Positions 1 to 64,000 of a stretch of 64,000 bases of DNA are shown here, piece by piece; the first letter of the stretch is position 1, and each line of letters opens with the position of its first letter. Origin of the DNA: Henricia sp. BOLD:AAB3569. Its lineage: Eukaryota > Echinodermata > Asteroidea > Spinulosida > Echinasteridae. Below the pieces are notes generated by a model. It made no database searches. It was not told where the DNA came from and saw nothing but the letters and a program-made list of their open reading frames with translations. The stretch covers positions 2,046,001 through 2,110,000 of the forward strand of contig JBBELK010000024.1 in assembly GCA_037783545.1 (NCBI GenBank). Direction: 5' to 3'. Both the position numbers and the translations under genes were made by a program.

Positions 1-414
1 GGAACTACACGCTTCTCTGCCGTCTATCAAAGATACACAGTGTAAGCATGCTTGATGGCTCTTGAAATAGACTGATCCGTTAAGTCCCTCTCACATAGAA
101 ATGCATGTAGCATCTTTAAAAAGCACACACTCATTGTTTGGGTCACCAAAAGATCACATGGATTATCATTGTCCTTCAAAATTATTGATTAGAGAGATTT
201 TGGTTAACTCTCCATGAAAATCTTAAATGTGGAAAATGAGAAGAAATTAGGATTGTAGTGAGTCAAGATTGTCAACTATCAATTATTTACGGCAAAATTT
301 CATCAATTTATGGACTGACGCAATTTCCTTATTTCATATAAATTATTTATTTTATCATTTTTGTGAGTACACAAAATGTGTTTTATGAAGGCTGCAAATG
401 ATTTCTTCTGTTTT

Positions 415-569
415 TAAGCGGGCCTCCCACTGTGCAAATTTTGCCACGAATTTCCAACGATTTGGTGCGATTGTGTACAGAGTCTATAAACAGTCTCTGG
501 TAATCTCACCAAATCGTAGCTAATCGTAGGAAATTCGTGGCAAAAATCGCACAGTGGGAGGCCCACTTA
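415..569. mobile_element. Foldback MITE-like element
   Basis: Two arms of about 60 bases are inverted copies of each other. The left begins TAAGCGGGCCTCCCACTGTG and the right ends with its near-complement. The spacer is about 35 bases and there is no coding capacity, which fits a non-autonomous DNA transposon. No clear target duplication was found. Confidence 0.7.
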
Positions 570-814
570 AATCACTATTACATGGTCTTAATTTTGTTTG
601 AGCCTCGATAAGAACCGTGCTATTTTTCTCTTATCTTATTTTTGGATATTTCTTTTCTGTTTCTAATTATTCTTCTATCATGTCATGTGTAGTTAATTCA
701 TTTTCTACACCAAAATTTGCTGGAGTAAGAGATACAAAGTCTGTTTTGTGTTTTCATGAATGTTCTCACTGATGTTCTCATCAGTTTTTCATTTAGCTTG
801 CGTCGGGGAGAATG

Positions 815-930
815 AATGTTAATTAAGGTTTGTTTTTGCCATTACCCAACGTATAGTGTCTCGGGAAAGCACTGACAATACATTGCTAATATACGTTGGG
901 TAAGGGCAAAAACAAACCCTAATTAACATG
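815..930. mobile_element. Foldback MITE-like element
   Basis: Arms of 40 bases (815-854 and 891-930) are inverted copies with few mismatches and share the core TTTGTTTTTGCC and TACCCAACGTAT. The loop contains GTGTCTCGGGAAAGCACTGA. A closely similar loop phrase follows the tRNA-like sequence near 29308, so the two repeats may be related. Confidence 0.65.
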
Positions 931-1065
931 AAAATTATGAAAAATATTTCTCCCCCCAGAAAAAGGGACAGTCATCATTCAGGTTCAGGTCATCATATGC
1001 TTAAATATTTTGTGAAATAAGCTTCTCATTATGCATGTAAATTCCATCTTGATTGTACAATGCAG

Positions 1066-4000
1066 CATCAACCAACAAAGAAGTAGAGTCCAAATTGAGA
1101 ATGCTGATCAACAAGGTTGATGAAATGAAAACCCAGAGGACAAGCTTGGAAACACAGTTGAGAGATCAACTACAGAAGGACGATATCACTGGCAAGATTG
1201 TCACCACTGATGGTGGATATATCAAGGTAGGAATTGGTTAGGGACCAAAACAATAGATTGCCTAGATTGATGACTATTCTGGGTAGTGAAACGGTGAAAC
1301 TGGCCTTTTAATAAGGGAAAAAAGACGTGCTTGGCTCGTATTAAAATATTTCACCAAGCTGCCACCCTATTTTTTTGTTAACTGAGCATCATGCTGTTTC
1401 ATAGACATCATTAACAGTAAGCAATTGAAAATGTGCCTTAAAGGAAGGGACAACACTTGTTTGACGTTATCGACGAATTTAATCAAAATATTACCGATGT
1501 ATTGCCCGGTGCATAAACATTCATGAGAATCAGAGAAGCTTGTTTTCAGCGTCGGCAACCTAATTAATATTGATGATAAACTCTGCAACTATGTGCTGTG
1601 CCATATTTGAATGGATGACGTCAAGATTGATGCCTTGTTTTCCCAACTCCCATACGCCATGAAGTATTTAAAAATCTGTTGTGTCCTGACTCACACCCCC
1701 CTCAAGTCCGATGACGACTTACATGAAGTGTACAGAGTTAGGCAACCCTTTGCAAGTGTTGTCCCTTCATTTAAGTGCAGAACCAACTTTTCATAAAACA
1801 GTGACCTTCCTTTAAATAGCACTTAAGCTGAGCACAACCTATCTGCTACAGTGAGCACATGGTTTTCCGCTAATGTTTAAGTATCAGTTTGAAATTGGTC
1901 CCTGGTTTTCAAGATGTTCGTAACCCTAGACTTAAAACAATATAAACTGCCTTTGTTGTTGGCCGACTCTGAAACTGACCTGTTTCTGTGAGAATACTGC
2001 AGTTAAGGGCTCTCAGAAAACCGATTTTGTTGAGTTTTCAACCTTATTGAACTTGTGTGGGATGAGCTGACCTCTGGATCCGCACATCTTCCAGCACTAC
2101 GCAGGAGCCTGGGAGGCACTTCAGGCAGAGTAGCACACCCTGCCTCAGCCTTACACGTCACTGACCAATAGACCTTTATCATGGTGCATCCATCTTTGTC
2201 TTGTTCCCCATAGTACGTATCGTGCACGATCAGCGCATCTCCATGACCGCACGATAGCGCATATATCTTCCTTTGTTGTTTTGAGAGAATCACTGTCCGC
2301 GCTGCGCGTTTTCTTGATCGCGCTACGCACGTGTAATTGTGATGTACACAATGAACAATTTCAACACGGGGCTAAACTATTTTTCCTGCAAGCCTCGCTT
2401 TGGTTACGTTCATTTTGATAGGAGAAAAGGGAAGATGGCCGCACCGTGATAAAGGTCTATAAAGTGTTACATCTGTCAGCCTCTTCGATCTTTCAGAGTA
2501 TAATTTGCATTTGTTTTTTTAACCCTATACATGTATACTTTCATTAATGGAAGATTTACTAAATGACTTGTTCCAGGAATTGTTTGAAGAGGAGCTTAGG
2601 AAACACAGCACATTGGCAACATACATTGAGCAGAACATGGCTGCTCAAGATAACATCCTCAAGGCCCTAACAGAGGCTAATGCTGCTTATGCTGATACCA
2701 GGAAAATGCATGCAGAAATCTTAAAGAAGTAAGTCAAGTCACCGAGGGGATGTGCACAAGAAATAAAATACTGCTGTATTGAGCTCGTGCCAATGATGTC
2801 ATTTTGGGAGTAAATCAATGCCGCGTCGTTGTGGAAGCAATGTGCGTGCGCGTTGTGTGTGTCCATAGCGCGCGTAACGCGCTATGATGAGGCTTCCATT
2901 GGTGAACTAAACCGCGTTACGCCCACCAGAGACACACACAACGTGCACGCACATTGCTTCCACAATGACTCAGCATTATTTGACTCCCAAAATGGCATAT
3001 TCGCACGTGTTCGAAAGGGGTCAATGGACATGCTTGCCTATTCCTAAGGCATTGTACTTATTGTCCTATACTGAATCAAAGTCTTGAGATGATATGGAAA
3101 GGTTTCATACCTAAATTTGGGAATAGTGCTTGGGTATAAATCCCATTTAGAGCTAGTGTGTGAACCACGTTTTCAGGTTATGTTTGATATTGCAGATTTC
3201 TAAAACTGAGTAGTTCCTCCCCATACCGTTAGCCTTTTTGAAGCATGGCAGACACAATAGCCATCTTCCCTTTTCCCCTATAAAAATAAACGTAACCAGA
3301 GCAAGGTTTGCCGAAATAAAATAGTTTGGCCCCGTTTTGAAAATTGTGTGCGGTGCGATCAAGAAAACGTGCAAGAAATACAATTGTTTAAAAAAAAGAC
3401 ATCATACCCAAATAATATTGCACCCTCTCCCTTTGGTTATGTCATACTTCTGAAAGGCTAATTCTATTAATGTTGTATACTGTTGATTTGATAAATGTGT
3501 AAGATTTGTATAATCTTACACATACTATTGAAGAGGCCGGGTTCCCTCCTACCTTAAAAATTGAAGATGATTTCTTCTTTTAAATCTTCACACCATCTGT
3601 AATTAGGCCTGTAGGCTGGCTGTTCGATGGGAGGTTCTTTTAGCAAAATAGTAAACCAATTTTCCTTTTTAAATTACCAATGATGTCATGATTAGAAGCT
3701 AGGATGTCATGGAGAGAAGCAACAAGACCGTCATGCGGAACACTAAAAAACAGTGATGATTGGACCTCAAGATCTAGATTAGGGGGTTTGTTTAAATCAC
3801 TGAATACCCCTTTCCCCCTCCCCCTTTGGGCCTAATTGGCACTTTTTGTGAAAATAATTAAACTAATCAAAAAATACAATCATTCTTCAGACGCGATGAT
3901 AAGATCCAAGAGCTGATAGCTTCGTACACTGTGTATGATGACCTCCTGGCCAAGTCACATAAAGGCATCGAGTTCTACAAGAAACTGCAGATGGGAATGC

Positions 4001-6113
4001 GGAAACTGATCACACGGACGAAGGGGGTTGTCAAGTTTAACCAGGAAGAACGGGATGTCAAAATGGCTAGGCTAAAGCCCAAACCAGGTGAGCCCTCAAT
4101 GCATTTAACATGGTTTACTTTTCAGTCTGAATAACGAGTTATGTGAAAATGTCATGTTACATTCATTATTTTTTTTGTAATTAATAATATGAGCGACATA
4201 ACAGATTTTACTTTGTGGCAATGTCATTCTTTATTTTCTGTACCACATTAGGGACTTTCAGATTTTCACGTCTACTTTGTGGACCGAGACGTGATGAAGT
4301 CTTGTTCAGGTTTTATAGAGAATGCCACAACTATACTTGCTCTTGATTCTCATCAAGATGATGTCATCAAGTCATAGTCCACATAGTCGATGTTACATTA
4401 TAAAACTCCTCATTAGCCACTTGGTAGCAGGAGACTTTATTTAAACTCCATGCTTTGGGGGAAAACTTGGCCTGTGCTACCAGGGCGGAGCTCGTCTCTC
4501 AACTTGCTGGTTTGAGCAAAAGGGTTAAAGAAATATTTTCATGAAAATTTCATTTTCATACAGAAATATTTTCATTATAGTGCTCTTCAAGGGACCAAAC
4601 TAATGTCCAAATGTCTTTTGTTATCCTTCATTGAGATATTCCTTTCCTCATTTTGTTTACTCGCAGCACAACTCATTCACAATGTCCCCAAACCAGCCCT
4701 CCCCGTTGACCCTACACTTGCCGGCCCAAAGCTCTCGGACTACTGGAAGCCCAAGTCATCAGGGGTCGCTAGTGGCATTAGGCCCACGCCAGTCATGCCG
4801 GAAGTCATGTCCCAACAATATCCTGGTTCTCTGGGTCACCATGGCGGAGTACCAGCAGGCATGGGTAGTTATCGACCCGACCAGAGTCTGGCCAGGAATC
4901 TCACCCCTGCCACCTCTATTGACGGTCAGGCATTTCCACCTTCCAGTTCCGAGTCACCAAGGCACAATGTGTCCGGCCCCTCAAGCATGCCTTATATTCA
5001 AACAAGAATGCCCCCGCCTGCGTCTTCGGCACCTATGAGCCTTCCTGCAAACATTCAAAGTCACCCTCCCAACCAACCCAGAAGCCAGCCTCAGTTGCCC
5101 ACTACAAGCCTGCCAACTTCACAAAACCCCATGTCACAATCGGGACCACAACCAATCGTTTCCCAGCCTGTTATGCCAATTAGAAGACCACAAATGCAAA
5201 AACCATTAGTACCACAGAATCTCAGTCAATCCCAAACTCAACCAACCCAACCAAAGCTTCTCAACACCCAGCAGATGCAGACTCCACACTCCCCTCAACC
5301 CCTCCCCAAGATGGCTTCAAATGCCAATCAGCTACCTACTACCCCACAATTCCATGGCATGCAGGCTCAGCCCCAAACAAACACAGCCATGGTTAACAGT
5401 GTCACAACCCCTATAGCATCCCCTATCACTCAACCACCGATGGCCGGACATGGGGGTGTCCCTGGCCAACAACCACAGGGGTTTCCCCAACGGCAAGTAC
5501 ATCATGTGCAAGAAGGAACACTCAACAGCCAAACACAACCTGTTTCACAGCCAAATGTTCATCCAAGGTTTCAGCATCCTGGTGTCCCACCTCAGTCTAA
5601 TGGGTCACAGTTAGGATACCACGGTGGAATACGCCATTCACAGCCAGGGGTCCAGCCGCAACAACAGACACAACAACCACAACCACAGTACCATACACAG
5701 CTGCAGCCACAATCCCAGCCCCAGTTGCAACCACAGCCTCAATCCCAGCAGCAGCCACAATTTCAGCCACAGCCACAATTTCAGCCACAGCCACAATCCC
5801 AGCCACAGCCGCAGCTGCAACCACAGCCGCAGCTGCAACCACAGCCACAATCCCAGCTCCAGCTGCAGCCACAATCCCTTCCTCAGCCACAATCCCAGCC
5901 ACAGCCACAATTCCAGCCACGGCCACAATCTCAGCCACAATCTCAGCCACAATCCCAGCCCCAACAGCCAACCAGCCAGACACAATACACCATAACATCA
6001 AATCAGTTTAACCAACCCCAGCCACACCCAAACACTCAACCAGGGAATTATCCACAAGCAATGTCCGGACATCCAGGTCTGCAACCTTCTACTCAAACTG
6101 GATTTCAATATCA

Positions 6114-6144
<31 letters not shown>

Positions 6145-9100
6145 CAACAACAGTATCAACACCAACAACCCATCTCATCCGTTAACCAATCACCCAAACC
6201 AAGTCCCCAACACCAGCCTCCTCAGAATATGTCGCAGCCAAATCTATCTAACTCCCAACAAATGGTGCAGCCACACCAAAGACAAATGCTCCCAAACCAA
6301 TCTCCGGCTGGTAGTCCGCAACGCATGAACCCGTCTCCGCAAGCTCAGAGCATGGGACAGATGGGTTACCATCAGCAGTCGGGTGTCGGGTCAAGCATAC
6401 CCCAGCAGCAGCAACAGTTTCAACCACAGGTGCAACAGCAAGCCTTCAGTCAACCAAGATTCTCCACACCATCTCCCCAACAAGGAAGCCCCATCAGGCA
6501 AATGCCTCAAGGCGTCCCCCAGGGAGCTCAACAAATCCCTCCATCCCATGGACAACAAGCATTGCCTTCTCAGCAGTACAGACCTGGACAGAACCAACCT
6601 CCGTTAGGCCAATCTTTGCCCGGAAGTGCCATGATACCCCAACAGCCCTTGCATTTCCCTCAAGTTGATGGCATCAAATCAGGCATTGCTGCTCAGCCAC
6701 CTTCAGTACAACCACCAATTGGTACAGGCAGTATCCCGAGCACCATGGGACAATCAACTTTGGTGGGTCAAAATCAAGTTTCAAGTTGGCAGCCAGTAAC
6801 ATCAAATGCCCAGCAACCCGGATCTATTGGTCACCCGCCAGTGATACCCCAATCATCACACACTCACTACCAACAGGCCTCAGGCCAGTGGCCGCAAGCC
6901 CAGCCCCATCCAGGGGTTGCAACCGGACAGCCCCCACAAGTACCTCCAATCAGTTCACAACAGTCTGTAATCCAGCAAACTTTCCATCCACACGCCCATG
7001 GTAGTCAGTTTCCGTCTCAACAAAGCATGGGTTATACCAACCAGTCACAGCCACCCCAGCAAGGAATCACACATCCTAATCAAGTCACCCCCGGATCGGG
7101 CCTCAGAATTATACCACCCGCAGGTAGCCAAGCACCTGTCACAAGCCTACCTGACCCAAGTATGCAAGCTCCTAATCCCACCCCACCGATGCACCCCGGC
7201 ACAAACCAGAGCAACCCAATCATCTACCCCGGCCATCAAGGACCACCTCTACAGCAGCCTCAAAATCCCGCCGTTCCTTTCCCAGCAGGTCAATCCTTTC
7301 AACAACCACCTCAACGCCCTCTGAATCAAGTACAACAGGTCAACAAGGCTCTCAAAGAAGAACAGCAACGCTTGCCCCAACCTTCTCTGCAGCCCATGAG
7401 GGTTGAGCCTAGCGCCAAGGACCTCCTCTCAAACAGCCCCGATTGTGACCAAGTGTCGCTTGGTAAACCTTTGCTGCCCAACACGCAAACCTCGGAAACC
7501 GCCCCCAATGATGTCTCAACTAAGACTGGAAGTCGAACCTGTTCACCTCCAATACCTCAACTACACACACAGTCGCCATCATCCAACGAAGCTGTCTTAG
7601 CAGATGTTTTCAAACAATCTGGATCGTCTGCCTTAATTTCATCACAACCACCAAAAGCTCTTGAATCCCAAGCAGCATTGAGACCCGGTCTCCCAGGACC
7701 ATCTGCTGGTTCCCACCCCTTCCCAAAGCCCAAAGATGCCTATGATGACAAGCAGACTTTGGACAAGTTTGTGGAGGAGGTTGAGAGGTTTGAGAAATAC
7801 GTTGACGGACTTGGAAAGCAGATGCTCAGTGGGCCAACAGTGATAGATGGACTCTGGAAAGTAAGCACCTCTCTCCTAGATTTTATTACTAATTCTTTCT
7901 ATACCGAGTAACAAAAGATACGCAAATTTTCAGTTTAAACATTTTCAGTTTCAAAATTTGTAATTAAATTGACATCGAAATATTCACATAACAGCTTCAT
8001 TATGCATGACTGCATAAAGCTTGTGTGCTGAAAATTTCTCAGTCAAACTCTCAGTTTGACTGCTTTTTTAATCAAAAAGTGGAGAAATTGTTTGCTTCTC
8101 ATTAGTTGCTCAGTATAGTACTGAAACCAAGGTATCCTCAAAAGTACACTTGACACTGTTGCTTGTAAGCCTGAAGAAATAGTCATTTTTTTTAGGTGAG
8201 AGGAAAATGTCTTCTATAATGTATAGGAGAAACCCACAGAATCAAGCAGGTACTGAAATCCCAATCCACATACTTAATGGGATTCGAACCAGGGCCACAG
8301 AGGTGGAAGGTGAGGAAAGTACCACTTAAGCCCGCCGCACACCTTTGCGATTTACCGGACCACATACCGGAAAGGTGTGCACTGAAACAATTCGGGCCGG
8401 TCTGACCGTACGCTATAGACTGGAGCAAATCAAACTTGTTTGATTTTTCCGGATCCGATGGTCTGGTGTCCGATGTGCCGGTATATCGCAAAGGTGTGTG
8501 GCGGGCTTAAGCCAACCCAATTCTCTTCAAGCAAATCTGATTTAAATTTTCAGTTAGATCTTTTCAAGATCAAATTTTTGATATTGAGACGGTGGCTCTC
8601 AAGTTCCGAGACTTGTACTGAACAAGGACAATTTGTATTGTTATTTTGAACCAATTTGTTTGTACCATAGCTGTGAAGTACTATGTTCAACATCTCAGGA
8701 TGAGTTTGCTGACTTGGGAAATAATTGTCTGCAATGTTATTGTTTATTTATAGGAGTTAAGTGAAGCTCAGGATCGCGACACGAGGCAGTATTCCATTGC
8801 TGTAGCACGCTGCTACTCTGCCAAGAATAGACATCCCGATGTTATGCCATGTAAGAATGTTTAAAAACTGTTTAATCCTGTTTAATTTGTTTAGTTTCAT
8901 GAATGGATAACAGTTCCCAGACTCTGATTTGTTCATCTTTATAAATCTCATGTCAACGTTGTGACATTTGTTAATAATGAGTCTATTTGTAAGGTGTGCA
9001 TCTGAGTAGTCTAGTGTACTAAATTTGAGATTTCTCAATACTCTAGTTTGGTAATTCATATTCTTAATGTGACAATTACTTGCATTAAAATTGTATCAAA

Positions 9101-12100
9101 TTCCACAAGTTACAGAACCGAAGTTGGTCCTATGATTAGGCACTGCACAAATCAAAGTTTAGTCCTACCACTGTTATACCACTGTGCCTCATACATGTAG
9201 ATCAGCTCGTAGAGTATCTGAGCTGTGTCGGATTCATATCCCATTGAGGATCATGCTATGTGATTTTTGTCATGTCCCGTATTTGATTATGCTCTACAAC
9301 CATTTGTAATGTGTTTTGAAATGCTTGAATAAATTTTAAATTTTTTTTCTTTTCTTCAAATAGATGATGACAATCGTGTCCGCCTTCAAACAGGCAAGGA
9401 TGATTACATCAATGCCAGTGTCATTACGGACCTGTCCCCTTCCTCGCCCCAATTCATCGCTACTCAAGCACCCACACCAGCCACCTTTAATGACTTCTGG
9501 CTTATGGTGTATGAGCAACAGGTCTCTATTATAACCATGCTCGTCTCCCAGTCGCCCACTAAGGTTAGTGTTGTCACAACTCTAATATCTCTTCTTGCAG
9601 GAGTTAAACAAAATTGTAATGAGGAATCAAATTGTCAGAAATATACACTGCTCACAAACGGACTTGAAATAAATTTTCCCATAATTTCAAAATTTGTTCA
9701 GCCTTGATTTTTTTCCTTGTTTTCTACTTTTAATGATATAATAAGCCATAAACCTTAACTCATCAGACATGCTTGAATATATCAATTGCTGCAGACGACA
9801 ACACCCAACATTTTTTTTGGTATTCTTCAGTCAATTAACTTTTTCACTTTTTAAATATCTGTGACATAAATAAACAAAGGCTGGGCTTGTTTGTTTGTTT
9901 TATGTCCTTCTGGCTAGAAGGAGACATTTGTAAGCAACGCACTGTAGAATGGAATAAGAATTTGTGTTTTTGCAAATTTTTCGTCATGCATTTGTAAATC
10001 TATTGACATGTTTTTGACCAGTTGAAAACGTTCTAAAATATATTTTCACTGAAATACTTTATTTTTTAAATGATTTGCAAATAGATTGTATTTTAATGAT
10101 CCAGCCAGTAAGAAAGACTATTTTCTATCTCGTAGGCAGTTTGTGAAAGTGGACCCAAATATCCTACAATTTGTTGTAATAGTTATTTATTATCTATACG
10201 ATGCTGCAATTTAAAAGTAGGCCGTGTATTCTAAAAGGTACCGGTATATTCAGGGCTCGAATTTCATGAAAAAATCTGCTAGACCACAGGGTTAGTAGCT
10301 CAAATCATTTACTGGACCGACGCTATTTTTACAAGACCAAAGCCACAAGGAACGTGGATTTACTGTTAGGTAGAGAAAGCACTAGACTAAGGCATAAATT
10401 ACTGGTCCCAAGTCCAGTGGGTATTTCGAGCCCTGATATTACTTTTTACTGCCAACCATTTCTTATAGAGCAAGGCTGATTTTGACCAGTACTGGCCGGA
10501 GGAACGCGGACAAGTCAAGACTTACGGCTCACTCCTGATTAGTCTCCAAAGTAAACGCTCTAATAACTACCAAACAGATCGGACGTTTCATCTCATCCAT
10601 AAAACCACTAAACAGGAGAGGACTGTGTTCCAGCTACAGCTTACTGCATGGCCGGAATTGTGAGTCTTTTTCTATAAAATAAATTATGCTATGGAAAAAC
10701 AGAAACGGGCTGCTTAAGCACACTCTTCCAAAAAGAAATGCAGTTTAAAAAAAAAAAATCATTTCATGATCGGAACAGACATATGTCGAATACACTGAAC
10801 TGGTAGATAACTTTGCAATCCCTTTCAAGGCTGTTTTTCTTTAGTGATTTTCTCTAGGTCCTAGATGACTAGGTCCTTGAACTGCAGAGCAATGAAATGT
10901 GACATTTTCAGTTTCTGGAAGAATCCTGCACTCTCAGATTGAACTTCAGAATTTCATTAATTTTAATGAGTTAAAATTAGACATGTATTTTTCTTCCCTT
11001 TGAATGGTTTCTTTGCGTAGCGGAGTGCCACATCATCCTGCTGACTTGCTATCATACATCAGTGATGTCAATAGTTACTACATGCAGCAAAGAAGCCGAA
11101 GTACTCCAATCATAGTACACTGCAAGTAAGTGTATGCCAGCATTAATTGTGACTGGATCTGTGTTTAATAATATACAGTGAAACTTGCACATGTACAGGA
11201 CTACCCGAACCATTGCAAGGTGTACAAGCTATGTTTTTTAGTACTGCATGCACGTGAGGACTTCCACAAAATCAAGAATTTAGTAAAGACTGTTACAAAA
11301 ATGGTGTAAGCACACCAGTTTTAACATACAGTCGCATACAGTTGTATTTATACATCCAACTTCAACTGTATATAGTGACTACTCTCGGGACTGTAAAAAA
11401 AAAAAAAAAAGCCACTATAAACAGGTGTCCTCTTTATTAAGGTGGCCTCAATAGCAAGTATTCCAATACGTTGTCAGAAAATTTAGCCCTTTGTATTCAA
11501 AGTGATGAGCCTCAGTGTTGCATGTCAAAATTTTGAATGACCAAATAAACGTTTTTAATACTTTTCGTGGTTGTAATCTTATGCCAAATAATGCTTGGAA
11601 ATACCTCCTTTTGAACAACTTTGTGGCTTACAGGTGTAAGGGGGAATAGTTTCATTGAAGCTTTTGTATTACTATAAGAACAAGTGCATACTTTTCATCA
11701 AGAAAAACTGATGAAAAAGGTGTAAGGAATCTAGACTAAATCCAGATCAAACGTACGACATCAGCATAATATTTGGTTGTTAGTTTTTTGCATATTTGCA
11801 GTATTTTTCTCCCTGAAAGTTCGAAATTTGGAGGTGTAACATGCATGGGGTTTTACGTTATTTTTTTGATTGCATCTTGCAGTTCTGGTGTTGGCCGTAC
11901 TGGTTCATTTTGTCTGATCTATTCTGCGGTGCGAGAGATCATGTGTGGAGGTGGGATCGTTGACATTCCAAGCAAGGTGAAGACACTACGCCAGCAGAGA
12001 AGAGGCATGGTGGCTGAAAAGGTCTGTCTACATTTGTAGCTTTTATATTTATTACTAACATTACACCGTGGTAATTCTACAATTTGTTTTTATTTTGACT

Positions 12101-15100
12101 AGAGGTCCTGAGATAATTCATCATGTAATTTGTCTGAAACTCTGTCTTCAGCCATAAAAATCTCATCACTGCAGGCCATAACTAACGATCAATAAACAAT
12201 AATTGACATTTTGGGGTGTTACCAGCTGGTTTTTTTTCCCCTTCTTTTTACCAAAAAGTATGTTTCGGACATAGCTTAAATATATAAAGTTACAAAGTTT
12301 TTCCAGTTTCAAGATATTTTGAAGATACTTTCAAGATATTTCCAAGACCTGTCAATGTAATCAATTGTTCAAGTAAAATTATTAAAGCAAACCCAATCCT
12401 CGGACCATATTTAAAATTTAGGTCAATAAAACATGACAAATGTTTAAAGGCAGTATACATCATTGGTAATCTCGAAAATCAGAAATGTTCACAGATTTAC
12501 GCCTAACTTACACAATGTAAACATGATGACCGTAGAAAACTTCCCCTGAAATTATTTTGTCTGAAGTGCTATAGTCTTTGAGAAATGAGTAAAACAATTA
12601 GTTTTCGTCTCATGAAACGAAAATTCAATTCGCCCCAAAACCATTTCGCCCCAAATTACTTCGTCAAAACACTACATCGCCCAAATGCTACTTCGCCCCA
12701 AAACCACTTCGTGCACAGGCCGTGGTTCACGGGCTAAATGGTTCAGGGCGAAGTGGTTTTAAGGCGAAATGACTGCAAACCCTTTTTTGACTGTTTTCTC
12801 AAAAGTTAGACGAAGTACGGAGCTGGTTTTTGCTCAGGTTGGTTTTAATCATGCATATCTTCAATCACACACCGGGATAAAACTATTTGTAACCGTTTAC
12901 CAATCATGTATACTATCTTTAAGCATGACAGAAGTGCCAAAAATACACAGGGCTGATTAGACTTGATGTTTTTCGTATGATTACGATTCTGCAGCAAGCC
13001 GTTAACTTTCTGATGTCCATTTCATGGCATTTACTAAAAACTAAATATAGTTTTGTGTTTTTAAAAGAATTTTTTTGTGTGTTTTTGTTTGTTCAGGAAC
13101 AGCTCAAGTTTTCATTCTCAGCAGTCTTGTGCTTTGCACAGCAAGTTCTTTCAAAACGTAAGTATTGGATTAAAAACTTTAGCTGGATTTCTATTATTCT
13201 AAGAAAAACCTCTGATATGCAGCTATGATCAATGTTTAAAAATTCATTTTTATTAAGTCAAATGTACCTTCACTGTGCAAAATTCTCTCCAATTGATATT
13301 TGTGTGAATTTTATTTTTTGTTTCATGAATTTTCCAGTCAAGAATTGATTTTATGTAAGTTAAATGTGTCACATATTAATGTAAATTGCAAACATGACAT
13401 CATGCTTAATGATACATATCCAAATAAGGTAGGCTTTCTATCGTGGTTCATGAAACTTGGTATGTAGCACAAAACTGTAATCATTTGCACGAGTGTTGTC
13501 AGCTTTGTGTAAATAAAATAATGTTGTGTCTTTTTTATGGTAATGTATAAATTTCGGACTTACTAGAAAATGTTTCTGCAAAAGTAAGGATTATTGACAA
13601 ACTCTTGCTTAATTTGTTCCTTTTCACCTAATCGGTAAAGTGCTAGGCCCACAGCTTGTGTGTTCCCAAATGAGTTTCTGTGCATGTATTTGGAAACAGC
13701 CAAGTCCACTTGTTCCATAACCACATTCCACTCTCATGGAGTGCTTCATTTGCACCCATTTGCTTTGGAAAGACCCATTTTTAAAAAGTCTTATTATGGA
13801 TCTTAACTTATGAAGAGTTTAATGAAATCCACTCTGGCTCTTTTCAGAGCCATTTGAAATGAGATTGATTCCATAGTGCCACATGTATCTTAATGTTGAA
13901 TTCACTGTGCAAGCTTTTAAACTGTAATTGGGTTTGTGTAATTTCAAATGATGTGTATTACAACTTTTAGGCTAAGCTGTTGAGTGCATGTTTCAATATA
14001 ACCTTTGTTTTGTGTGTTCCATGTTTGACCACCAATGGGTTATGTTCTGTATTGTTGTATTTTCACATGTGAAGCCTTGAGGTAGGAATCGGAACTAAAA
14101 ATACCAAAAAAAACTTACCGGGGGTAATTCATTTTCAAAATGTGTGATGAAGCTTTTGCCTATTTGGATTGTTCTGTGGTATTTTCTTCGCTTATGGTTA
14201 CTAAAAAATGCTAGAATATATTCTGATTCCTGTTTCAAGGAAGGCATGTCAATTTTATGATTACAATATTTAGCATTTGAGTTTTGTTGTCATGTTTAAA
14301 GGAGCGTGTCCAGATCACATTTTTGAGCCCCAATTTCTCCCATAGGTGTGGAGATTTGTCATTTTTCTCATTACCATTCTGAAATTTCGCGATCACAGTC
14401 TGTATATTTTCAAGGGTATCGTCACAAAACTGCCAATGTTTTGTAAACTAATTTATCTGTTCTATAAAGCAGTGCAGTGATCACACCAACCTTTTGGCTT
14501 CTACGTATCTAAATTGGAGATTGCAAATTCCTGTTTTCTTTCCATGGATAGTGTTTTGGGGAGGTATTTTATATGATTTTTATATAAATCCATTTTATGG
14601 AAAAATCTGAACACACTCCTTTAACTCGTAGCATAGCTGACGAAGTGACGACTGTGCGGCTTTAAAGCCACTGCATATTCGTCACTTTGTCAGCTATACA
14701 ACAAATTGTTTTGTGCTCCGGGTGTTATTTTACATTTGATTTGAGTAAATTTCAAAATCCCCAAATGTTAACTTTCCTCACAGGTGGTATATCAACCAAG
14801 TCTTCAACATCTACTCCGCAGGTTGATGGACTACACCTCCAGCGACTTACTTCCTTTGATGCGATCATGGGTGCCGATTCAGTTTCAAGTCTTCAGTCGA
14901 GGATTTCTAAAATGTCCGTCAGAATGACAAGCCAAGAGTCTACTGCCGAGGATGTGAACTCGACTACACAAGATGACACAAATGAAACGAATAAATTGTT
15001 GCCACTTACTGAGTCTAAATCCTGTAATTTTGATGTAGTTTCGTCTACGAGCGATATTACCTCTGCAGTTGAAAAGCCGCATTTAACCGAGCCATCAGAA

Positions 15101-15508
15101 ATCGACAAATCAGATAGTGGACTGCCAAGTCTGGAAACAGCTGCTGCCACAGGCCCCGCCCCAATTTCTAATCCTCAACCCTCATTGGTCGAGCTCACCG
15201 AATTGAACTTGACTGATTTCAGTCGTAGCCCACCCCATTTTGTCCCTGATGTGGTCGAATCGAGCCAACAAGAAACTGGGGATTCCACCCATGGCTCGGA
15301 CGCCTCAGCGGACAGCTCTTTGCCCTCTATTCTAGCCGATCTTACCCCACAAAACTTCTCCATCAAGGGCAAATCTAAGCAACGGATTTCCAAGGCAGAC
15401 TTTAATGGGAAGCGTTCTCCACCAGGGACAGCTCAATCTGAAGACCCGCTAAGCTCGCTTGATCCACTGTGGACAATGAGAGTCAAACACAAAGATGACG
15501 CCTCTTAA
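1066..15508 (+). CDS. PTPN23: Tyrosine-protein phosphatase non-receptor type 23 (HD-PTP) orthologue, 3' part
   Basis: Exons: 1066-1226, 2577-2728, 3891-4087, 4667-7860, 8754-8850, 9364-9563, 10469-10659, 11021-11125, 11883-12021, 13097-13157, 14784-15508. The phases join and the sum closes in frame, giving 1739 aa in the window. HD-PTP is an ALIX-like scaffold that works with ESCRT in endosomal sorting of receptors. Visible in order: the end of the V-shaped coiled-coil domain (about residues 1-170), a Pro/Gln-rich region (about 170-1190), a PTP domain (about 1240-1500) and a Ser-rich tail. The tail keeps two short stretches that resemble the vertebrate protein, LTPQNFSIKGKSKQRISKADF-like and DPLSSLDPLW. 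Catalytic signatures are degenerate: KNRH for KNRY, WPE for WPD, HCNSGVGRTG for HCSAGVGRTG. Human HD-PTP shows comparable changes and is regarded as a weak or inactive phosphatase. The BRO1 domain and start lie upstream. The protein would exceed the human 1636 aa because of the Pro/Gln region. Confidence 0.95.
1441..1771. repeat. Inverted-repeat element in PTPN23 intron
   Basis: AAGGGACAACACTTG at 1445-1459 returns inverted at 1753-1767. The interior phrase around 1611-1720, beginning GGATGACGTCAA and running through TAAAAATCTGTTGTG, recurs near 54937-55040. This is therefore a dispersed element. The short open frame across it is not a gene. Confidence 0.55.
2030..2160. repeat. Dispersed repeat shared with 46500-46690
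   Basis: The phrase GATGAGCTGACCTCTGGATC followed by GGGAGGC and CAGGCAGAGT..CACCCTGCCTCAG occurs here. It appears in inverse orientation near 46560-46690. It lies in a PTPN23 intron and no coding function is seen. Confidence 0.5.
2771..3025. mobile_element. MITE-like foldback element (copy 1; copy 2 at 61052-61300)
   Basis: The arms read GAGCTCGTGCCAATGATGTC going in and the inverse at the far end, with inner arms around GTGGAAGCAATGTGCGTGCG. A second copy in opposite orientation lies in a DNAJC10 intron. The short open frames in both copies encode similar peptides only because the DNA repeats; they are not genes. Confidence 0.75.
5640..5990 (+). repeat. QPQ(S/F/L) coding repeat in PTPN23
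   Basis: Imperfect repeats of CAGCCACAA and CAGCCACAATCC encode runs such as QPQSQPQPQLQPQ. The period is a multiple of three, so all frames stay open. This produces long shadow frames on both strands that are not genes. Confidence 0.9.
6112..6153 (+). repeat. Polyglutamine CAG/CAA tract
   Basis: Fourteen consecutive Gln codons, first mainly CAG and then CAA, lie inside the giant PTPN23 exon. A pure CAG run of this kind is likely length-variable between individuals. Confidence 0.9.
8200..8525 (-). mobile_element. tRNA-derived SINE fragment, interrupted by a TTAA element
   Basis: Read on the minus strand, GGTTCGAATCCC (near 8280-8291) matches a pol III B box. It is preceded by CCTTCCACCTCTGTGGCCCT. 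The homologous stretch is split by the insertion at 8330-8506. It lies in PTPN23 intron 4. Confidence 0.45.
8330..8506. mobile_element. Foldback element flanked by TTAA (piggyBac-like MITE)
   Basis: The inverted arms begin GCCCGCCGCACACCTTTGCG and end CGCAAAGGTGTGTGGCGGGC. Both sides carry TTAA (8326-8329 and 8507-8510), the target duplication expected of piggyBac-type elements. There is no coding capacity. Confidence 0.7.
10251..10435. mobile_element. Short element with CAGGGCTCGAA termini
   Basis: It begins CAGGGCTCGAATTTC and ends with its inverse, TTCGAGCCCTG. The terminal CAGGG resembles hAT-type ends. No exact 8-base target duplication is visible. It lies in PTPN23 intron 6. Confidence 0.6.
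11190..11382. mobile_element. Decayed Tc1-type MITE, relative of 40426-40631
   Basis: It shares GGACTACC(C/T)GAACCATTGCAAGGTGT, AGTAAAGACTGTTACAAAAATGG and AAGCACACCAGTTTTAACAT with the better preserved copy at 40426-40631. The right end reads CAACTTCAACTGTATA. It lies in PTPN23 intron 8. Confidence 0.6.
14296..14623 (+). mobile_element. MITE family 'GGAGCGTGTCCAGAT', PTPN23 intron copy
   Basis: The ends are TTTAAAGGAGCGTGTCCAGA and an inverse ending ACACTCCTTTA. The interior has TCTCATTACCATTCTGAAAT and TTTTGTAAACTAATTTATCT. Related copies lie at 22359-22668, 29382-29745, 31696-31970 and in both units of the duplication at 41058-44178. There is no coding capacity. Confidence 0.8.
14634..14696. 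repeat. Short perfect-arm hairpin just upstream of the last PTPN23 exon
   Basis: TAGCTGACGAAGTGACGA is followed about 25 bases later by TCGTCACTTTGTCAGCTA, an 18-base inverted repeat with one mismatch. It ends 88 bases before the exon at 14784. Confidence 0.7.
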
Positions 15509-16964
15509 AGTTGATTTATATTGACTTTTTATTCACACATTAACGTCCGTAAATTTGACGTGTGATGTGTACGGATTTTTTTTTTCGCTCCTCGATGTAA
15601 GTATAAAATCAATTTGTATACACATAATATATGCTAATTTACACCATTGGAAATAATATGCAAATTTAAAACCACGTCTTATGTTCTAAAGATTATATCA
15701 ACTGTATATTAAACAGATAAACCTCCCCCTATATCCCCTTCGGTCACAGGTAGTTGGACAGACAAAAAATCCCTTTCTAAAAACATGCACAAATGTACAC
15801 ATGATCGAAGGGGATATCCAGAAAAAACTTCTCAAATTTTGTTATATTTAGCCTTTTTGATGTTGTATATCACATTCGTCAATTGCAGTTGTATTCCACA
15901 CAACCAAAAAACATACAGCATGGCATACACTTAAAATAAATAGGAACACCACACATGAGCGGACTGTGGTAGCTCCTGTAACTTAATTAATTGCACTTGT
16001 GGAGGGTAAAAAGCAAAATTTTAAGGCTCTTAATGTTGATATTGGCACAACCTTGTGTAGACTATTTATGTATTTTAAGTACTTAAAAAAAACGTGCTTC
16101 AGCCAAACTTATTCAGTATGCAATCAAATATATCTGTTATTTTTAATATTTGTTTTACTATTGAGGCATTCAAGATGCTTACACCGTGTAACAGGGGGTT
16201 TACACCGGGGGAAGCCCCCAGAAGATGCAAAACGAACGACACTGGATTTTGCTTTGAATTCTGGGAACACAGGTCAAAGGTTGTTCCCGGGTGGGGCTTT
16301 ATAAACGCCGTTATCGTTTGATTCGCGGTGAAAAATTAAGCCGGCGCCATGCAAAAATAGTTGCCCTAAAGTACCGCAATAAACTTTGTCAATGCCCACT
16401 CCTGTTTTGTGTCATAAATCTGTGTTTTTCTTCGTACTCAAGTCGCGATTTTAAACTGTCCGCCATGTTTTACTACTCGCGGTTACTAGGTGACGTCATT
16501 ACACCGAGCTTTTCACCAAAGACACGCTAGCGAGCTCGGGCAGTGGTGGCTGCCACCAGGGCAGACTCGTGTATCATGTGATGGCTAAAAGGACGCTCCG
16601 ATGTAAGTTGGTGTTACACAGAGTGACCATTTCGAATGCCCCTAGTATGTAACATTCAAATTACGGTACATTCAGCAATTTGCACATGTTTAGTGGCAAG
16701 TGTAGACATACATGTACAAAGTGTATTTTGAAGTTTTAAGGATATTGTGATTGCACTCATTGAATCAAAACTGGGATTCTCAAATTTGTTTTACAACCTC
16801 TGATTAGGTTCTAAAGATTCTTTTAACGGATTTCTCTCAATGCTGGCATGAACTTGTGAAATATGTCTGTGCAATTAAATTAATTCATTTAACTCTGATA
16901 ATAATAATTCTTAAAGTTGTGCTTTACCATAAACTACCATAACCATAAATTACTGAAGTAAAAG

Positions 16965-17100
16965 ATGGGTAAAAAATCCTCTCAACTTGTGAACAAAATC
17001 TGTGGGATCTTCAAAAACACATACAGAACACACTTTATATCCCGTCCAAAGGATGGAGCATATGTGTTGAAGTGCGTTGCTTATAAATAGCACAGTTACC
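16965..17100 (-). mobile_element. SINE body fragment
   Basis: On the minus strand it reads TGCTCCATCCTTTGGACGGGAT followed by a phrase resembling TGTGTTCTGTATGTG and then AAGATCCCACAG. This matches the SINE bodies at 53886-54108 and 54124-54460. The tRNA-like head is missing. Confidence 0.5.
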
Positions 17101-18421
17101 TTGGTCAAGAGTTCGATGTTTCACAACTGCCTTAACACTTAACCTTGTATACCCCGACAATGTACAACTCACTTTCAATATACTAGGTCTCTGATCCAGA
17201 ATATCGACTTTTGATTTCTATATGATAAGGCGCTATAATTTCAGCCATTTTTGTTTACCAGCTACATGTTGGGTTGTATTATTGATGGATCGTGTAAGCT
17301 ATGTAATTTACACCCAGAATGTGGAGGTACACAAACAACAGTCTGTGTGCACTTTGTGATGTAGTGCATGTGTGAATGTTTAAAGCCAAATTTGTGAATA
17401 ACATGTAACTTGTGCATGCTGATAAAACAACATTTGTGCACTCGATCGGGTGTGTCTGAAATCAACATGTGAAAGATGACTATGAACTTTGTAAGGACAT
17501 TGAGAATACATGCTTTGTAATTCCAGGCTAGTACAGTTGTAAACTCAATTGTACTTGCTTGTATACAGCTTTTATGCTTCAAACTATATGTATGTACAAT
17601 GTTATTTGTTAGAGATGCACTGTCTTCATGACTGTGCAAACTCTTTCTATGATGCATTACATTGTTTTGTGATGTTTTTCACTTTATATGGTTGACCAGA
17701 AATCTTAACTTAGTACTGGAAATATTCAATATTTATCAGATATTGTGTATGTTTTGAGAAATCTTAATTATTTATAATATTACATTTGGATTTCACAATG
17801 GCATCAGTAACCCATTGTGAGAAATACAGTCATCACATCAGATCTAGGGTTCATCCTGGCAAATTTTAAATAATAATAATAATAGTCATTTTCTTCAGGC
17901 ACATGTTTATCTTATAGTTTATACGTTTTTGTTTTCACCAATTGCCCAGAATAATAGCTGAGTTGATAGAAACATATGGAGGAAGTTTCTACATGGAAGA
18001 AATTAGCTATTTTCTTGAGCCGGGATGGGTGGCGTGCCTGCCACCAACTTGCTGAAGTTAACATAATGTATTTTTACGTTGTAAAAAATGTATCTGCAAT
18101 CAACCATAGTCTCAACTCTTGTTATATTGCAATGATTTGGTTTTGCAGAATCCTTTTTATGTGTAACAGTTTTTGCACTGCTAATTATGATTAAAACAAT
18201 TGATCGAGCATAAAATGTTTGTCAAAATAGAAACAAAGTACACAAGTCTGCTAGCATCCTCATTACATGTACAGTAACATTTGGTGCCCAAATAAATTGT
18301 ACAGGCACTTGAAATAAACATGTTACTGTAAAATATACATTTTATTGATGTCCGAGTCCTTGAAAATCAGAACTGGAGTCCAAAGAGTCCTACAATCAGG
18401 TTGTTTTTAGTTTTTGAATGG

Positions 18422-18566
18422 AATACAGACCCGTTGCACGGGCGGCCATTATAGGGGACAGTCACATTGTCACTGCGTCATACATGAATGGGCTTTTCGT
18501 GAATCTATGGTCACATCATTTAAATATGAAAACTTGCCCCTGTCATGGCCGCTGGTGCAAAGGTTT
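18422..18566. mobile_element. Inverted-repeat element (family also at 37664-37806 and 46125-46262)
   Basis: It begins near CGGGCGGCCATTATAGGGGACAG and ends near CCCCTGTCATGGCCGCTGGTGC, which are inverse to each other. The interior has CACATTGTCACTGCGTCATA. The same arrangement recurs in introns of both lectin genes. Confidence 0.65.
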
Positions 18567-18624
18567 TATTTATAGAGATGAATTGACTCAGTCCCATATA
18601 CCATGTGACTCACAGGCCTTTGGG

Positions 18625-19002
18625 CAGGGTTGTAACAAGTCTCCCTCTGCTCGAGTCCCAAGTCAAGTGAAACTGCCTTTGAGTTCCAAGTCAAGTCAGT
18701 GAAAATAGTTGACACTTTTGGACAAACTCGCGAAATCTGCTTGACCATGCAGGTCTCAGTGGCTATTTAATTGACACTTTTGGACTAATCGCAAAACCTG
18801 TTTGACCAGGTCTCAGTGGCTAGTTGACACTTTTGGACTAACTCGCCAAACCTGTTTGACCAGGTCTCAGTGGTTAGGACTTGGACTCGAGACTCGGTAT
18901 TCAAGTCAACTCAAGTCCCGGTTTTCACTAGCCGAGACTTGAAGGCAGTTTGACTTGACTTAAAGTTGAGTTTAGAGCAGAGAGAGTCTCGTTACAACCC
19001 TG
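18625..19002. mobile_element. Foldback element carrying three tandem ~53-bp units
   Basis: The outer arms are CAGGGTTGTAACAAGTCTCC and the inverse ending CTCGTTACAACCCTG, flanking further inverted sequence rich in CAAGTC. Inside, 18706-18877 holds three copies of a unit containing GACACTTTTGGACTAACTCG and TGTTTGACCAGGTCTCAGTGG. The same unit reappears at 50354-50485. The CAGGGTTGTA ends match the elements at 37026 and 48131. Confidence 0.7.
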
Positions 19003-19183
19003 GCGGCAAGTGGCTTGACTAGTATACTGCACCAGTGAGGATGTGGTTGAAGGAAATGTGCATCACGTCCCCACCCCCTAGCTCGATCCCTCCCCATCCC
19101 CTAGCTCGATCCCTCCCCATCCCCTATTGTACATTGTCTATTCACCTAAACTTACTGCCAAAGCCTCGCTCCTCCATCTCCCT

Positions 19184-19660
19184 ATTAAACCTCCTCCCAA
19201 CCCCCCAAACACCCCTCCAAACACCCCTCCTCCCAACCCCCCAAACACCCCTCCTCCCAACCCCCCAAACACCCCTCCTCCCAACCCCCCAAACACCCCT
19301 CCTCCCAACCCCCCAAACACCCCTCCTCCCAACCCCCCAAACACCCCTCCTCCCAACCCCCCAAACACCCCCCAAACACGTACCCCTCCTCCCAACCCCC
19401 CAAACACCCCTCCTCCCAACCCCCCAAACACCCCTCCTCCCAACCCCCCAAACACGTACCCTCCTCCCAACCCCCCAAACACCCCTCCTCCCAACCCCCC
19501 AAACACCCCTCCTCCCAACCCCCCAAACACCCCTCCTCCCAACCCCCCAAACACCCCTCCTCCCAACCCCCCAAACACCCCTCCTCCCAACCCCCCAAAC
19601 ACCCCTCCAAACACCCCTCCTCCCAACCCTCCAAACACCCCTCCTCCCAACCCCCCGCCA
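19184..19660. repeat. 24-bp C-rich minisatellite, about 18 copies
   Basis: The unit is ACCCCTCCTCCCAACCCCCC plus AAAC, repeated about 18 times with a few truncated or GTAC-containing variants. The complementary strand is a run of G tracts. Because 24 is divisible by three, every frame is open on both strands, so the long repetitive frames here are artefacts. It ends about 250 bases before the TAF5 start codon. Confidence 0.95.
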
Positions 19661-19902
19661 AATTTTTATTGCATAATTTTGATTATCATTTTGTTTTCGG
19701 TTTTTCGACTCGCGACTATTCTTTCACGTTTGATAATTTTGGCGTTTTATACTTCGAGCAGAGTCTTCCGACCAACGGATATCACTCGTCGTTCGAGGAT
19801 CTAGTCGTGTGCTCGATTGACGCACACGACTCGAATAACGGATTTTACCCGTCCTTCAAGGGAATCTGTCGTACATGTACGCGCACGTGCGGCCTAGTAT
19901 AA

Positions 19903-19915
19903 ATCAAGATGGCGG
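19903..19915 (+). promoter_or_regulatory. YY1-like motif over the TAF5 start codon
   Basis: The sequence CAAGATGGCGGAC places the TAF5 ATG inside AAGATGGCGG, the known YY1 consensus often found at 5' ends of housekeeping genes. There is no TATA box nearby. YY1 binding is inferred from the motif only. Confidence 0.5.
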
Positions 19916-22900
19916 ACCCTGGAGGAGCTAGTCTGCCAAGTGCCACAAAAAGTGACGAAAAAGCGCTCGATAAACAGACATTATCAGCTGTTTTGCAGTT
20001 CTTGAGGAAGAACAATCTGAAGGTGAAAGAAGAGATAAATCTAGTTCGATCATGGTTCGACATGTTCGATATTGCAGCAGTTGCCGCGTTGCCGTTGTGT
20101 TTTCCCCCACCTAGTACCTAGACATGCTAGACCTGCCCACCCGTACCCCTCCACTCCCCGGCCCGGGCTACCCCCGGCCACATAAAGTAAAGTAAAGAGG
20201 ACGGGATTGTCACTTTTTGCGTGACAAAATTCCCACCACTGGGGCAACATTTAGGTGACAAAAATCCCCACCCTCGGGTGCAAAACATGCGCGTCTTGTA
20301 TACAAATGCACAGAAAAATTTATTTCAAAGGGTCAAATGCCCCACCCTCATGTCATGACCCTGGGCATAAAAAAACGTGACCAAACTCCCACCTAGGAGT
20401 CAGAGACCGTAACTGTGAGGGTGGATTCATACTGACTGCTTGTCATGCGTTAACGTGCGTAAACACGACGCGCGTCGCCTTGAGAAAATTTAGCATGGCC
20501 ATTGAGGGAATTTGTAGTGAAACAACACTGAAAACCATAGAATAACAAATACTTTCCGCCCAAGTTGGTAAAAGCTTCTCGGTCATTTAATTGGCATTCC
20601 TTACTTTTAGGCCACCCATTTTTGTAATACCTTTTACAGCTATAAAACTGACTTTTTTGCACTAATTTCATTTTTGTGGAAACGACCAACTCTTCTTCAT
20701 TCCTCTAATCCATAGTTTTTAACTTTGGACGGTAATTCCTTTTTAAAAATACAGTTTTTGTTACCTGTTTTGTCAGCTTCAGCATTGCTAACTCGTTCGA
20801 ATTTGGCCTGCTGCTGTTTCATGTTGTAAAAAACTCCCACTCATTGACCAATCAGGGCCGGGTATTAAACTGAAACATTTCTCAGCCAATCAAAAACGGC
20901 CTTTCATGCTATATTAGCATAAAACGCCATCTTTAATTTGTTAAACCTTTGGCCAGTTATTCCTGTTTTTACCCCACAATTTCCCTCAAAAATCAAAACC
21001 CTGCCCTCTTTTCACAAAAATAATCTTGTCATTCTGAAGAAAAAGATCAAGAGTAACATTATAGGTAAGTGGTTTAATAAAAATGACACTTTTAATCTCT
21101 TATATGGAACGGGGTACTAAAAGTAAGGAATGCCCTTTAATTGAAAGAAAAACCATTTTTATTCTTCGTTATTAAACAGGATAGCAAATAGGGCCCTATT
21201 TTTTTTAAAAAGTCTTTATTAACGGCTGTAATCCTTTAAAATATCATGGTATTTGTGTATACTTGTATTGCTCCTGAAATAGGACACAGAAGAACTTCTT
21301 AAGAAAGAAGCAAATATTGAAGATGCTGATGATGCAGTGGGTGCCAGCACAGACCAAGAAGTTACTTCTGTCCTCTCCGCATACAACAGGTAAGTCGTAG
21401 CATTTCCTTTATATTGTATTTTCAGTAAAAATCTGAGAATATCATGGTTGATTACATGTAACGTAGATGTCGGCATAGTCGCCAGGTCCGTGACCTCGCC
21501 ACCCTATTGATGTCAGAACAATGGCTGATGAATAGAGTGGTGACCTCACGGACCTGGCGACTATGCCGACATTTACGTTAGATCAAATGCAAGACCAGCA
21601 GCCAATTTCACGAAAAATTGTGTAGCTTAATTTTGCGCAACTTTTGAAAATGGCGTGAGCCCCATAGTACGTAAGAATTCGTGAAATCGGCTGTAGGCCT
21701 AACTGTCATCTTGTAGGGCAAGTTTATAGATAAATAAATAAATTGTCAACAATGCAAGCACAAAATGTGCAACCATGTATGTCTTCATGGAACAAAGAAA
21801 CTCCCCTACAAGATGGCAGCTATTTGATACGGTCTATTGCATAGATTGAGGGCTCGATTGTCAGCTGCATACATGTTGTATATGCCGCCCTTAAGCAAGG
21901 TACTTTGTCATTAGATGCTGGGGGGTGGGGGTGGGGAGGGGGGAGGGAGATGTGTAAAACATCTAGCTGCAAAGGAAATGGTTATCAAATGTTCAAATCT
22001 GTTCAGTTGGTAAAGTGGCAGATGGCCACAAACGATGTCCTGAGTTCACCATTTGGTATTTGCTCATTTTTCTCCAGTGATGGAGATCCATGCATGTATG
22101 AAGAATTCTACCGTGGCTTACAAAATCTTGTTGAATCTTCCCTTGATTCAAATAAGGTAAGCCTAATTCCTCAAGCTTGGTTTCAGACAAGATTTCTCTG
22201 TGCAAATTAATGAAATTTGATTTTGTTTAAAAACTGGACACAATCTTTCCGACGTTTTGGCATAAGTGCCTGAACATGTACTAGCTGATTCATTAGAAAA
22301 TTTAGATGCATACTTTACTAACATCGATGAAGCTATGCTTATGTGACAGTATTTTTTTTAAAGGAGCGTGTCCAGATCACATTTTTGACCCACCCATTTT
22401 TCACATTTGTGTTGAGATTTTGATACCATATCATGTGTTATATTTTTCTCATTTCCATTCTGAAAGAATATCGTCAAAAACTACCAATGTTTTGAAAACT
22501 AATTTATCTGATTCCATAAAGCATTGCAGTAATTACACCTACCTTTTGCTTTCACATCCAAATTGAAGATTGCGAATTCCCTGTTTTCTTCCCATGGATG
22601 GTCTTTTAGGAAGTATTTTATATGATTGTTGGGTTAAAATTAATTTATTTTTCTGAATACGCTCCTTGAAATGAAATTTGTGTGTGTGTGATTTGATCAC
22701 AGAGTGAACTGGCTCAAGTGTTGTATCCCGTCTTTGTTCACATGTACTTGGAGCTTGTTTACAACGGACATGAGAAACAAGGCAAGTACTACTCTTTGTA
22801 TGTGTGGTATAATACTCAGAGGTGCTATGGAGGAATTTAAAATTGTCGTCGAAATCAATTTCTTTTATTATCGAAACCAAAGTATGCTCTTTTTTTTTTT

Positions 22901-25900
22901 TAATTTGGATGAGAAACTACTAAAAAAAATTATTTGGCCTTACTGGCTACTTTAAATTTAAAATTATAACCAATTAAGAAATGTAATTAAATCCATACCA
23001 ATAATATTGGTATGGTTTTATTGGAGTGTGGTGTTACATACTACTATATGTGCCATTAAGGGTTAAACACTTAATTTTTTGTATGCAGCCAAGACGTTCT
23101 TTGAGATGTTCAGTGAAGCCCAAGAAGAGCATCATGAGGAAGACCTGATAGGGTTATCAACAGTTACCAAGAAAGAGCACATGACGCATAATGAGCTCAT
23201 GATGAATTACAGGTAAAAACGTAAGCCATGTCCCGATGGACTTGTTTTTTGGGAGGTTTTACCGAGACGATGGTAAAATGAAAAATGGCTAAATTTTACT
23301 GCTGTCCGCATTTGGAATTTTTGACACAGTAACATTTTACCGAGACTGTGTGAGAGCATGCGTAGTGTCCCTTCCCAGTTTGACCTTCATGGCCCTGACG
23401 TACGCATCCAGAGCGCTTTTACCAACTCGCTTATCCACATTGGACTTTTCGTCTCGGGGGAAAAAGTTCCCTGGTCAATTTTCCTGGGCAGAAGTTGGCT
23501 ATGAAAAGTAACAACTGGACTCGGGAAAAGTTACCGAGAGGAAAACATCCTGGGCTGTCTGCACTGGATTAAAAATGGGAAAGGACCCATCGTCTTGGTA
23601 AGTTTTCCCCAAAAAAGTCCAATGCGGACAGGCCCTAAAACACATCTCCCTAGTCTTATGATGATGCTAAATCATGATTTGTGGAGTACCATGGACAACT
23701 GGTTCTGCCCATTGAACTTAAGACCTTGTTTAACCATTGAACTTTTCTAAGGCACAGAGTTACGGTACAAATTTGTGTGTTTGACGGTTGAAGGGTTAGT
23801 TCTAATGGTTGTGGGTTCAAATAATGGCCTAAATGAAGTGTTTTGACAAAACAGAAAATCTTTTGCTCGGATAACACACACACACACACACCATGCCATT
23901 TTATTGTCTCAATCAGGACCAGCAAGTATGTGATCCGAATGTGTCGCAACTCCTACCAGTCACTAAAACGACAGCTGCATGACAAGCAGAACACAATGGT
24001 GCTAACTATAGTAGAGGAGCATCTATTTATTGATGGTGAGTTAAATTTTAAAACAAAATCAAGAATATCAAATTAATTTTGAGTTCTTATAACATGTCAG
24101 TCACAAGTTTCACCTTACATAAAGTGTCTGAGGTTTAAAATGCTGAGCAATTTGGTGAGAAAAATGTCACTGAAGGGACCGTGCCATGTCTCCTGTAATC
24201 TGGAAAAACCTAGTAAGTCAAATATTGGTGAAAATTGAGTTTAACATTTTTAACTGAAGGGAAAAACCTTTTAAGTCCAAATATGGGTCTAACTCAATTT
24301 TCACCAAAATGTGACATACTAGGTTTTTCCAGATTACAGGAGATGTTTGTATAATTTAATTTTTTAAAGAACACTTTAAAAAAATAATCAGTTGATTTGC
24401 AATATGTAACAGAGGTCATTGTTCCTGCAGCCTCTATGAATTTCCTGCACTGCTTTTTCATCAACAACCTTTTGTATTATAGACGAATCCGGTAACTAAG
24501 GACTCATTTCCTGTCTGTCCGCCATAACTGGGGCCATCCAGTGGCATGAACTGTGCGATCTGTGTTGATGATAAGCTGTTACATTATGCTGTCACTTCGA
24601 ATAATGCGCGTTTATTGTAAGTTTGTGCGCTGTCCGATTTAACAACACGAAACATACAGTTCATGGCACTGGATGCCCCTATTTATGGTGGACGTGCAGA
24701 GAACGAGTCCTTAGTTACCGGATTCATCTACACTTACATGTAGTTCGTCTATACTTTTTGTAACCCAATAGTCTTGAATTGTATAATTGAAATTAATGTT
24801 AATCCACGCGTTGTTGATATCCCACCAGTGTTTGATGGAGTTCCACGCAACAAGCAGCAGATTGAGTCTACAGCAGGTGGCATGGTCGGCCAAGCTCGTA
24901 GAGATGGTAAGTAAAGGATCAAGGATTAATAAAATGTCTGATCTAATAAGCCCTGTTCACACAGAAAAATGTTTAGCAACTATAGGCCCATTTACACTCG
25001 ATTCGCCTTTGCCGAATCGAACTCTGCAATTTCCAAAAAGGCAACTTGAAGCCGGGTAGGCACTAAGTGTAAACGCAAAAGGTGAATTGAAAAAGGCGGA
25101 TTAGACCCGGGTCTGATTCGCCTTTTTTAAGTCACCTTTGGGGTAGGGTTGAACCCCGCAATTGTCGGGTTCAACCCCTCAATCGTCAAGGTCGCTTGTA
25201 GTGTAAACGCTACCCGAATACAGATTCAGCAAATTGAGTATCCTTGGGGTGGTGCCCGCCGTGTGGTAGATTTAATTGACCAATCTGGCACCAGTTCCGC
25301 AACACCTAACAGCTTACGCAAGCGCTGCAGTTACAAGTAGTGGTGACTTTTGCAGTGTCTGAAGCCGAGTTGAAGCCGAATCAAGGTGTAGTGTACAAAC
25401 GCTGCAAATTTTCAGTTTTGTGGTCGCAATAAAAATGCTGGATCTGTATCCACCTTTGCCGGTTCGAGTGTAAACACTATGTTCAAAGTGCGCACAATCA
25501 TTAGATTGTTTGGATCACCAAAAGACCACATGGATCATCATTGTCTTTCAAAATAATTGGTTGGTGGAATTTATGGGGGTGAGCCGTTGGTCCAGTTTGT
25601 TTATAGGTAACGGTAACGCACTCTAAAGATCCCAGAGCATTCTTTCGTGAAGAGCAAGGGGATTCCCCGGTGTCTCTAGCCATTTCTAATTTCTAATTCT
25701 TCATGGGTTTCCTCACGCTTGCGAGTGACAGTGCAATGGGCACTTTAGAGGAATCCTCAGTATGAATACCAGAAAGAAATAATAATAATAATGATAATAA
25801 TAAGGCTAAATTGAAGACTCATCTTTTCCAAGTTGCATTCTCCTAGGTTTGTTTATTGTGTTCTGTATATTTGCATGATGGTTGGAATATTCTTTGTACT

Positions 25901-28900
25901 GTTTTCCCTAATTGTGCTTTGTGTTCTCGTTACTGTCGTTGTCTTGGTGGTATTGTACCGTGTTTGATGGCCTTTTATTGTTTATTGGCACCCTAGTGAT
26001 TGGGTGTTCTTTTTAACTATTATTATTTGTATTGTTAACCCTTGTTTTAATTGTATACAATCTCCTTTGTTACGCGCATCTTAACATTTTATGAAATTTG
26101 TGCAAAATAAATGTATTATAGGGCGCTTTCACAGGGGGTTAAAAGGTTACGGGTCACTATTGCTTGTCCTCCAGATCGGAAGAGAACAATAGAGCCACAT
26201 GCTTTTCTGCTTGCAGCCACGTGCGTTTCCCCACGTGGCTGTATTCTCTTCCGATCTAGAGGACAAGCAATAGTGACCTGTGAACTTTTGACCCCCTGTG
26301 AAAGCACCCTATTATTATTATTAACTATTCTGGATCGGTCAACTTGGTAGTTTTGGTAGTATTCCTACTACCTTTGGATAGGGTGCCTGTCCATCGCAGG
26401 GTTTACCCCCAGTAGTTAGTAAGGTTTCCCCAACAGTGTGCTGGTACACATTTATACATGTGTGCTGGAGGGTCTTTCTATAAATTAGGGGTCCAATGTT
26501 GGTGTCCCCCGTTACATTTTACATCTTGTTTTTGTAAATTCAGGACACATTCTTTAAATACTTCCCATCTCAAAGAGTGAGTACATAAAGTAAAATTCAT
26601 ACAAAATGGTTTAAAAGCCATTTTAATGATTTTTGTACGAAAAATAACACAAATAAGGTGTAACGGGGGACACTAAATGTCACACTTTTGAACCCCTGGA
26701 GGTAAAGTGTCTTGTCTATGGACATAAAACAATTGAATTGACAAAGCCTCTTCCTGAGATACCCTATCCACCTCACAACTGCTTCCAAATGTGCAAGTGT
26801 TCCATCTTAGTTCATTTGTTTCTTTACATTTCTTTATTATGCTTTCTTTATGTACAGTATTCCATAATATGTTTTGAATTGTTAAAGTTTTGTTGTGAAA
26901 GTGGCTTTAATCTTGAGGCAGTGTTGTGGTTTTTATCTGTTCTTTTCTATCGTAACGACTATTTTCTCATTTCCAGCCAATAAAACCAGGGTGTATTACG
27001 GCTTGTTGAAGGAACCTGAGATCTCTCTTCTCATTGAGGAAGAAGACGAGGGAGGGGAAGAGGGTGACAAACCCAAGGTAAGAATCCCGTAGAGAAATTT
27101 CCCCTGGGCTGGGGAGAATCCTCTGGGCTGGGAAGATTCCCCTGGGGTGGCGAGATTTGCTGGTTTTTCCACAGGAGATTTTCCCACCGATTTTCAGTGT
27201 TATATCTGCACAACAATGAGAAATGATATAATAGCTATAAAACAATGTTAAAACATTGTTAAAATTAAATTTATATTTCTTATTTTGAACAGAGAAAGAG
27301 ACCTAAAAAGGACTCCTCAGCTGGCAAAAAGAACAAACCGGACCCAAATGCCCCTCCAGTAAATAGAATACCACTCCTTGAATTGTAAGTAAACATTGCA
27401 CAGTTATGAACTTGCCATATGAATGATTCCTAGTGAAGAATTTCCTGATTGGTCATTAGCAGTTGAACATGCTTAAATATTGTATGACGAACAGTCGGTT
27501 TAAATTTGAGCAGTTCTGATGACAGGGCTGGACATTCACAGAGGCCATTGCCTCCGTGGCCCCCTGGTCTTGGCCTTGGTGCCCTCTTGCAACCCTCCCA
27601 TAGATTTTAAATTTTCCAATGGAAGTACCCTTTTTAAACTCCAAAGACTCCTCCAAAAACACAAATAGCAGTGCCCTTTCAGTGACGAATTTCCTGCCCT
27701 GTGATGACGCACATTATTTTCTTCCAGCTTTTTCTAACTTTTCTCGGCCACAGTCACCGTTCACATTTTAATATGTCATTTAAAGTTGTTCACAGTAATA
27801 CAATCCGGAATTTAATTTTGTAAATTGTGTTGATGACAAAGTATTGACATACATTGTGTGTTTTGACAAATTTGAAACCCGAGAATCATAACGCAAGTGC
27901 CATGGAAGATTTACTTCTAAATGTTTCTTTCTATTTTCTATTAAGGTATCGCGAGAAACGTAAGATTTTCCTCACTGAGATCATTTTAAAGAACTTGGGG
28001 ATTGCAGATTTTTATTCAATTGACTGATGTTAGGCTTTTTCACAATGTTGGCCCGTACATGTGTGTATAGACCGTATCAAATAGCTGTCATTTTGTGGGG
28101 CAGCGTTTAATTAAATTGGTCAACAATGTAAAGCACAAAATGTGCAACCATGCATGTCCTCAAGGAACAAAGCAACTGCGCCACAAGTTGGCAGCTATTT
28201 TATACGGTATATATGGGTCTGTCCACAGTAATGGGGCACATTTGAAATATAAGTCAATAATTCCTTTCAGATGTCTTTAGTTTATCCCAAAATTAAAGAA
28301 ATTTCCTTGTACTGTTGTTCTCAAGAGATAACTTTTTCCCAAAAAGGTAAGAAATTGCTGGCACAACATGCATTTTTGAAAAGCTTGTGTACAAATTTTC
28401 CTATTACGTATGTAACGTGGACAGACATTTTTTTCTGTCTTTGTTACATACGTAATAGGAAAATTTGTGCACAGGGTTTTCAGAAATGTATGTTGTAGGA
28501 CTATTTTTCTTAGTCCTTCGTGCAAAAGTTATTTCCTCAGTTCAGCTGGATAATTTAAAGATAAAATTAAGACATTTGAACTGAACTGGGACCTAAGATC
28601 TTGTATGTCACAGAATCTGATTTCAGGTAAAATTATTACTGCCAACGTACGTCAAATTTTGACTGCAACTTGTCAGATAAGTTTTTTGGTATTATTGTTT
28701 CCAGGAAAGATTCGGATAAAATCGACAAGGTCTTAGCACTGCGAGAGTTGTCCAAGAGGATTCATCTCGGGCCAGACTGCCTGCCTTCTATTTGCTTCTA
28801 CACATTCCTCAATGCTTTCCAAGGGTAAGGAGCTCTAGCGGCAGGATTTTGTAAATAAATCCCCTAAAATTTAAAACTTTTACTAATTTTGAACAAATTG

Positions 28901-31900
28901 TATGAAAATATTTGAGGTTAAAATTTAACCTCAAAGTTCTGACTTTCCTTTATGTATAGATTGATATCAGTAGACATCAGCGATGATTCTAGTCTAATGG
29001 TTGCTGGGTTTGCCGATTCCTGTATCCGTGTTTGGGCACTGACACAGCGTAAGCTTCGTAATATGAAACCAGGTGGCGATTTGGCCGTTATTGACAAGGA
29101 AGCTGATGATATTATGGAGAGAATCATGGATGATAGGTAAATAAGAGCACTGTTAAAGGAGATTGTTCTGTTGCGGTACCCGCAGCTACATGATTCGAAC
29201 CGGCTGCTCAACACCGGCCAGCTTGGTGGTCGTGTGGTTAAGATGTCTGCCTAGTATGTAGGAGGTTGTGGGTCCGAGTCCCACCCGAGCATACTATGAA
29301 GTTTTCTCAGTGTCTCGGGGAAGCACTGAGTATATAGTGTTAATTAAGTTATCTCGGGTAGAGCAAAACAAACTATAATCGAGCTTGTTCAGATTTTTCC
29401 AAAAAAGTGGATTTTGTTCTAACCTACAATCACATAAAATACCTCCCCAAAATACTATCTATCGGAAGAAACCAGGAAATTTGCAATCTCCAATTTGGAT
29501 GTGGAAACAAAACGTTTGGTGTAATCACTGCACTGCTTTATGTAACCAGATAAATTAGTTTACAAAACATCGGTGGTTTTTTAACGATATCCATGAAAAT
29601 ATACTGATTGAGAGCACGAAATTCCAGAATGGTAATGAGGAAAATATGACACATGATATGGTATCAAAATCTCAACATCCATGGGAAAAATGGGGGGTGG
29701 TGTCGGGGTCGGGGGTAGGGGTGTTCAAAATTTGATAGCTCAGCTCATCCCAAGTTTGGTTGTTTAATTTCAATGGTGATTAGGCACTATACCAAATATT
29801 GCGTTAATAGACAAACCCACATGTTTTCTAAATATCCTACAGGACAGCATCCGAATGCCGCACACTACTAGGTCACAGTGGTGCTGTGTACTCGGTCAGC
29901 TTCAGCCCTGATAGGACCTACATCTTATCAGGCTCAGAGGACGGTACCGTCAGACTGTGGAGCATGTTCACCTTCTCTAATCTAGTGTGCTACAAGGGCC
30001 ATAACTACCCTGTATGGAACGTTCAATTTGGGTAAGCTATACCGAACATAAAAGAAATAACAATTTTCAGTTTCATCAAAATTGAAAATGTCGTTTGTAA
30101 TTAAATTGCGTTGAAATATCCACATAACAGTTTTATTATGCATGACTGATTAAAGCTTCAGTGTGCTGAAAATTCCCAGTCAGATCAGCTGCTTTTTTAA
30201 ATAAAAAAGTGGATAAAATGTGTGCGTTTCTTTTGTTGCTCGGTCCTATAATAATAAATATTGTGTCACATTCAGTCCTTATGGCCACTACTTTGTGTCT
30301 GGAGGCAATGACCGAACTGCCCGCTTGTGGACAACTGAAAACTACCAACCCATCAGGCTATTTGCTGGTCACTACTCGGATGTGGATGTAAGTAAAGTTC
30401 TCTTGGTCATTCTAGAACTGAAGTCTAGCCTAAAGTAGGCCTCAACATTATGAAAATATCGGGCAAGTCAATCTTTGCTTAGTCCTGATTTTGTAATGGT
30501 ACATGTATTGGTTTTTTGGGAACATATTGAACAAAATTTATAGTACACATGCAATGATGATTTTCATTTGTTTTTCTTAAAATAACTGTCATGACTGTGT
30601 TTGCATGCTTTGTGTTATTGTCATTTTACGATCAAAATGTATTGAGCATCATAAAATGTATTATAACTTTTCTTTTGCAGAATGTTTTGCAGAATGTTTT
30701 GCAGAATGTTTTGCAGAATATTTGTGTTCAGAAATTGTTAAAACACCTGCAGCCGATTTTACGACAAATTGCGTAGCTTGCACAACTTTTGAAAATGGCA
30801 TAAGCCCCATAGGCTTGCATGTAATTACCACAGGAATGTTGCGCAGCTAACGCGATAAAAAGTTGCAGTGCGTAAGGATTCGTGAAATTAGCTGCAGTTG
30901 TTTGTGTTTTCAAAATGTAAAACCTGTAAAACTTATCAGGATAAACTGTGTAATTTCTGTTGTAAACCTTGTGTAAAAGATAGGTCATTCCATGTCAAAT
31001 CACCCAAGGTATTGAACCTGGCCATCAGATTTTAGATTTTGATGACATTTTTTATTTTGATGAAAATTTAGATCAATTTGACCAATAGTTTGGAAGATAC
31101 AGCCCTAAATTTTACAGCCCCCAAAAAGGGTATGGCCACCTACCTATGTACTCTTAAAATACCTTAGGAACTACAGAACCAATCTTCTCCTAATTTGTAT
31201 TGTTGTAAGAAGAATTTGACCAAATTTGCCAAATATTTTTCAGTTTTAAGTATGTTGGGTGACAGTACATTTACCTTTTTATCTTTGCTATTACTTTGAA
31301 ACTGATAAGATCTTTAAAGAGACATGTTTTTAAATTTTCGAATTGTTGATTTATTCCCCCTCTGTGATAGTGTGTGAGGTTTCATCCGAATTCAAACTAC
31401 GTTGCAACTGGATCGAGTGACAGAACGATTCGTGTGTGGGATTTACAGAATGGAAAATGTGTTCGAATCATGACGGGTCACAAGGTATGTGCTTATACGT
31501 TTGCAACTCCTAAATTACAAATTGTGGTTTTGTCAAACATTACTTTGAGTTTACACAAAAACCTTACTGAAAGTGTTGATAGCAACGGTAACAAACACAA
31601 CATGACTATATTGCCGTCCAAGGTAGTACTTTTTGTAAGAAATTAACTGATGTTTCCGAAAGAAAATGTGTACACACATTTTTTCCCATTTACTTAAAGG
31701 AACGTGTTCAGATTTTTCCAGGAAATGGATTTCGTTTTAACCTAAGAATCATACAAAACTTTCCAAAATACAATCTATGGGAAGAAAACGGGAATCTTCC
31801 AATCTACAAATTGGGTGGTTTTGACGATATCCTTGAAAATATACGGACTGAGAATGCACAAATTTAAGAATGGTAATGAGAAAAATACGACAAATGATAT

Positions 31901-34784
31901 GATATGAAAATCTCAACACCCATGGGAAAAATGGGGAGTTCAGAATCGTGATCTGGACACGCACCTTTAACACAAAACACATTCATATTTTCTGAAGCAT
32001 TGATGCATCTATGTAGCTGAAATTTCTGCAGGCTAGTTTACCAACATAATTCTTTAGATATGTTCTGCCCTTATTCCGGGAATATGTGTGAAAGGTTTCA
32101 TCTTACAAATGATACATTTGGTCTTCAAGACATGCCTCATTGACCTTTGACCTGACCATCTCCTTTCAGGGTCCAATTCAAATCCTTTGCTTCTCGCCCA
32201 ACGGCCATTACTTGGCATCAGGAGGCGCTGATTCCAATGTCTTAATATGGGAACTCAGACATGGACACCTAGTTGCTGAACTCACAGATCACATTGATAC
32301 TGTCTATGCACTAGCATTTTGTAGGGATGGCAATGTGCTAGCTTCAGGTAACATCCAGCTTCATTATTCCTAAGGGGCCATCCAAAGTTGTCAATTTGTT
32401 TTCAACGTTCTTACAGAGCATAGTATTTATCAAGAACCCCCACCACCCCCTCCCCCCAAATACTACTTATTAATATTTTTTCCCACTACCGTGAAATATC
32501 AACATTTTACAGTACATGTAAAGTCGTATGTGGCCCTCAACTCCCTCCCCCCTGCCCCCTCACCCCCTGCCCCCTCACCCCCTGCCTCCTCACCCCCTGC
32601 CTCCTCACCCCCTGCCTCCTCACCCCCTGCCTCAGATTATGCTACATCCAACTCATTTCGTCAGATCAGGTTATTTTACATACCGACCATGGGGTTATCT
32701 GCAGTAATAAAATTGTGCATAAAAAACTTCTCCGCTCAAGAAATAGGCAATACATTTTTATTGTTTTTATAGTTGTAACTGAATCTTGAACAATCTAATC
32801 TTGTTTGTTAAATAGGCAGAGGAATTGTTTCTTGCATCCTCTGTGTAACCTTTTTTTCATTGGTGGTTCACGATGCATCATGTGACACCTTTCAACCAAT
32901 CAAGAGTTGAAATCATTGTTTTACATTTGTAATTAATGCCCTGTTTAGGCGGCCTGGACAACTCTGTCAAACTCTGGGACGTGAAGAAAGTATTCTCTGA
33001 AGTGGAAGCTGAAGATATGACCACAACGCCTAATATTGTCCAGTGAGTTTATCTAGTAATTATCTAGTGATTTTATAAAGTTTACTCCCTTTGAAGAAAC
33101 TAAATATGGGATAAGAGACAAACCTCACAGTGGGTGTTGTTTTTCTTGAGGTTTTGATTGCATTTGTTTCGTTTCATTTCCATATGCACAAACTTTTTCC
33201 TTCTATGTCAGCAGGCCTTTTACTAGGTTACAGTGTCTTGTATACTTTTGTTGATCCTGGCCGTCATGGTAAAGTTGTATTGTCTTTTGGCCGAATTAAG
33301 AATAATAAGAACTGATATCAGCGGAAAATCACAATAGAAAAGGTGCTTTGGTCCATCAAGTGTTACATTGAAGAAATAACGTTTTAATAATAGTAATGAA
33401 TCTCGCCCATGCCGGGGCGAACTCACCCCGGAGATCGGCACCTCATCCCTCACTTGAACAAGTGAGAACTCACCCCTGCCCCTTTCCCATTACTGTTTTC
33501 GCCCCGGGGCCAAAATTTTCAACCCTGGTCCCGAGCAGGGTTGAACTCGCCCTGGGGAATGAGCAATCTCAGGAGTGGCGCGGGGAGAGACTTGCAAGTG
33601 GGAATCGGGGCTTATTTTTTTAACCCCGGCGTCGCCCCGGGGCCACCCTCGAGATTTTGTCTAGTGGGAAAAGGCCTATCGTGGTATTCATAACAGTGTA
33701 TTTACAGTGGATTTCTGTTGTATTGTGAAGTGCTGGTAACTTTTTGAAAGGATTTTGTGACCTTTTGTACTATGTAAATGTACTTGGATTTCCACTGGTC
33801 CACTTCATTGATTTCCTCCAGAACCTAGACAACCTGTTTTATCAGTGATTTCCACAGTAATGGGATGTGACAAAAGTTATTTGGTTATAAACCATTTTGA
33901 CCTGTGTGGGGAGAGCTGGACTGCCACATTTGTGCACCTCCCATGCATCAAAGATACAACCTTCAGTCAGAATGACATACATGTACCCTACCTTAGTGGC
34001 TCTTACAGAGGCTGGTTCAGTCAGTTTTGTCACAAGAGGTGGTCATAAACAACACTCATCAAAAACAAATTCCCGCAATAGAAGATCGAGGAAACTGAGA
34101 AATGTAATACATCTCTAGCCTCCTCAGACTTTCGGTCTAATTGAAGTCTTGCATTTCTTTTTTGATGAGTATATTTATGCCATCTTCCTGACTTTGCATT
34201 GTGTCCAGAATTGTGGGGTGTTATGGCCTAGCGGTCTAGTGCATCAAACTCAAGTTCCTGCGCTAGTACTAGAATGTGGGTTTGAATCCTGGCCGCGACA
34301 GGTTGTGGCATTTGTGCCGTTGCGCAAGGCACTTTACCATACTTGCTCATAATAGGGGTAGATGCAACTTGGTTGTCTCGATTTGGACTAGTTACCCCTC
34401 CCAGCCCCAATCGTATCGTAAAGAGACTGATATTCTGGTCTTGTTTCGGTGTGAAGGGCTGGTTTCTCCGTAATCGACTTCGGTAGCCCTTACCTCGAGT
34501 GGCCTGTCGGCCTTGTAATGGGAGACTTGCATAAAAAAAACAATTGGCAAAATTTTTTTCTCCCCCTTTATCATATTTCATCAATTGGCTTTTGTTATGT
34601 TGTAAACAGTGATTTATATTTAAAACCAATCATGATTGTTAAATTCTGTCCCTCTTTCAGATCGACAAAGAGCAAACTTTTGCTAGGATCCTTTCCGACC
34701 AAGGACACGTCCATTTACTACCTTCACTTCACCCGACGGAACTTACTCCTAGCTGCTGGTTCTTATGCAAATCCAGTCAGTTGA
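19909..34784 (+). CDS. TAF5: Transcription initiation factor TFIID subunit 5
   Basis: Seventeen exons: 19909-20022, 21283-21389, 22078-22156, 22703-22781, 23089-23212, 23917-24035, 24829-24906, 26977-27077, 27293-27384, 28705-28824, 28960-29136, 29843-30031, 30276-30387, 31371-31484, 32170-32347, 32949-33042, 34661-34784; 2001 bases, 666 aa. TAF5 is a core TFIID scaffold. Domains: LisH motif (about residues 10-45, LSAVLQFLRKNNLK), the TAF5 N-terminal helical domain (about 65-250), an acidic then basic linker ending DPNAPPVNRIP, and six clear WD40 repeats (about 338-605), followed by a C-terminal strand (HFTRRNLLLAAGSY). It is shorter than human TAF5 (800 aa), mainly because the vertebrate N-terminal low-complexity stretch is absent. 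The start sits in AAGATGGCGG, and intron 1 begins after NNLK. Intron 4 uses a GC donor. TAF5L of SAGA is the alternative, but the N-terminus and linker fit TAF5 better. A candidate AATAAA lies at 35437. Confidence 0.97.
21459..21580. mobile_element. Foldback element with ~50-base arms, TAF5 intron 2
   Basis: The arms begin TAACGTAGATGTCGGCATAG and end with the near-perfect inverse; the loop is short. It is followed directly by two further foldback elements (21597-21697 and 21703-21838). Confidence 0.8.
21597..21697. mobile_element. Foldback element, relative of 30748-30897
   Basis: The ends are CAGCCAATTTCACGAA and the inverse TTCGTGAAATCGGCTG. The core AACTTTTGAAAATGGC(G/A)T(G/A)AGCCCCAT is shared with TAF5 intron 13. 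Confidence 0.7.
21703..21838. mobile_element. Inverted-repeat element (family at 28065 and 38969)
   Basis: The interior CACAAAATGTGCAACCATG, a GTCAACAATG phrase and the right end GCAGCTATTTGATACGGTCT are shared with TAF5 intron 9 and, inverted, lectin A intron 1. Left arm: CTGTCATCTTGTAGGGCA. Confidence 0.7.
22359..22668 (+). mobile_element. MITE family 'GGAGCGTGTCCAGAT', TAF5 intron 3
   Basis: It starts TTAAAGGAGCGTGTCCAGAT and ends with ATACGCTCCTT. The interior aligns phrase by phrase with 14296-14623. It ends about 35 bases before exon 4. Confidence 0.8.
23224..23636. mobile_element. Long foldback element, TAF5 intron 5
   Basis: The left arm GTCCCGATGGACTTGTTTTT followed by TTACCGAGACGATGG is answered at 23588-23634 by CCATCGTCTTGGTAA and AAAAAAGTCCAATGCGGACA. 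The centre is GC-richer. No coding frame is seen. Confidence 0.65.
24186..24346. mobile_element. Foldback element, TAF5 intron 6
   Basis: CATGTCTCCTGTAATCTGGA at the left returns inverted at 24327-24346. The inner arms TTGGTGAAAATTGAGTTTAA and its inverse are also present. Confidence 0.75.
24480..24730. mobile_element. Foldback element, TAF5 intron 6
   Basis: The terminal inverted repeats are TAGACGAATCCGGTAACTAA and its inverse ending GGATTCATCTA. Sub-terminal arms around CATCCAGTGGCATGAACTGT are also inverted. The terminal TA could be a TA target site. Confidence 0.75.
24985..25475. mobile_element. Inverted-repeat element, TAF5 intron 7
   Basis: The ends TTACACTCGATTCGCCTTTG and CTTTGCCGGTTCGAGTGTAA are imperfect inverse copies. 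The middle has several diverged GTGTAAACGC and GATTCGCC phrases. The open frame inside is not a gene. Confidence 0.55.
25495..25690 (+). mobile_element. SINE body fragment, TAF5 intron 7
   Basis: ACTCTAAAGATCCCAGAGCA followed by TTCGTGAAGAGCAAGGGGAT and CCCCGGTGTCTCT matches the bodies of the SINEs at 53886-54460. The tRNA-like head is not recognisable. Confidence 0.55.
26118..26313. mobile_element. Foldback element with ~75-base arms, TAF5 intron 7
   Basis: The left arm TATAGGGCGCTTTCACAGGG through CACTATTGCTTGTCCT and GATCGGAAGAGAA is answered by its inverse ending CCCTGTGAAAGCACCCTAT. Open frames on both strands are products of the palindrome. Confidence 0.85.
26475..26698 (+). mobile_element. 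~220-bp element (second copy 59650-59920), TAF5 intron 7
   Basis: The ends are TTTCTATAAATTAGGGGTCC and, in the better copy, the inverse ending TTTATAGAAA. The interior GTGTCCCCCGTTACATTTTA and TTTTGTACGAAAAATAACAC is nearly identical in the DNAJC10 copy, which suggests recent activity. Confidence 0.8.
28065..28212. mobile_element. Inverted-repeat element, TAF5 intron 9
   Basis: Left end ATAGACCGTATCAAATAGCTG; right end GGCAGCTATTTTATACGGTAT. The interior is shared with 21703-21838 and 38969-39113. Confidence 0.75.
28361..28497. mobile_element. Foldback element with ~55-base arms, TAF5 intron 9
   Basis: Arms 28361-28414 and 28442-28497 are near-perfect inverse copies centred on AAATTTTCCTATTACGTATG. 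The loop GACAGACATTTTTTTCTGTC is itself partly palindromic. It would form a stable RNA hairpin in the pre-mRNA. Confidence 0.85.
29200..29372 (+). mobile_element. tRNA-derived SINE-like repeat, TAF5 intron 11
   Basis: GGTCGTGTGGTTAAGATG resembles a pol III A box, and GGGTCCGAGTCCC about 40 bases later matches a B box. The tail TCTCGGGGAAGCACTGAGTA is unrelated to a tRNA. The tRNA fold looks incomplete, so I call it a SINE and not a tRNA gene. Confidence 0.6.
29382..29745 (-). mobile_element. MITE family 'GGAGCGTGTCCAGAT', TAF5 intron 11
   Basis: The minus-strand orientation of the family: starts GAGCTTGTTCAGATTTTTCC, then AAAATACCTCCCCAAAATAC and AGATAAATTAGTTTACAAAAC. The far terminus is degraded. 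Confidence 0.7.
30676..30722 (+). repeat. 12-bp tandem repeat in TAF5 intron 13
   Basis: TTTTGCAGAATG is repeated about four times. Each unit contains a CAG preceded by pyrimidines and so mimics a splice acceptor, but the true acceptor for the next exon is at 31370. Confidence 0.8.
30748..30897. mobile_element. Foldback element, TAF5 intron 13
   Basis: CTGCAGCCGATTTTACGA at the left is answered by TCGTGAAATTAGCTGCAG. The interior is shared with 21597-21697. Confidence 0.7.
31696..31970 (-). mobile_element. MITE family 'GGAGCGTGTCCAGAT', TAF5 intron 14
   Basis: It begins TTAAAGGAACGTGTTCAGAT and ends ATCTGGACACGCACCTTTAA. The interior matches the family in inverse orientation. Confidence 0.75.
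32379..32540. mobile_element. Element related to 56231-56454, TAF5 intron 15
   Basis: GGCCATCCAAAGTTGTCAAT and, further on, TATCAACATTTTACAGTACATG resemble the ends and interior of the element just upstream of DNAJC10. Confidence 0.5.
32545..32632 (+). repeat. 15-bp minisatellite in TAF5 intron 15
   Basis: About six copies of CCCCCTGCCTCCTCA, the first ones reading CCCC in place of CTCC. The 15-base period keeps all frames open. Confidence 0.85.
34215..34540 (+). mobile_element. Full-length tRNA-derived SINE, TAF5 intron 16
   Basis: The head TGGCCTAGCGGTCTAGTGC matches a pol III A box and GGGTTTGAATCC matches a B box at normal spacing. The body has GCGCAAGGCACTTTACCATA. The 3' end is an A tract after GACTTGCAT, as left by LINE-driven retroposition. 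It sits about 120 bases before the last TAF5 exon. Confidence 0.85.
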
Positions 34785-36592
34785 AACCAAAATATGGTCC
34801 AGTTGAAAACCATTGATCATTGGGCGAAACTACACTGAGTTGGAATTTGTGCTGAGCCAGTTGGTGAAACAAGTGACATGACGTATCAAACCGCTCTGCG
34901 CGAAGCATGATGGGATTAATTGGAGCATTTGCCGAAGTGCCACTCTAAGTGTTTGTGTTTACATACATTGAACTCACTGTAGCTTATATCGCATGCTTCA
35001 ATCGGATGCATTGAGCCCCCGGCACTAGAGCCACCTCCGACAAGTCTCTGGAGCATTTTTGGTAACATATTTTTTATGGTAGCGAAACACCCGCCACGTC
35101 ATATTCACAGACTACTCCAAACACTCCCATGAACCCCTGCGTGACATGGTTTTGTTTACAGCGTTGACATCTCTTATTCAGTGTACTCCGAGTTGGAATT
35201 TGTGCTGGATTTACCGTTGTGTGGTTTATGACATCACTCCTTGTCTATCCCAACTTGTGAAAGGGATTTGGATGTTGACGATTTACAGTGCTGCAGTTGT
35301 TCACTGACCTTTTTACAGCACTATCGCGTTTATAATCTGTCTGCCTTAATTTGGGGAAAAAGGCCGATTACAACAAATTGTCAAATGCATTCATGCTCTG
35401 CGCAGCAATGCAGCTGAAAAGAAAGATTACAACCAAAATAAAGTGTGAAACTGAGTTGAATGCATTTAGAATATCTTTTTGCAGTTTATTTTATTAGTGC
35501 ACGAGATGTCTGCAACGAAATGTTTGAGGGAAGGGGATCATGTGGTTGGATGCCAATTACACCAAAAAATACTTCACATGATACTGGTCTTTTCAAATGA
35601 ACTAAGGGGTGTTCCCCAGCAATTTGCACATACTACACCTCAGTAAAGCATTTGGAAACTAGTCTTGTCCAAAAATGTTAAGATCTAAAGAAGTAAAAGA
35701 TGAAATTCCGGTCTGTGATTGTTTTTTTTTTTTTTTTGTTCGCTTTTGGTTTTTGGTTTTTGTCATGCCAAACTCTCGTCCAGTGTACTTGTGTTTGGTA
35801 TGTGGCCGGAGTTAAAACTCTTCATATCTGAAAGGTAAGTCATGAAACTTTCAGTTTTTGGATCAGAAAAGTCCTGATTAAAGTTTGGAAGTGAAAACTG
35901 TTTTAAGAAAGAATGTCTGTATGGTTCTTTTCTCATGCAAGCTAACTCGTGGGGAAACGAATGCACCTTCTCATAATGAAAACAAAATGACACTTTTCTG
36001 TGCTTTTAGTCTATGTATTCTTGATGAAAATATGTATTTATAATCTGATACCCAAAGCAGACGGTCAGTATAAAATATTTGGTGTATGCGATGACAACAA
36101 AAGTTTAATTAAAAATTACACTTTCAACTTGTGACTTGTGTCTTCTATCTTTCCATGAGGCAAGATTTTTATTTTTATTCATGTAACCAGAAAATGACTC
36201 CATTATTGACAAAAAGAAGCTCAAGCAGTTATTGGAGCATTACATAAGTACGACAACAAACGTGCAAATATACAAACTATATCAAAGGCAGAAAGAACGA
36301 ACCACATTTACATTTTACTGAATGCTGGTGTTTAGGAAGATATGAGCTACTGGGAATGTGCCAGCTAAATTATGTGAATTAAATGCAAGATTTTTCTGAC
36401 AACCTAGTGTAAGAAATGGATGTATGCATACACAAATATTTTGATAATAAACTCTGCAACTATGTATGCACATAAAACTTTTTTTTCCCCCTGAAATCAA
36501 TGCTCTATTTCCCTGCATTCTGTTTGCAGAAACATAGCAACAAACTTGTGCAAGCCATCAGAATGTATAGTTTTCTGTGACATGTACTGAAT
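34785..36592. other. TAF5 3' region meeting the lectin A 3' region
   Basis: The two genes converge here. A plus-strand AATAAA at 35437-35442 is a candidate TAF5 poly(A) signal. Two minus-strand AATAAA motifs (36168-36173, 36174-36179) are candidates for lectin A. Around 34850 and 35190 the phrase GAGTTGGAATTTGTGCTG is repeated. No further exon was seen. Confidence 0.5.
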
Positions 36593-39370
36593 CTAATGCT
36601 TTTTGCAGTAATAGCGTACAAACAAGTACTTGTAGGTGCCGAGGCAGGGGTTTCCAAACGTGTAGTTGTTGGCTTTAACGCTACACCACTTCTTGCCTTC
36701 ACACTTGCGCTTCACAATCTACAAGAAAAAGGGGAAAAAATGAATTTATGGCGTGAATTCTTTGAGAAGGAAAAGTGAAGACACGGTTTGTGAATAAATA
36801 TTTTTTGTTTGTTGATGAGTCATTTGTTTAATTGTCCCCATCTCCTTCCCACCCAATTGGTTATCCAAATAGGTTAATGTACACATTTGCAACAACCAAA
36901 ATGTTTACACGACAAGACAAACTTTACTCGGTGTTAGTGGTAAAAAAAACCAGTTTGTTAATTTATTTCTGTTCAAAATGGTACTTTTTTTGAAGAAATT
37001 AGAACTAAAAGTATTGTGTGCACATCAGGGTCTATCACAAGTTCAGAGCCGATAAAATCACAAGTCCGTGACAAGTCCCGCACAAGTTCGTCACAAGTCC
37101 AGTAACAAAAAGCAAAGGATGAACACGCACAAAAGAGTGCCTAAGACCCAGGGTGGACTTGTGAGGACTTGTGATGGACTTGACTACTACCCTGATGCAC
37201 ATTCATTTTTTAGCATTCGATTAAAAAAAAACCATGCATGGAATTTAAAGGTTTTCTGAAGCATTACCACATCCATGAAGCTGGAATTTCTTCAAGTAAG
37301 TTTACCAACATTCTGCCTTGGATATGTAATGTTGTTATTCCATGAATTAGTGCAAAGTTTCATCTTGCAAATGATACCTGTTTAATCCCGTTCTGAAAAT
37401 GCAAACTTACCGATAGTGCATTAGCAGCTTTGCAGTTGTAATCCTTGATATGCTTGTGTTTGCAGACTGCCTTTCCATGTACACGACCATAAAGAGCGTA
37501 GTCAATCTTGATGACGTAACCAGACCCACAGTCAAGACCAAGCTGTTTACCCTGGCATACTTGCTTCTGCTGCATGATCTGATAGTCGCCTATAACAGCG
37601 AGATTTTGTATTTGTCGTAATGTATCGAACGTTTTTTGGAGGTGAGTAAATAAACAGATTTCAAATAGACCTTTAGGACTGGCGGCCATGACAGGGCAGG
37701 TTATTATATTGAAATGTGACAATAGATCCACAAAGTGCCTACTCATGCATTACACACGGTGACAATGTGACTGCCCCCTGTCATGGCCGCCTATGCAAAG
37801 GGTCTGTTAGTGGAATATTTTTGATGATTGGACATAAAACATCAGTTGACATACTTGCCCGTGCCACTAATTATAAATAATTGTGGCAACATTTTAATCA
37901 ACATTTGACTGGAAAATCTTACTGAAATGGTTTGTACTGTCCAATACAATGATTTTGCCCAAGATATTTTTATAAGAAATGATAATTGAAGATGAAATTT
38001 TATAAATGTGTGCACATATATATTTTTTGTTACAAAAGAGCCATCATTAAAATTAATCAAGGCCCCTCATGATGTCAAAGTTGGGTCGAGGGAATTTGGA
38101 GTGAAACAATTAACACTGAAAAACACAAACAACTTCGGTGGAAATTGTTTCTGTGATTCTGTGATTTTCAGTGCATTGTTTCGCTACAAATTCCCTCCAC
38201 AAAGAGAATGACGCATGTTGTTTGAGAAAAGCAACACACATCAAACTTGGGCACAAAAAGGCTCAGTATAAATTCAGCCTAATATAACAGCCTAATATAA
38301 ACTCACATTTGTAGTACACCCTCAGTTTGTTGGATGCCCCTTTACAGCAGTCACTGAAGAAGCCATTATTGACAGGCACTTTACACCAGCTCTTGCCCTG
38401 ACATTTCGTCTGAACAGCCAGCAGGGCGTTTGGGGCGATGCAGTCTTCTTCGCTGGATGAGCTAGACGAGCTAGACGAACTTGACGAACTAGATGAGCCG
38501 CAGTTTACGCCACCGAAACGACCGTAGTTGGCATCAATGACGCGGATTCCCTTACCGGCCGGGCAGTCGACGCGCAGTTCCTTGTTTTCGCAGGCTTCCT
38601 TTACGAGAGGTTTCTGTATGCCTGACGAAATAAAAGTTAAACCAATAAAGTAAGAATATGTCTTATGTCTTTCTAGATATTTCCAGGGAATAGAGTACTA
38701 AAGTGGAAAAGTCACTCTTTGTGTTGCCAAGGTTACTGGGTCTACACAAAAACCAGTGAACTGTTTCCATGCACTCTTGATTACCATGAAATGTTTAGAC
38801 CCAGTTACCCTGGCACCGACACACTTTAGTAGACAACTGGGAATTAAATCATTGTCTGGGCTTCATTGCCATCTTAAATTCAAAACGTATAAATCTGGCT
38901 TTAATAAAATTCAAGTAAACACAATATTGTTTCTCTAAGTTTTGGTACCAGATTTCCATTTTATGTGTATACACCATATTAAATAGTTGCAATCTTGTAA
39001 GACCGTTTCTTTGTTCCTTGAGGACACAAGGGTTGCAAATTTTGTGCTTACATTGTTGACCATTTTGAATAACAATTGCCCTACAAGATGGCATCTATTC
39101 GATACGGTCTATTTATCAGGATCACTGCCCAAAAATTCAAGCCACTTTAACACAAAGCAGTTGAATATTTCAACTGACTTTTAAATTATCGAAATGATCG
39201 TGCAATTTTATATTTATCATCATTGTTATTTGCTGTATCGCGCTTTGAGATATTTTATATGTAAAGCGTGTTTTACATAAACTTTATTATTTATTATTAC
39301 CTGGGAAGTATCCAAGCGAAGACTCCACCACATTCAATATCAGAATGGCAGTAATAATGCAGATCTTCAT
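36593..39370 (-). CDS. Secreted two-domain SUEL-type (rhamnose/galactose-binding) lectin, 'lectin A'
   Basis: Exons on the minus strand: 39301-39370, 38307-38621, 37411-37589, 36593-36718; 690 bases, 229 aa, all junctions in frame. SUEL lectins bind rhamnose or galactose on glycans and usually act in egg, coelomic or immune fluids. Residues 1-23 include a signal peptide (MKICIITAILILNV). Two SUEL domains follow, about 24-128 and 129-229, with the hallmarks ANYGR and YALYGR, and in the second FGNPCLGTYKYLFVRYYC. The first domain carries 15 consecutive Ser (residues 66-80) in a surface loop where the paralogue has a short Cys-containing loop. The second domain is split by a phase-0 intron. The domains correspond to the last two domains of lectin B. 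The exact sugar cannot be read. Confidence 0.93.
37026..37194. mobile_element. hAT-like MITE in lectin A intron 3
   Basis: It starts CAGGGTCTATCACAAGTTC and ends ACTACTACCCTG, inverse-type ends. The flanks GTGCACAT and ATGCACAT agree at 7 of 8 positions, consistent with an 8-base target duplication. Related to 48131-48334. Confidence 0.7.
37664..37806. mobile_element. Inverted-repeat element in lectin A intron 2
   Basis: AGACCTTTAGGACTGGCGGCC with CATGACAGGGCAG at the left is answered by GCCCCCTGTCATGGCCGCC and GCAAAGGGTCT at the right. Same family as 18422-18566. Confidence 0.7.
38088..38198. mobile_element. Foldback element in lectin A intron 2
   Basis: GAGGGAATTTGGAGTGAAACA and TTAACACTGAAAA are answered by TTTTCAGTGCATTGTTTCGC and ACAAATTCCCTC. 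A single arm of the same type occurs near 20505-20540. Confidence 0.65.
38452..38496 (-). repeat. 15-codon serine repeat inside lectin A
   Basis: All 15 codons are Ser but mixed (TCN and AGY), with a partly periodic TCT-AGC-TCG order. It replaces the loop between the ANYGRF motif and the EEDC motif. Use of both Ser codon families argues that the tract is retained as protein and is not just recent slippage. Confidence 0.9.
38969..39113. mobile_element. Inverted-repeat element in lectin A intron 1
   Basis: Same family as 21703-21838 and 28065-28212, here with CTTTGTTCCTTGAGGACA and TTGCAAATTTTGTGCTTACA, and the end GATACGGTCTAT. Confidence 0.7.
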
Positions 39371-39493
39371 TCTGTTCCACTAATATTCTTTACCACAATT
39401 TTTAAAAAGTGGAGAAAATTCTAAAACATGTACAGAGGTCCTCTCACAGCACAGCCAGAATTATGTAGTGATTTGTCCAAGAATGAGAAATGA

Positions 39494-39501
39494 TATTTAT
39501 G
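39494..39501 (-). promoter_or_regulatory. Possible TATA element of lectin A
   Basis: CATAAATA on the minus strand lies about 125 bases upstream of the lectin A start codon, at a place comparable to the clear TATAAATA of lectin B. It is one base off consensus, so the call is weak. Confidence 0.3.
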
Positions 39502-40425
39502 CAACTATACCTCATCGCCATGTGTATCGTGGTTGGAGTAAACCGTAATGTTTTGCTGAATTTCAAGAGGACTTAATCGCACTCGGTTTTCAAGGATGCA
39601 GCAATATGGTTTTTCAAGTTCTCCCAGTTTGTGTGAAAATGTACTGGAATTGTTTGAAGATTTACAAGCACCTAGTTTCCATATGTCTGGTAATTGAGTG
39701 AACGTTTCATGACAAAATAGTGTCCCTTTTCCCCACAGACAAATTTATGCGCATGTTGTGGGGAATGCCATTCATACATTCTATCAAGTGTGGCTTAAGG
39801 CAAGGGTGTTTTCATTGAGCTCAACAACCACTTGCAACTAGTGTGACCATCTGTTAACTCTTGTGGATTTTTATCCTTGAAACACAGGACCGGAATAAGG
39901 TATTAAGTCCTGCTTTAATTCTGTCATTGCACAGTTTAACTTTGTTGATAAAAGGTCCTTGCTTTGGGACTTCCAGCAGCGTAGCTCGAGGGTGGGTTGT
40001 GGGTGGGGGGAGGATGGGGGTATGTGACGTGGTGTGACACCCCCCAATATTTATTTTATTCGGCAAATTGATGGTGCTGTCGGCAAACAAATCAGGCAAG
40101 GCTACATCGGCAATGCTATTACGGCGCTGGTAATATCTGTATTATATCAGCACTAGTTGTACCGCGAGGGCACTCATCCGTAGGTGTTCACCAGCCCCCC
40201 ACCTCGCCCAAACAAATTTTTAAAGCATTTACTCTATTTTAACGAAAACTTCATACTTTAGACATGTATTTTAGACATCAGCAACCCTGTGAAAAACACC
40301 GTTTAGAGGGCGCGCTGTACGCTGCGCATTACAGACTAAATACAGGAAGTTAGACTTGGGCAAGTCTATGCCTTACTGTGAGTTGAATTATTGGTGAACC
40401 GCCAATAATTCAAAATATTGACGTA

Positions 40426-40631
40426 CAGTTGAAGTCAGAAGTTTATATACATGTACACCACTACCATCATCACCCAAAATGGTAAACGGGACTACCTGAA
40501 CCATTGCAAGGTGTGCAAGCTATGTTTTAAGAACTGCAAGCACTTTACTTTAGTAAAGACTGTTACAAAAATGGTGACAACGCAAGTTTAAGCACACCAG
40601 TTTTAACATAGTTAAACTTCTGACTACAACT
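40426..40631. mobile_element. Tc1/mariner-type MITE with TA target duplication
   Basis: The left end CAGTTGAAGTCAGAAGTTTA and the inverse right end CAGTTGTAGTCAGAAGTTTA agree at 19 of 20 bases. Both are flanked by TA (40424-40425 and 40632-40633). The ends closely resemble the published termini of fish Tc1-like (salmonid type) elements. There is no transposase frame; it is 206 bases long. Confidence 0.85.
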
Positions 40632-40905
40632 GTAACTAAACGTTAGTAGATTTTTTTTCTCATTATATCTCATTTGAAAGTGAATAACTTATGTTGGCCT
40701 AGAAAAATATCAATTCAAGAAAAAAATGTTGTGGAGGTGCCACACCCAAAACACATGGACAATACATCTTTTTAAAAAAACATCTGGGGATGCCATTGAA
40801 AGTATGATAGTTTTTATTCTATGTAATCAATTGGTTTGTGCGATCCAAAGGCCAAATTGAAGTAAAAATAAATGCCTTCCCCACCATAGTGTCCACTTTG
40901 AATAC

Positions 40906-41180
40906 CTGGGGCCAATTTCATAGCGCTGCTTAAGCATTAGGTGAAAAGATCGATGTGCTTACTATAGCACATGAGTTAAGCACTATTTCATGGCCGTGAC
41001 ATGCTTAAGCATGCGCGCGCGCTTGGAGACGGCTATTGTTGGGTCACTATCTTAAGCAAAGTTTGGCCCTGTAGTTAAGGCACGTTTTTAGTTGCTTACC
41101 GTTAACGATGCCTATGAAATAGCAGATGCTCGGTTAACAGAAAATCGGCCGTTAAGCGGCGCTATGAAATTGGCCCCTGG
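40906..41180. mobile_element. Inverted-repeat element, 'GGGGCCAATTTCAT' family
   Basis: It begins CTGGGGCCAATTTCATAGCG and ends CGCTATGAAATTGGCCCCTG. Related copies lie at 50486-50652 and (partial) 48980-49060 and 51780-51972. Its right half (41058-41180) is repeated at 42579-42701 because the tandem duplication starts inside it. Confidence 0.75.
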
Positions 41181-41724
41181 TTTGAAGGATACAATTTTGC
41201 ATGAGTTAATAGATGGCAACGGTTGTTGAGCAAAGACTTCTGGTGGAAGATTATTTACTCACCTTGAACTACACTTCAGTGAGTCAGGTCTGACGTATGT
41301 TTTCTTTTCTGTTTCTCACTTAAAGGCTAGTACCTTGAATCCAGAGGTTCTGCTGATACTACAGTTTGATCTGGGAGCTTGGACAATAGGCATCCAATCA
41401 CTGAGCTTTGCGACTACTTGGAGTTGTCTTCAAGGGTGGCAGTGTCATAGGTAACCTTTACAGCTGATTCTTTTTTGTTTATTTTGAAGTTTTGTTTTTG
41501 TTCTCTTTACGTTTTTTTTAATCAGTCATAAGCAGATCCAGAATATTGGGGGGTTGGGATGGCTGTTCTCGAGTTTCCTGGACAGATTTTGAACACGTGT
41601 ATTCGCTTTTAATTGGCATTCTCATTACCTTTCTAAAATTTCGCGTTCTCGTTTCTCGTATATTTTCAAGGATATCGTCGAAAAACCAATGATGTTTTGT
41701 AAACTAATTTATCTGGTTCCATAG

Positions 41725-42063
41725 TAAGGATGGGAATTTACGGTTAATTCAGAAATTGGTTTGCAATTCTTTAAAGTGTTGGTTAACCCGTTAACCGTTC
41801 GGCCGACACTAAAGATTGTTGTAGGTGTTTATAGTTGCATGTGCAATGTACACAATACCCCTAGACCCCCAAAATAATCATTTAACCTTTATCTGGTAAA
41901 ATTTTTACTACAACCCCATATAAATTTATTTCAATTTCATGAAATTACAAATAACCCTTTAAAAACTATTGTAAATTCTTTAAAATTGGGTTTCTTTTAA
42001 ACGTTCGGCAAAACCGGTTTTTCATCTTTTTTCGGTTAACCGGTTAAATGTCCCATATCCTTA
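41725..42063. mobile_element. hAT-like element nested in an older MITE, with 8-base target duplication
   Basis: The element starts TAAGGATGGGAATTTACGG and ends ATGTCCCATATCCTTA. It is flanked on both sides by TTCCATAG (41717-41724 and 42064-42071). The interrupted host sequence is intact in related copies. A fragment of its right part recurs at 54749-54800 (GTTCGGCAAAACCGGTTTTT). Confidence 0.85.
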
Positions 42064-43524
42064 TTCCATAGAGCAGCGCAGTAATTGCATCAATCTTTTT
42101 GCTTCCACATTCAAATTGGAAATTGCAAATTTCCTGTTTTCTTTCCATGGATAGTGTTTTGGGAAGGTATTTTATATAATTGTTCGGTTAAAACGAAATC
42201 TATTTTTCTGAACTTGCTCCTTTAACTTGAACCTGTTAAATCCAAGTGTGTTCTGATATGGGACCTGTGCTATGATGAAGTTTTTATCTGTCAATCCACT
42301 GATAGCACAGTGATGATCAAGTACACTTAACTTCTGAGCAAATATGTCCTGCATAATCAGAATTTATCTCAAGTAAAATGGATTATTTGCATTTTAATGT
42401 TGGTTTCTTTGCAAGATTTCAGAATTTGTGCAAATAGATTTGTCTTCATTTGAATGTACTTTGTTCAGAGTGCAATTTCCAGTTTTTATTTCATCAATTA
42501 ACATTTTTGTATAGTTAAACCAGAAATCAACTAAAGATCACAAGACTCAAGTGATGCATTTTATTTTTAATATATTATAAAGTTTGGCCCTGTAGTTAAG
42601 GCACGTTTTCAGTTGCTTACCGTTAACGATGCCTATGAAATAGCAGACGCTCGGTTAACAGAAAATCAGCCTTTAAACAGCGCTATGAAATTGGCCCCTG
42701 GTTTGAAGGATACAATTTTGCATGAGTTAATAGATGGCAACGGTTGTTGAGCAAAGACTTCTGGTGGAAGATTATTTAATCACCTTGAACTACACTTCAG
42801 TGAGTCAGGTCTGACGTATGTTTTCTTTTCTGTTTCTCACTTAAAGGCTAGTACCTTGAATCCAGAGGTTCTGCTGATACTACAGTTTGATCTGGGAGCT
42901 TGAACAATAGGCATACAATTACTGCGACCACTTGGAGATGTCTTCAAGGGTGGCAGTGTCATGGCCACAGGTAACCTTTACAGCTGATTCTTTTTATTTT
43001 ATTTTGTAGTTTTGTTTTTGTTCACTTTACGTTTTTTTAATCAGTCATAAGCAGATCCAGAATATTGGGGGATTGGGATGACTGTTATCGAGTTCCTAGA
43101 CAGATTTTGAACATTCTCTTTTAATGGGCTAAATGTAACATTGGTTTCATGAGTTAAATTGTTTTGCTTCTTAATTTGTAGGCCCGCCCGACACTAAAAA
43201 TCACTGAACTTTAGCAAAATGTGTTCAATATTTAGAGCCAATTACCATGGCAACCAATGTCACACTTTAGCTCTTCATTAGTCTCATTCCATGTCCATCT
43301 AAAAATCAAACTCGATTTCTAGAACATCCTACTGATAATAGGTTGACCTATGTTTTTTTTTTTTTGTTGGTTGGTTAGGTTGGGTTGTTTTTAGGGGGGT
43401 GGGGATGTGCAGCGTGCAGCCTTATTTTCATTGGTGGTGGTTGTTCCCTAAAAGACTGTTTCTACTGAGCTCAATAACCATTTGGTTATTTGGTGGTGTG
43501 TGCACCGACTAATTAAAACCTGCT

Positions 43525-43840
43525 TGGAGGTTTGACCCACATTTTTGACACACCCATTTTCACAAGGATGTTGAGATTTTTGATACCATTGGCATTCTCA
43601 TTACCATTCTAAAATTTCGCTTTGTCAATTCGTAAATTTTCAAGGATATCGTCGTAAACTAATAAAAAAAAACAATCTTGTTTTATAGAGCAGTGCAGTG
43701 ATTACACCAACCTTTTTGCTTCCACATCCAAATTGGGGATTCCAAAATCCCTGTTTTCTTCCCATGGATAGTATTTTGGGGAGGTATTTTAAATGATTGT
43801 TAGGTTAAAGCGAAATCCATTTTTCTGAACATCTCCTAAT
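43525..43840 (+). mobile_element. MITE family 'GGAGCGTGTCCAGAT', copy in duplication unit 2
   Basis: The interior TTGGCATTCTCATTACCATT and GTGCAGTGATTACACCAACC matches the family. The termini are degraded. Its partner in unit 1 (about 41605-42226) is split by the hAT-like insertion. Confidence 0.7.
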
Positions 43841-45703
43841 TTTAACCTGTTGAAACCAAGTGTTCTGATATGGGACCTATGCTATGATGAAGGTTTAAAT
43901 CTGTCAATCCACTGATAGCACAGTGATGATCAAGTACACTTCACTTCTGAGCAAATATGGTCCTTTATAATCAGAATTTATTTCAAGTAAAATGGATTAT
44001 TTGCATTTTAATGTTAGTTTCATTTAAAGATTTTGGAATTTTGCAAATGGATTTGTCCAGACTGCACTCTTGATCTTGTGGAACCTATTATTATGCAATT
44101 TCAGTCAAGTAACAATAAACCAAAAATCAGCTAAAGATCACAAGACTCAAGTGATGCATTTTATTTTCAATATATTATTTAATTTAATGACAATCTTCCG
44201 AACCTTTAAAATGTTTCTCATAGTGACATTCTACTGCACAAAAAAAACAAGGAAAAGCAAGTCTATTTACCAGGCATTGTTTTATTTGAACAGCATTTAA
44301 TAAAGTTTGTGTTAATGCTTACATTATATTTTGTTCAGTTAACAACACTGACATAGCTTAAAGGGTTTGCATAAGGCCAAACAAAATAAATTGTGCGTTT
44401 ACGGTAACGTCCTAAAAACAATCCAGGTAGGAAAATTATTTTATCATTTCTTTTTACATTTCAGTTCATGCATTTGTGTGTTGTTTTGCAATGTTCGAAA
44501 CTCACTATTAACACTATTAACCATGTTCATGTACAAGTGTAGAAAATGTTATGTTTGTTGGAAATTATTGCAAATAGTGCTCATTTAAAATTATCAACTT
44601 GAAAATTGGCAATAAAAAGTTTGAGGTCGGCAATTTGGCCTCAAAAATTCCAGGTAAGTCGGGTTACTGTAAACACACCATTTATTTTGTTTGGGCTAAT
44701 AACAAATCATGCAAATATGTATGCATAATAAAAGTGACAATTCAACAACAAAAATTGAAAAATATGGGCAAAATTTTGTGGAGGATGGTACGCATGCACA
44801 GACTGTGGCATAGCCCTTTTAACATACAAAGACCAAATTTGTGTTTGGGAGTGGCAACCAACAAAAACAACATTTCTTGTTTACATACATATTTGAGTTC
44901 TGGTGTCTAGGAATTTTTCTGTTTACAGTGGTTAAGAAATTCAATTTTTAGCACTTGATTTTGTTGAAACATTTTCATTTCAACTTTTGTAACTTTGCAT
45001 TTTTTTCTGTTGAGTTTTGAAATAAAATGTTATTTAAATTTTTAGTTTGAGTTCGGTTTTGTTATGGCATTTACTGAGTTCTTTTATTATTTTTTGCATT
45101 TTCAGTTGGTGTGGGATCATGATAATAGTGAGGTTTCAACACGCATGGTTATTAATGACAACTAATATCTTCACCTTTCCATTTCTTTTTATCAAGGTGT
45201 ATTTAGCATTGCTCTTACTGTTAACGACAAAACTACACTGAAGAGATTTGTGTAAATGCCACAAGTATGTACAGTCGTGTACCAACCGCGGACGTCCCAT
45301 TGTTCCTCTTTAGTTTGGACTTAGTTTTTTGGCGACTGTTGGCTGACCACGTGTGACCGAAACCTCATTACATGTATTAATATGGACTTAATTATGTTGT
45401 ATATGCCTGAGATGCCTACATGATTATTACTCCTGATCATTGGGCTCAATTACGTCACTCCAAATATGATCCCTGGGACTATACAGGGGTATTTGGCAGT
45501 TTCATAATGTAAAAATAACCCATAGTCCATCACCAATAAGTTAGACCCACTGGCATTACTAAAGAATTCAAATACTACTGTCGGATTGTTTTTACTTTTC
45601 ATTCATTGACATAAACATCTGATGTAAGTCACCATTTGAAAAGCTAATGTTAGTCATTATTCCTACCAAAAAAAATTGTCTTTCAAAAATACTCGGTTAC
45701 AGT

Positions 45704-45709
45704 TTTATT
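45704..45709 (-). terminator. Poly(A) signal of lectin B
   Basis: AATAAA on the minus strand lies 111 bases beyond the lectin B stop codon, the expected kind of position for a cleavage signal. Confidence 0.6.
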
Positions 45710-45819
45710 ATCTAATGAGAAGCAATCCTGTACATAAAAGAAAGATCAAAGAAAAATGCCTTTATACTTAAAATCAGTAAATGTCTCATAGTATCTCATA
45801 AATGCACCGTGTTATAAAT

Positions 45820-48800
45820 CTAATGCTTTTTGCAGTAGTATCGTACAAACAAGTACTTGTAGGTGCCGAGGCAGGGGTTTCCAAACGTGTAGTTGTTAGC
45901 TTTGACACTACACCATGACTTGCCTTCACACTTGTTCTTCACGACCTGAAAAAGAAAAAGAAAAGTTTGTTTAATTCATCTGTACAACAATAAATGGTGG
46001 TTGTCCAGTCACAAGGCATAACACGGCCAAAAGAATGGGTTTGTTGCAGTTAAATAAACAGGATTTAAAATGCACAGGAATTATATATTGGTGATATGAG
46101 AATATACCGCACGAGTCATGAAAATTTGACTCGTTATTTTCTTATGAGCAATCATATTGTCACTATGCTTTATGCATGAGCAGATGCATTACAAATCTAT
46201 TGTCGCATTTAAATAAGAAAACTTGCCCCCTAACATGACTACCAGTGCAAAGGGCCTATACTATACTTACAGAAAGGGAATTAGCAGCAATGCAGTTGTA
46301 ATCCCTGATGTCGTAGTGTTTGCAGACATCCTTTCCATGTACACGACCATACAGTGCGTAGTCAATCTTGATGATATAGCCAGATCCACAGTCAATGGAC
46401 AGCTTATTGCCCTGGCATACTGACTTGCGCTGCATGATCGGGTAGTCACCTAATATATGGTGAAAAAAGAAACACAGCTATACTTTGACAAAAAAATTGA
46501 AGAGGCCGAGAGATGTAAAGTGTGTAAGAGCCACTGAGGCAGGATGTGCCACTCTGCATGAACACCTGTTATGGCTTCCATAAGAGCCACTGAGGCAGGG
46601 TGCGCCACTCTGCCTCTCTGAGATCCTGCACTTCATGGGCTGTTTGGGAGGCTTGTAGATCCAGAGGTCAGCTCATTCCATCAATCATCCCATCAGCTCA
46701 TTCAATCAGATTGAGAAAAAAAAATGGGTTTTCCCGAAAGTCCTTAAGTACAGGATTCTCCAAGGAACAGGAGATGTCACATTTCATTGCACTGTAGGAA
46801 TCACTGAAGCAGAACAACCTTGATTCCAAAGGGATGGTTGATCAGTGCCTTGTTATCTACATCAGGCATGCAACTGTGTCATTATAAAAAAAGAGGAAAA
46901 TGAAAACAATTTTCCAACTTTGTGTTTTTTTTATTTTCAATGGGACAGATGAGGAAACAAAAAAGAGGAAATCAGCTGATCAACTGAAAAGTGGCATGCC
47001 TGAGTCAACTTCACTGTATTCAACAAACGGTTCTAATCGAAAATTGCGTTTATTTTTTGAGCAAACTGTTTCTGTATATTGAGCTCTTGTGGACCATACA
47101 CACATGCATTTGATCGAAAGACTTGTCAAACTCACATTCATAGTATATTCTGAGGTACTTGGGCGTCTCAGGACAAGGGTCACTGAAGAAGCCATCGTTA
47201 GCAGGCACTTTACACCATCTCCTGCCCTGACATTTCGTTTGAACAGCTAGTAGGGCGTTCGGGGAGATGCAGTCTTCGTCGCAGGGTGAGCCACAAACGT
47301 CTTCACCGGCGAAACGACCGTAGTTTGCATCAATGACGCGGATGCCTTTTCCAGCTGGGCAGTCAATCTGCAGATTTGTGTTCTCACATGCATCCTTGAC
47401 GATGCCTTTCCGTTTGCCTGATAAGGTAAGAGTTAGAATGAACCGTTTATAACTGGGTCGATTTGAATACAGTACAGTGTGTAATAATTAACCGTGCTGT
47501 TTATGCACTATGGGAAGCACTGGAGTTATAGCGGATATGGATTAATGTTTAGGGCACAGTGGTATATACTCCCTCAGGTTTTCCAATACAAATGCAAGTT
47601 TCATTGGTGGTTTATTTTAGGCGCCATACAAAATATTGCGATAATTAAACATTGAAAATTTGTTCCTGTACTGTTGCGCAAGAGGCTATGCTGTCAAGAT
47701 GGACATTCATGCAGTGGGGGAAAAAGATGTTAACACTCACACAGATAAAACACTTGTAGATACTTAAGGGTTCCTGCACAAGGCTCCCCAAACAGGTCAC
47801 TGCTAGCCTTGAATGAGCAGTCTTGATTCCCTTCGCACTGATCACGAAGCACCGTCAGGGCATTCGAGGCTAGGCACTTTGTTGACAAGATCTGATTACT
47901 TGGGCAGATGTCATTGCCTGGCAGTATGCGACCGTAGACAGCATGGGCTATGTGAAGTCCGTAGCCTCTTGGGCAGGATAAGCTGAACTGCTCGTCTTCG
48001 CATACACGTTTCATTTGGAAATTGTCCTGGGCTGGAATGAATTATCATAATTTGGGAATTAATTTGTAAACATGTTCTGATATCATTAATAACTTCTTAT
48101 TCTCTTGGTAGTGGGAACCTTCATATAAAGCAGGGTTGTAGTCAAGTCCAGAGCCGATAAAATAACAAGTCTCACACAAGTCTGTCACAAGTCCAGTAAC
48201 AAGAAGCAGAGGATAAACACGCACAAAAGAATGCCTTTGTTGGAGTTCTTTTGAATAGCTTGTGACTTGAATTAAGACCCAGGGACTTGTGGTGGACTCG
48301 TGAAGGACTTGAGATGGACTTGGCTACAACCCTGGTGGAACAAGTTCAGAGTTTCTCTTCCTGAGAGTTTGTTAAAAAAATATTTACTTTTTTTATGACC
48401 AATTTGTTTTTCATCAGTTTACTCACCAAGGCAAATCACAGGAGTGCAAACAGTTTGCACCGAGCTGGCTTCCAGTTCCCACGGACCAAGCGGGGAAAGC
48501 GTGACACAGATGTACGGAAACGCACCGTCAGTGCAGTCGACTTGCGACAGATCGAAGGAGAACTGCGCATCATAGAATGAAAACTGCTGGTCGTCCGTTA
48601 GCGTCTGGGTCTGATCAAGCGTGTGAATGACACCGACAATGGGGGCGGTCTTGCCCTCGCCCTGGGGGCCAGTTGCGAGGAATGCGGTCAGTTGGAAGCG
48701 ATCGATCGGGCCAAGTGCGTTGAGCTCTTGAGCGGCGCCCTCTTTGGGTGTGAAGTATACGCAGAGGGACACGTCGGCTGCGCCGCCATCAACGATAGTG

Positions 48801-51044
48801 GCATTGCGAGGTATGTCCACATCAACTCTGTCTAGATCCACTTTTAGGGCCTCTGGTAAGAATGCAGTACAAAATCAAGTTTCAAGTTTATTGAAGAGTT
48901 TTTAAATAACTTGTTTTAATGTATATAATTACGCATCAGGTAAAAGAAGTTCAGTGATGCTGTAACCACAATTTTTGACATGGGGCCAATTTCATAAAGC
49001 TGTTTAGCCAAAACAATTTCTTAATACAGAATTTATTTTCTTTGCAAAAATGGGTTAATTTAGCAGTAAAAATCATGTGTATTAGAATTGACTGGTGTTC
49101 TACTCTTGCTAAGAATACAAACTGACATAAAAATTTTGACTCCTAACTACTGACTGCTTACTACTGAACTAACGTCTTTCTAAACAAATAATCCTTTATA
49201 TATGCAGCAAAAACTGTGCATAAAGTTACTTTTAGCGTTTCAGGGGCCATTCAACCACTTACTGGGTTTGCAGATGATAGGCACACACAGTGTCACCACG
49301 GAGGCATCACTAGGCTGCCAGTTATCAGCTACTTCATCAGCAGGGCCAAGAGTAACACAGGCATAGGGGAATGCATTGTTGGAGCAATCAACATTGGTCA
49401 GGTCAAATTCAACGTCTGAATCAAACAGGATCACCTGTGAACAATAAAAACAATCAGTTTTAAGTTTTCAAGAAAAACTGGGATTTTGATGATCCATATG
49501 TCATTTGTTGCCCTAGCTGTTCTTTGCCTTCCACAGGCTTTTGTTTATTTTCTAATGAAAGTGCCGTTTGCAAACAGTAGCTTCCAATATACACAATCTT
49601 TTATATTTTATTTTTGTGACCAGTTCTGGCAAAAGGAGTTGGATGTCGCACAGCTAGTCTGGGCCAAATTTTCGCGACCATTTAAGCAGAAACTAGTGCC
49701 TGTTGCATCCATAAGGCAAACAAAAATTAAAATATGTTTAGCGTTAGCCCGCGCGTCACTTTCAACCCTGCACGTCAAAGCTTTTTTTCTTCAATGGCCA
49801 AAAAAAACCCCAAAAATATATATATCTTTAGCGTTTACAAACGCATTCAAAGAATATCGTCACAACCCCATTGCCATTCTTGTGACCCGCTGCAAGACTT
49901 ACACGGTCTATAACGGGGTGTTTGTTTAGATTAAACAGCCACTTAGAAATCCATGGAAATAGCCCCCATGATTTTTGAAATCTTTTATTGTATTACACAA
50001 CACACATCCAAAGGATGTAGCAAATATCCCTACAATGGCACATACCTGCTCACCATCAGTGAGCGGTTGTTGCTGATCCGCGTCTGGGATGACAGCCTCA
50101 GTCACTGCAGTAGGGTTTGAGCCCTGGTCGTCAGTTGCCAGAAAGACCACCAACTTGTAGCGGTCAGTCGTAAAGCGGTTTAGAATGATGCTCGTTCCGC
50201 TGCCTGGCGTAAAGTAGACGCAGAAAGCCACGGGTGTGATGCTACCGTCGTAAATGGTCGCATCTTTTGGGTTGTCAATGCGGACGTGATCTACTACCAC
50301 ATCTGAGAAATAAGGTGTATAAATGACATACTTGATACTTACGAGTAACGTACTCGCGAAACATGTTTGACCAGGTCTCAGTGGCTTTTAATTGACACTT
50401 TTGGACCAACTCGCAAAACCTGTTTGACCAGGTCTCAGTGGTTATATGACACTTTTGGACTAACTCACGAAACCTGTTTGACGAAGCGCCAATTTCATGG
50501 CACTATTTAGCACAAAAAAATGGGTTGCCAGTCAAAATCGTATGTGATGTGTATTTACTAATATTGTGCTACTCTTTCTAAAAACACAATTTGAAGAAAT
50601 TCTGTACTAGAAGCAAATTTGTGTGCTAAACAGCGCCATGAAATGGGCCCCGGGTCTCACATTGCCATGGAATACATGTCAATGTGAACCTCAGATTGTT
50701 TCATCTAACCTCTACTTTTAAACTCATAGTTCAGCATATTCCTTCAAAGTTTAAGATTTTTCTCCACAACATTTTGGACCTATAGAAAAGGTTCAAAAAT
50801 GAGAGATTTCAAGAAAATTCAATCACTTGTGCAAATCACTCGCCCCGATTTGTGATGATGCTGTTGTTTGAAATATTTGCAAAATGCAAAAAACTGCTAT
50901 CCTTCCTCCAAATAAACTCAAAAATTCAAGCTTCCACAGATTAAATAAAACAAAATCAGTCATACCTAGATAGCGAAGCCCTGCCAGAGCATAATCTGCC
51001 ACACACACAACCAGAAGTCCAACAACAAGGCTGTAGATATTCAT
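45820..51044 (-). CDS. Secreted lectin with two unrecognised N-terminal domains and three SUEL domains, 'lectin B'
   Basis: Minus-strand exons: 50966-51044, 50046-50302, 49263-49434, 48427-48852, 47741-48031, 47136-47417, 46271-46449, 45820-45945; 1812 bases, 603 aa, every junction in frame. Residues 1-26 include a signal peptide (LVVGLLVVCVADYALA). Then come X1 (about 27-169) and X2 (170-311), two copies of a domain I cannot name, and SUEL domains at about 312-408, 409-502 and 503-603, ending FGNPCLGTYKYLFVRYYC and KKH. All inter-domain introns are phase 1, so each domain is a movable module. X1 and the last SUEL domain each have one extra phase-0 intron. The last two SUEL domains correspond to lectin A. 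SUEL domains bind rhamnose or galactose; the role of X is unknown. A TATA box lies upstream at 51149. Confidence 0.92.
46125..46262. mobile_element. Inverted-repeat element at lectin B intron 7
   Basis: It shares CATATTGTCACTATGC, AAGAAAACTTGCCCCCTAAC and GTGCAAAGGGCCTA with 18422-18566 and 37664-37806. It ends close to the exon boundary at 46271. Confidence 0.6.
46500..46690. repeat. Dispersed repeat in lectin B intron 6
   Basis: CCACTGAGGCAGG(A/G)TG(T/C)GCCACTCTGC occurs twice, followed by CCAGAGGTCAGCTCATTCCA. The same phrases lie inverted at 2030-2160. Confidence 0.55.
48131..48334. mobile_element. hAT-like MITE in lectin B intron 4
   Basis: The ends CAGGGTTGTAGTCAAGTCC and GGACTTGGCTACAACCCTG are inverse copies. 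The interior AGAGCCGATAAAAT and AACACGCACAAAAGA is shared with 37026-37194. Confidence 0.75.
48427..48852 (-). other. Domain X2 of lectin B (single exon)
   Basis: One symmetrical phase 1-1 exon encodes about 142 residues. Landmarks: DLDRVDVDIPRNATIVDG, CVYFTP, DRFQLTAFLATG, LTDDQQFSFYDAQFSFDLSQ, VDC, FPYICVTLSP and VCTPVICL. The alternation of hydrophobic residues suggests a beta-sandwich. Five cysteines match those of X1. I do not recognise the family. Confidence 0.8.
49263..50302 (-). other. Domain X1 of lectin B (two exons)
   Basis: Exons 50046-50302 and 49263-49434 encode about 143 residues. Landmarks aligning with X2: VRIDNPKDATIYDG, CVYFTP, DRYKLVVFLATDDQG, LTDGEQ, ILFDSDVEFDLTNVDC, FPYACVTLGP and LCVPIICKP. 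A phase-0 intron falls between LTDGEQ and VILFD; X2 has no intron there. Confidence 0.8.
49486..49929 (+). other. Open frame of 147 codons inside lectin B intron 2-3 region, probably not a gene
   Basis: A plus-strand frame opposite the intron between the two X1 exons begins MMIHMSFVALAVLCLPQ. It shows no recognisable domain and no exon-like flanks. Composition is AT-rich like surrounding introns. It is recorded because it is the longest unexplained frame here. Confidence 0.2.
50354..50485. repeat. Tandem ~50-bp repeat in lectin B intron 1
   Basis: About three units contain TGTTTGACCAGGTCTCAGTGG and GACACTTTTGGACTAACTC. These are the same units as in the foldback element at 18706-18877, some 31 kb away. 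Confidence 0.8.
50486..50652. mobile_element. Inverted-repeat element, 'GGGGCCAATTTCAT' family
   Basis: GCGCCAATTTCATGGCACTAT at the left is answered by AACAGCGCCATGAAATGGGC at the right. Lectin B intron 1. Confidence 0.7.
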
Positions 51045-52397
51045 TGTGCCGACAAGTTTTTCCAATAACTTTGCCACCAAACTGCTGCCGGATCTTTTCA
51101 CAGCAAAGACACAAACCTATATTGATTTCTCCAAGACTGTAGAAATGCTATTTATAGTGTTGACTTTCTGTGATGTGTATATTGATACACAGACAGAACT
51201 CTATGAATAAGCCATCACATACTTTTTTGGGCCACGCTATCTCAAGTAGATTCATAGTATACTATCTTTTAAAGGATGCAATATGGTTTTATTTAAAGCA
51301 GGCTTCAAGTGTCTGTGAATTTCAAATTTACCCTTAAATCGTCATATTTTTTCTAATGCATAGAAAACAGAAACGTCACCTTTCCTATTGTCCTTTGAAA
51401 GTAAGAACTGTCAAGGATAAACAGATGTTTATTCAGTGCTGTGAGTGCTCGTTGAGCTTGGGAAGGGGATAAATTGCGGCCTTGAGCCACAATTGATGCT
51501 CTTTTACTGATATATTTTTTGGAGTATGTTCTCAATTTGATGCTATACCAGCTGGTAGGGCAGATGGCCTGTTTTCTGAGTGAGTGCCCGGGAAAAATGC
51601 CTAGAAAGCTAGTAATTCTGTATTTGGAAAAATTACTGGAACAAATCGATAACATCAGAATTTGTTTCATCATGTATGTTTTAATGTACCGGTAATATGT
51701 GTTTGAATTTGGATAATAGAATTAAGTAACAATAAAGACATGCTAAAGCACTTTTCGACTTGCACTCAACAGAGCAAAACGCAAGAATGGCGTGGTGAAA
51801 ACCCGCGGCGTGCTTGGACACGGCCATTGTTGCGTCACTAGTGTTTAGCAAATGTTGCCTCTGAAGCTAGCAAACGTTTGGCAGTGCTTAAGGTTACGGT
51901 CTCCATGAAATAGCCGAAGCCTCTGTTAGCACAAAATCGGCTGCTAAACAGCTCCATGAAATTGGCCCCTGGTCTTGAGTTTGTCAGCTTCAAATTTCCC
52001 ACTCTTGTGGATCAACTGGTTGTGAGTTCACCAACTTCTAGATTGTGGATCGTCACATGCCTTGCAACAAGATCAACTACTCCACAGCTTTCTACTCAAC
52101 TATAGCCTCAAGTTTGTCAGCTTCATTCTTCCCGCCCTTGTGGACCATCCACAAGCCTAGATCAACTGGTTGCGAGGTCACCAGCTTCTTTGTGGATCAC
52201 CCACATGCCTTGCAACAAAATCAACCAATCCAAATTAAGTTTTCTAGTCAACTAATCTTAAGTTTGTCAGCTTCATTTTCTTCCACCACGTAGATCATCC
52301 ACATGCCGAGCAGATCTCAATCATCAACTGGTCCTGAGTTCGCCAGGTTTGTGGGTCATCCACATGCCTTGCAACAAGATCAACCAATCCAGGGCTT
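51045..52397. other. Lectin B promoter region and TMEM42 3' flank
   Basis: It holds the TATA box at 51149, a partial 'GGGGCCAATTTCAT' element ending about 51972, and a tandem array (51967-52455) that runs into the last TMEM42 exon. The minus-strand open frame at 51353-51673 has no family features. Confidence 0.5.
51149..51156 (-). promoter_or_regulatory. TATA box of lectin B
   Basis: The minus strand reads ACTATAAATAGC, a consensus TATAAATA, 105-112 bases upstream of the start codon. That leaves room for a short 5' leader, typical of an abundantly and tissue-specifically expressed secreted protein gene. This is motif evidence only. Confidence 0.6.
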
Positions 52398-52455
52398 TCA
52401 ACTAGTCTTGATTTTGTCAGCTTTCTTCCCACCCTTGTGGATCATCCACACGCCT
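51967..52455. repeat. Tandem array of ~135-155 bp units overlapping the TMEM42 stop
   Basis: The phrase TTGTCAGCTT(C) with a CCC-CTTGTGGATCATCCAC-type stretch recurs at about 51975, 52111, 52265 and 52410. The last occurrence is the coding end of TMEM42 (on the minus strand, WMIHKGGKKADKI). Each unit also has CACATGCCTTGCAACAA(G/A)ATCAAC. Confidence 0.75.
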
Positions 52456-54621
52456 AGAATGATGAACGTGGACCCCAGCATCCATGTTGGTGAAATAGAC
52501 TCCCCAAACACCAAGAAACCAATAATTGCCTGCAAAAAAATAAATACAAGAAACAAGCTTAAAGACACATGCTCGTCAGCAATGCGCGCGTGCCAAATTC
52601 GTGCCACGAAATACGCAGCTCCATGCCTTTGCTATTGAGCTGCGTATTTTGTGGCACGAATTTGGCGAGACAGTCATTGTTTGAATACAAAAAGTGTAGT
52701 TCTGGTTCTTGATCCCAGATTTGCGTCCAATACAGGCAATTAACACATGGGCTGGGTTCTGTCTGTGTGTAATTTCTCCCTGAAAACTGAACATATTTGT
52801 TCAGTGATTTAGGAATCCTTTATTTCAGTACATGTACATGGATTAAACAAAGTTGATTTGTTTGGCCAATGAGCTGCCAAACAGTTACATGTAATGTAAC
52901 CTGACCCCATGGCACATAGCTAGGTCCCACAAAAATGTTTGCGTGTACGTACTAATTGGAAAGACATTTGACAAGTGTTAGCTGTGCGATTAATAATAAT
53001 AATAATGACATAGCATTTGTAAGGCGCACAGTATCTAACACCGTTATTCAAAGGCGCCGAGGCCATTATTATCGCTGCCCTTATGAAATCACCAGAACCA
53101 TTTCGCTTCAACTAGGTGGCAGCCTGGCCAGTGGCGCCGACCCTATCAGCACTTAGATTGTGGCATTCCCCTGACAGCTCCCCAATTATCCCTGATTACA
53201 ATGTCAGGTTCAAGTATGTTATATAACTGTGCAGGCTGTGTCTATTTAACATTGAGTACAAAACATATTTTGCTTTTAGCTTACAGTGAAAAACAAATTG
53301 GCCGAACTGTTGGTGATCGTAGCCTCAAGTGAAGACCTCGCGAGTTGTAGAGACTTGACAAATAAGGTCCACATGAGAGCATTGAAGAAAAATAAGAAGC
53401 AGAATGATATCACGCGAAGAACAAGTGTGACCTGTCGAGAAATAAACAACAAAATTCAAAACTTTGTTGGTGTACTTTTCTTATTATCGCTGTACTTATG
53501 TTCCCCAAACAAAGTGCAATAAATGAAGAAGTAAATAAACTAAATCTGCTCACAAACGGTAACTAAGAGTACGATTCACTTTTTAAATCTTGTTTTGCTG
53601 GAAAATTTCTCTGACCTTTATAAATTCAACATAAAGGCCTGTGTAATTTTTAGGAATCCCATTGTTAACATGTGTAGTAACCTTTTCAGTTTCATATACA
53701 TGTACTTTCTTTGCATTGTTGTTATTGGAATGTTTTATTATAGGCTTATTACTATAGCAGGTTTTTACACTTCTACAAATATAATTTATGTTGCATTTTT
53801 AGGAGACAATGGGATGTGGCATATAGAGCACCACAAGATAGTGTTGCGCAATCCTGACAACTTAAAGTAAAACCCTCAGTTACAGAGAGTACCATGGTCG
53901 AGTGGTTTGGTCACTTGCAAACTGCAGAAACACAATAAGGTTCTAGCTGGGTTCAAAACCATTCAAGGTACTTTTGTCCTTTAAAAGCAAGGCATTTGAC
54001 CCTAATTGCTCCATCCTTTGGATGGGATGTAAAGCCGCGGGTCTGATGTCTTGTGTAATGCACTATTAAAGATCCCAGAGCAATCATTCACAAAGAAGAG
54101 ATTCGATCTAGCTTGGCTGCTAAAGCCAAGGTACCAGTGCACCCCTTACACATCTCGTTGTTTAGGTGGCTTGATACATATGGGTGGCACCATGCACTGG
54201 CAGCTGATCGCGATGGCCAGAGGCACTGGGGAAATCCCCTTGATCTTCACAAAAGAATGCTCTGGGATCTGCAAAATGCATTACACAACACACTGGTCCA
54301 TCAGCTTTACATCCCTTCCGAAGGATCGATGGAGCAAGTGTGTTTAAGTGCCATGCTCAAGGGCACAGGTACCACGGCCGGGTGTCGAACCTGCATCCTC
54401 AAGTTTTCACCCGAGTTTTGCAGGTCAACGACTTAAACCACTCGACCACGGTACCGCCGGTGAATTACCACTGAGCAATCCGGCATAATTTCCATGAATG
54501 CATTTTCTTTATGACTTTGACAAACACGTTCAATCTGTTCTCCTGACATGGCCAGTTTGGCAAACGCTGACGCACACGCAGCACAAAACCCTGCAGTTAC
54601 AGCCAAAGTGAAGCCCAGCAT
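52398..54621 (-). CDS. TMEM42: TMEM42-like multi-pass membrane protein
   Basis: Minus-strand exons: 54469-54621, 53285-53431, 52398-52529, giving 432 bases and 143 aa in frame (human TMEM42 has 159). Function is not established; the family resembles EamA/drug-metabolite transporter half-proteins with four membrane helices. Visible: helix 1 with CAACASAFAKLAMSGE, which parallels human [20 protein letters not shown]; helix 2 around NALMWTLFVKSLQ; helix 3 around NSSANLFFTAIIGFLVFGE; helix 4 around MLGSTFIILGVWMIHKG, then a basic tail. All introns are phase 0. The middle exon is short and lies in a region crowded with repeats. The exon 1 donor could be at 54469 or one codon later. Intron 1 carries two inverted SINEs, and the 3' end overlaps a tandem array. 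Confidence 0.86.
52575..52672. mobile_element. Foldback element (second copy 60760-60855)
   Basis: CGTGCCAAATTCGTGCCACG with AAATACGCAGCTCCATG is answered by the inverse GCTGCGTATTTTGTGGCACG. A relative occurs in DNAJC10 intron 4 with CCAAATTCGTGCCACGAAAC. Lies in TMEM42 intron 2. Confidence 0.75.
53886..54108 (+). mobile_element. tRNA-derived SINE, plus orientation, in TMEM42 intron 1
   Basis: The head CATGGTCGAGTGGTTTGGTC resembles an A box and CTGGGTTCAAAACC a B box. The body has GCTCCATCCTTTGGATGGGA followed by TGTAAAGCC, GTAATGCAC and AAAGATCCCAGAGCA, shared with other SINEs in the window. Confidence 0.7.
54124..54460 (-). mobile_element. tRNA-derived SINE, minus orientation, in TMEM42 intron 1
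   Basis: On the minus strand the head ACCGTGGTCGAGTGGTTTAA and B box GCAGGTTCGACACCC are clear. The body has TTCGGAAGGGATGTAAAGC and AGATCCCAGAGCATTC. Its head ends only a few bases from the TMEM42 exon 1 donor, so it inserted right beside the splice site. Confidence 0.75.
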
Positions 54622-56648
54622 CTTATATCAGCCCTTAATGGTTCTCTCGTTCTAGTTAAATCCAGGCTGTCTGCATCAACACTACAATGAAAAGATAAAA
54701 ATGGTGATTAATAGGCTACTAAATTTGTGTCATTGATGGAATTTTTTTTTTCGTTCGGCAAAACCGGTTTTTTATTTTGTTTTCGGTTAACCGGTTAAAC
54801 GTCCCGTCCATACTCGCGCTTGACCATTGAGAAAATATGATTGAAAAAAAGCTCCTAAACTTAGGTTTTTCCCAGTTAATTCACACTTTCTGAATTTTCA
54901 GGATTGGAATCAACTGCCATGCAGCAGCAGCTGCATAGGATGACGTCAAAATTTAATGTTGTTTGTTTCCCGACTCCAACATGCCGTCAGGTATGTAAAA
55001 ATCTGTTGTGACCTGACAAACGCCCTCTCGAGTCCAACCTGCAAAACATGGTGTATTTAGTTACAAATTAAGTGATTTTACAAATGTTTGGAAGGGATAC
55101 GGTTTGAAAAATAAACTTCCTTGTGCCACTTTTATGACAAACTTTGTTATGCTGGCGATTTTCTGGAAAATTTAAAGTAACATTCTGCAAGCGTTCTTCT
55201 TCCTTTAACTGTGCATGGCTTGAGTGCGTCACGAGAGGGCGCCCTATACGGCATGCATGCGTGCATAATGCATGACGTGTACAATAAGTGTGATAACGTA
55301 CCTTATCAGAAAGTTTTTCTTTTATCTCCTCCCGAGTGCAGTGAGATTTATTCCCTTTTTTGCGTGGTCATGGTGTTCATGTCTGTCTGTACACGTAAGT
55401 TTAATTAGGCCTCTTAAAAAAAGGTGTGGCCAAGTAATTTCGGAATATTGTAGGCCTATCCATTCCTTGCTCTATGGCCTATCTGAGACTGTGCTAAATT
55501 TGTCGGTAAGAAAGCATGAAAAAGTGAACGGAAAGTTGGACCGGCACATGTTACATGTTTTAACGTGAGTTTGCCGGTCGACGGTCAGGCCAGGGTGAAG
55601 TCAACTCGACCGTTGCGTTGTACCAAATTGACCGTTTTACCAAAAGGCGCCTTTGCTTTCATGAATCCTGTGCTGGCCCGCGCCCCATGAACTTTTCTTG
55701 TTCAACCATGGAGGTAGGAAAAACGCACACCGGTCGAGTTGGTACCATGGTTGCGTTGGTACAACGGATAAGTTGGTTCGAGTCGAGTTGGCAAACGGTC
55801 GAGTTGACCTGCCAACGTGTGCACGCAAGTTTGTGGTTGTGGCCGGTAGAGGGCGCCCTATCAAATCGCCATATATAATTTCAATATAATATAAAACATG
55901 CACGTTTGACAATCATTCTGTTGTTTAAAAGATCAATTGGGAAAAACCGATTATTGCACACAATTCTTGAGAAGAACGACTGCGTGGTATATATTTTTTT
56001 CAAAGTTTGATTTTTTGAATAACTTGCGATTTCTGTCGCGTATAAAATAACTAAAGTAGAGAATCCAACACTGATTTAATTGCGGCCGCCATGTTTTTGC
56101 GATCGACTGAAAGTGACTCTTCCCATGTTCTTGGGTCAATATGAATTTGCTTTCACAAAACATTTCTTGTACATTAACTTTGTTTTTCATTTTGAATCGG
56201 TAAAATCCCAAACTTATGCATATCAAATAAGGGGCTGTCAAAAGTTGTCAACATTTTCACGATTCTACAAAGCGTAGGAAGAGGGAGGGGAAAGGGGGGA
56301 GGGGAGAGGGCGGTTCGAGGCCCGCCTAGGACTTTACATGCACTGTAAAATGTTGACATTTCATGGTAGTGACAAGAAATGTTGATGTATTTCGGGGGGA
56401 GGGAGGGGGTCTTGAAAAATACTACAAAATGTTGACAACTTTGGACGACCCCTAAATATCATTACATGTGCATAATGTCCTGTCTGCCAAAATGCATTGT
56501 CATTGTGGATGTACACTGTATTACAGCATAACAGTATGGCATGACAATTTAAAGTTGTGTCAATTATTTCCGAAATCCAGGTACTTGATGCCAAGTTGTT
56601 TGAAGAAAGGACACAAGAAGATAAACCTAGTATCTCCACTCGCACAAA
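54622..56648. other. Divergent spacer between TMEM42 and DNAJC10
   Basis: The two genes point away from each other. The region holds a fragment of the hAT-like element (54749-54800), a copy of the repeat also at 1611-1720 (54937-55040), two GAGGGCGCCCTAT phrases (55235 and 55850) and GCGGCCGCCATGTTT near 56084, a YY1-like motif in a small GC-rich patch. TGACGTG at 55273 matches the ATF6/XBP1-type core but is far upstream. No exon was recognised. Confidence 0.45.
56231..56454. mobile_element. Inverted-repeat element just upstream of DNAJC10
   Basis: GGGGCTGTCAAAAGTTGTCA and ACATTTT at the left are answered by AAAATGTTGACAACTTTGGA and CGACCCCT. It contains purine-rich G tracts (GGGAGGGGAAAGGGGGGAGG). 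It lies about 200 bases before the DNAJC10 start codon. Confidence 0.75.
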
Positions 56649-59600
56649 ATGGAACCGAGGACAAAAAGGCTGTATCATGCTATGCAAATTAAATGTCAGA
56701 GGTCGTGGGCCATGAATTTCCTGATCGCCACTGCTGTACTAAGTATTGTCACAGTCGTTTGCCATTCCTCTAAGGATTACTACGAGCGTCTTGGAATTGA
56801 AAGAGATGCCAGTACAAAGGACATCCGACGAGCATTCAAGAAACTTGCTCTCAAGATGCACCCAGACAAAAACCTGGTGAGAAAACGCCACAATTTCAGA
56901 TGAAACAATTTCACTTCTAAAGTTAACTTTTTACTGGCAAATTAAGTTTGGTATGAAAAAAAAGAATGAATGACAGCTAAACTTAGGCCTTTTTTCCCAA
57001 ACAATGCACTGTTCTTTTTTTCTTATTTGTACAATTTTTTTTTAATTTACATCTTAGATTTAAAAGTAAAGTACCTTTTTACATAATTTTGTCACACATG
57101 TTGTTGCATTTCAATGTCTCATTTCCATTGTGCAAGTCACAATAAATTGGAAAACGGCTAACAGAAAAATGATTTGTGTTTTTGACGGAAATTTTTTAAT
57201 TAACTAAGCTGTCAATTTCCAACTGCTATTAAAAATCCAGACATGACTGATATGGATAAAAAAACATATTTTTAATTAAAAATAATGTTCAAAATTTGTA
57301 ATTTTAAAATGTTTAATTCTTCTTTCGAGTACATGTACACAAACCAAGAACATGGTTAAGAAATGATTGATTTAACTTGTTTGTTAATTTTTACCTTTAT
57401 GCACCATGAACATTGCGTAAAATTAACATTTGCCGTTTATTTCTGTGGTCCAAATGTTCAAGTGCACTATGCATATTTAGAAAAAAAATCAATGCGGAGA
57501 ACTTGTCCACGTGTCTGTCTGAAGCTTTGGACACGTATATTAACTCGTTAATCATGGCTTTCTGTTAAAACAACAGCTGTGGTCTTTGTGCGATAGTGAA
57601 ACATTTGCCTAAAAATACAAAGAAAAGTAATAATTGACAGTAATTGCTCATTTGCTCTTTACTGATGTGGGAGACTTTCATTTACAAAAATACCTGTACA
57701 TATGCATATTAAGCTGTCGGATTAAAACAAATCTACACAGTACGTTATTGTATTACTGTATTGTATTGACAGGAAAGCCTTACTGTAACAATCATAACAA
57801 ACGCCACAACTTTCTGTCCAAAATGGTACATTTTGTAGGATGTTAACACGTAATTTAAAAAAATGTATGCATACTGTACTCATTTATTTTGGCATTCGTT
57901 TAACACAAAAAATATGTATGGATTTTTAAGGATTTCCTGAAACATTACTGCATGTAAAATATCTAGAGGATACATGCAGCACAAGTACAGTAGTTCGCCA
58001 ACTTTCATTTTTGGACATGTTGGAGATGTAATTTCTAAAAGGTTTCATTTGCAAATGAAATGGTGGACATTTATGTAAATCATTTAATGTGCCATTCTTG
58101 TCAAATTATGTATTATACACTTTTAATACACTGTATTATGTAAATGAAATTTGGAAATTATTTCCTCCACGACTTCAACTTCCTCGTATTAAGTAACTCC
58201 AAATTGAAAAGAAAATTCTCATTTTTTTATGCATTGCAAGTTGGTCCGATGTGACATCACAATTTTTGTGATTGTAGCATTATGTTATAAACACATGTAT
58301 TATTGAATTTTAAAGTGTTTTCTAACCGTCTTGTATGTAAGATAATTTAGTCCCAAATTTCTTTCGTTTCTGCCCCCAAAAAAGGAATTTAGCTTGGCCC
58401 GGTGCTTTGCTAAAAAATATTTTTAGCGATTTTGGATTGTTCATAGGATTTACTCAAAGACCGGTAAAAAGGTCCCACAAAATTCAAGCCTGCCTGGTCA
58501 GGCTGGGGCACAGATATCTATTAACAACAAGATAGGAAACAGAGGCCGTACGAGCATAACCGCGCCTTCTCATTAGCATACTTTTGGGCACCATTTGCAT
58601 ACTTTTGGGCACCTCATTTGCATGGTTTTGGGCACTTCCCCATTGAACTACACGTAAAACCTCTCGCATGCGCACTTTCTCAATGTTTGTGATGACCGCG
58701 CGTGTTATGTTCGAACACAAAACGCGCTACACGCACACGCGTTCCAAGCTGCCTGAAACCGGTTAAGGTGATGTGCCACTCAATAACAGTCGTTTCTTAT
58801 CTTGTTGTTAATAGAAATCTGTGGGCTTGGGTCTTCACGGGCCAAGACTTAACCATCTTGTCGTAAAACTTGTTGTTTCCACAGGATGACCCTAAAGCAC
58901 ATGACAAGTTTGTAGAGATCAACAGAGCTTATGAAATCCTGAAGGATGAAGACCTTCGCAAGAAGTATGATCGGTTTGGTGAGGAGGGTCTTAAGGACCA
59001 ACAGGGACAAGGCAGATGGAATCGCTATGAGAGCTGGCAGTACTACAAGACTGAATTCGGTAAGATTATTGGGTGGGGGGGTGGGGCAGGGCAGGGGGAG
59101 TCTAATGCTACAATATGCATTGTTCCTCAACAGTCATTCAGTTGTAGCCAAATGGATCTTTTGTTTGCAAATGTGGTTACTATTACGTACTTAATTGACT
59201 CAAACAAAATGTACAATACACTTACCATTGTATTTATAAAACAAAAGTCAGTGTTTGCAAAAGTGTGTTTTACTGATGTTCTACATGTACTGTAGCTGTT
59301 GCTTTAAGTTTTTAACTGGAACCCAGACATTTGATTGTGCAATATTTTATCTTATTGATGTATAGTGCTTCAGAAGAGGTGCTGGCTCTGTTGAAACCAG
59401 CGTTGCTCAAAATGTGACAATAGGTCATAGTTTGCAGGTTTTACTGTATGCAAAGCTGCCAACTTACCATATTTTGGAGGAAAATTTAAAAATTGGTTGA
59501 CCTCGGTCTTCAGACACATCTAGATATCTCTGTGGTTAGACAATCTTTTGGCAAAATACGGAAGGGTTGGCAGTTCTGACTCATGTATTTTCAAGGGTCT

Positions 59601-62600
59601 CTCTCTCGATGCTTTTTGGTATTGTCTATCTATAGAAGATCAAAATAACATGCATGGGTTTTTCTATAAAACCCATTACTATAAATTAAGTGTCCAGCTT
59701 TGGTGTCCCCCGCTACATTTTACATCTTGTTTTTGTAAATTCAGGACACATTCTTTAAATACTTTCCATCTCAAAGAGCGAGTACATAAAGTACAATTCA
59801 TACAAAATGGTTTAAAAGCCATTTTAATGATTTTTGTACGAAAAATAACACATATCGGGTGTAACGGGGGATAACAAATGTCACACTTTTGGACCCCTAA
59901 TTTATAGAAAGACCCGCATGCACTACCAGATATCAATTCCAAAAGTGGTGTGGTATTTTTATTTATTTTTTTTATTTTTTATTTTTTATGTTTTATTTAT
60001 TTACAATTTTAGGTCTTTATGATGAAGATCCAGAAGTTGTTACTCTCGGCAAGACAGATTTTGGTAAGTGAATATGTTGGGATTTGCTCCTCTGCCATTC
60101 TGTATGAAAATGTAAACGTTGTATGATTTATGTATATTCTCATCTTCATTGGTGCTTTGGACTGTTTGGTGTAGTTTAATATTAAATAGCCAAAAGTACA
60201 AACACAAACAAAGATATAAACAAGATAAAAACATCTTCCTGAGTTGTCATGTCATACATGTACCCCGTAGTTGGCTCGATAATTCCAATTTTTGTCCACG
60301 GTCTCAACTAATTTTGTTTTTCTTGTTGATTATTCTGAAGTTTATTTTCAACAATTACATACTTGTACTAATTAAGCTTCCAGACAATGGAACAACAGTA
60401 GCCATCTAGTAAAGTGACCAATAGCTTTTTGTATCTTTTTTTTATAACCGCAGAGCAATCAGTGTTCGGTGAAGACATTTGGTTTGTGAATTTCTACTCA
60501 CCGCGATGTCACCATTGTCATGACTTGGTCCCAATTGTAAGTATCATCCAAGACTCAAATAATTGCATTACAAGTGCTTTCAGTTGTCTAATTTTTGGGA
60601 TAATAAAAAATTAAGCATGCAACTTCTTCCGAATAATCTTTAATTTCAAAATGTTTTTCTTCAAGTAATTCTCAAAGTTGAAGTTGCACAATAGTTTACA
60701 ACAGAATACTACGTGATAAGTACCTTATTTAATTTTTCTTCTTAAAGGCAGAGGCTTGTCGATGCGCGCATGAGGCCAAATTCGTGCCACGAAACACGCA
60801 GCTCTATAGCAATAGCATGGAGCTGCATATTTCACGGCCTCACGCGTGCATTAACGATCCTGTGCCTTTAAAAATTTATTTTTCGAGTTTGATTTCACCA
60901 AAAGTAAAGAGTAAAAATATTGCAGAATATTTATTGTAGAAGTTGGTGGCAATCTATTTTTTCCATGCTATTTTATTCAGCTGGCCAAGTGAATGACTGG
61001 AGTATTATTGTTAAAAATGTGAAAGATGTTCTTCTGTGCAGACAATATTGTATTGACCCCCTTCGAACACGTGCGAATACGCCATTTTGGGAGTCAAATA
61101 ATGCCGAGTCATTGTGGAAGCGATGCGCGTTGTGTGGGTTTCTGGTTGGCGTAACGCGGTTCAATTCACCAATGGGAGACTAAGCATAGCGCGTTGCGCG
61201 CGCTATGGACACACACAACACGCACGCACATTGCTTCCAGAACAACGCGGCATTATTCGACTCCCAAAATGACGTCATTGGCACGAGCTCAAAGCATCAG
61301 TGGTACAAATTCGTATAATAAAAATATTGTCCAATCTTGTCCAAACAATATTTTTGCCTGTCAATACTGCATTCTATCAATGGTCATGTTGTATTCATCA
61401 TTACATGGTTTGGTGTGTGAAATCTTGTACAGTGGCGTGAGTTTGCTAAGGAAATGGAAGGTGTCATTCGGATTGGAGCAGTCAACTGCTTCGATGACAA
61501 CCCTCTTTGCACAGCCCAAGGGGTGCGATTCTTCCCAACGCTCAAAGTTTATCCCAAGGTAAGAAGACAGTATGGCTGGTTACTTGCATGCCTTGGAGTA
61601 ATTCTCAATGAATTGAAATGGAAGTACATGTAAAAGGAAATAAAATATTCATTTTCATGTTGACCTCTGTTCAAAAAAAGGCATGCAGAAGTTTCATTAG
61701 TAGTATCATTTGCAGAGAGCTCCCAAACCCTCCCGGATTTTGGGGAGGACATCTGGGAAAACAGGTTCATTCTGTGACTCCAAACACATCTAAACAAATC
61801 CCCAAGGTTGTTAATTGACAATCCAGGAGGGTTTTTATTCATGTTAGGACTAAAAAAATTAGTAATTTTCCGAAGAATCTGTTGCAAAATCTGGAAGGGT
61901 TGGCAGCTCTGCATTCGTATTATCTTTGAATTATTTTCTAATATAAAAATCTGTACGAATGAATTAGTGCATTTCAAGGTAATGTGTCAAGTTATTGCTT
62001 GACTTTACGATAATAGAAAGAATTGCCCGACCATGAACAGTTTCATAATTTTTGTAATACCGGTTTGTTTCAAATATTGGTGTTAACCGTTTCATTTTTC
62101 TGACTGTTTTTAGTTGTATTTTAATTTCCGTAAAAAAAATGTTGTGGTTGTGTACAGTTCAGGAATTTCAACATAAATTGTATGCATTTTGTTTTTATTT
62201 CTGTTCAGTGTTTCAAGTAAGACAGAATGTTATATTTATACATTGTATATTTTGTGTGAAAGTGCCTACTCTGTCCTAGTATAATGTACAACTTCAGTAA
62301 CTGTGTAAATGAGAAATTGCCTGAACATGTTTTTAAACGATGCACTACATGTACATGTAATTCCTTTTTATTCCATTACACAGAGCTGGGTATATTTTGG
62401 TAGTTCAATTTACACAAAGTGAAATGACATTGATGTTTAAGCAGTGGGGTTTTAACTGTTGCTGGTCAGGAGCTCTTAAAATTACACCCATGGGGGCGTT
62501 TCCCCATTAGACCACACAAAACTGCAGTAAATTATGGCCAGTCTCTAGTAGTTTTTAGACTCCTCGAAGCCTTCCACTAAGTTCAAGCTGGACGGTTTTG

Positions 62601-63411
62601 AGCAGTCTAACTGTTGGCCATAGCTGACCAGCAAGAGTAGGAGGGTTAATTAATCCTCGTATTCAATTATCAACAGATTATGATAATTACATGTAGGCAG
62701 ATACATGTACTGCAGTTTCCTTTTGGTACCTTAACAAACTGTGAAAAGTATCTCCAAACCATTAATTCAACATGATTCTTGATTTTAAATTTATGCATAC
62801 TTAAGCAACTAAACTGCATTTTTGTTTAGAATAAAAAACAAAAAAGTACCTTGTAATCTGCGCGGCAGGCCGCTGCGGCTGGCCGGCCATGGTATGCTCG
62901 CGAGTTGCGACTTTTGTACATGTTGTACCGTATGCACACAGTAAGTATGTGTGCCCTACATGACCACATCAAATGTATCACGATTGCCAACTAGTGTAGG
63001 TAACCGCTTAATGCATTTGTGTGCCTTTCAATTTTTGCCAGTCACAGAACGGGTACTTTTTAACTGCACCTAAGTAGGATAGGCAGTTTTGGAAATCCTA
63101 AATGAAACCCTGTACGGTATATGCTGCACTCTACCATTGTAGGGCAGTATTATCTACAAACTAAATTGGCAGTGATTTTTTAACAATGTGTGTCATGGAA
63201 GTTTGTTGTCAGACACTGCGAAATTAAATACAATAGATCCTTTGTGCTGGTAGCCATGTTAGGGCCAGGTTTTCATATTTGAATGATGTGGCAAAATTTA
63301 TTTATTTTTATTCTTGACAGAATGAAGAATACACTGGCAAGCGTAAGCTTCAGGAGCTTGTACAACACGCATTGTGGCTTGTTCAGGCTGAAGTTCACTC
63401 CATATGGACAG
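56649..63411 (+). CDS. DNAJC10: DnaJ homolog subfamily C member 10 (ERdj5) orthologue, 5' part
   Basis: Exons: 56649-56876, 58885-59059, 60013-60063, 60454-60536, 61433-61558, 63321-63411, continuing past the window; about 251 aa seen. DNAJC10 is an ER-lumen reductase that recruits BiP through its J domain and helps degrade misfolded glycoproteins. A hydrophobic signal segment ([15 protein letters not shown]) leads into the J domain with the HPD motif (MHPDKNL) at the end of exon 1 and [16 protein letters not shown] in exon 2. Then comes the first thioredoxin domain with [16 protein letters not shown] (active site CHHC, about residues 170-173; human CSHC) and [12 protein letters not shown]. 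An in-frame stop lies at 56628, so the start is 56649 or a downstream ATG at 56682 or 56712; the last gives a more compact signal peptide. The remaining thioredoxin domains and any KDEL-type ER signal lie outside. Confidence 0.95.
58509..58823. mobile_element. Long inverted-repeat element, DNAJC10 intron 1
   Basis: CACAGATATCTATTAACAAC and AAGATAGGAAAC are answered at 58792-58823 by the inverse with two mismatches. Inside, 58571-58637 holds three copies of ATTTGCATACTTTTGGGCAC. It ends about 60 bases before exon 2. Confidence 0.8.
59452..59580. mobile_element. Inverted-repeat element, relative of 61716-61911
   Basis: GCTGCCAACTTACCATATTTTG at the left is answered by CAAAATACGGAAGGGTTGGCAG. 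DNAJC10 intron 2. Confidence 0.6.
59650..59920 (+). mobile_element. ~250-bp element, second copy of 26475-26698
   Basis: The termini CATGGGTTTTTCTATAAA and TTTATAGAAAGACCCGCATG are inverse. The interior is nearly identical to the TAF5 intron 7 copy and in the same orientation. DNAJC10 intron 2. Confidence 0.8.
60760..60855. mobile_element. Foldback element, relative of 52575-52672
   Basis: CGCATGAGGCCAAATTCGTG is answered by CACGGCCTCACGCGTGC around a loop with TCTATAGCAATAGCATGGAG. DNAJC10 intron 4. Confidence 0.7.
61052..61300. mobile_element. MITE-like foldback element (copy 2 of 2771-3025)
   Basis: Opposite orientation to copy 1. ATTGACCCCCTTCGAACACG opens and ATGACGTCATTGGCACGAGC closes. 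The inner arms are GCGCGTTGTGTGGGTTTCTG and its inverse. DNAJC10 intron 4. Confidence 0.75.
61716..61911. mobile_element. Inverted-repeat element, DNAJC10 intron 5
   Basis: GAGCTCCCAAACCCTCCCGG followed by ATTTTG is answered by CAAAATCTGGAAGGGTTGGC and AGCTC. Inner arms AACAAATCCCCAAGG are also visible. Confidence 0.65.
62460..62640. repeat. Imperfect foldback, DNAJC10 intron 5
   Basis: TGCTGGTCAGGAGC is answered by GCTGACCAGCA, with weaker inner pairing such as ATTATGGCCAGT against CTGTTGGCCAT. The rest of this 1.7-kb intron shows nothing distinctive. Confidence 0.45.
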
Positions 63412-64000
63412 GTACGTGTTTTCAAAAAAATTAGAGCTTTTAACAAAGAAAAATGTGTGGTAATTGTGCTGTTTGAAAACTCTGTATGCCGGTATGAACC
63501 CATTCCAAATTGTGTGGGTTAGGTGGTGTTTTTTTGCCATCAAAAGCGGGCACGCGTAGTCTGTCCGCAATAGGGGACCTATCTCTGTCATATGAGTTTT
63601 GCAAGGAACCATGCCGTGGGAAAATGCATATATTGTGATACATAGCCTTTTGTATTGTAATGTGCGTTCTGAGTATAGCCCGGTTCATACTTCACGCGAA
63701 AGTGAACACGAATGCAGATTTGACCTCACGGCTAGGTTTTTGCACAGCAAATTCACACAAAAATTTCACTGGTTTTAACTTGCGCAAATGTTAGCCACGA
63801 AACTGCTTGACGTCAGATTCGCGTTTGCTTTTGCGTGAAGAATAAACCGTGCTTATCGGATAATGGTGAAATTTGTAGTATCAACAATTATGTAGTAAGT
63901 TTATTGCTAATGTAAACAGACCATAACTTGTACGGTATTTTTAGTGGCTTTGTACCTCAAGATCTAATACATTTTCTTAAATTGCATGTAGATTTTAAAG
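63412..64000 (+). other. DNAJC10 intron 6 running off the window
   Basis: The intron opens with GTACGTG after the exon ending at 63411. It contains an inverted-repeat element at about 63677-63857 (AGCCCGGTTCATACTTCACG answered by GCGTGAAGAATAAACCGTGC). No acceptor with downstream DNAJC10 coding sequence is seen before the end. Confidence 0.6.

Follow-up and report, generated by a model that had tools for sequence, protein, structure and literature searches.

The gene here called lectin B, on the minus strand of a 64,000-nucleotide stretch of the genome of the sea star Henricia sp. (the window), may encode a secreted matrix adaptor. The reading that we hold to be reasonably probable is that two divergent SURF modules, each with four conserved cysteines plus one extra and with an Ig-like beta-sandwich fold, precede three SUEL lectin domains in a single chain. 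SURF modules, about 140-145 residues long, are tied to the fibrillar collagens of echinoderms and to a connective tissue whose mechanics can change within seconds. What would such modules be doing at the head of a lectin?

The lectin B gene and its SUEL domains

In the splice model the gene extends from 51045 to 45820 and consists of eight exons and seven introns, all GT-AG, with a single reading frame across the exons and a predicted product of 603 aa. Exon 1 (50966-51045), whose start is defined only by the ATG at 51044, carries the signal peptide (MNIYSLVVGLLVVCVADYALA...) and ends in phase 1; the 19-residue windows of highest hydropathy in the whole protein begin at residues 3-6. The signal peptide is followed by a first module, X1 (143 aa), divided between exon 2 (50046-50302) and exon 3 (49263-49434, with four of its five cysteines), then by a second, X2 (142 aa), which occupies the single exon 4 (48427-48852) with phase 1 on both sides. 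X1 was delimited from the splice model and the X1/X2 alignment, and a SURF-family HMM scan of the window finds exons 2, 3 and 4 at iE 6.5e-16, 7.8e-12 and 9.8e-29, values that are not independent, X1 and X2 being among the HMM rows. SUEL domains 1 and 2 correspond to exon 5 (47741-48031) and exon 6 (47136-47417), while SUEL domain 3 begins in exon 7 (46271-46449) and ends in exon 8 (45820-45945) together with the stop codon. The module borders are in phase 1, and a phase-0 intron lies within X1 and none in X2. Beyond the signal peptide no 19-residue window has a mean hydropathy above 1.35, nor does the hydropathy scan find a hydrophobic segment at the C-terminus, so the predicted product should be secreted and soluble.

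The lectin half is readily classified. Pfam recognizes SUEL_Lectin (PF02140) in three stretches of the protein (197 bits against a cut-off of 31.4, 5.2e-59), which identifies SUEL/rhamnose-binding lectin domains, and the nearest PDB relative is the urchin lectin SUL-I (5h4s, E 2e-66), which likewise has three tandem SUEL domains. SUL-I is described as a protein of 284 residues with three CRDs, to which lectin B adds two N-terminal SURF-like modules. The sugar-contact residues named for SUL-I are Glu7, Asn71 and Asp76 (PMC10377782). In latrophilin-1, two residues are described as essential, the Lys of loop 2 and the Glu that follows the first Cys; the E42Q change dramatically reduced or abolished binding (PMC2430599). 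Counted on the alignment of lectin B with 5h4s, SUEL1 keeps the Glu, Tyr and Lys (motifs CE, YGR and KYL) and has Ser and Glu at the places of Asn71 and Asp76. SUEL2 keeps the Glu, Tyr, Lys and Asp76 (CE, YGR, DPC and KYL), with Asp at the place of Asn71. SUEL3 keeps the Tyr, Lys and Asn71, has Asn at the place of Asp76 (GNPC for GDPC), and carries Gln instead of Glu after its first cysteine, the same change as latrophilin-1 E42Q (PMC2430599). The contact residues thus differ from those of SUL-I mostly in SUEL1 and SUEL3. The best candidate for a binding site is SUEL2, and SUEL3 is probably unable to bind sugar; since SUEL1 and SUEL3 are both changed at sugar-contact places, the lectin activity of the whole could be weak.

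Lectin A (36593-39370, minus strand) is adjacent to lectin B and has two SUEL domains behind a signal peptide; counterparts of X1, X2 and SUEL1 were not found in it. Within its first SUEL domain 15 serines stand in a row (CGSSS...SEEDC). Its second and last shares the Gln and Asn changes found in lectin B's SUEL3.

X1 and X2 as SURF-type modules

X1 and X2 are 45% identical over 139 residues (E 1e-39), with a Smith-Waterman score of 307, where 500 shuffles average 31 and reach 53 at most. Their cysteines (28, 103, 112, 136 and 141 in X1; 31, 107, 116, 136 and 141 in X2) are in equivalent places. A preliminary description of this DNA had placed at 48427-50302 two domains of about 142 residues that align with each other, with shared motifs and five matching cysteines. 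All of this is borne out: the span corresponds to exactly three minus-strand exons (50302-50046, 49434-49263 and 48852-48427) encoding X1 and X2, every quoted motif is present in the translation, and the alignment and cysteine positions are those given above.

The same description had assigned the pair to no known domain family. As regards the family libraries this stands: neither in Pfam nor in NCBIfam, PHROGs or PADLOC do X1 and X2 match anything above noise. An AAA_7 match at 0.1 is due to chance, and the PDB matches by sequence to protocadherin-15 (0.028), Numb (0.13) and Adhesin A (0.41) are noise. No relative was found in collections of viral and prokaryotic contigs, phages and plasmids, two of these searches being of a kind that detects only places with short shared peptides, and there is therefore no sign of horizontal transfer of the X domains.

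Relatives do exist within the same genome. Searching it with X2 yields 22 matches at E up to 1 on seven contigs, including lectin B itself and its copy on contig C103. Six of the seven matches on contig C37 range from 3e-15 to 0.0012 (the seventh at 0.116), and those on C126, C185, C451 and C386 are weak (0.05-0.9). The loci on these contigs hold arrays of domains with the same four cysteines as X1 and X2. An iterated HMM extends the set to 45 domain stretches in nine loci, a count that takes in allelic copies, partial stretches and three pieces of the lectin B allele. With an HMM built from 22 array domains only, leaving out X1, X2 and all C37 domains, X1 reaches 37.2 bits (E 1.2e-7 for a million sequences) and X2 36.5 bits (E 2.1e-7), the best of 4,000 shuffles reaching 8.0. 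The iteration by which the array set was grown had itself started with X1, X2 and one C37 domain, and this test is therefore not wholly independent. The array HMM lists five of the nine C37 stretches (four at E 0.0014 or better, one at 28) and misses four N-terminal pieces, which suggests that the signal is weak in short pieces of this kind. In the reverse direction, an HMM made from just X1 and X2 picks up 21 of the 22 array domains; the top score is 30.2 bits and eight of the 22 exceed 20 bits, against a best of 12.7 among 2,200 shuffles. The probability given by hhalign is 98.4%. Identity between X2 and the array domains is only 14-25%.

These relationships can be followed in a 28-row alignment made of three window pieces of X2/X1, 23 of the 24 full-length hits and two C37 pieces added by hand, without the C103 copy of X2 (the 24th full-length hit) and the other partial hits. 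Four cysteines (C106, C115, C135 and C140, in X2 numbering without the first residue) are present in all 26 rows that have letters at these places, among them X1 and X2; the majority of the rows had been picked for being full-length hits. The fifth cysteine of X1 and X2 occurs in three of the 26, the third row being a C37 domain.

The name of the module comes from contig C126. There, a VWC domain at 765.3 kb (PF00093, 5.9e-11) stands directly before an array of 20 X-type domains (765.9-781.9 kb). After the array, short pieces of Gly-X-Y repeat appear from 783 kb onwards, and then come a long stretch of collagen (788.4 kb; PF01391, 2.1e-32) and COLFI C-propeptide exons (808.2-812.9 kb). Read up to 789 kb and again from 808 kb, these parts would make up one fibrillar procollagen gene. 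The array domains are called SURF modules because they lie between a VWC domain and a collagen helix, where SURF modules are described. X1 and X2, homologous to modules in this position of an apparent echinoderm fibrillar procollagen, also have the length and the four conserved cysteines of SURF modules, and are very probably divergent members of that family. The name, which rests on position, cysteine count and phylum rather than on direct alignment to a published SURF sequence, is used here with high confidence. The family that the preliminary description could not assign is absent from Pfam, and its kin in the same genome are the four-cysteine modules of an apparent fibrillar procollagen.

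Like the SURF modules of the echinoderm fibrillar procollagens 1alpha, 2alpha and 5alpha, X1 and X2 are in tandem, with about 140 residues and four conserved cysteines each, and the homologous C126 array between VWC and collagen helix has domains that are mostly single exons (by eye). They differ from procollagen SURF modules by their fifth cysteine and by the phase-0 intron that splits X1. Unlike the procollagens, lectin B has only two SURF copies, no VWC domain and no collagen helix, with SUEL domains coming after. The Gly-X-Y helix and COLFI domain expected in the same chain of a SURF procollagen are missing, for the protein ends in SUEL3 with its stop at 45820 and only SUEL passes in Pfam. 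The predicted protein is a SURF-containing lectin and not a collagen.

Elsewhere on C126, between about 765 kb and 1153 kb, COLFI matches occur in at least five places (near 810, 868, 965, 1060 and 1153 kb), all in one orientation, with SURF-type matches lying between them (766, 776, 910, 995 and 1105 kb); this region is probably a tandem collagen family. On C451 and C386, the SURF-type array domains adjoin a long open minisatellite-like repeat (VASLHPGVNGYLQGLQPLSACVRLLGLHTPQGV...), with 876 and 589 aa open on the two copies.

The AlphaFold2 model of X2 has a pLDDT of 87.4. Among the many near-equal PDB fold matches listed for the X models, Spo0M, Brr2, transglutaminase and CARDB recur, and macroglobulin and NPC2 are further weak matches; Integrator came top with the first model and is absent from the best 50 matches with the better one. 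Judging from the models, these matches reflect a common Ig-like arrangement. The duplicated secreted beta-sandwich module proposed earlier is supported. No Pfam model or solved structure of a SURF module was found in the Pfam and PDB searches.

Origin and rarity of the fusion

A tree of 26 domains, to which C37 contributes two and whose root is arbitrary, makes X1 and X2 mutual nearest neighbours (96/87). They cluster with the C37 domains (100/98) and stand outside the collagen arrays; the branch joining this group to the other domains is long (2.33 changes per column). The C37 locus (90-118 kb, minus strand) contains HYR domains in repeated copies (PF02494 matches all three exons tested), about five SURF-type domains (nine stretches, four domains being split over two exons) and an EGF-like domain that stays under the Pfam cut-off, with Methyltransf_FA domains on both sides. 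We infer that this mosaic is one gene. Since X1 and X2 cluster with its domains, the SURF modules of lectin B more likely came from a non-collagen mosaic such as C37 than from a procollagen. Fibrosurfin, an interfibrillar protein of sea urchin connective tissue, resembles lectin B in having SURF modules outside a collagen; that the C37 mosaic, the tree partner of X1 and X2, might be a fibrosurfin relative is a guess. By eye, the C37 HYR exons are near-identical and about 0.4 kb apart, as in a recent tandem amplification. The genome thus has SURF-type modules in three contexts: in collagen arrays, in the HYR/EGF/Methyltransf_FA mosaic and in a lectin.

The preliminary description had proposed X as a new partner for rhamnose-binding lectins, and among the loci examined SURF and SUEL indeed meet only in lectin B and its C103 copy. 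SUEL matches number 22 on eight contigs and X2 matches 22 on seven, and only C24 and C103, which carry these two copies, are common to both. No SURF-type domain was found at or upstream of the SUEL matches on C96, C239, C181, C369 and C836 (one stretch of 5.7-9 kb each), five of the six other SUEL contigs, C329 being left out; the best chance SURF-HMM hits in these stretches had iE 0.37 and 0.034, the latter over 29 residues. The number of fusions counted is a lower bound, since X2 detects distant SURF domains poorly. A literature search with most subscription papers outside its scope met no report joining fibrosurfin or SURF modules with a SUEL/rhamnose-binding lectin, which is weak evidence of absence. 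Our verdict is that SURF is a known module and SURF plus SUEL a new combination. Secreted matrix or adhesive proteins with SUEL modules are described in echinoderms (urchin alpha-tectorin-like proteins, sea star Spf1 and others), and the partners given for SUEL there are vWD, EGF, C8/TIL and discoidin domains, compared with SURF in lectin B (PMC10057474).

Another SUEL gene, at 591-600 kb on C96, has two SUEL matches preceded by a frame that by eye resembles Methyltransf_FA (near 593 kb); no SURF was found there.

Selection and possible roles

The C103 copy, in the same assembly (740.7 Mb, 2104 contigs), is read as the other haplotype of lectin B. Over the 8 kb compared, blastn segments are 87-99% identical. 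The copy also encodes 603 aa, with no indel in any of the eight exons. Nine of the 603 residues differ, and the coding sequences show 27 synonymous changes against 9 non-synonymous (dN/dS 0.095). X1 has six of the amino-acid changes (dN/dS 0.14), the SUEL part two and the signal peptide one, while X2 has none against 7 synonymous changes. Purifying selection acts on the reading frame, X domains included, and X1, with its 6 amino-acid differences, is under less constraint than X2.

The SURF-bearing N-propeptide of 5alpha reportedly remains at the fibril surface, SURF modules are also found in the cleaved 2alpha N-propeptides and in fibrosurfin, and a role for SURF-bearing molecules in variable tensility has been suggested (PMC10817530). 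In the mechanism that we propose, phase-1 exons would have placed a SURF pair, related to modules of the C37-type mosaic, ahead of a three-domain SUEL lectin. The pair would dock lectin B in a SURF-bearing collagenous matrix, and the SUEL part, mainly SUEL2 and perhaps SUEL1, would bind galactose- or rhamnose-like glycans carried by matrix proteoglycans, host cells or microbes. Lectin B would then be an adaptor holding glycan recognition within the collagenous matrix. We put forward this matrix-anchored role tentatively, as one that has a real but not a commanding chance of being right. For the binding arm suggested in the preliminary description, matrix binding gains support here; pathogen or egg binding gains none.

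Lectin B could instead be an ordinary soluble SUEL lectin of the humoral, egg or venom type, its SURF pair serving as a spacer or oligomerizing arm that does not dock to collagen. Its closest PDB relative, SUL-I, is after all a soluble lectin, the neighbouring lectin A does without X modules, and the odd number of cysteines per module allows an intermolecular disulfide, and so a dimer. However, a spacer is not expected to retain a full 140-residue fold under purifying selection, as X2 does most strictly, and the relatives of X in the genome look like matrix proteins; we consider this alternative unlikely. More doubtful still is that lectin B cross-links fibrils in mutable collagenous tissue, with SURF on the fibril surface and the lectin on proteoglycans or other matrix glycans. 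A lectin and SURF modules in one chain would provide both ends of the bridge, and the molecules reported on or between fibrils, with a suggested part in variable tensility, bear SURF modules (2alpha N-propeptides, 5alpha and fibrosurfin); but the fibril-surface glycans named in the same source are chondroitin sulfates, not an obvious SUEL ligand (PMC10817530), and SUEL3 is predicted to be inactive.

It is highly improbable that X1 and X2 form an independent Ig-like family, CARDB-like, NPC2-like or macroglobulin-like, that merely resembles SURF: the sandwich is generic and the weak fold matches include CARDB, macroglobulin, NPC2 and Spo0M, yet no sequence match to those families stands among the matches listed, and SURF-type arrays match X1 and X2 in both directions with the same four cysteines. 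Equally hard to credit is a gene-model artefact in which the X exons belong to another gene than the SUEL exons, for the joins between them, although predicted, keep a continuous frame with matching phases behind one signal peptide, and both haplotypes have the same exon order and retain the splice sites of every one of the seven introns.

Returning to the matrix adaptor, a bolder version is speculative and, in our opinion, rather unlikely. Lectin B would represent a previously unreported class of echinoderm matrix adaptor, whose SURF pair would anchor a lectin in collagen fibrils and thereby give glycan recognition a part either in interfibrillar cohesion, as in mutable collagenous tissue, or in matrix-bound immune capture. 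If true, SURF would be a general fibril-docking module used outside collagens. We know of no binding partner of SURF modules, and lectin B, as a small soluble protein with only two SURF-type modules, a lectin read-out and a confident fold prediction, could be a practical reagent for finding what they bind.

The rest of the window contains a tRNA-Thr(AGT) at 29220-29292 on the plus strand (ARAGORN and Rfam). By eye, it also has exons resembling a PTPN23 tail (4516-7908, plus), the WD40 part of TAF5 (about 32 kb, plus), TMEM234 (52401-54627, minus) and DNAJC10 (56631-61500, plus). A short dispersed repeat (GCTGTTTAGC...CCATGAAATTGGCCCC) is scattered in both orientations through introns and flanks (48969-49022, 50475-50518, 50611-50664, 51932-51975 and elsewhere), and is seen by eye upstream of lectin A at 42.7 and 41.2 kb; it is probably a mobile element of the genome.
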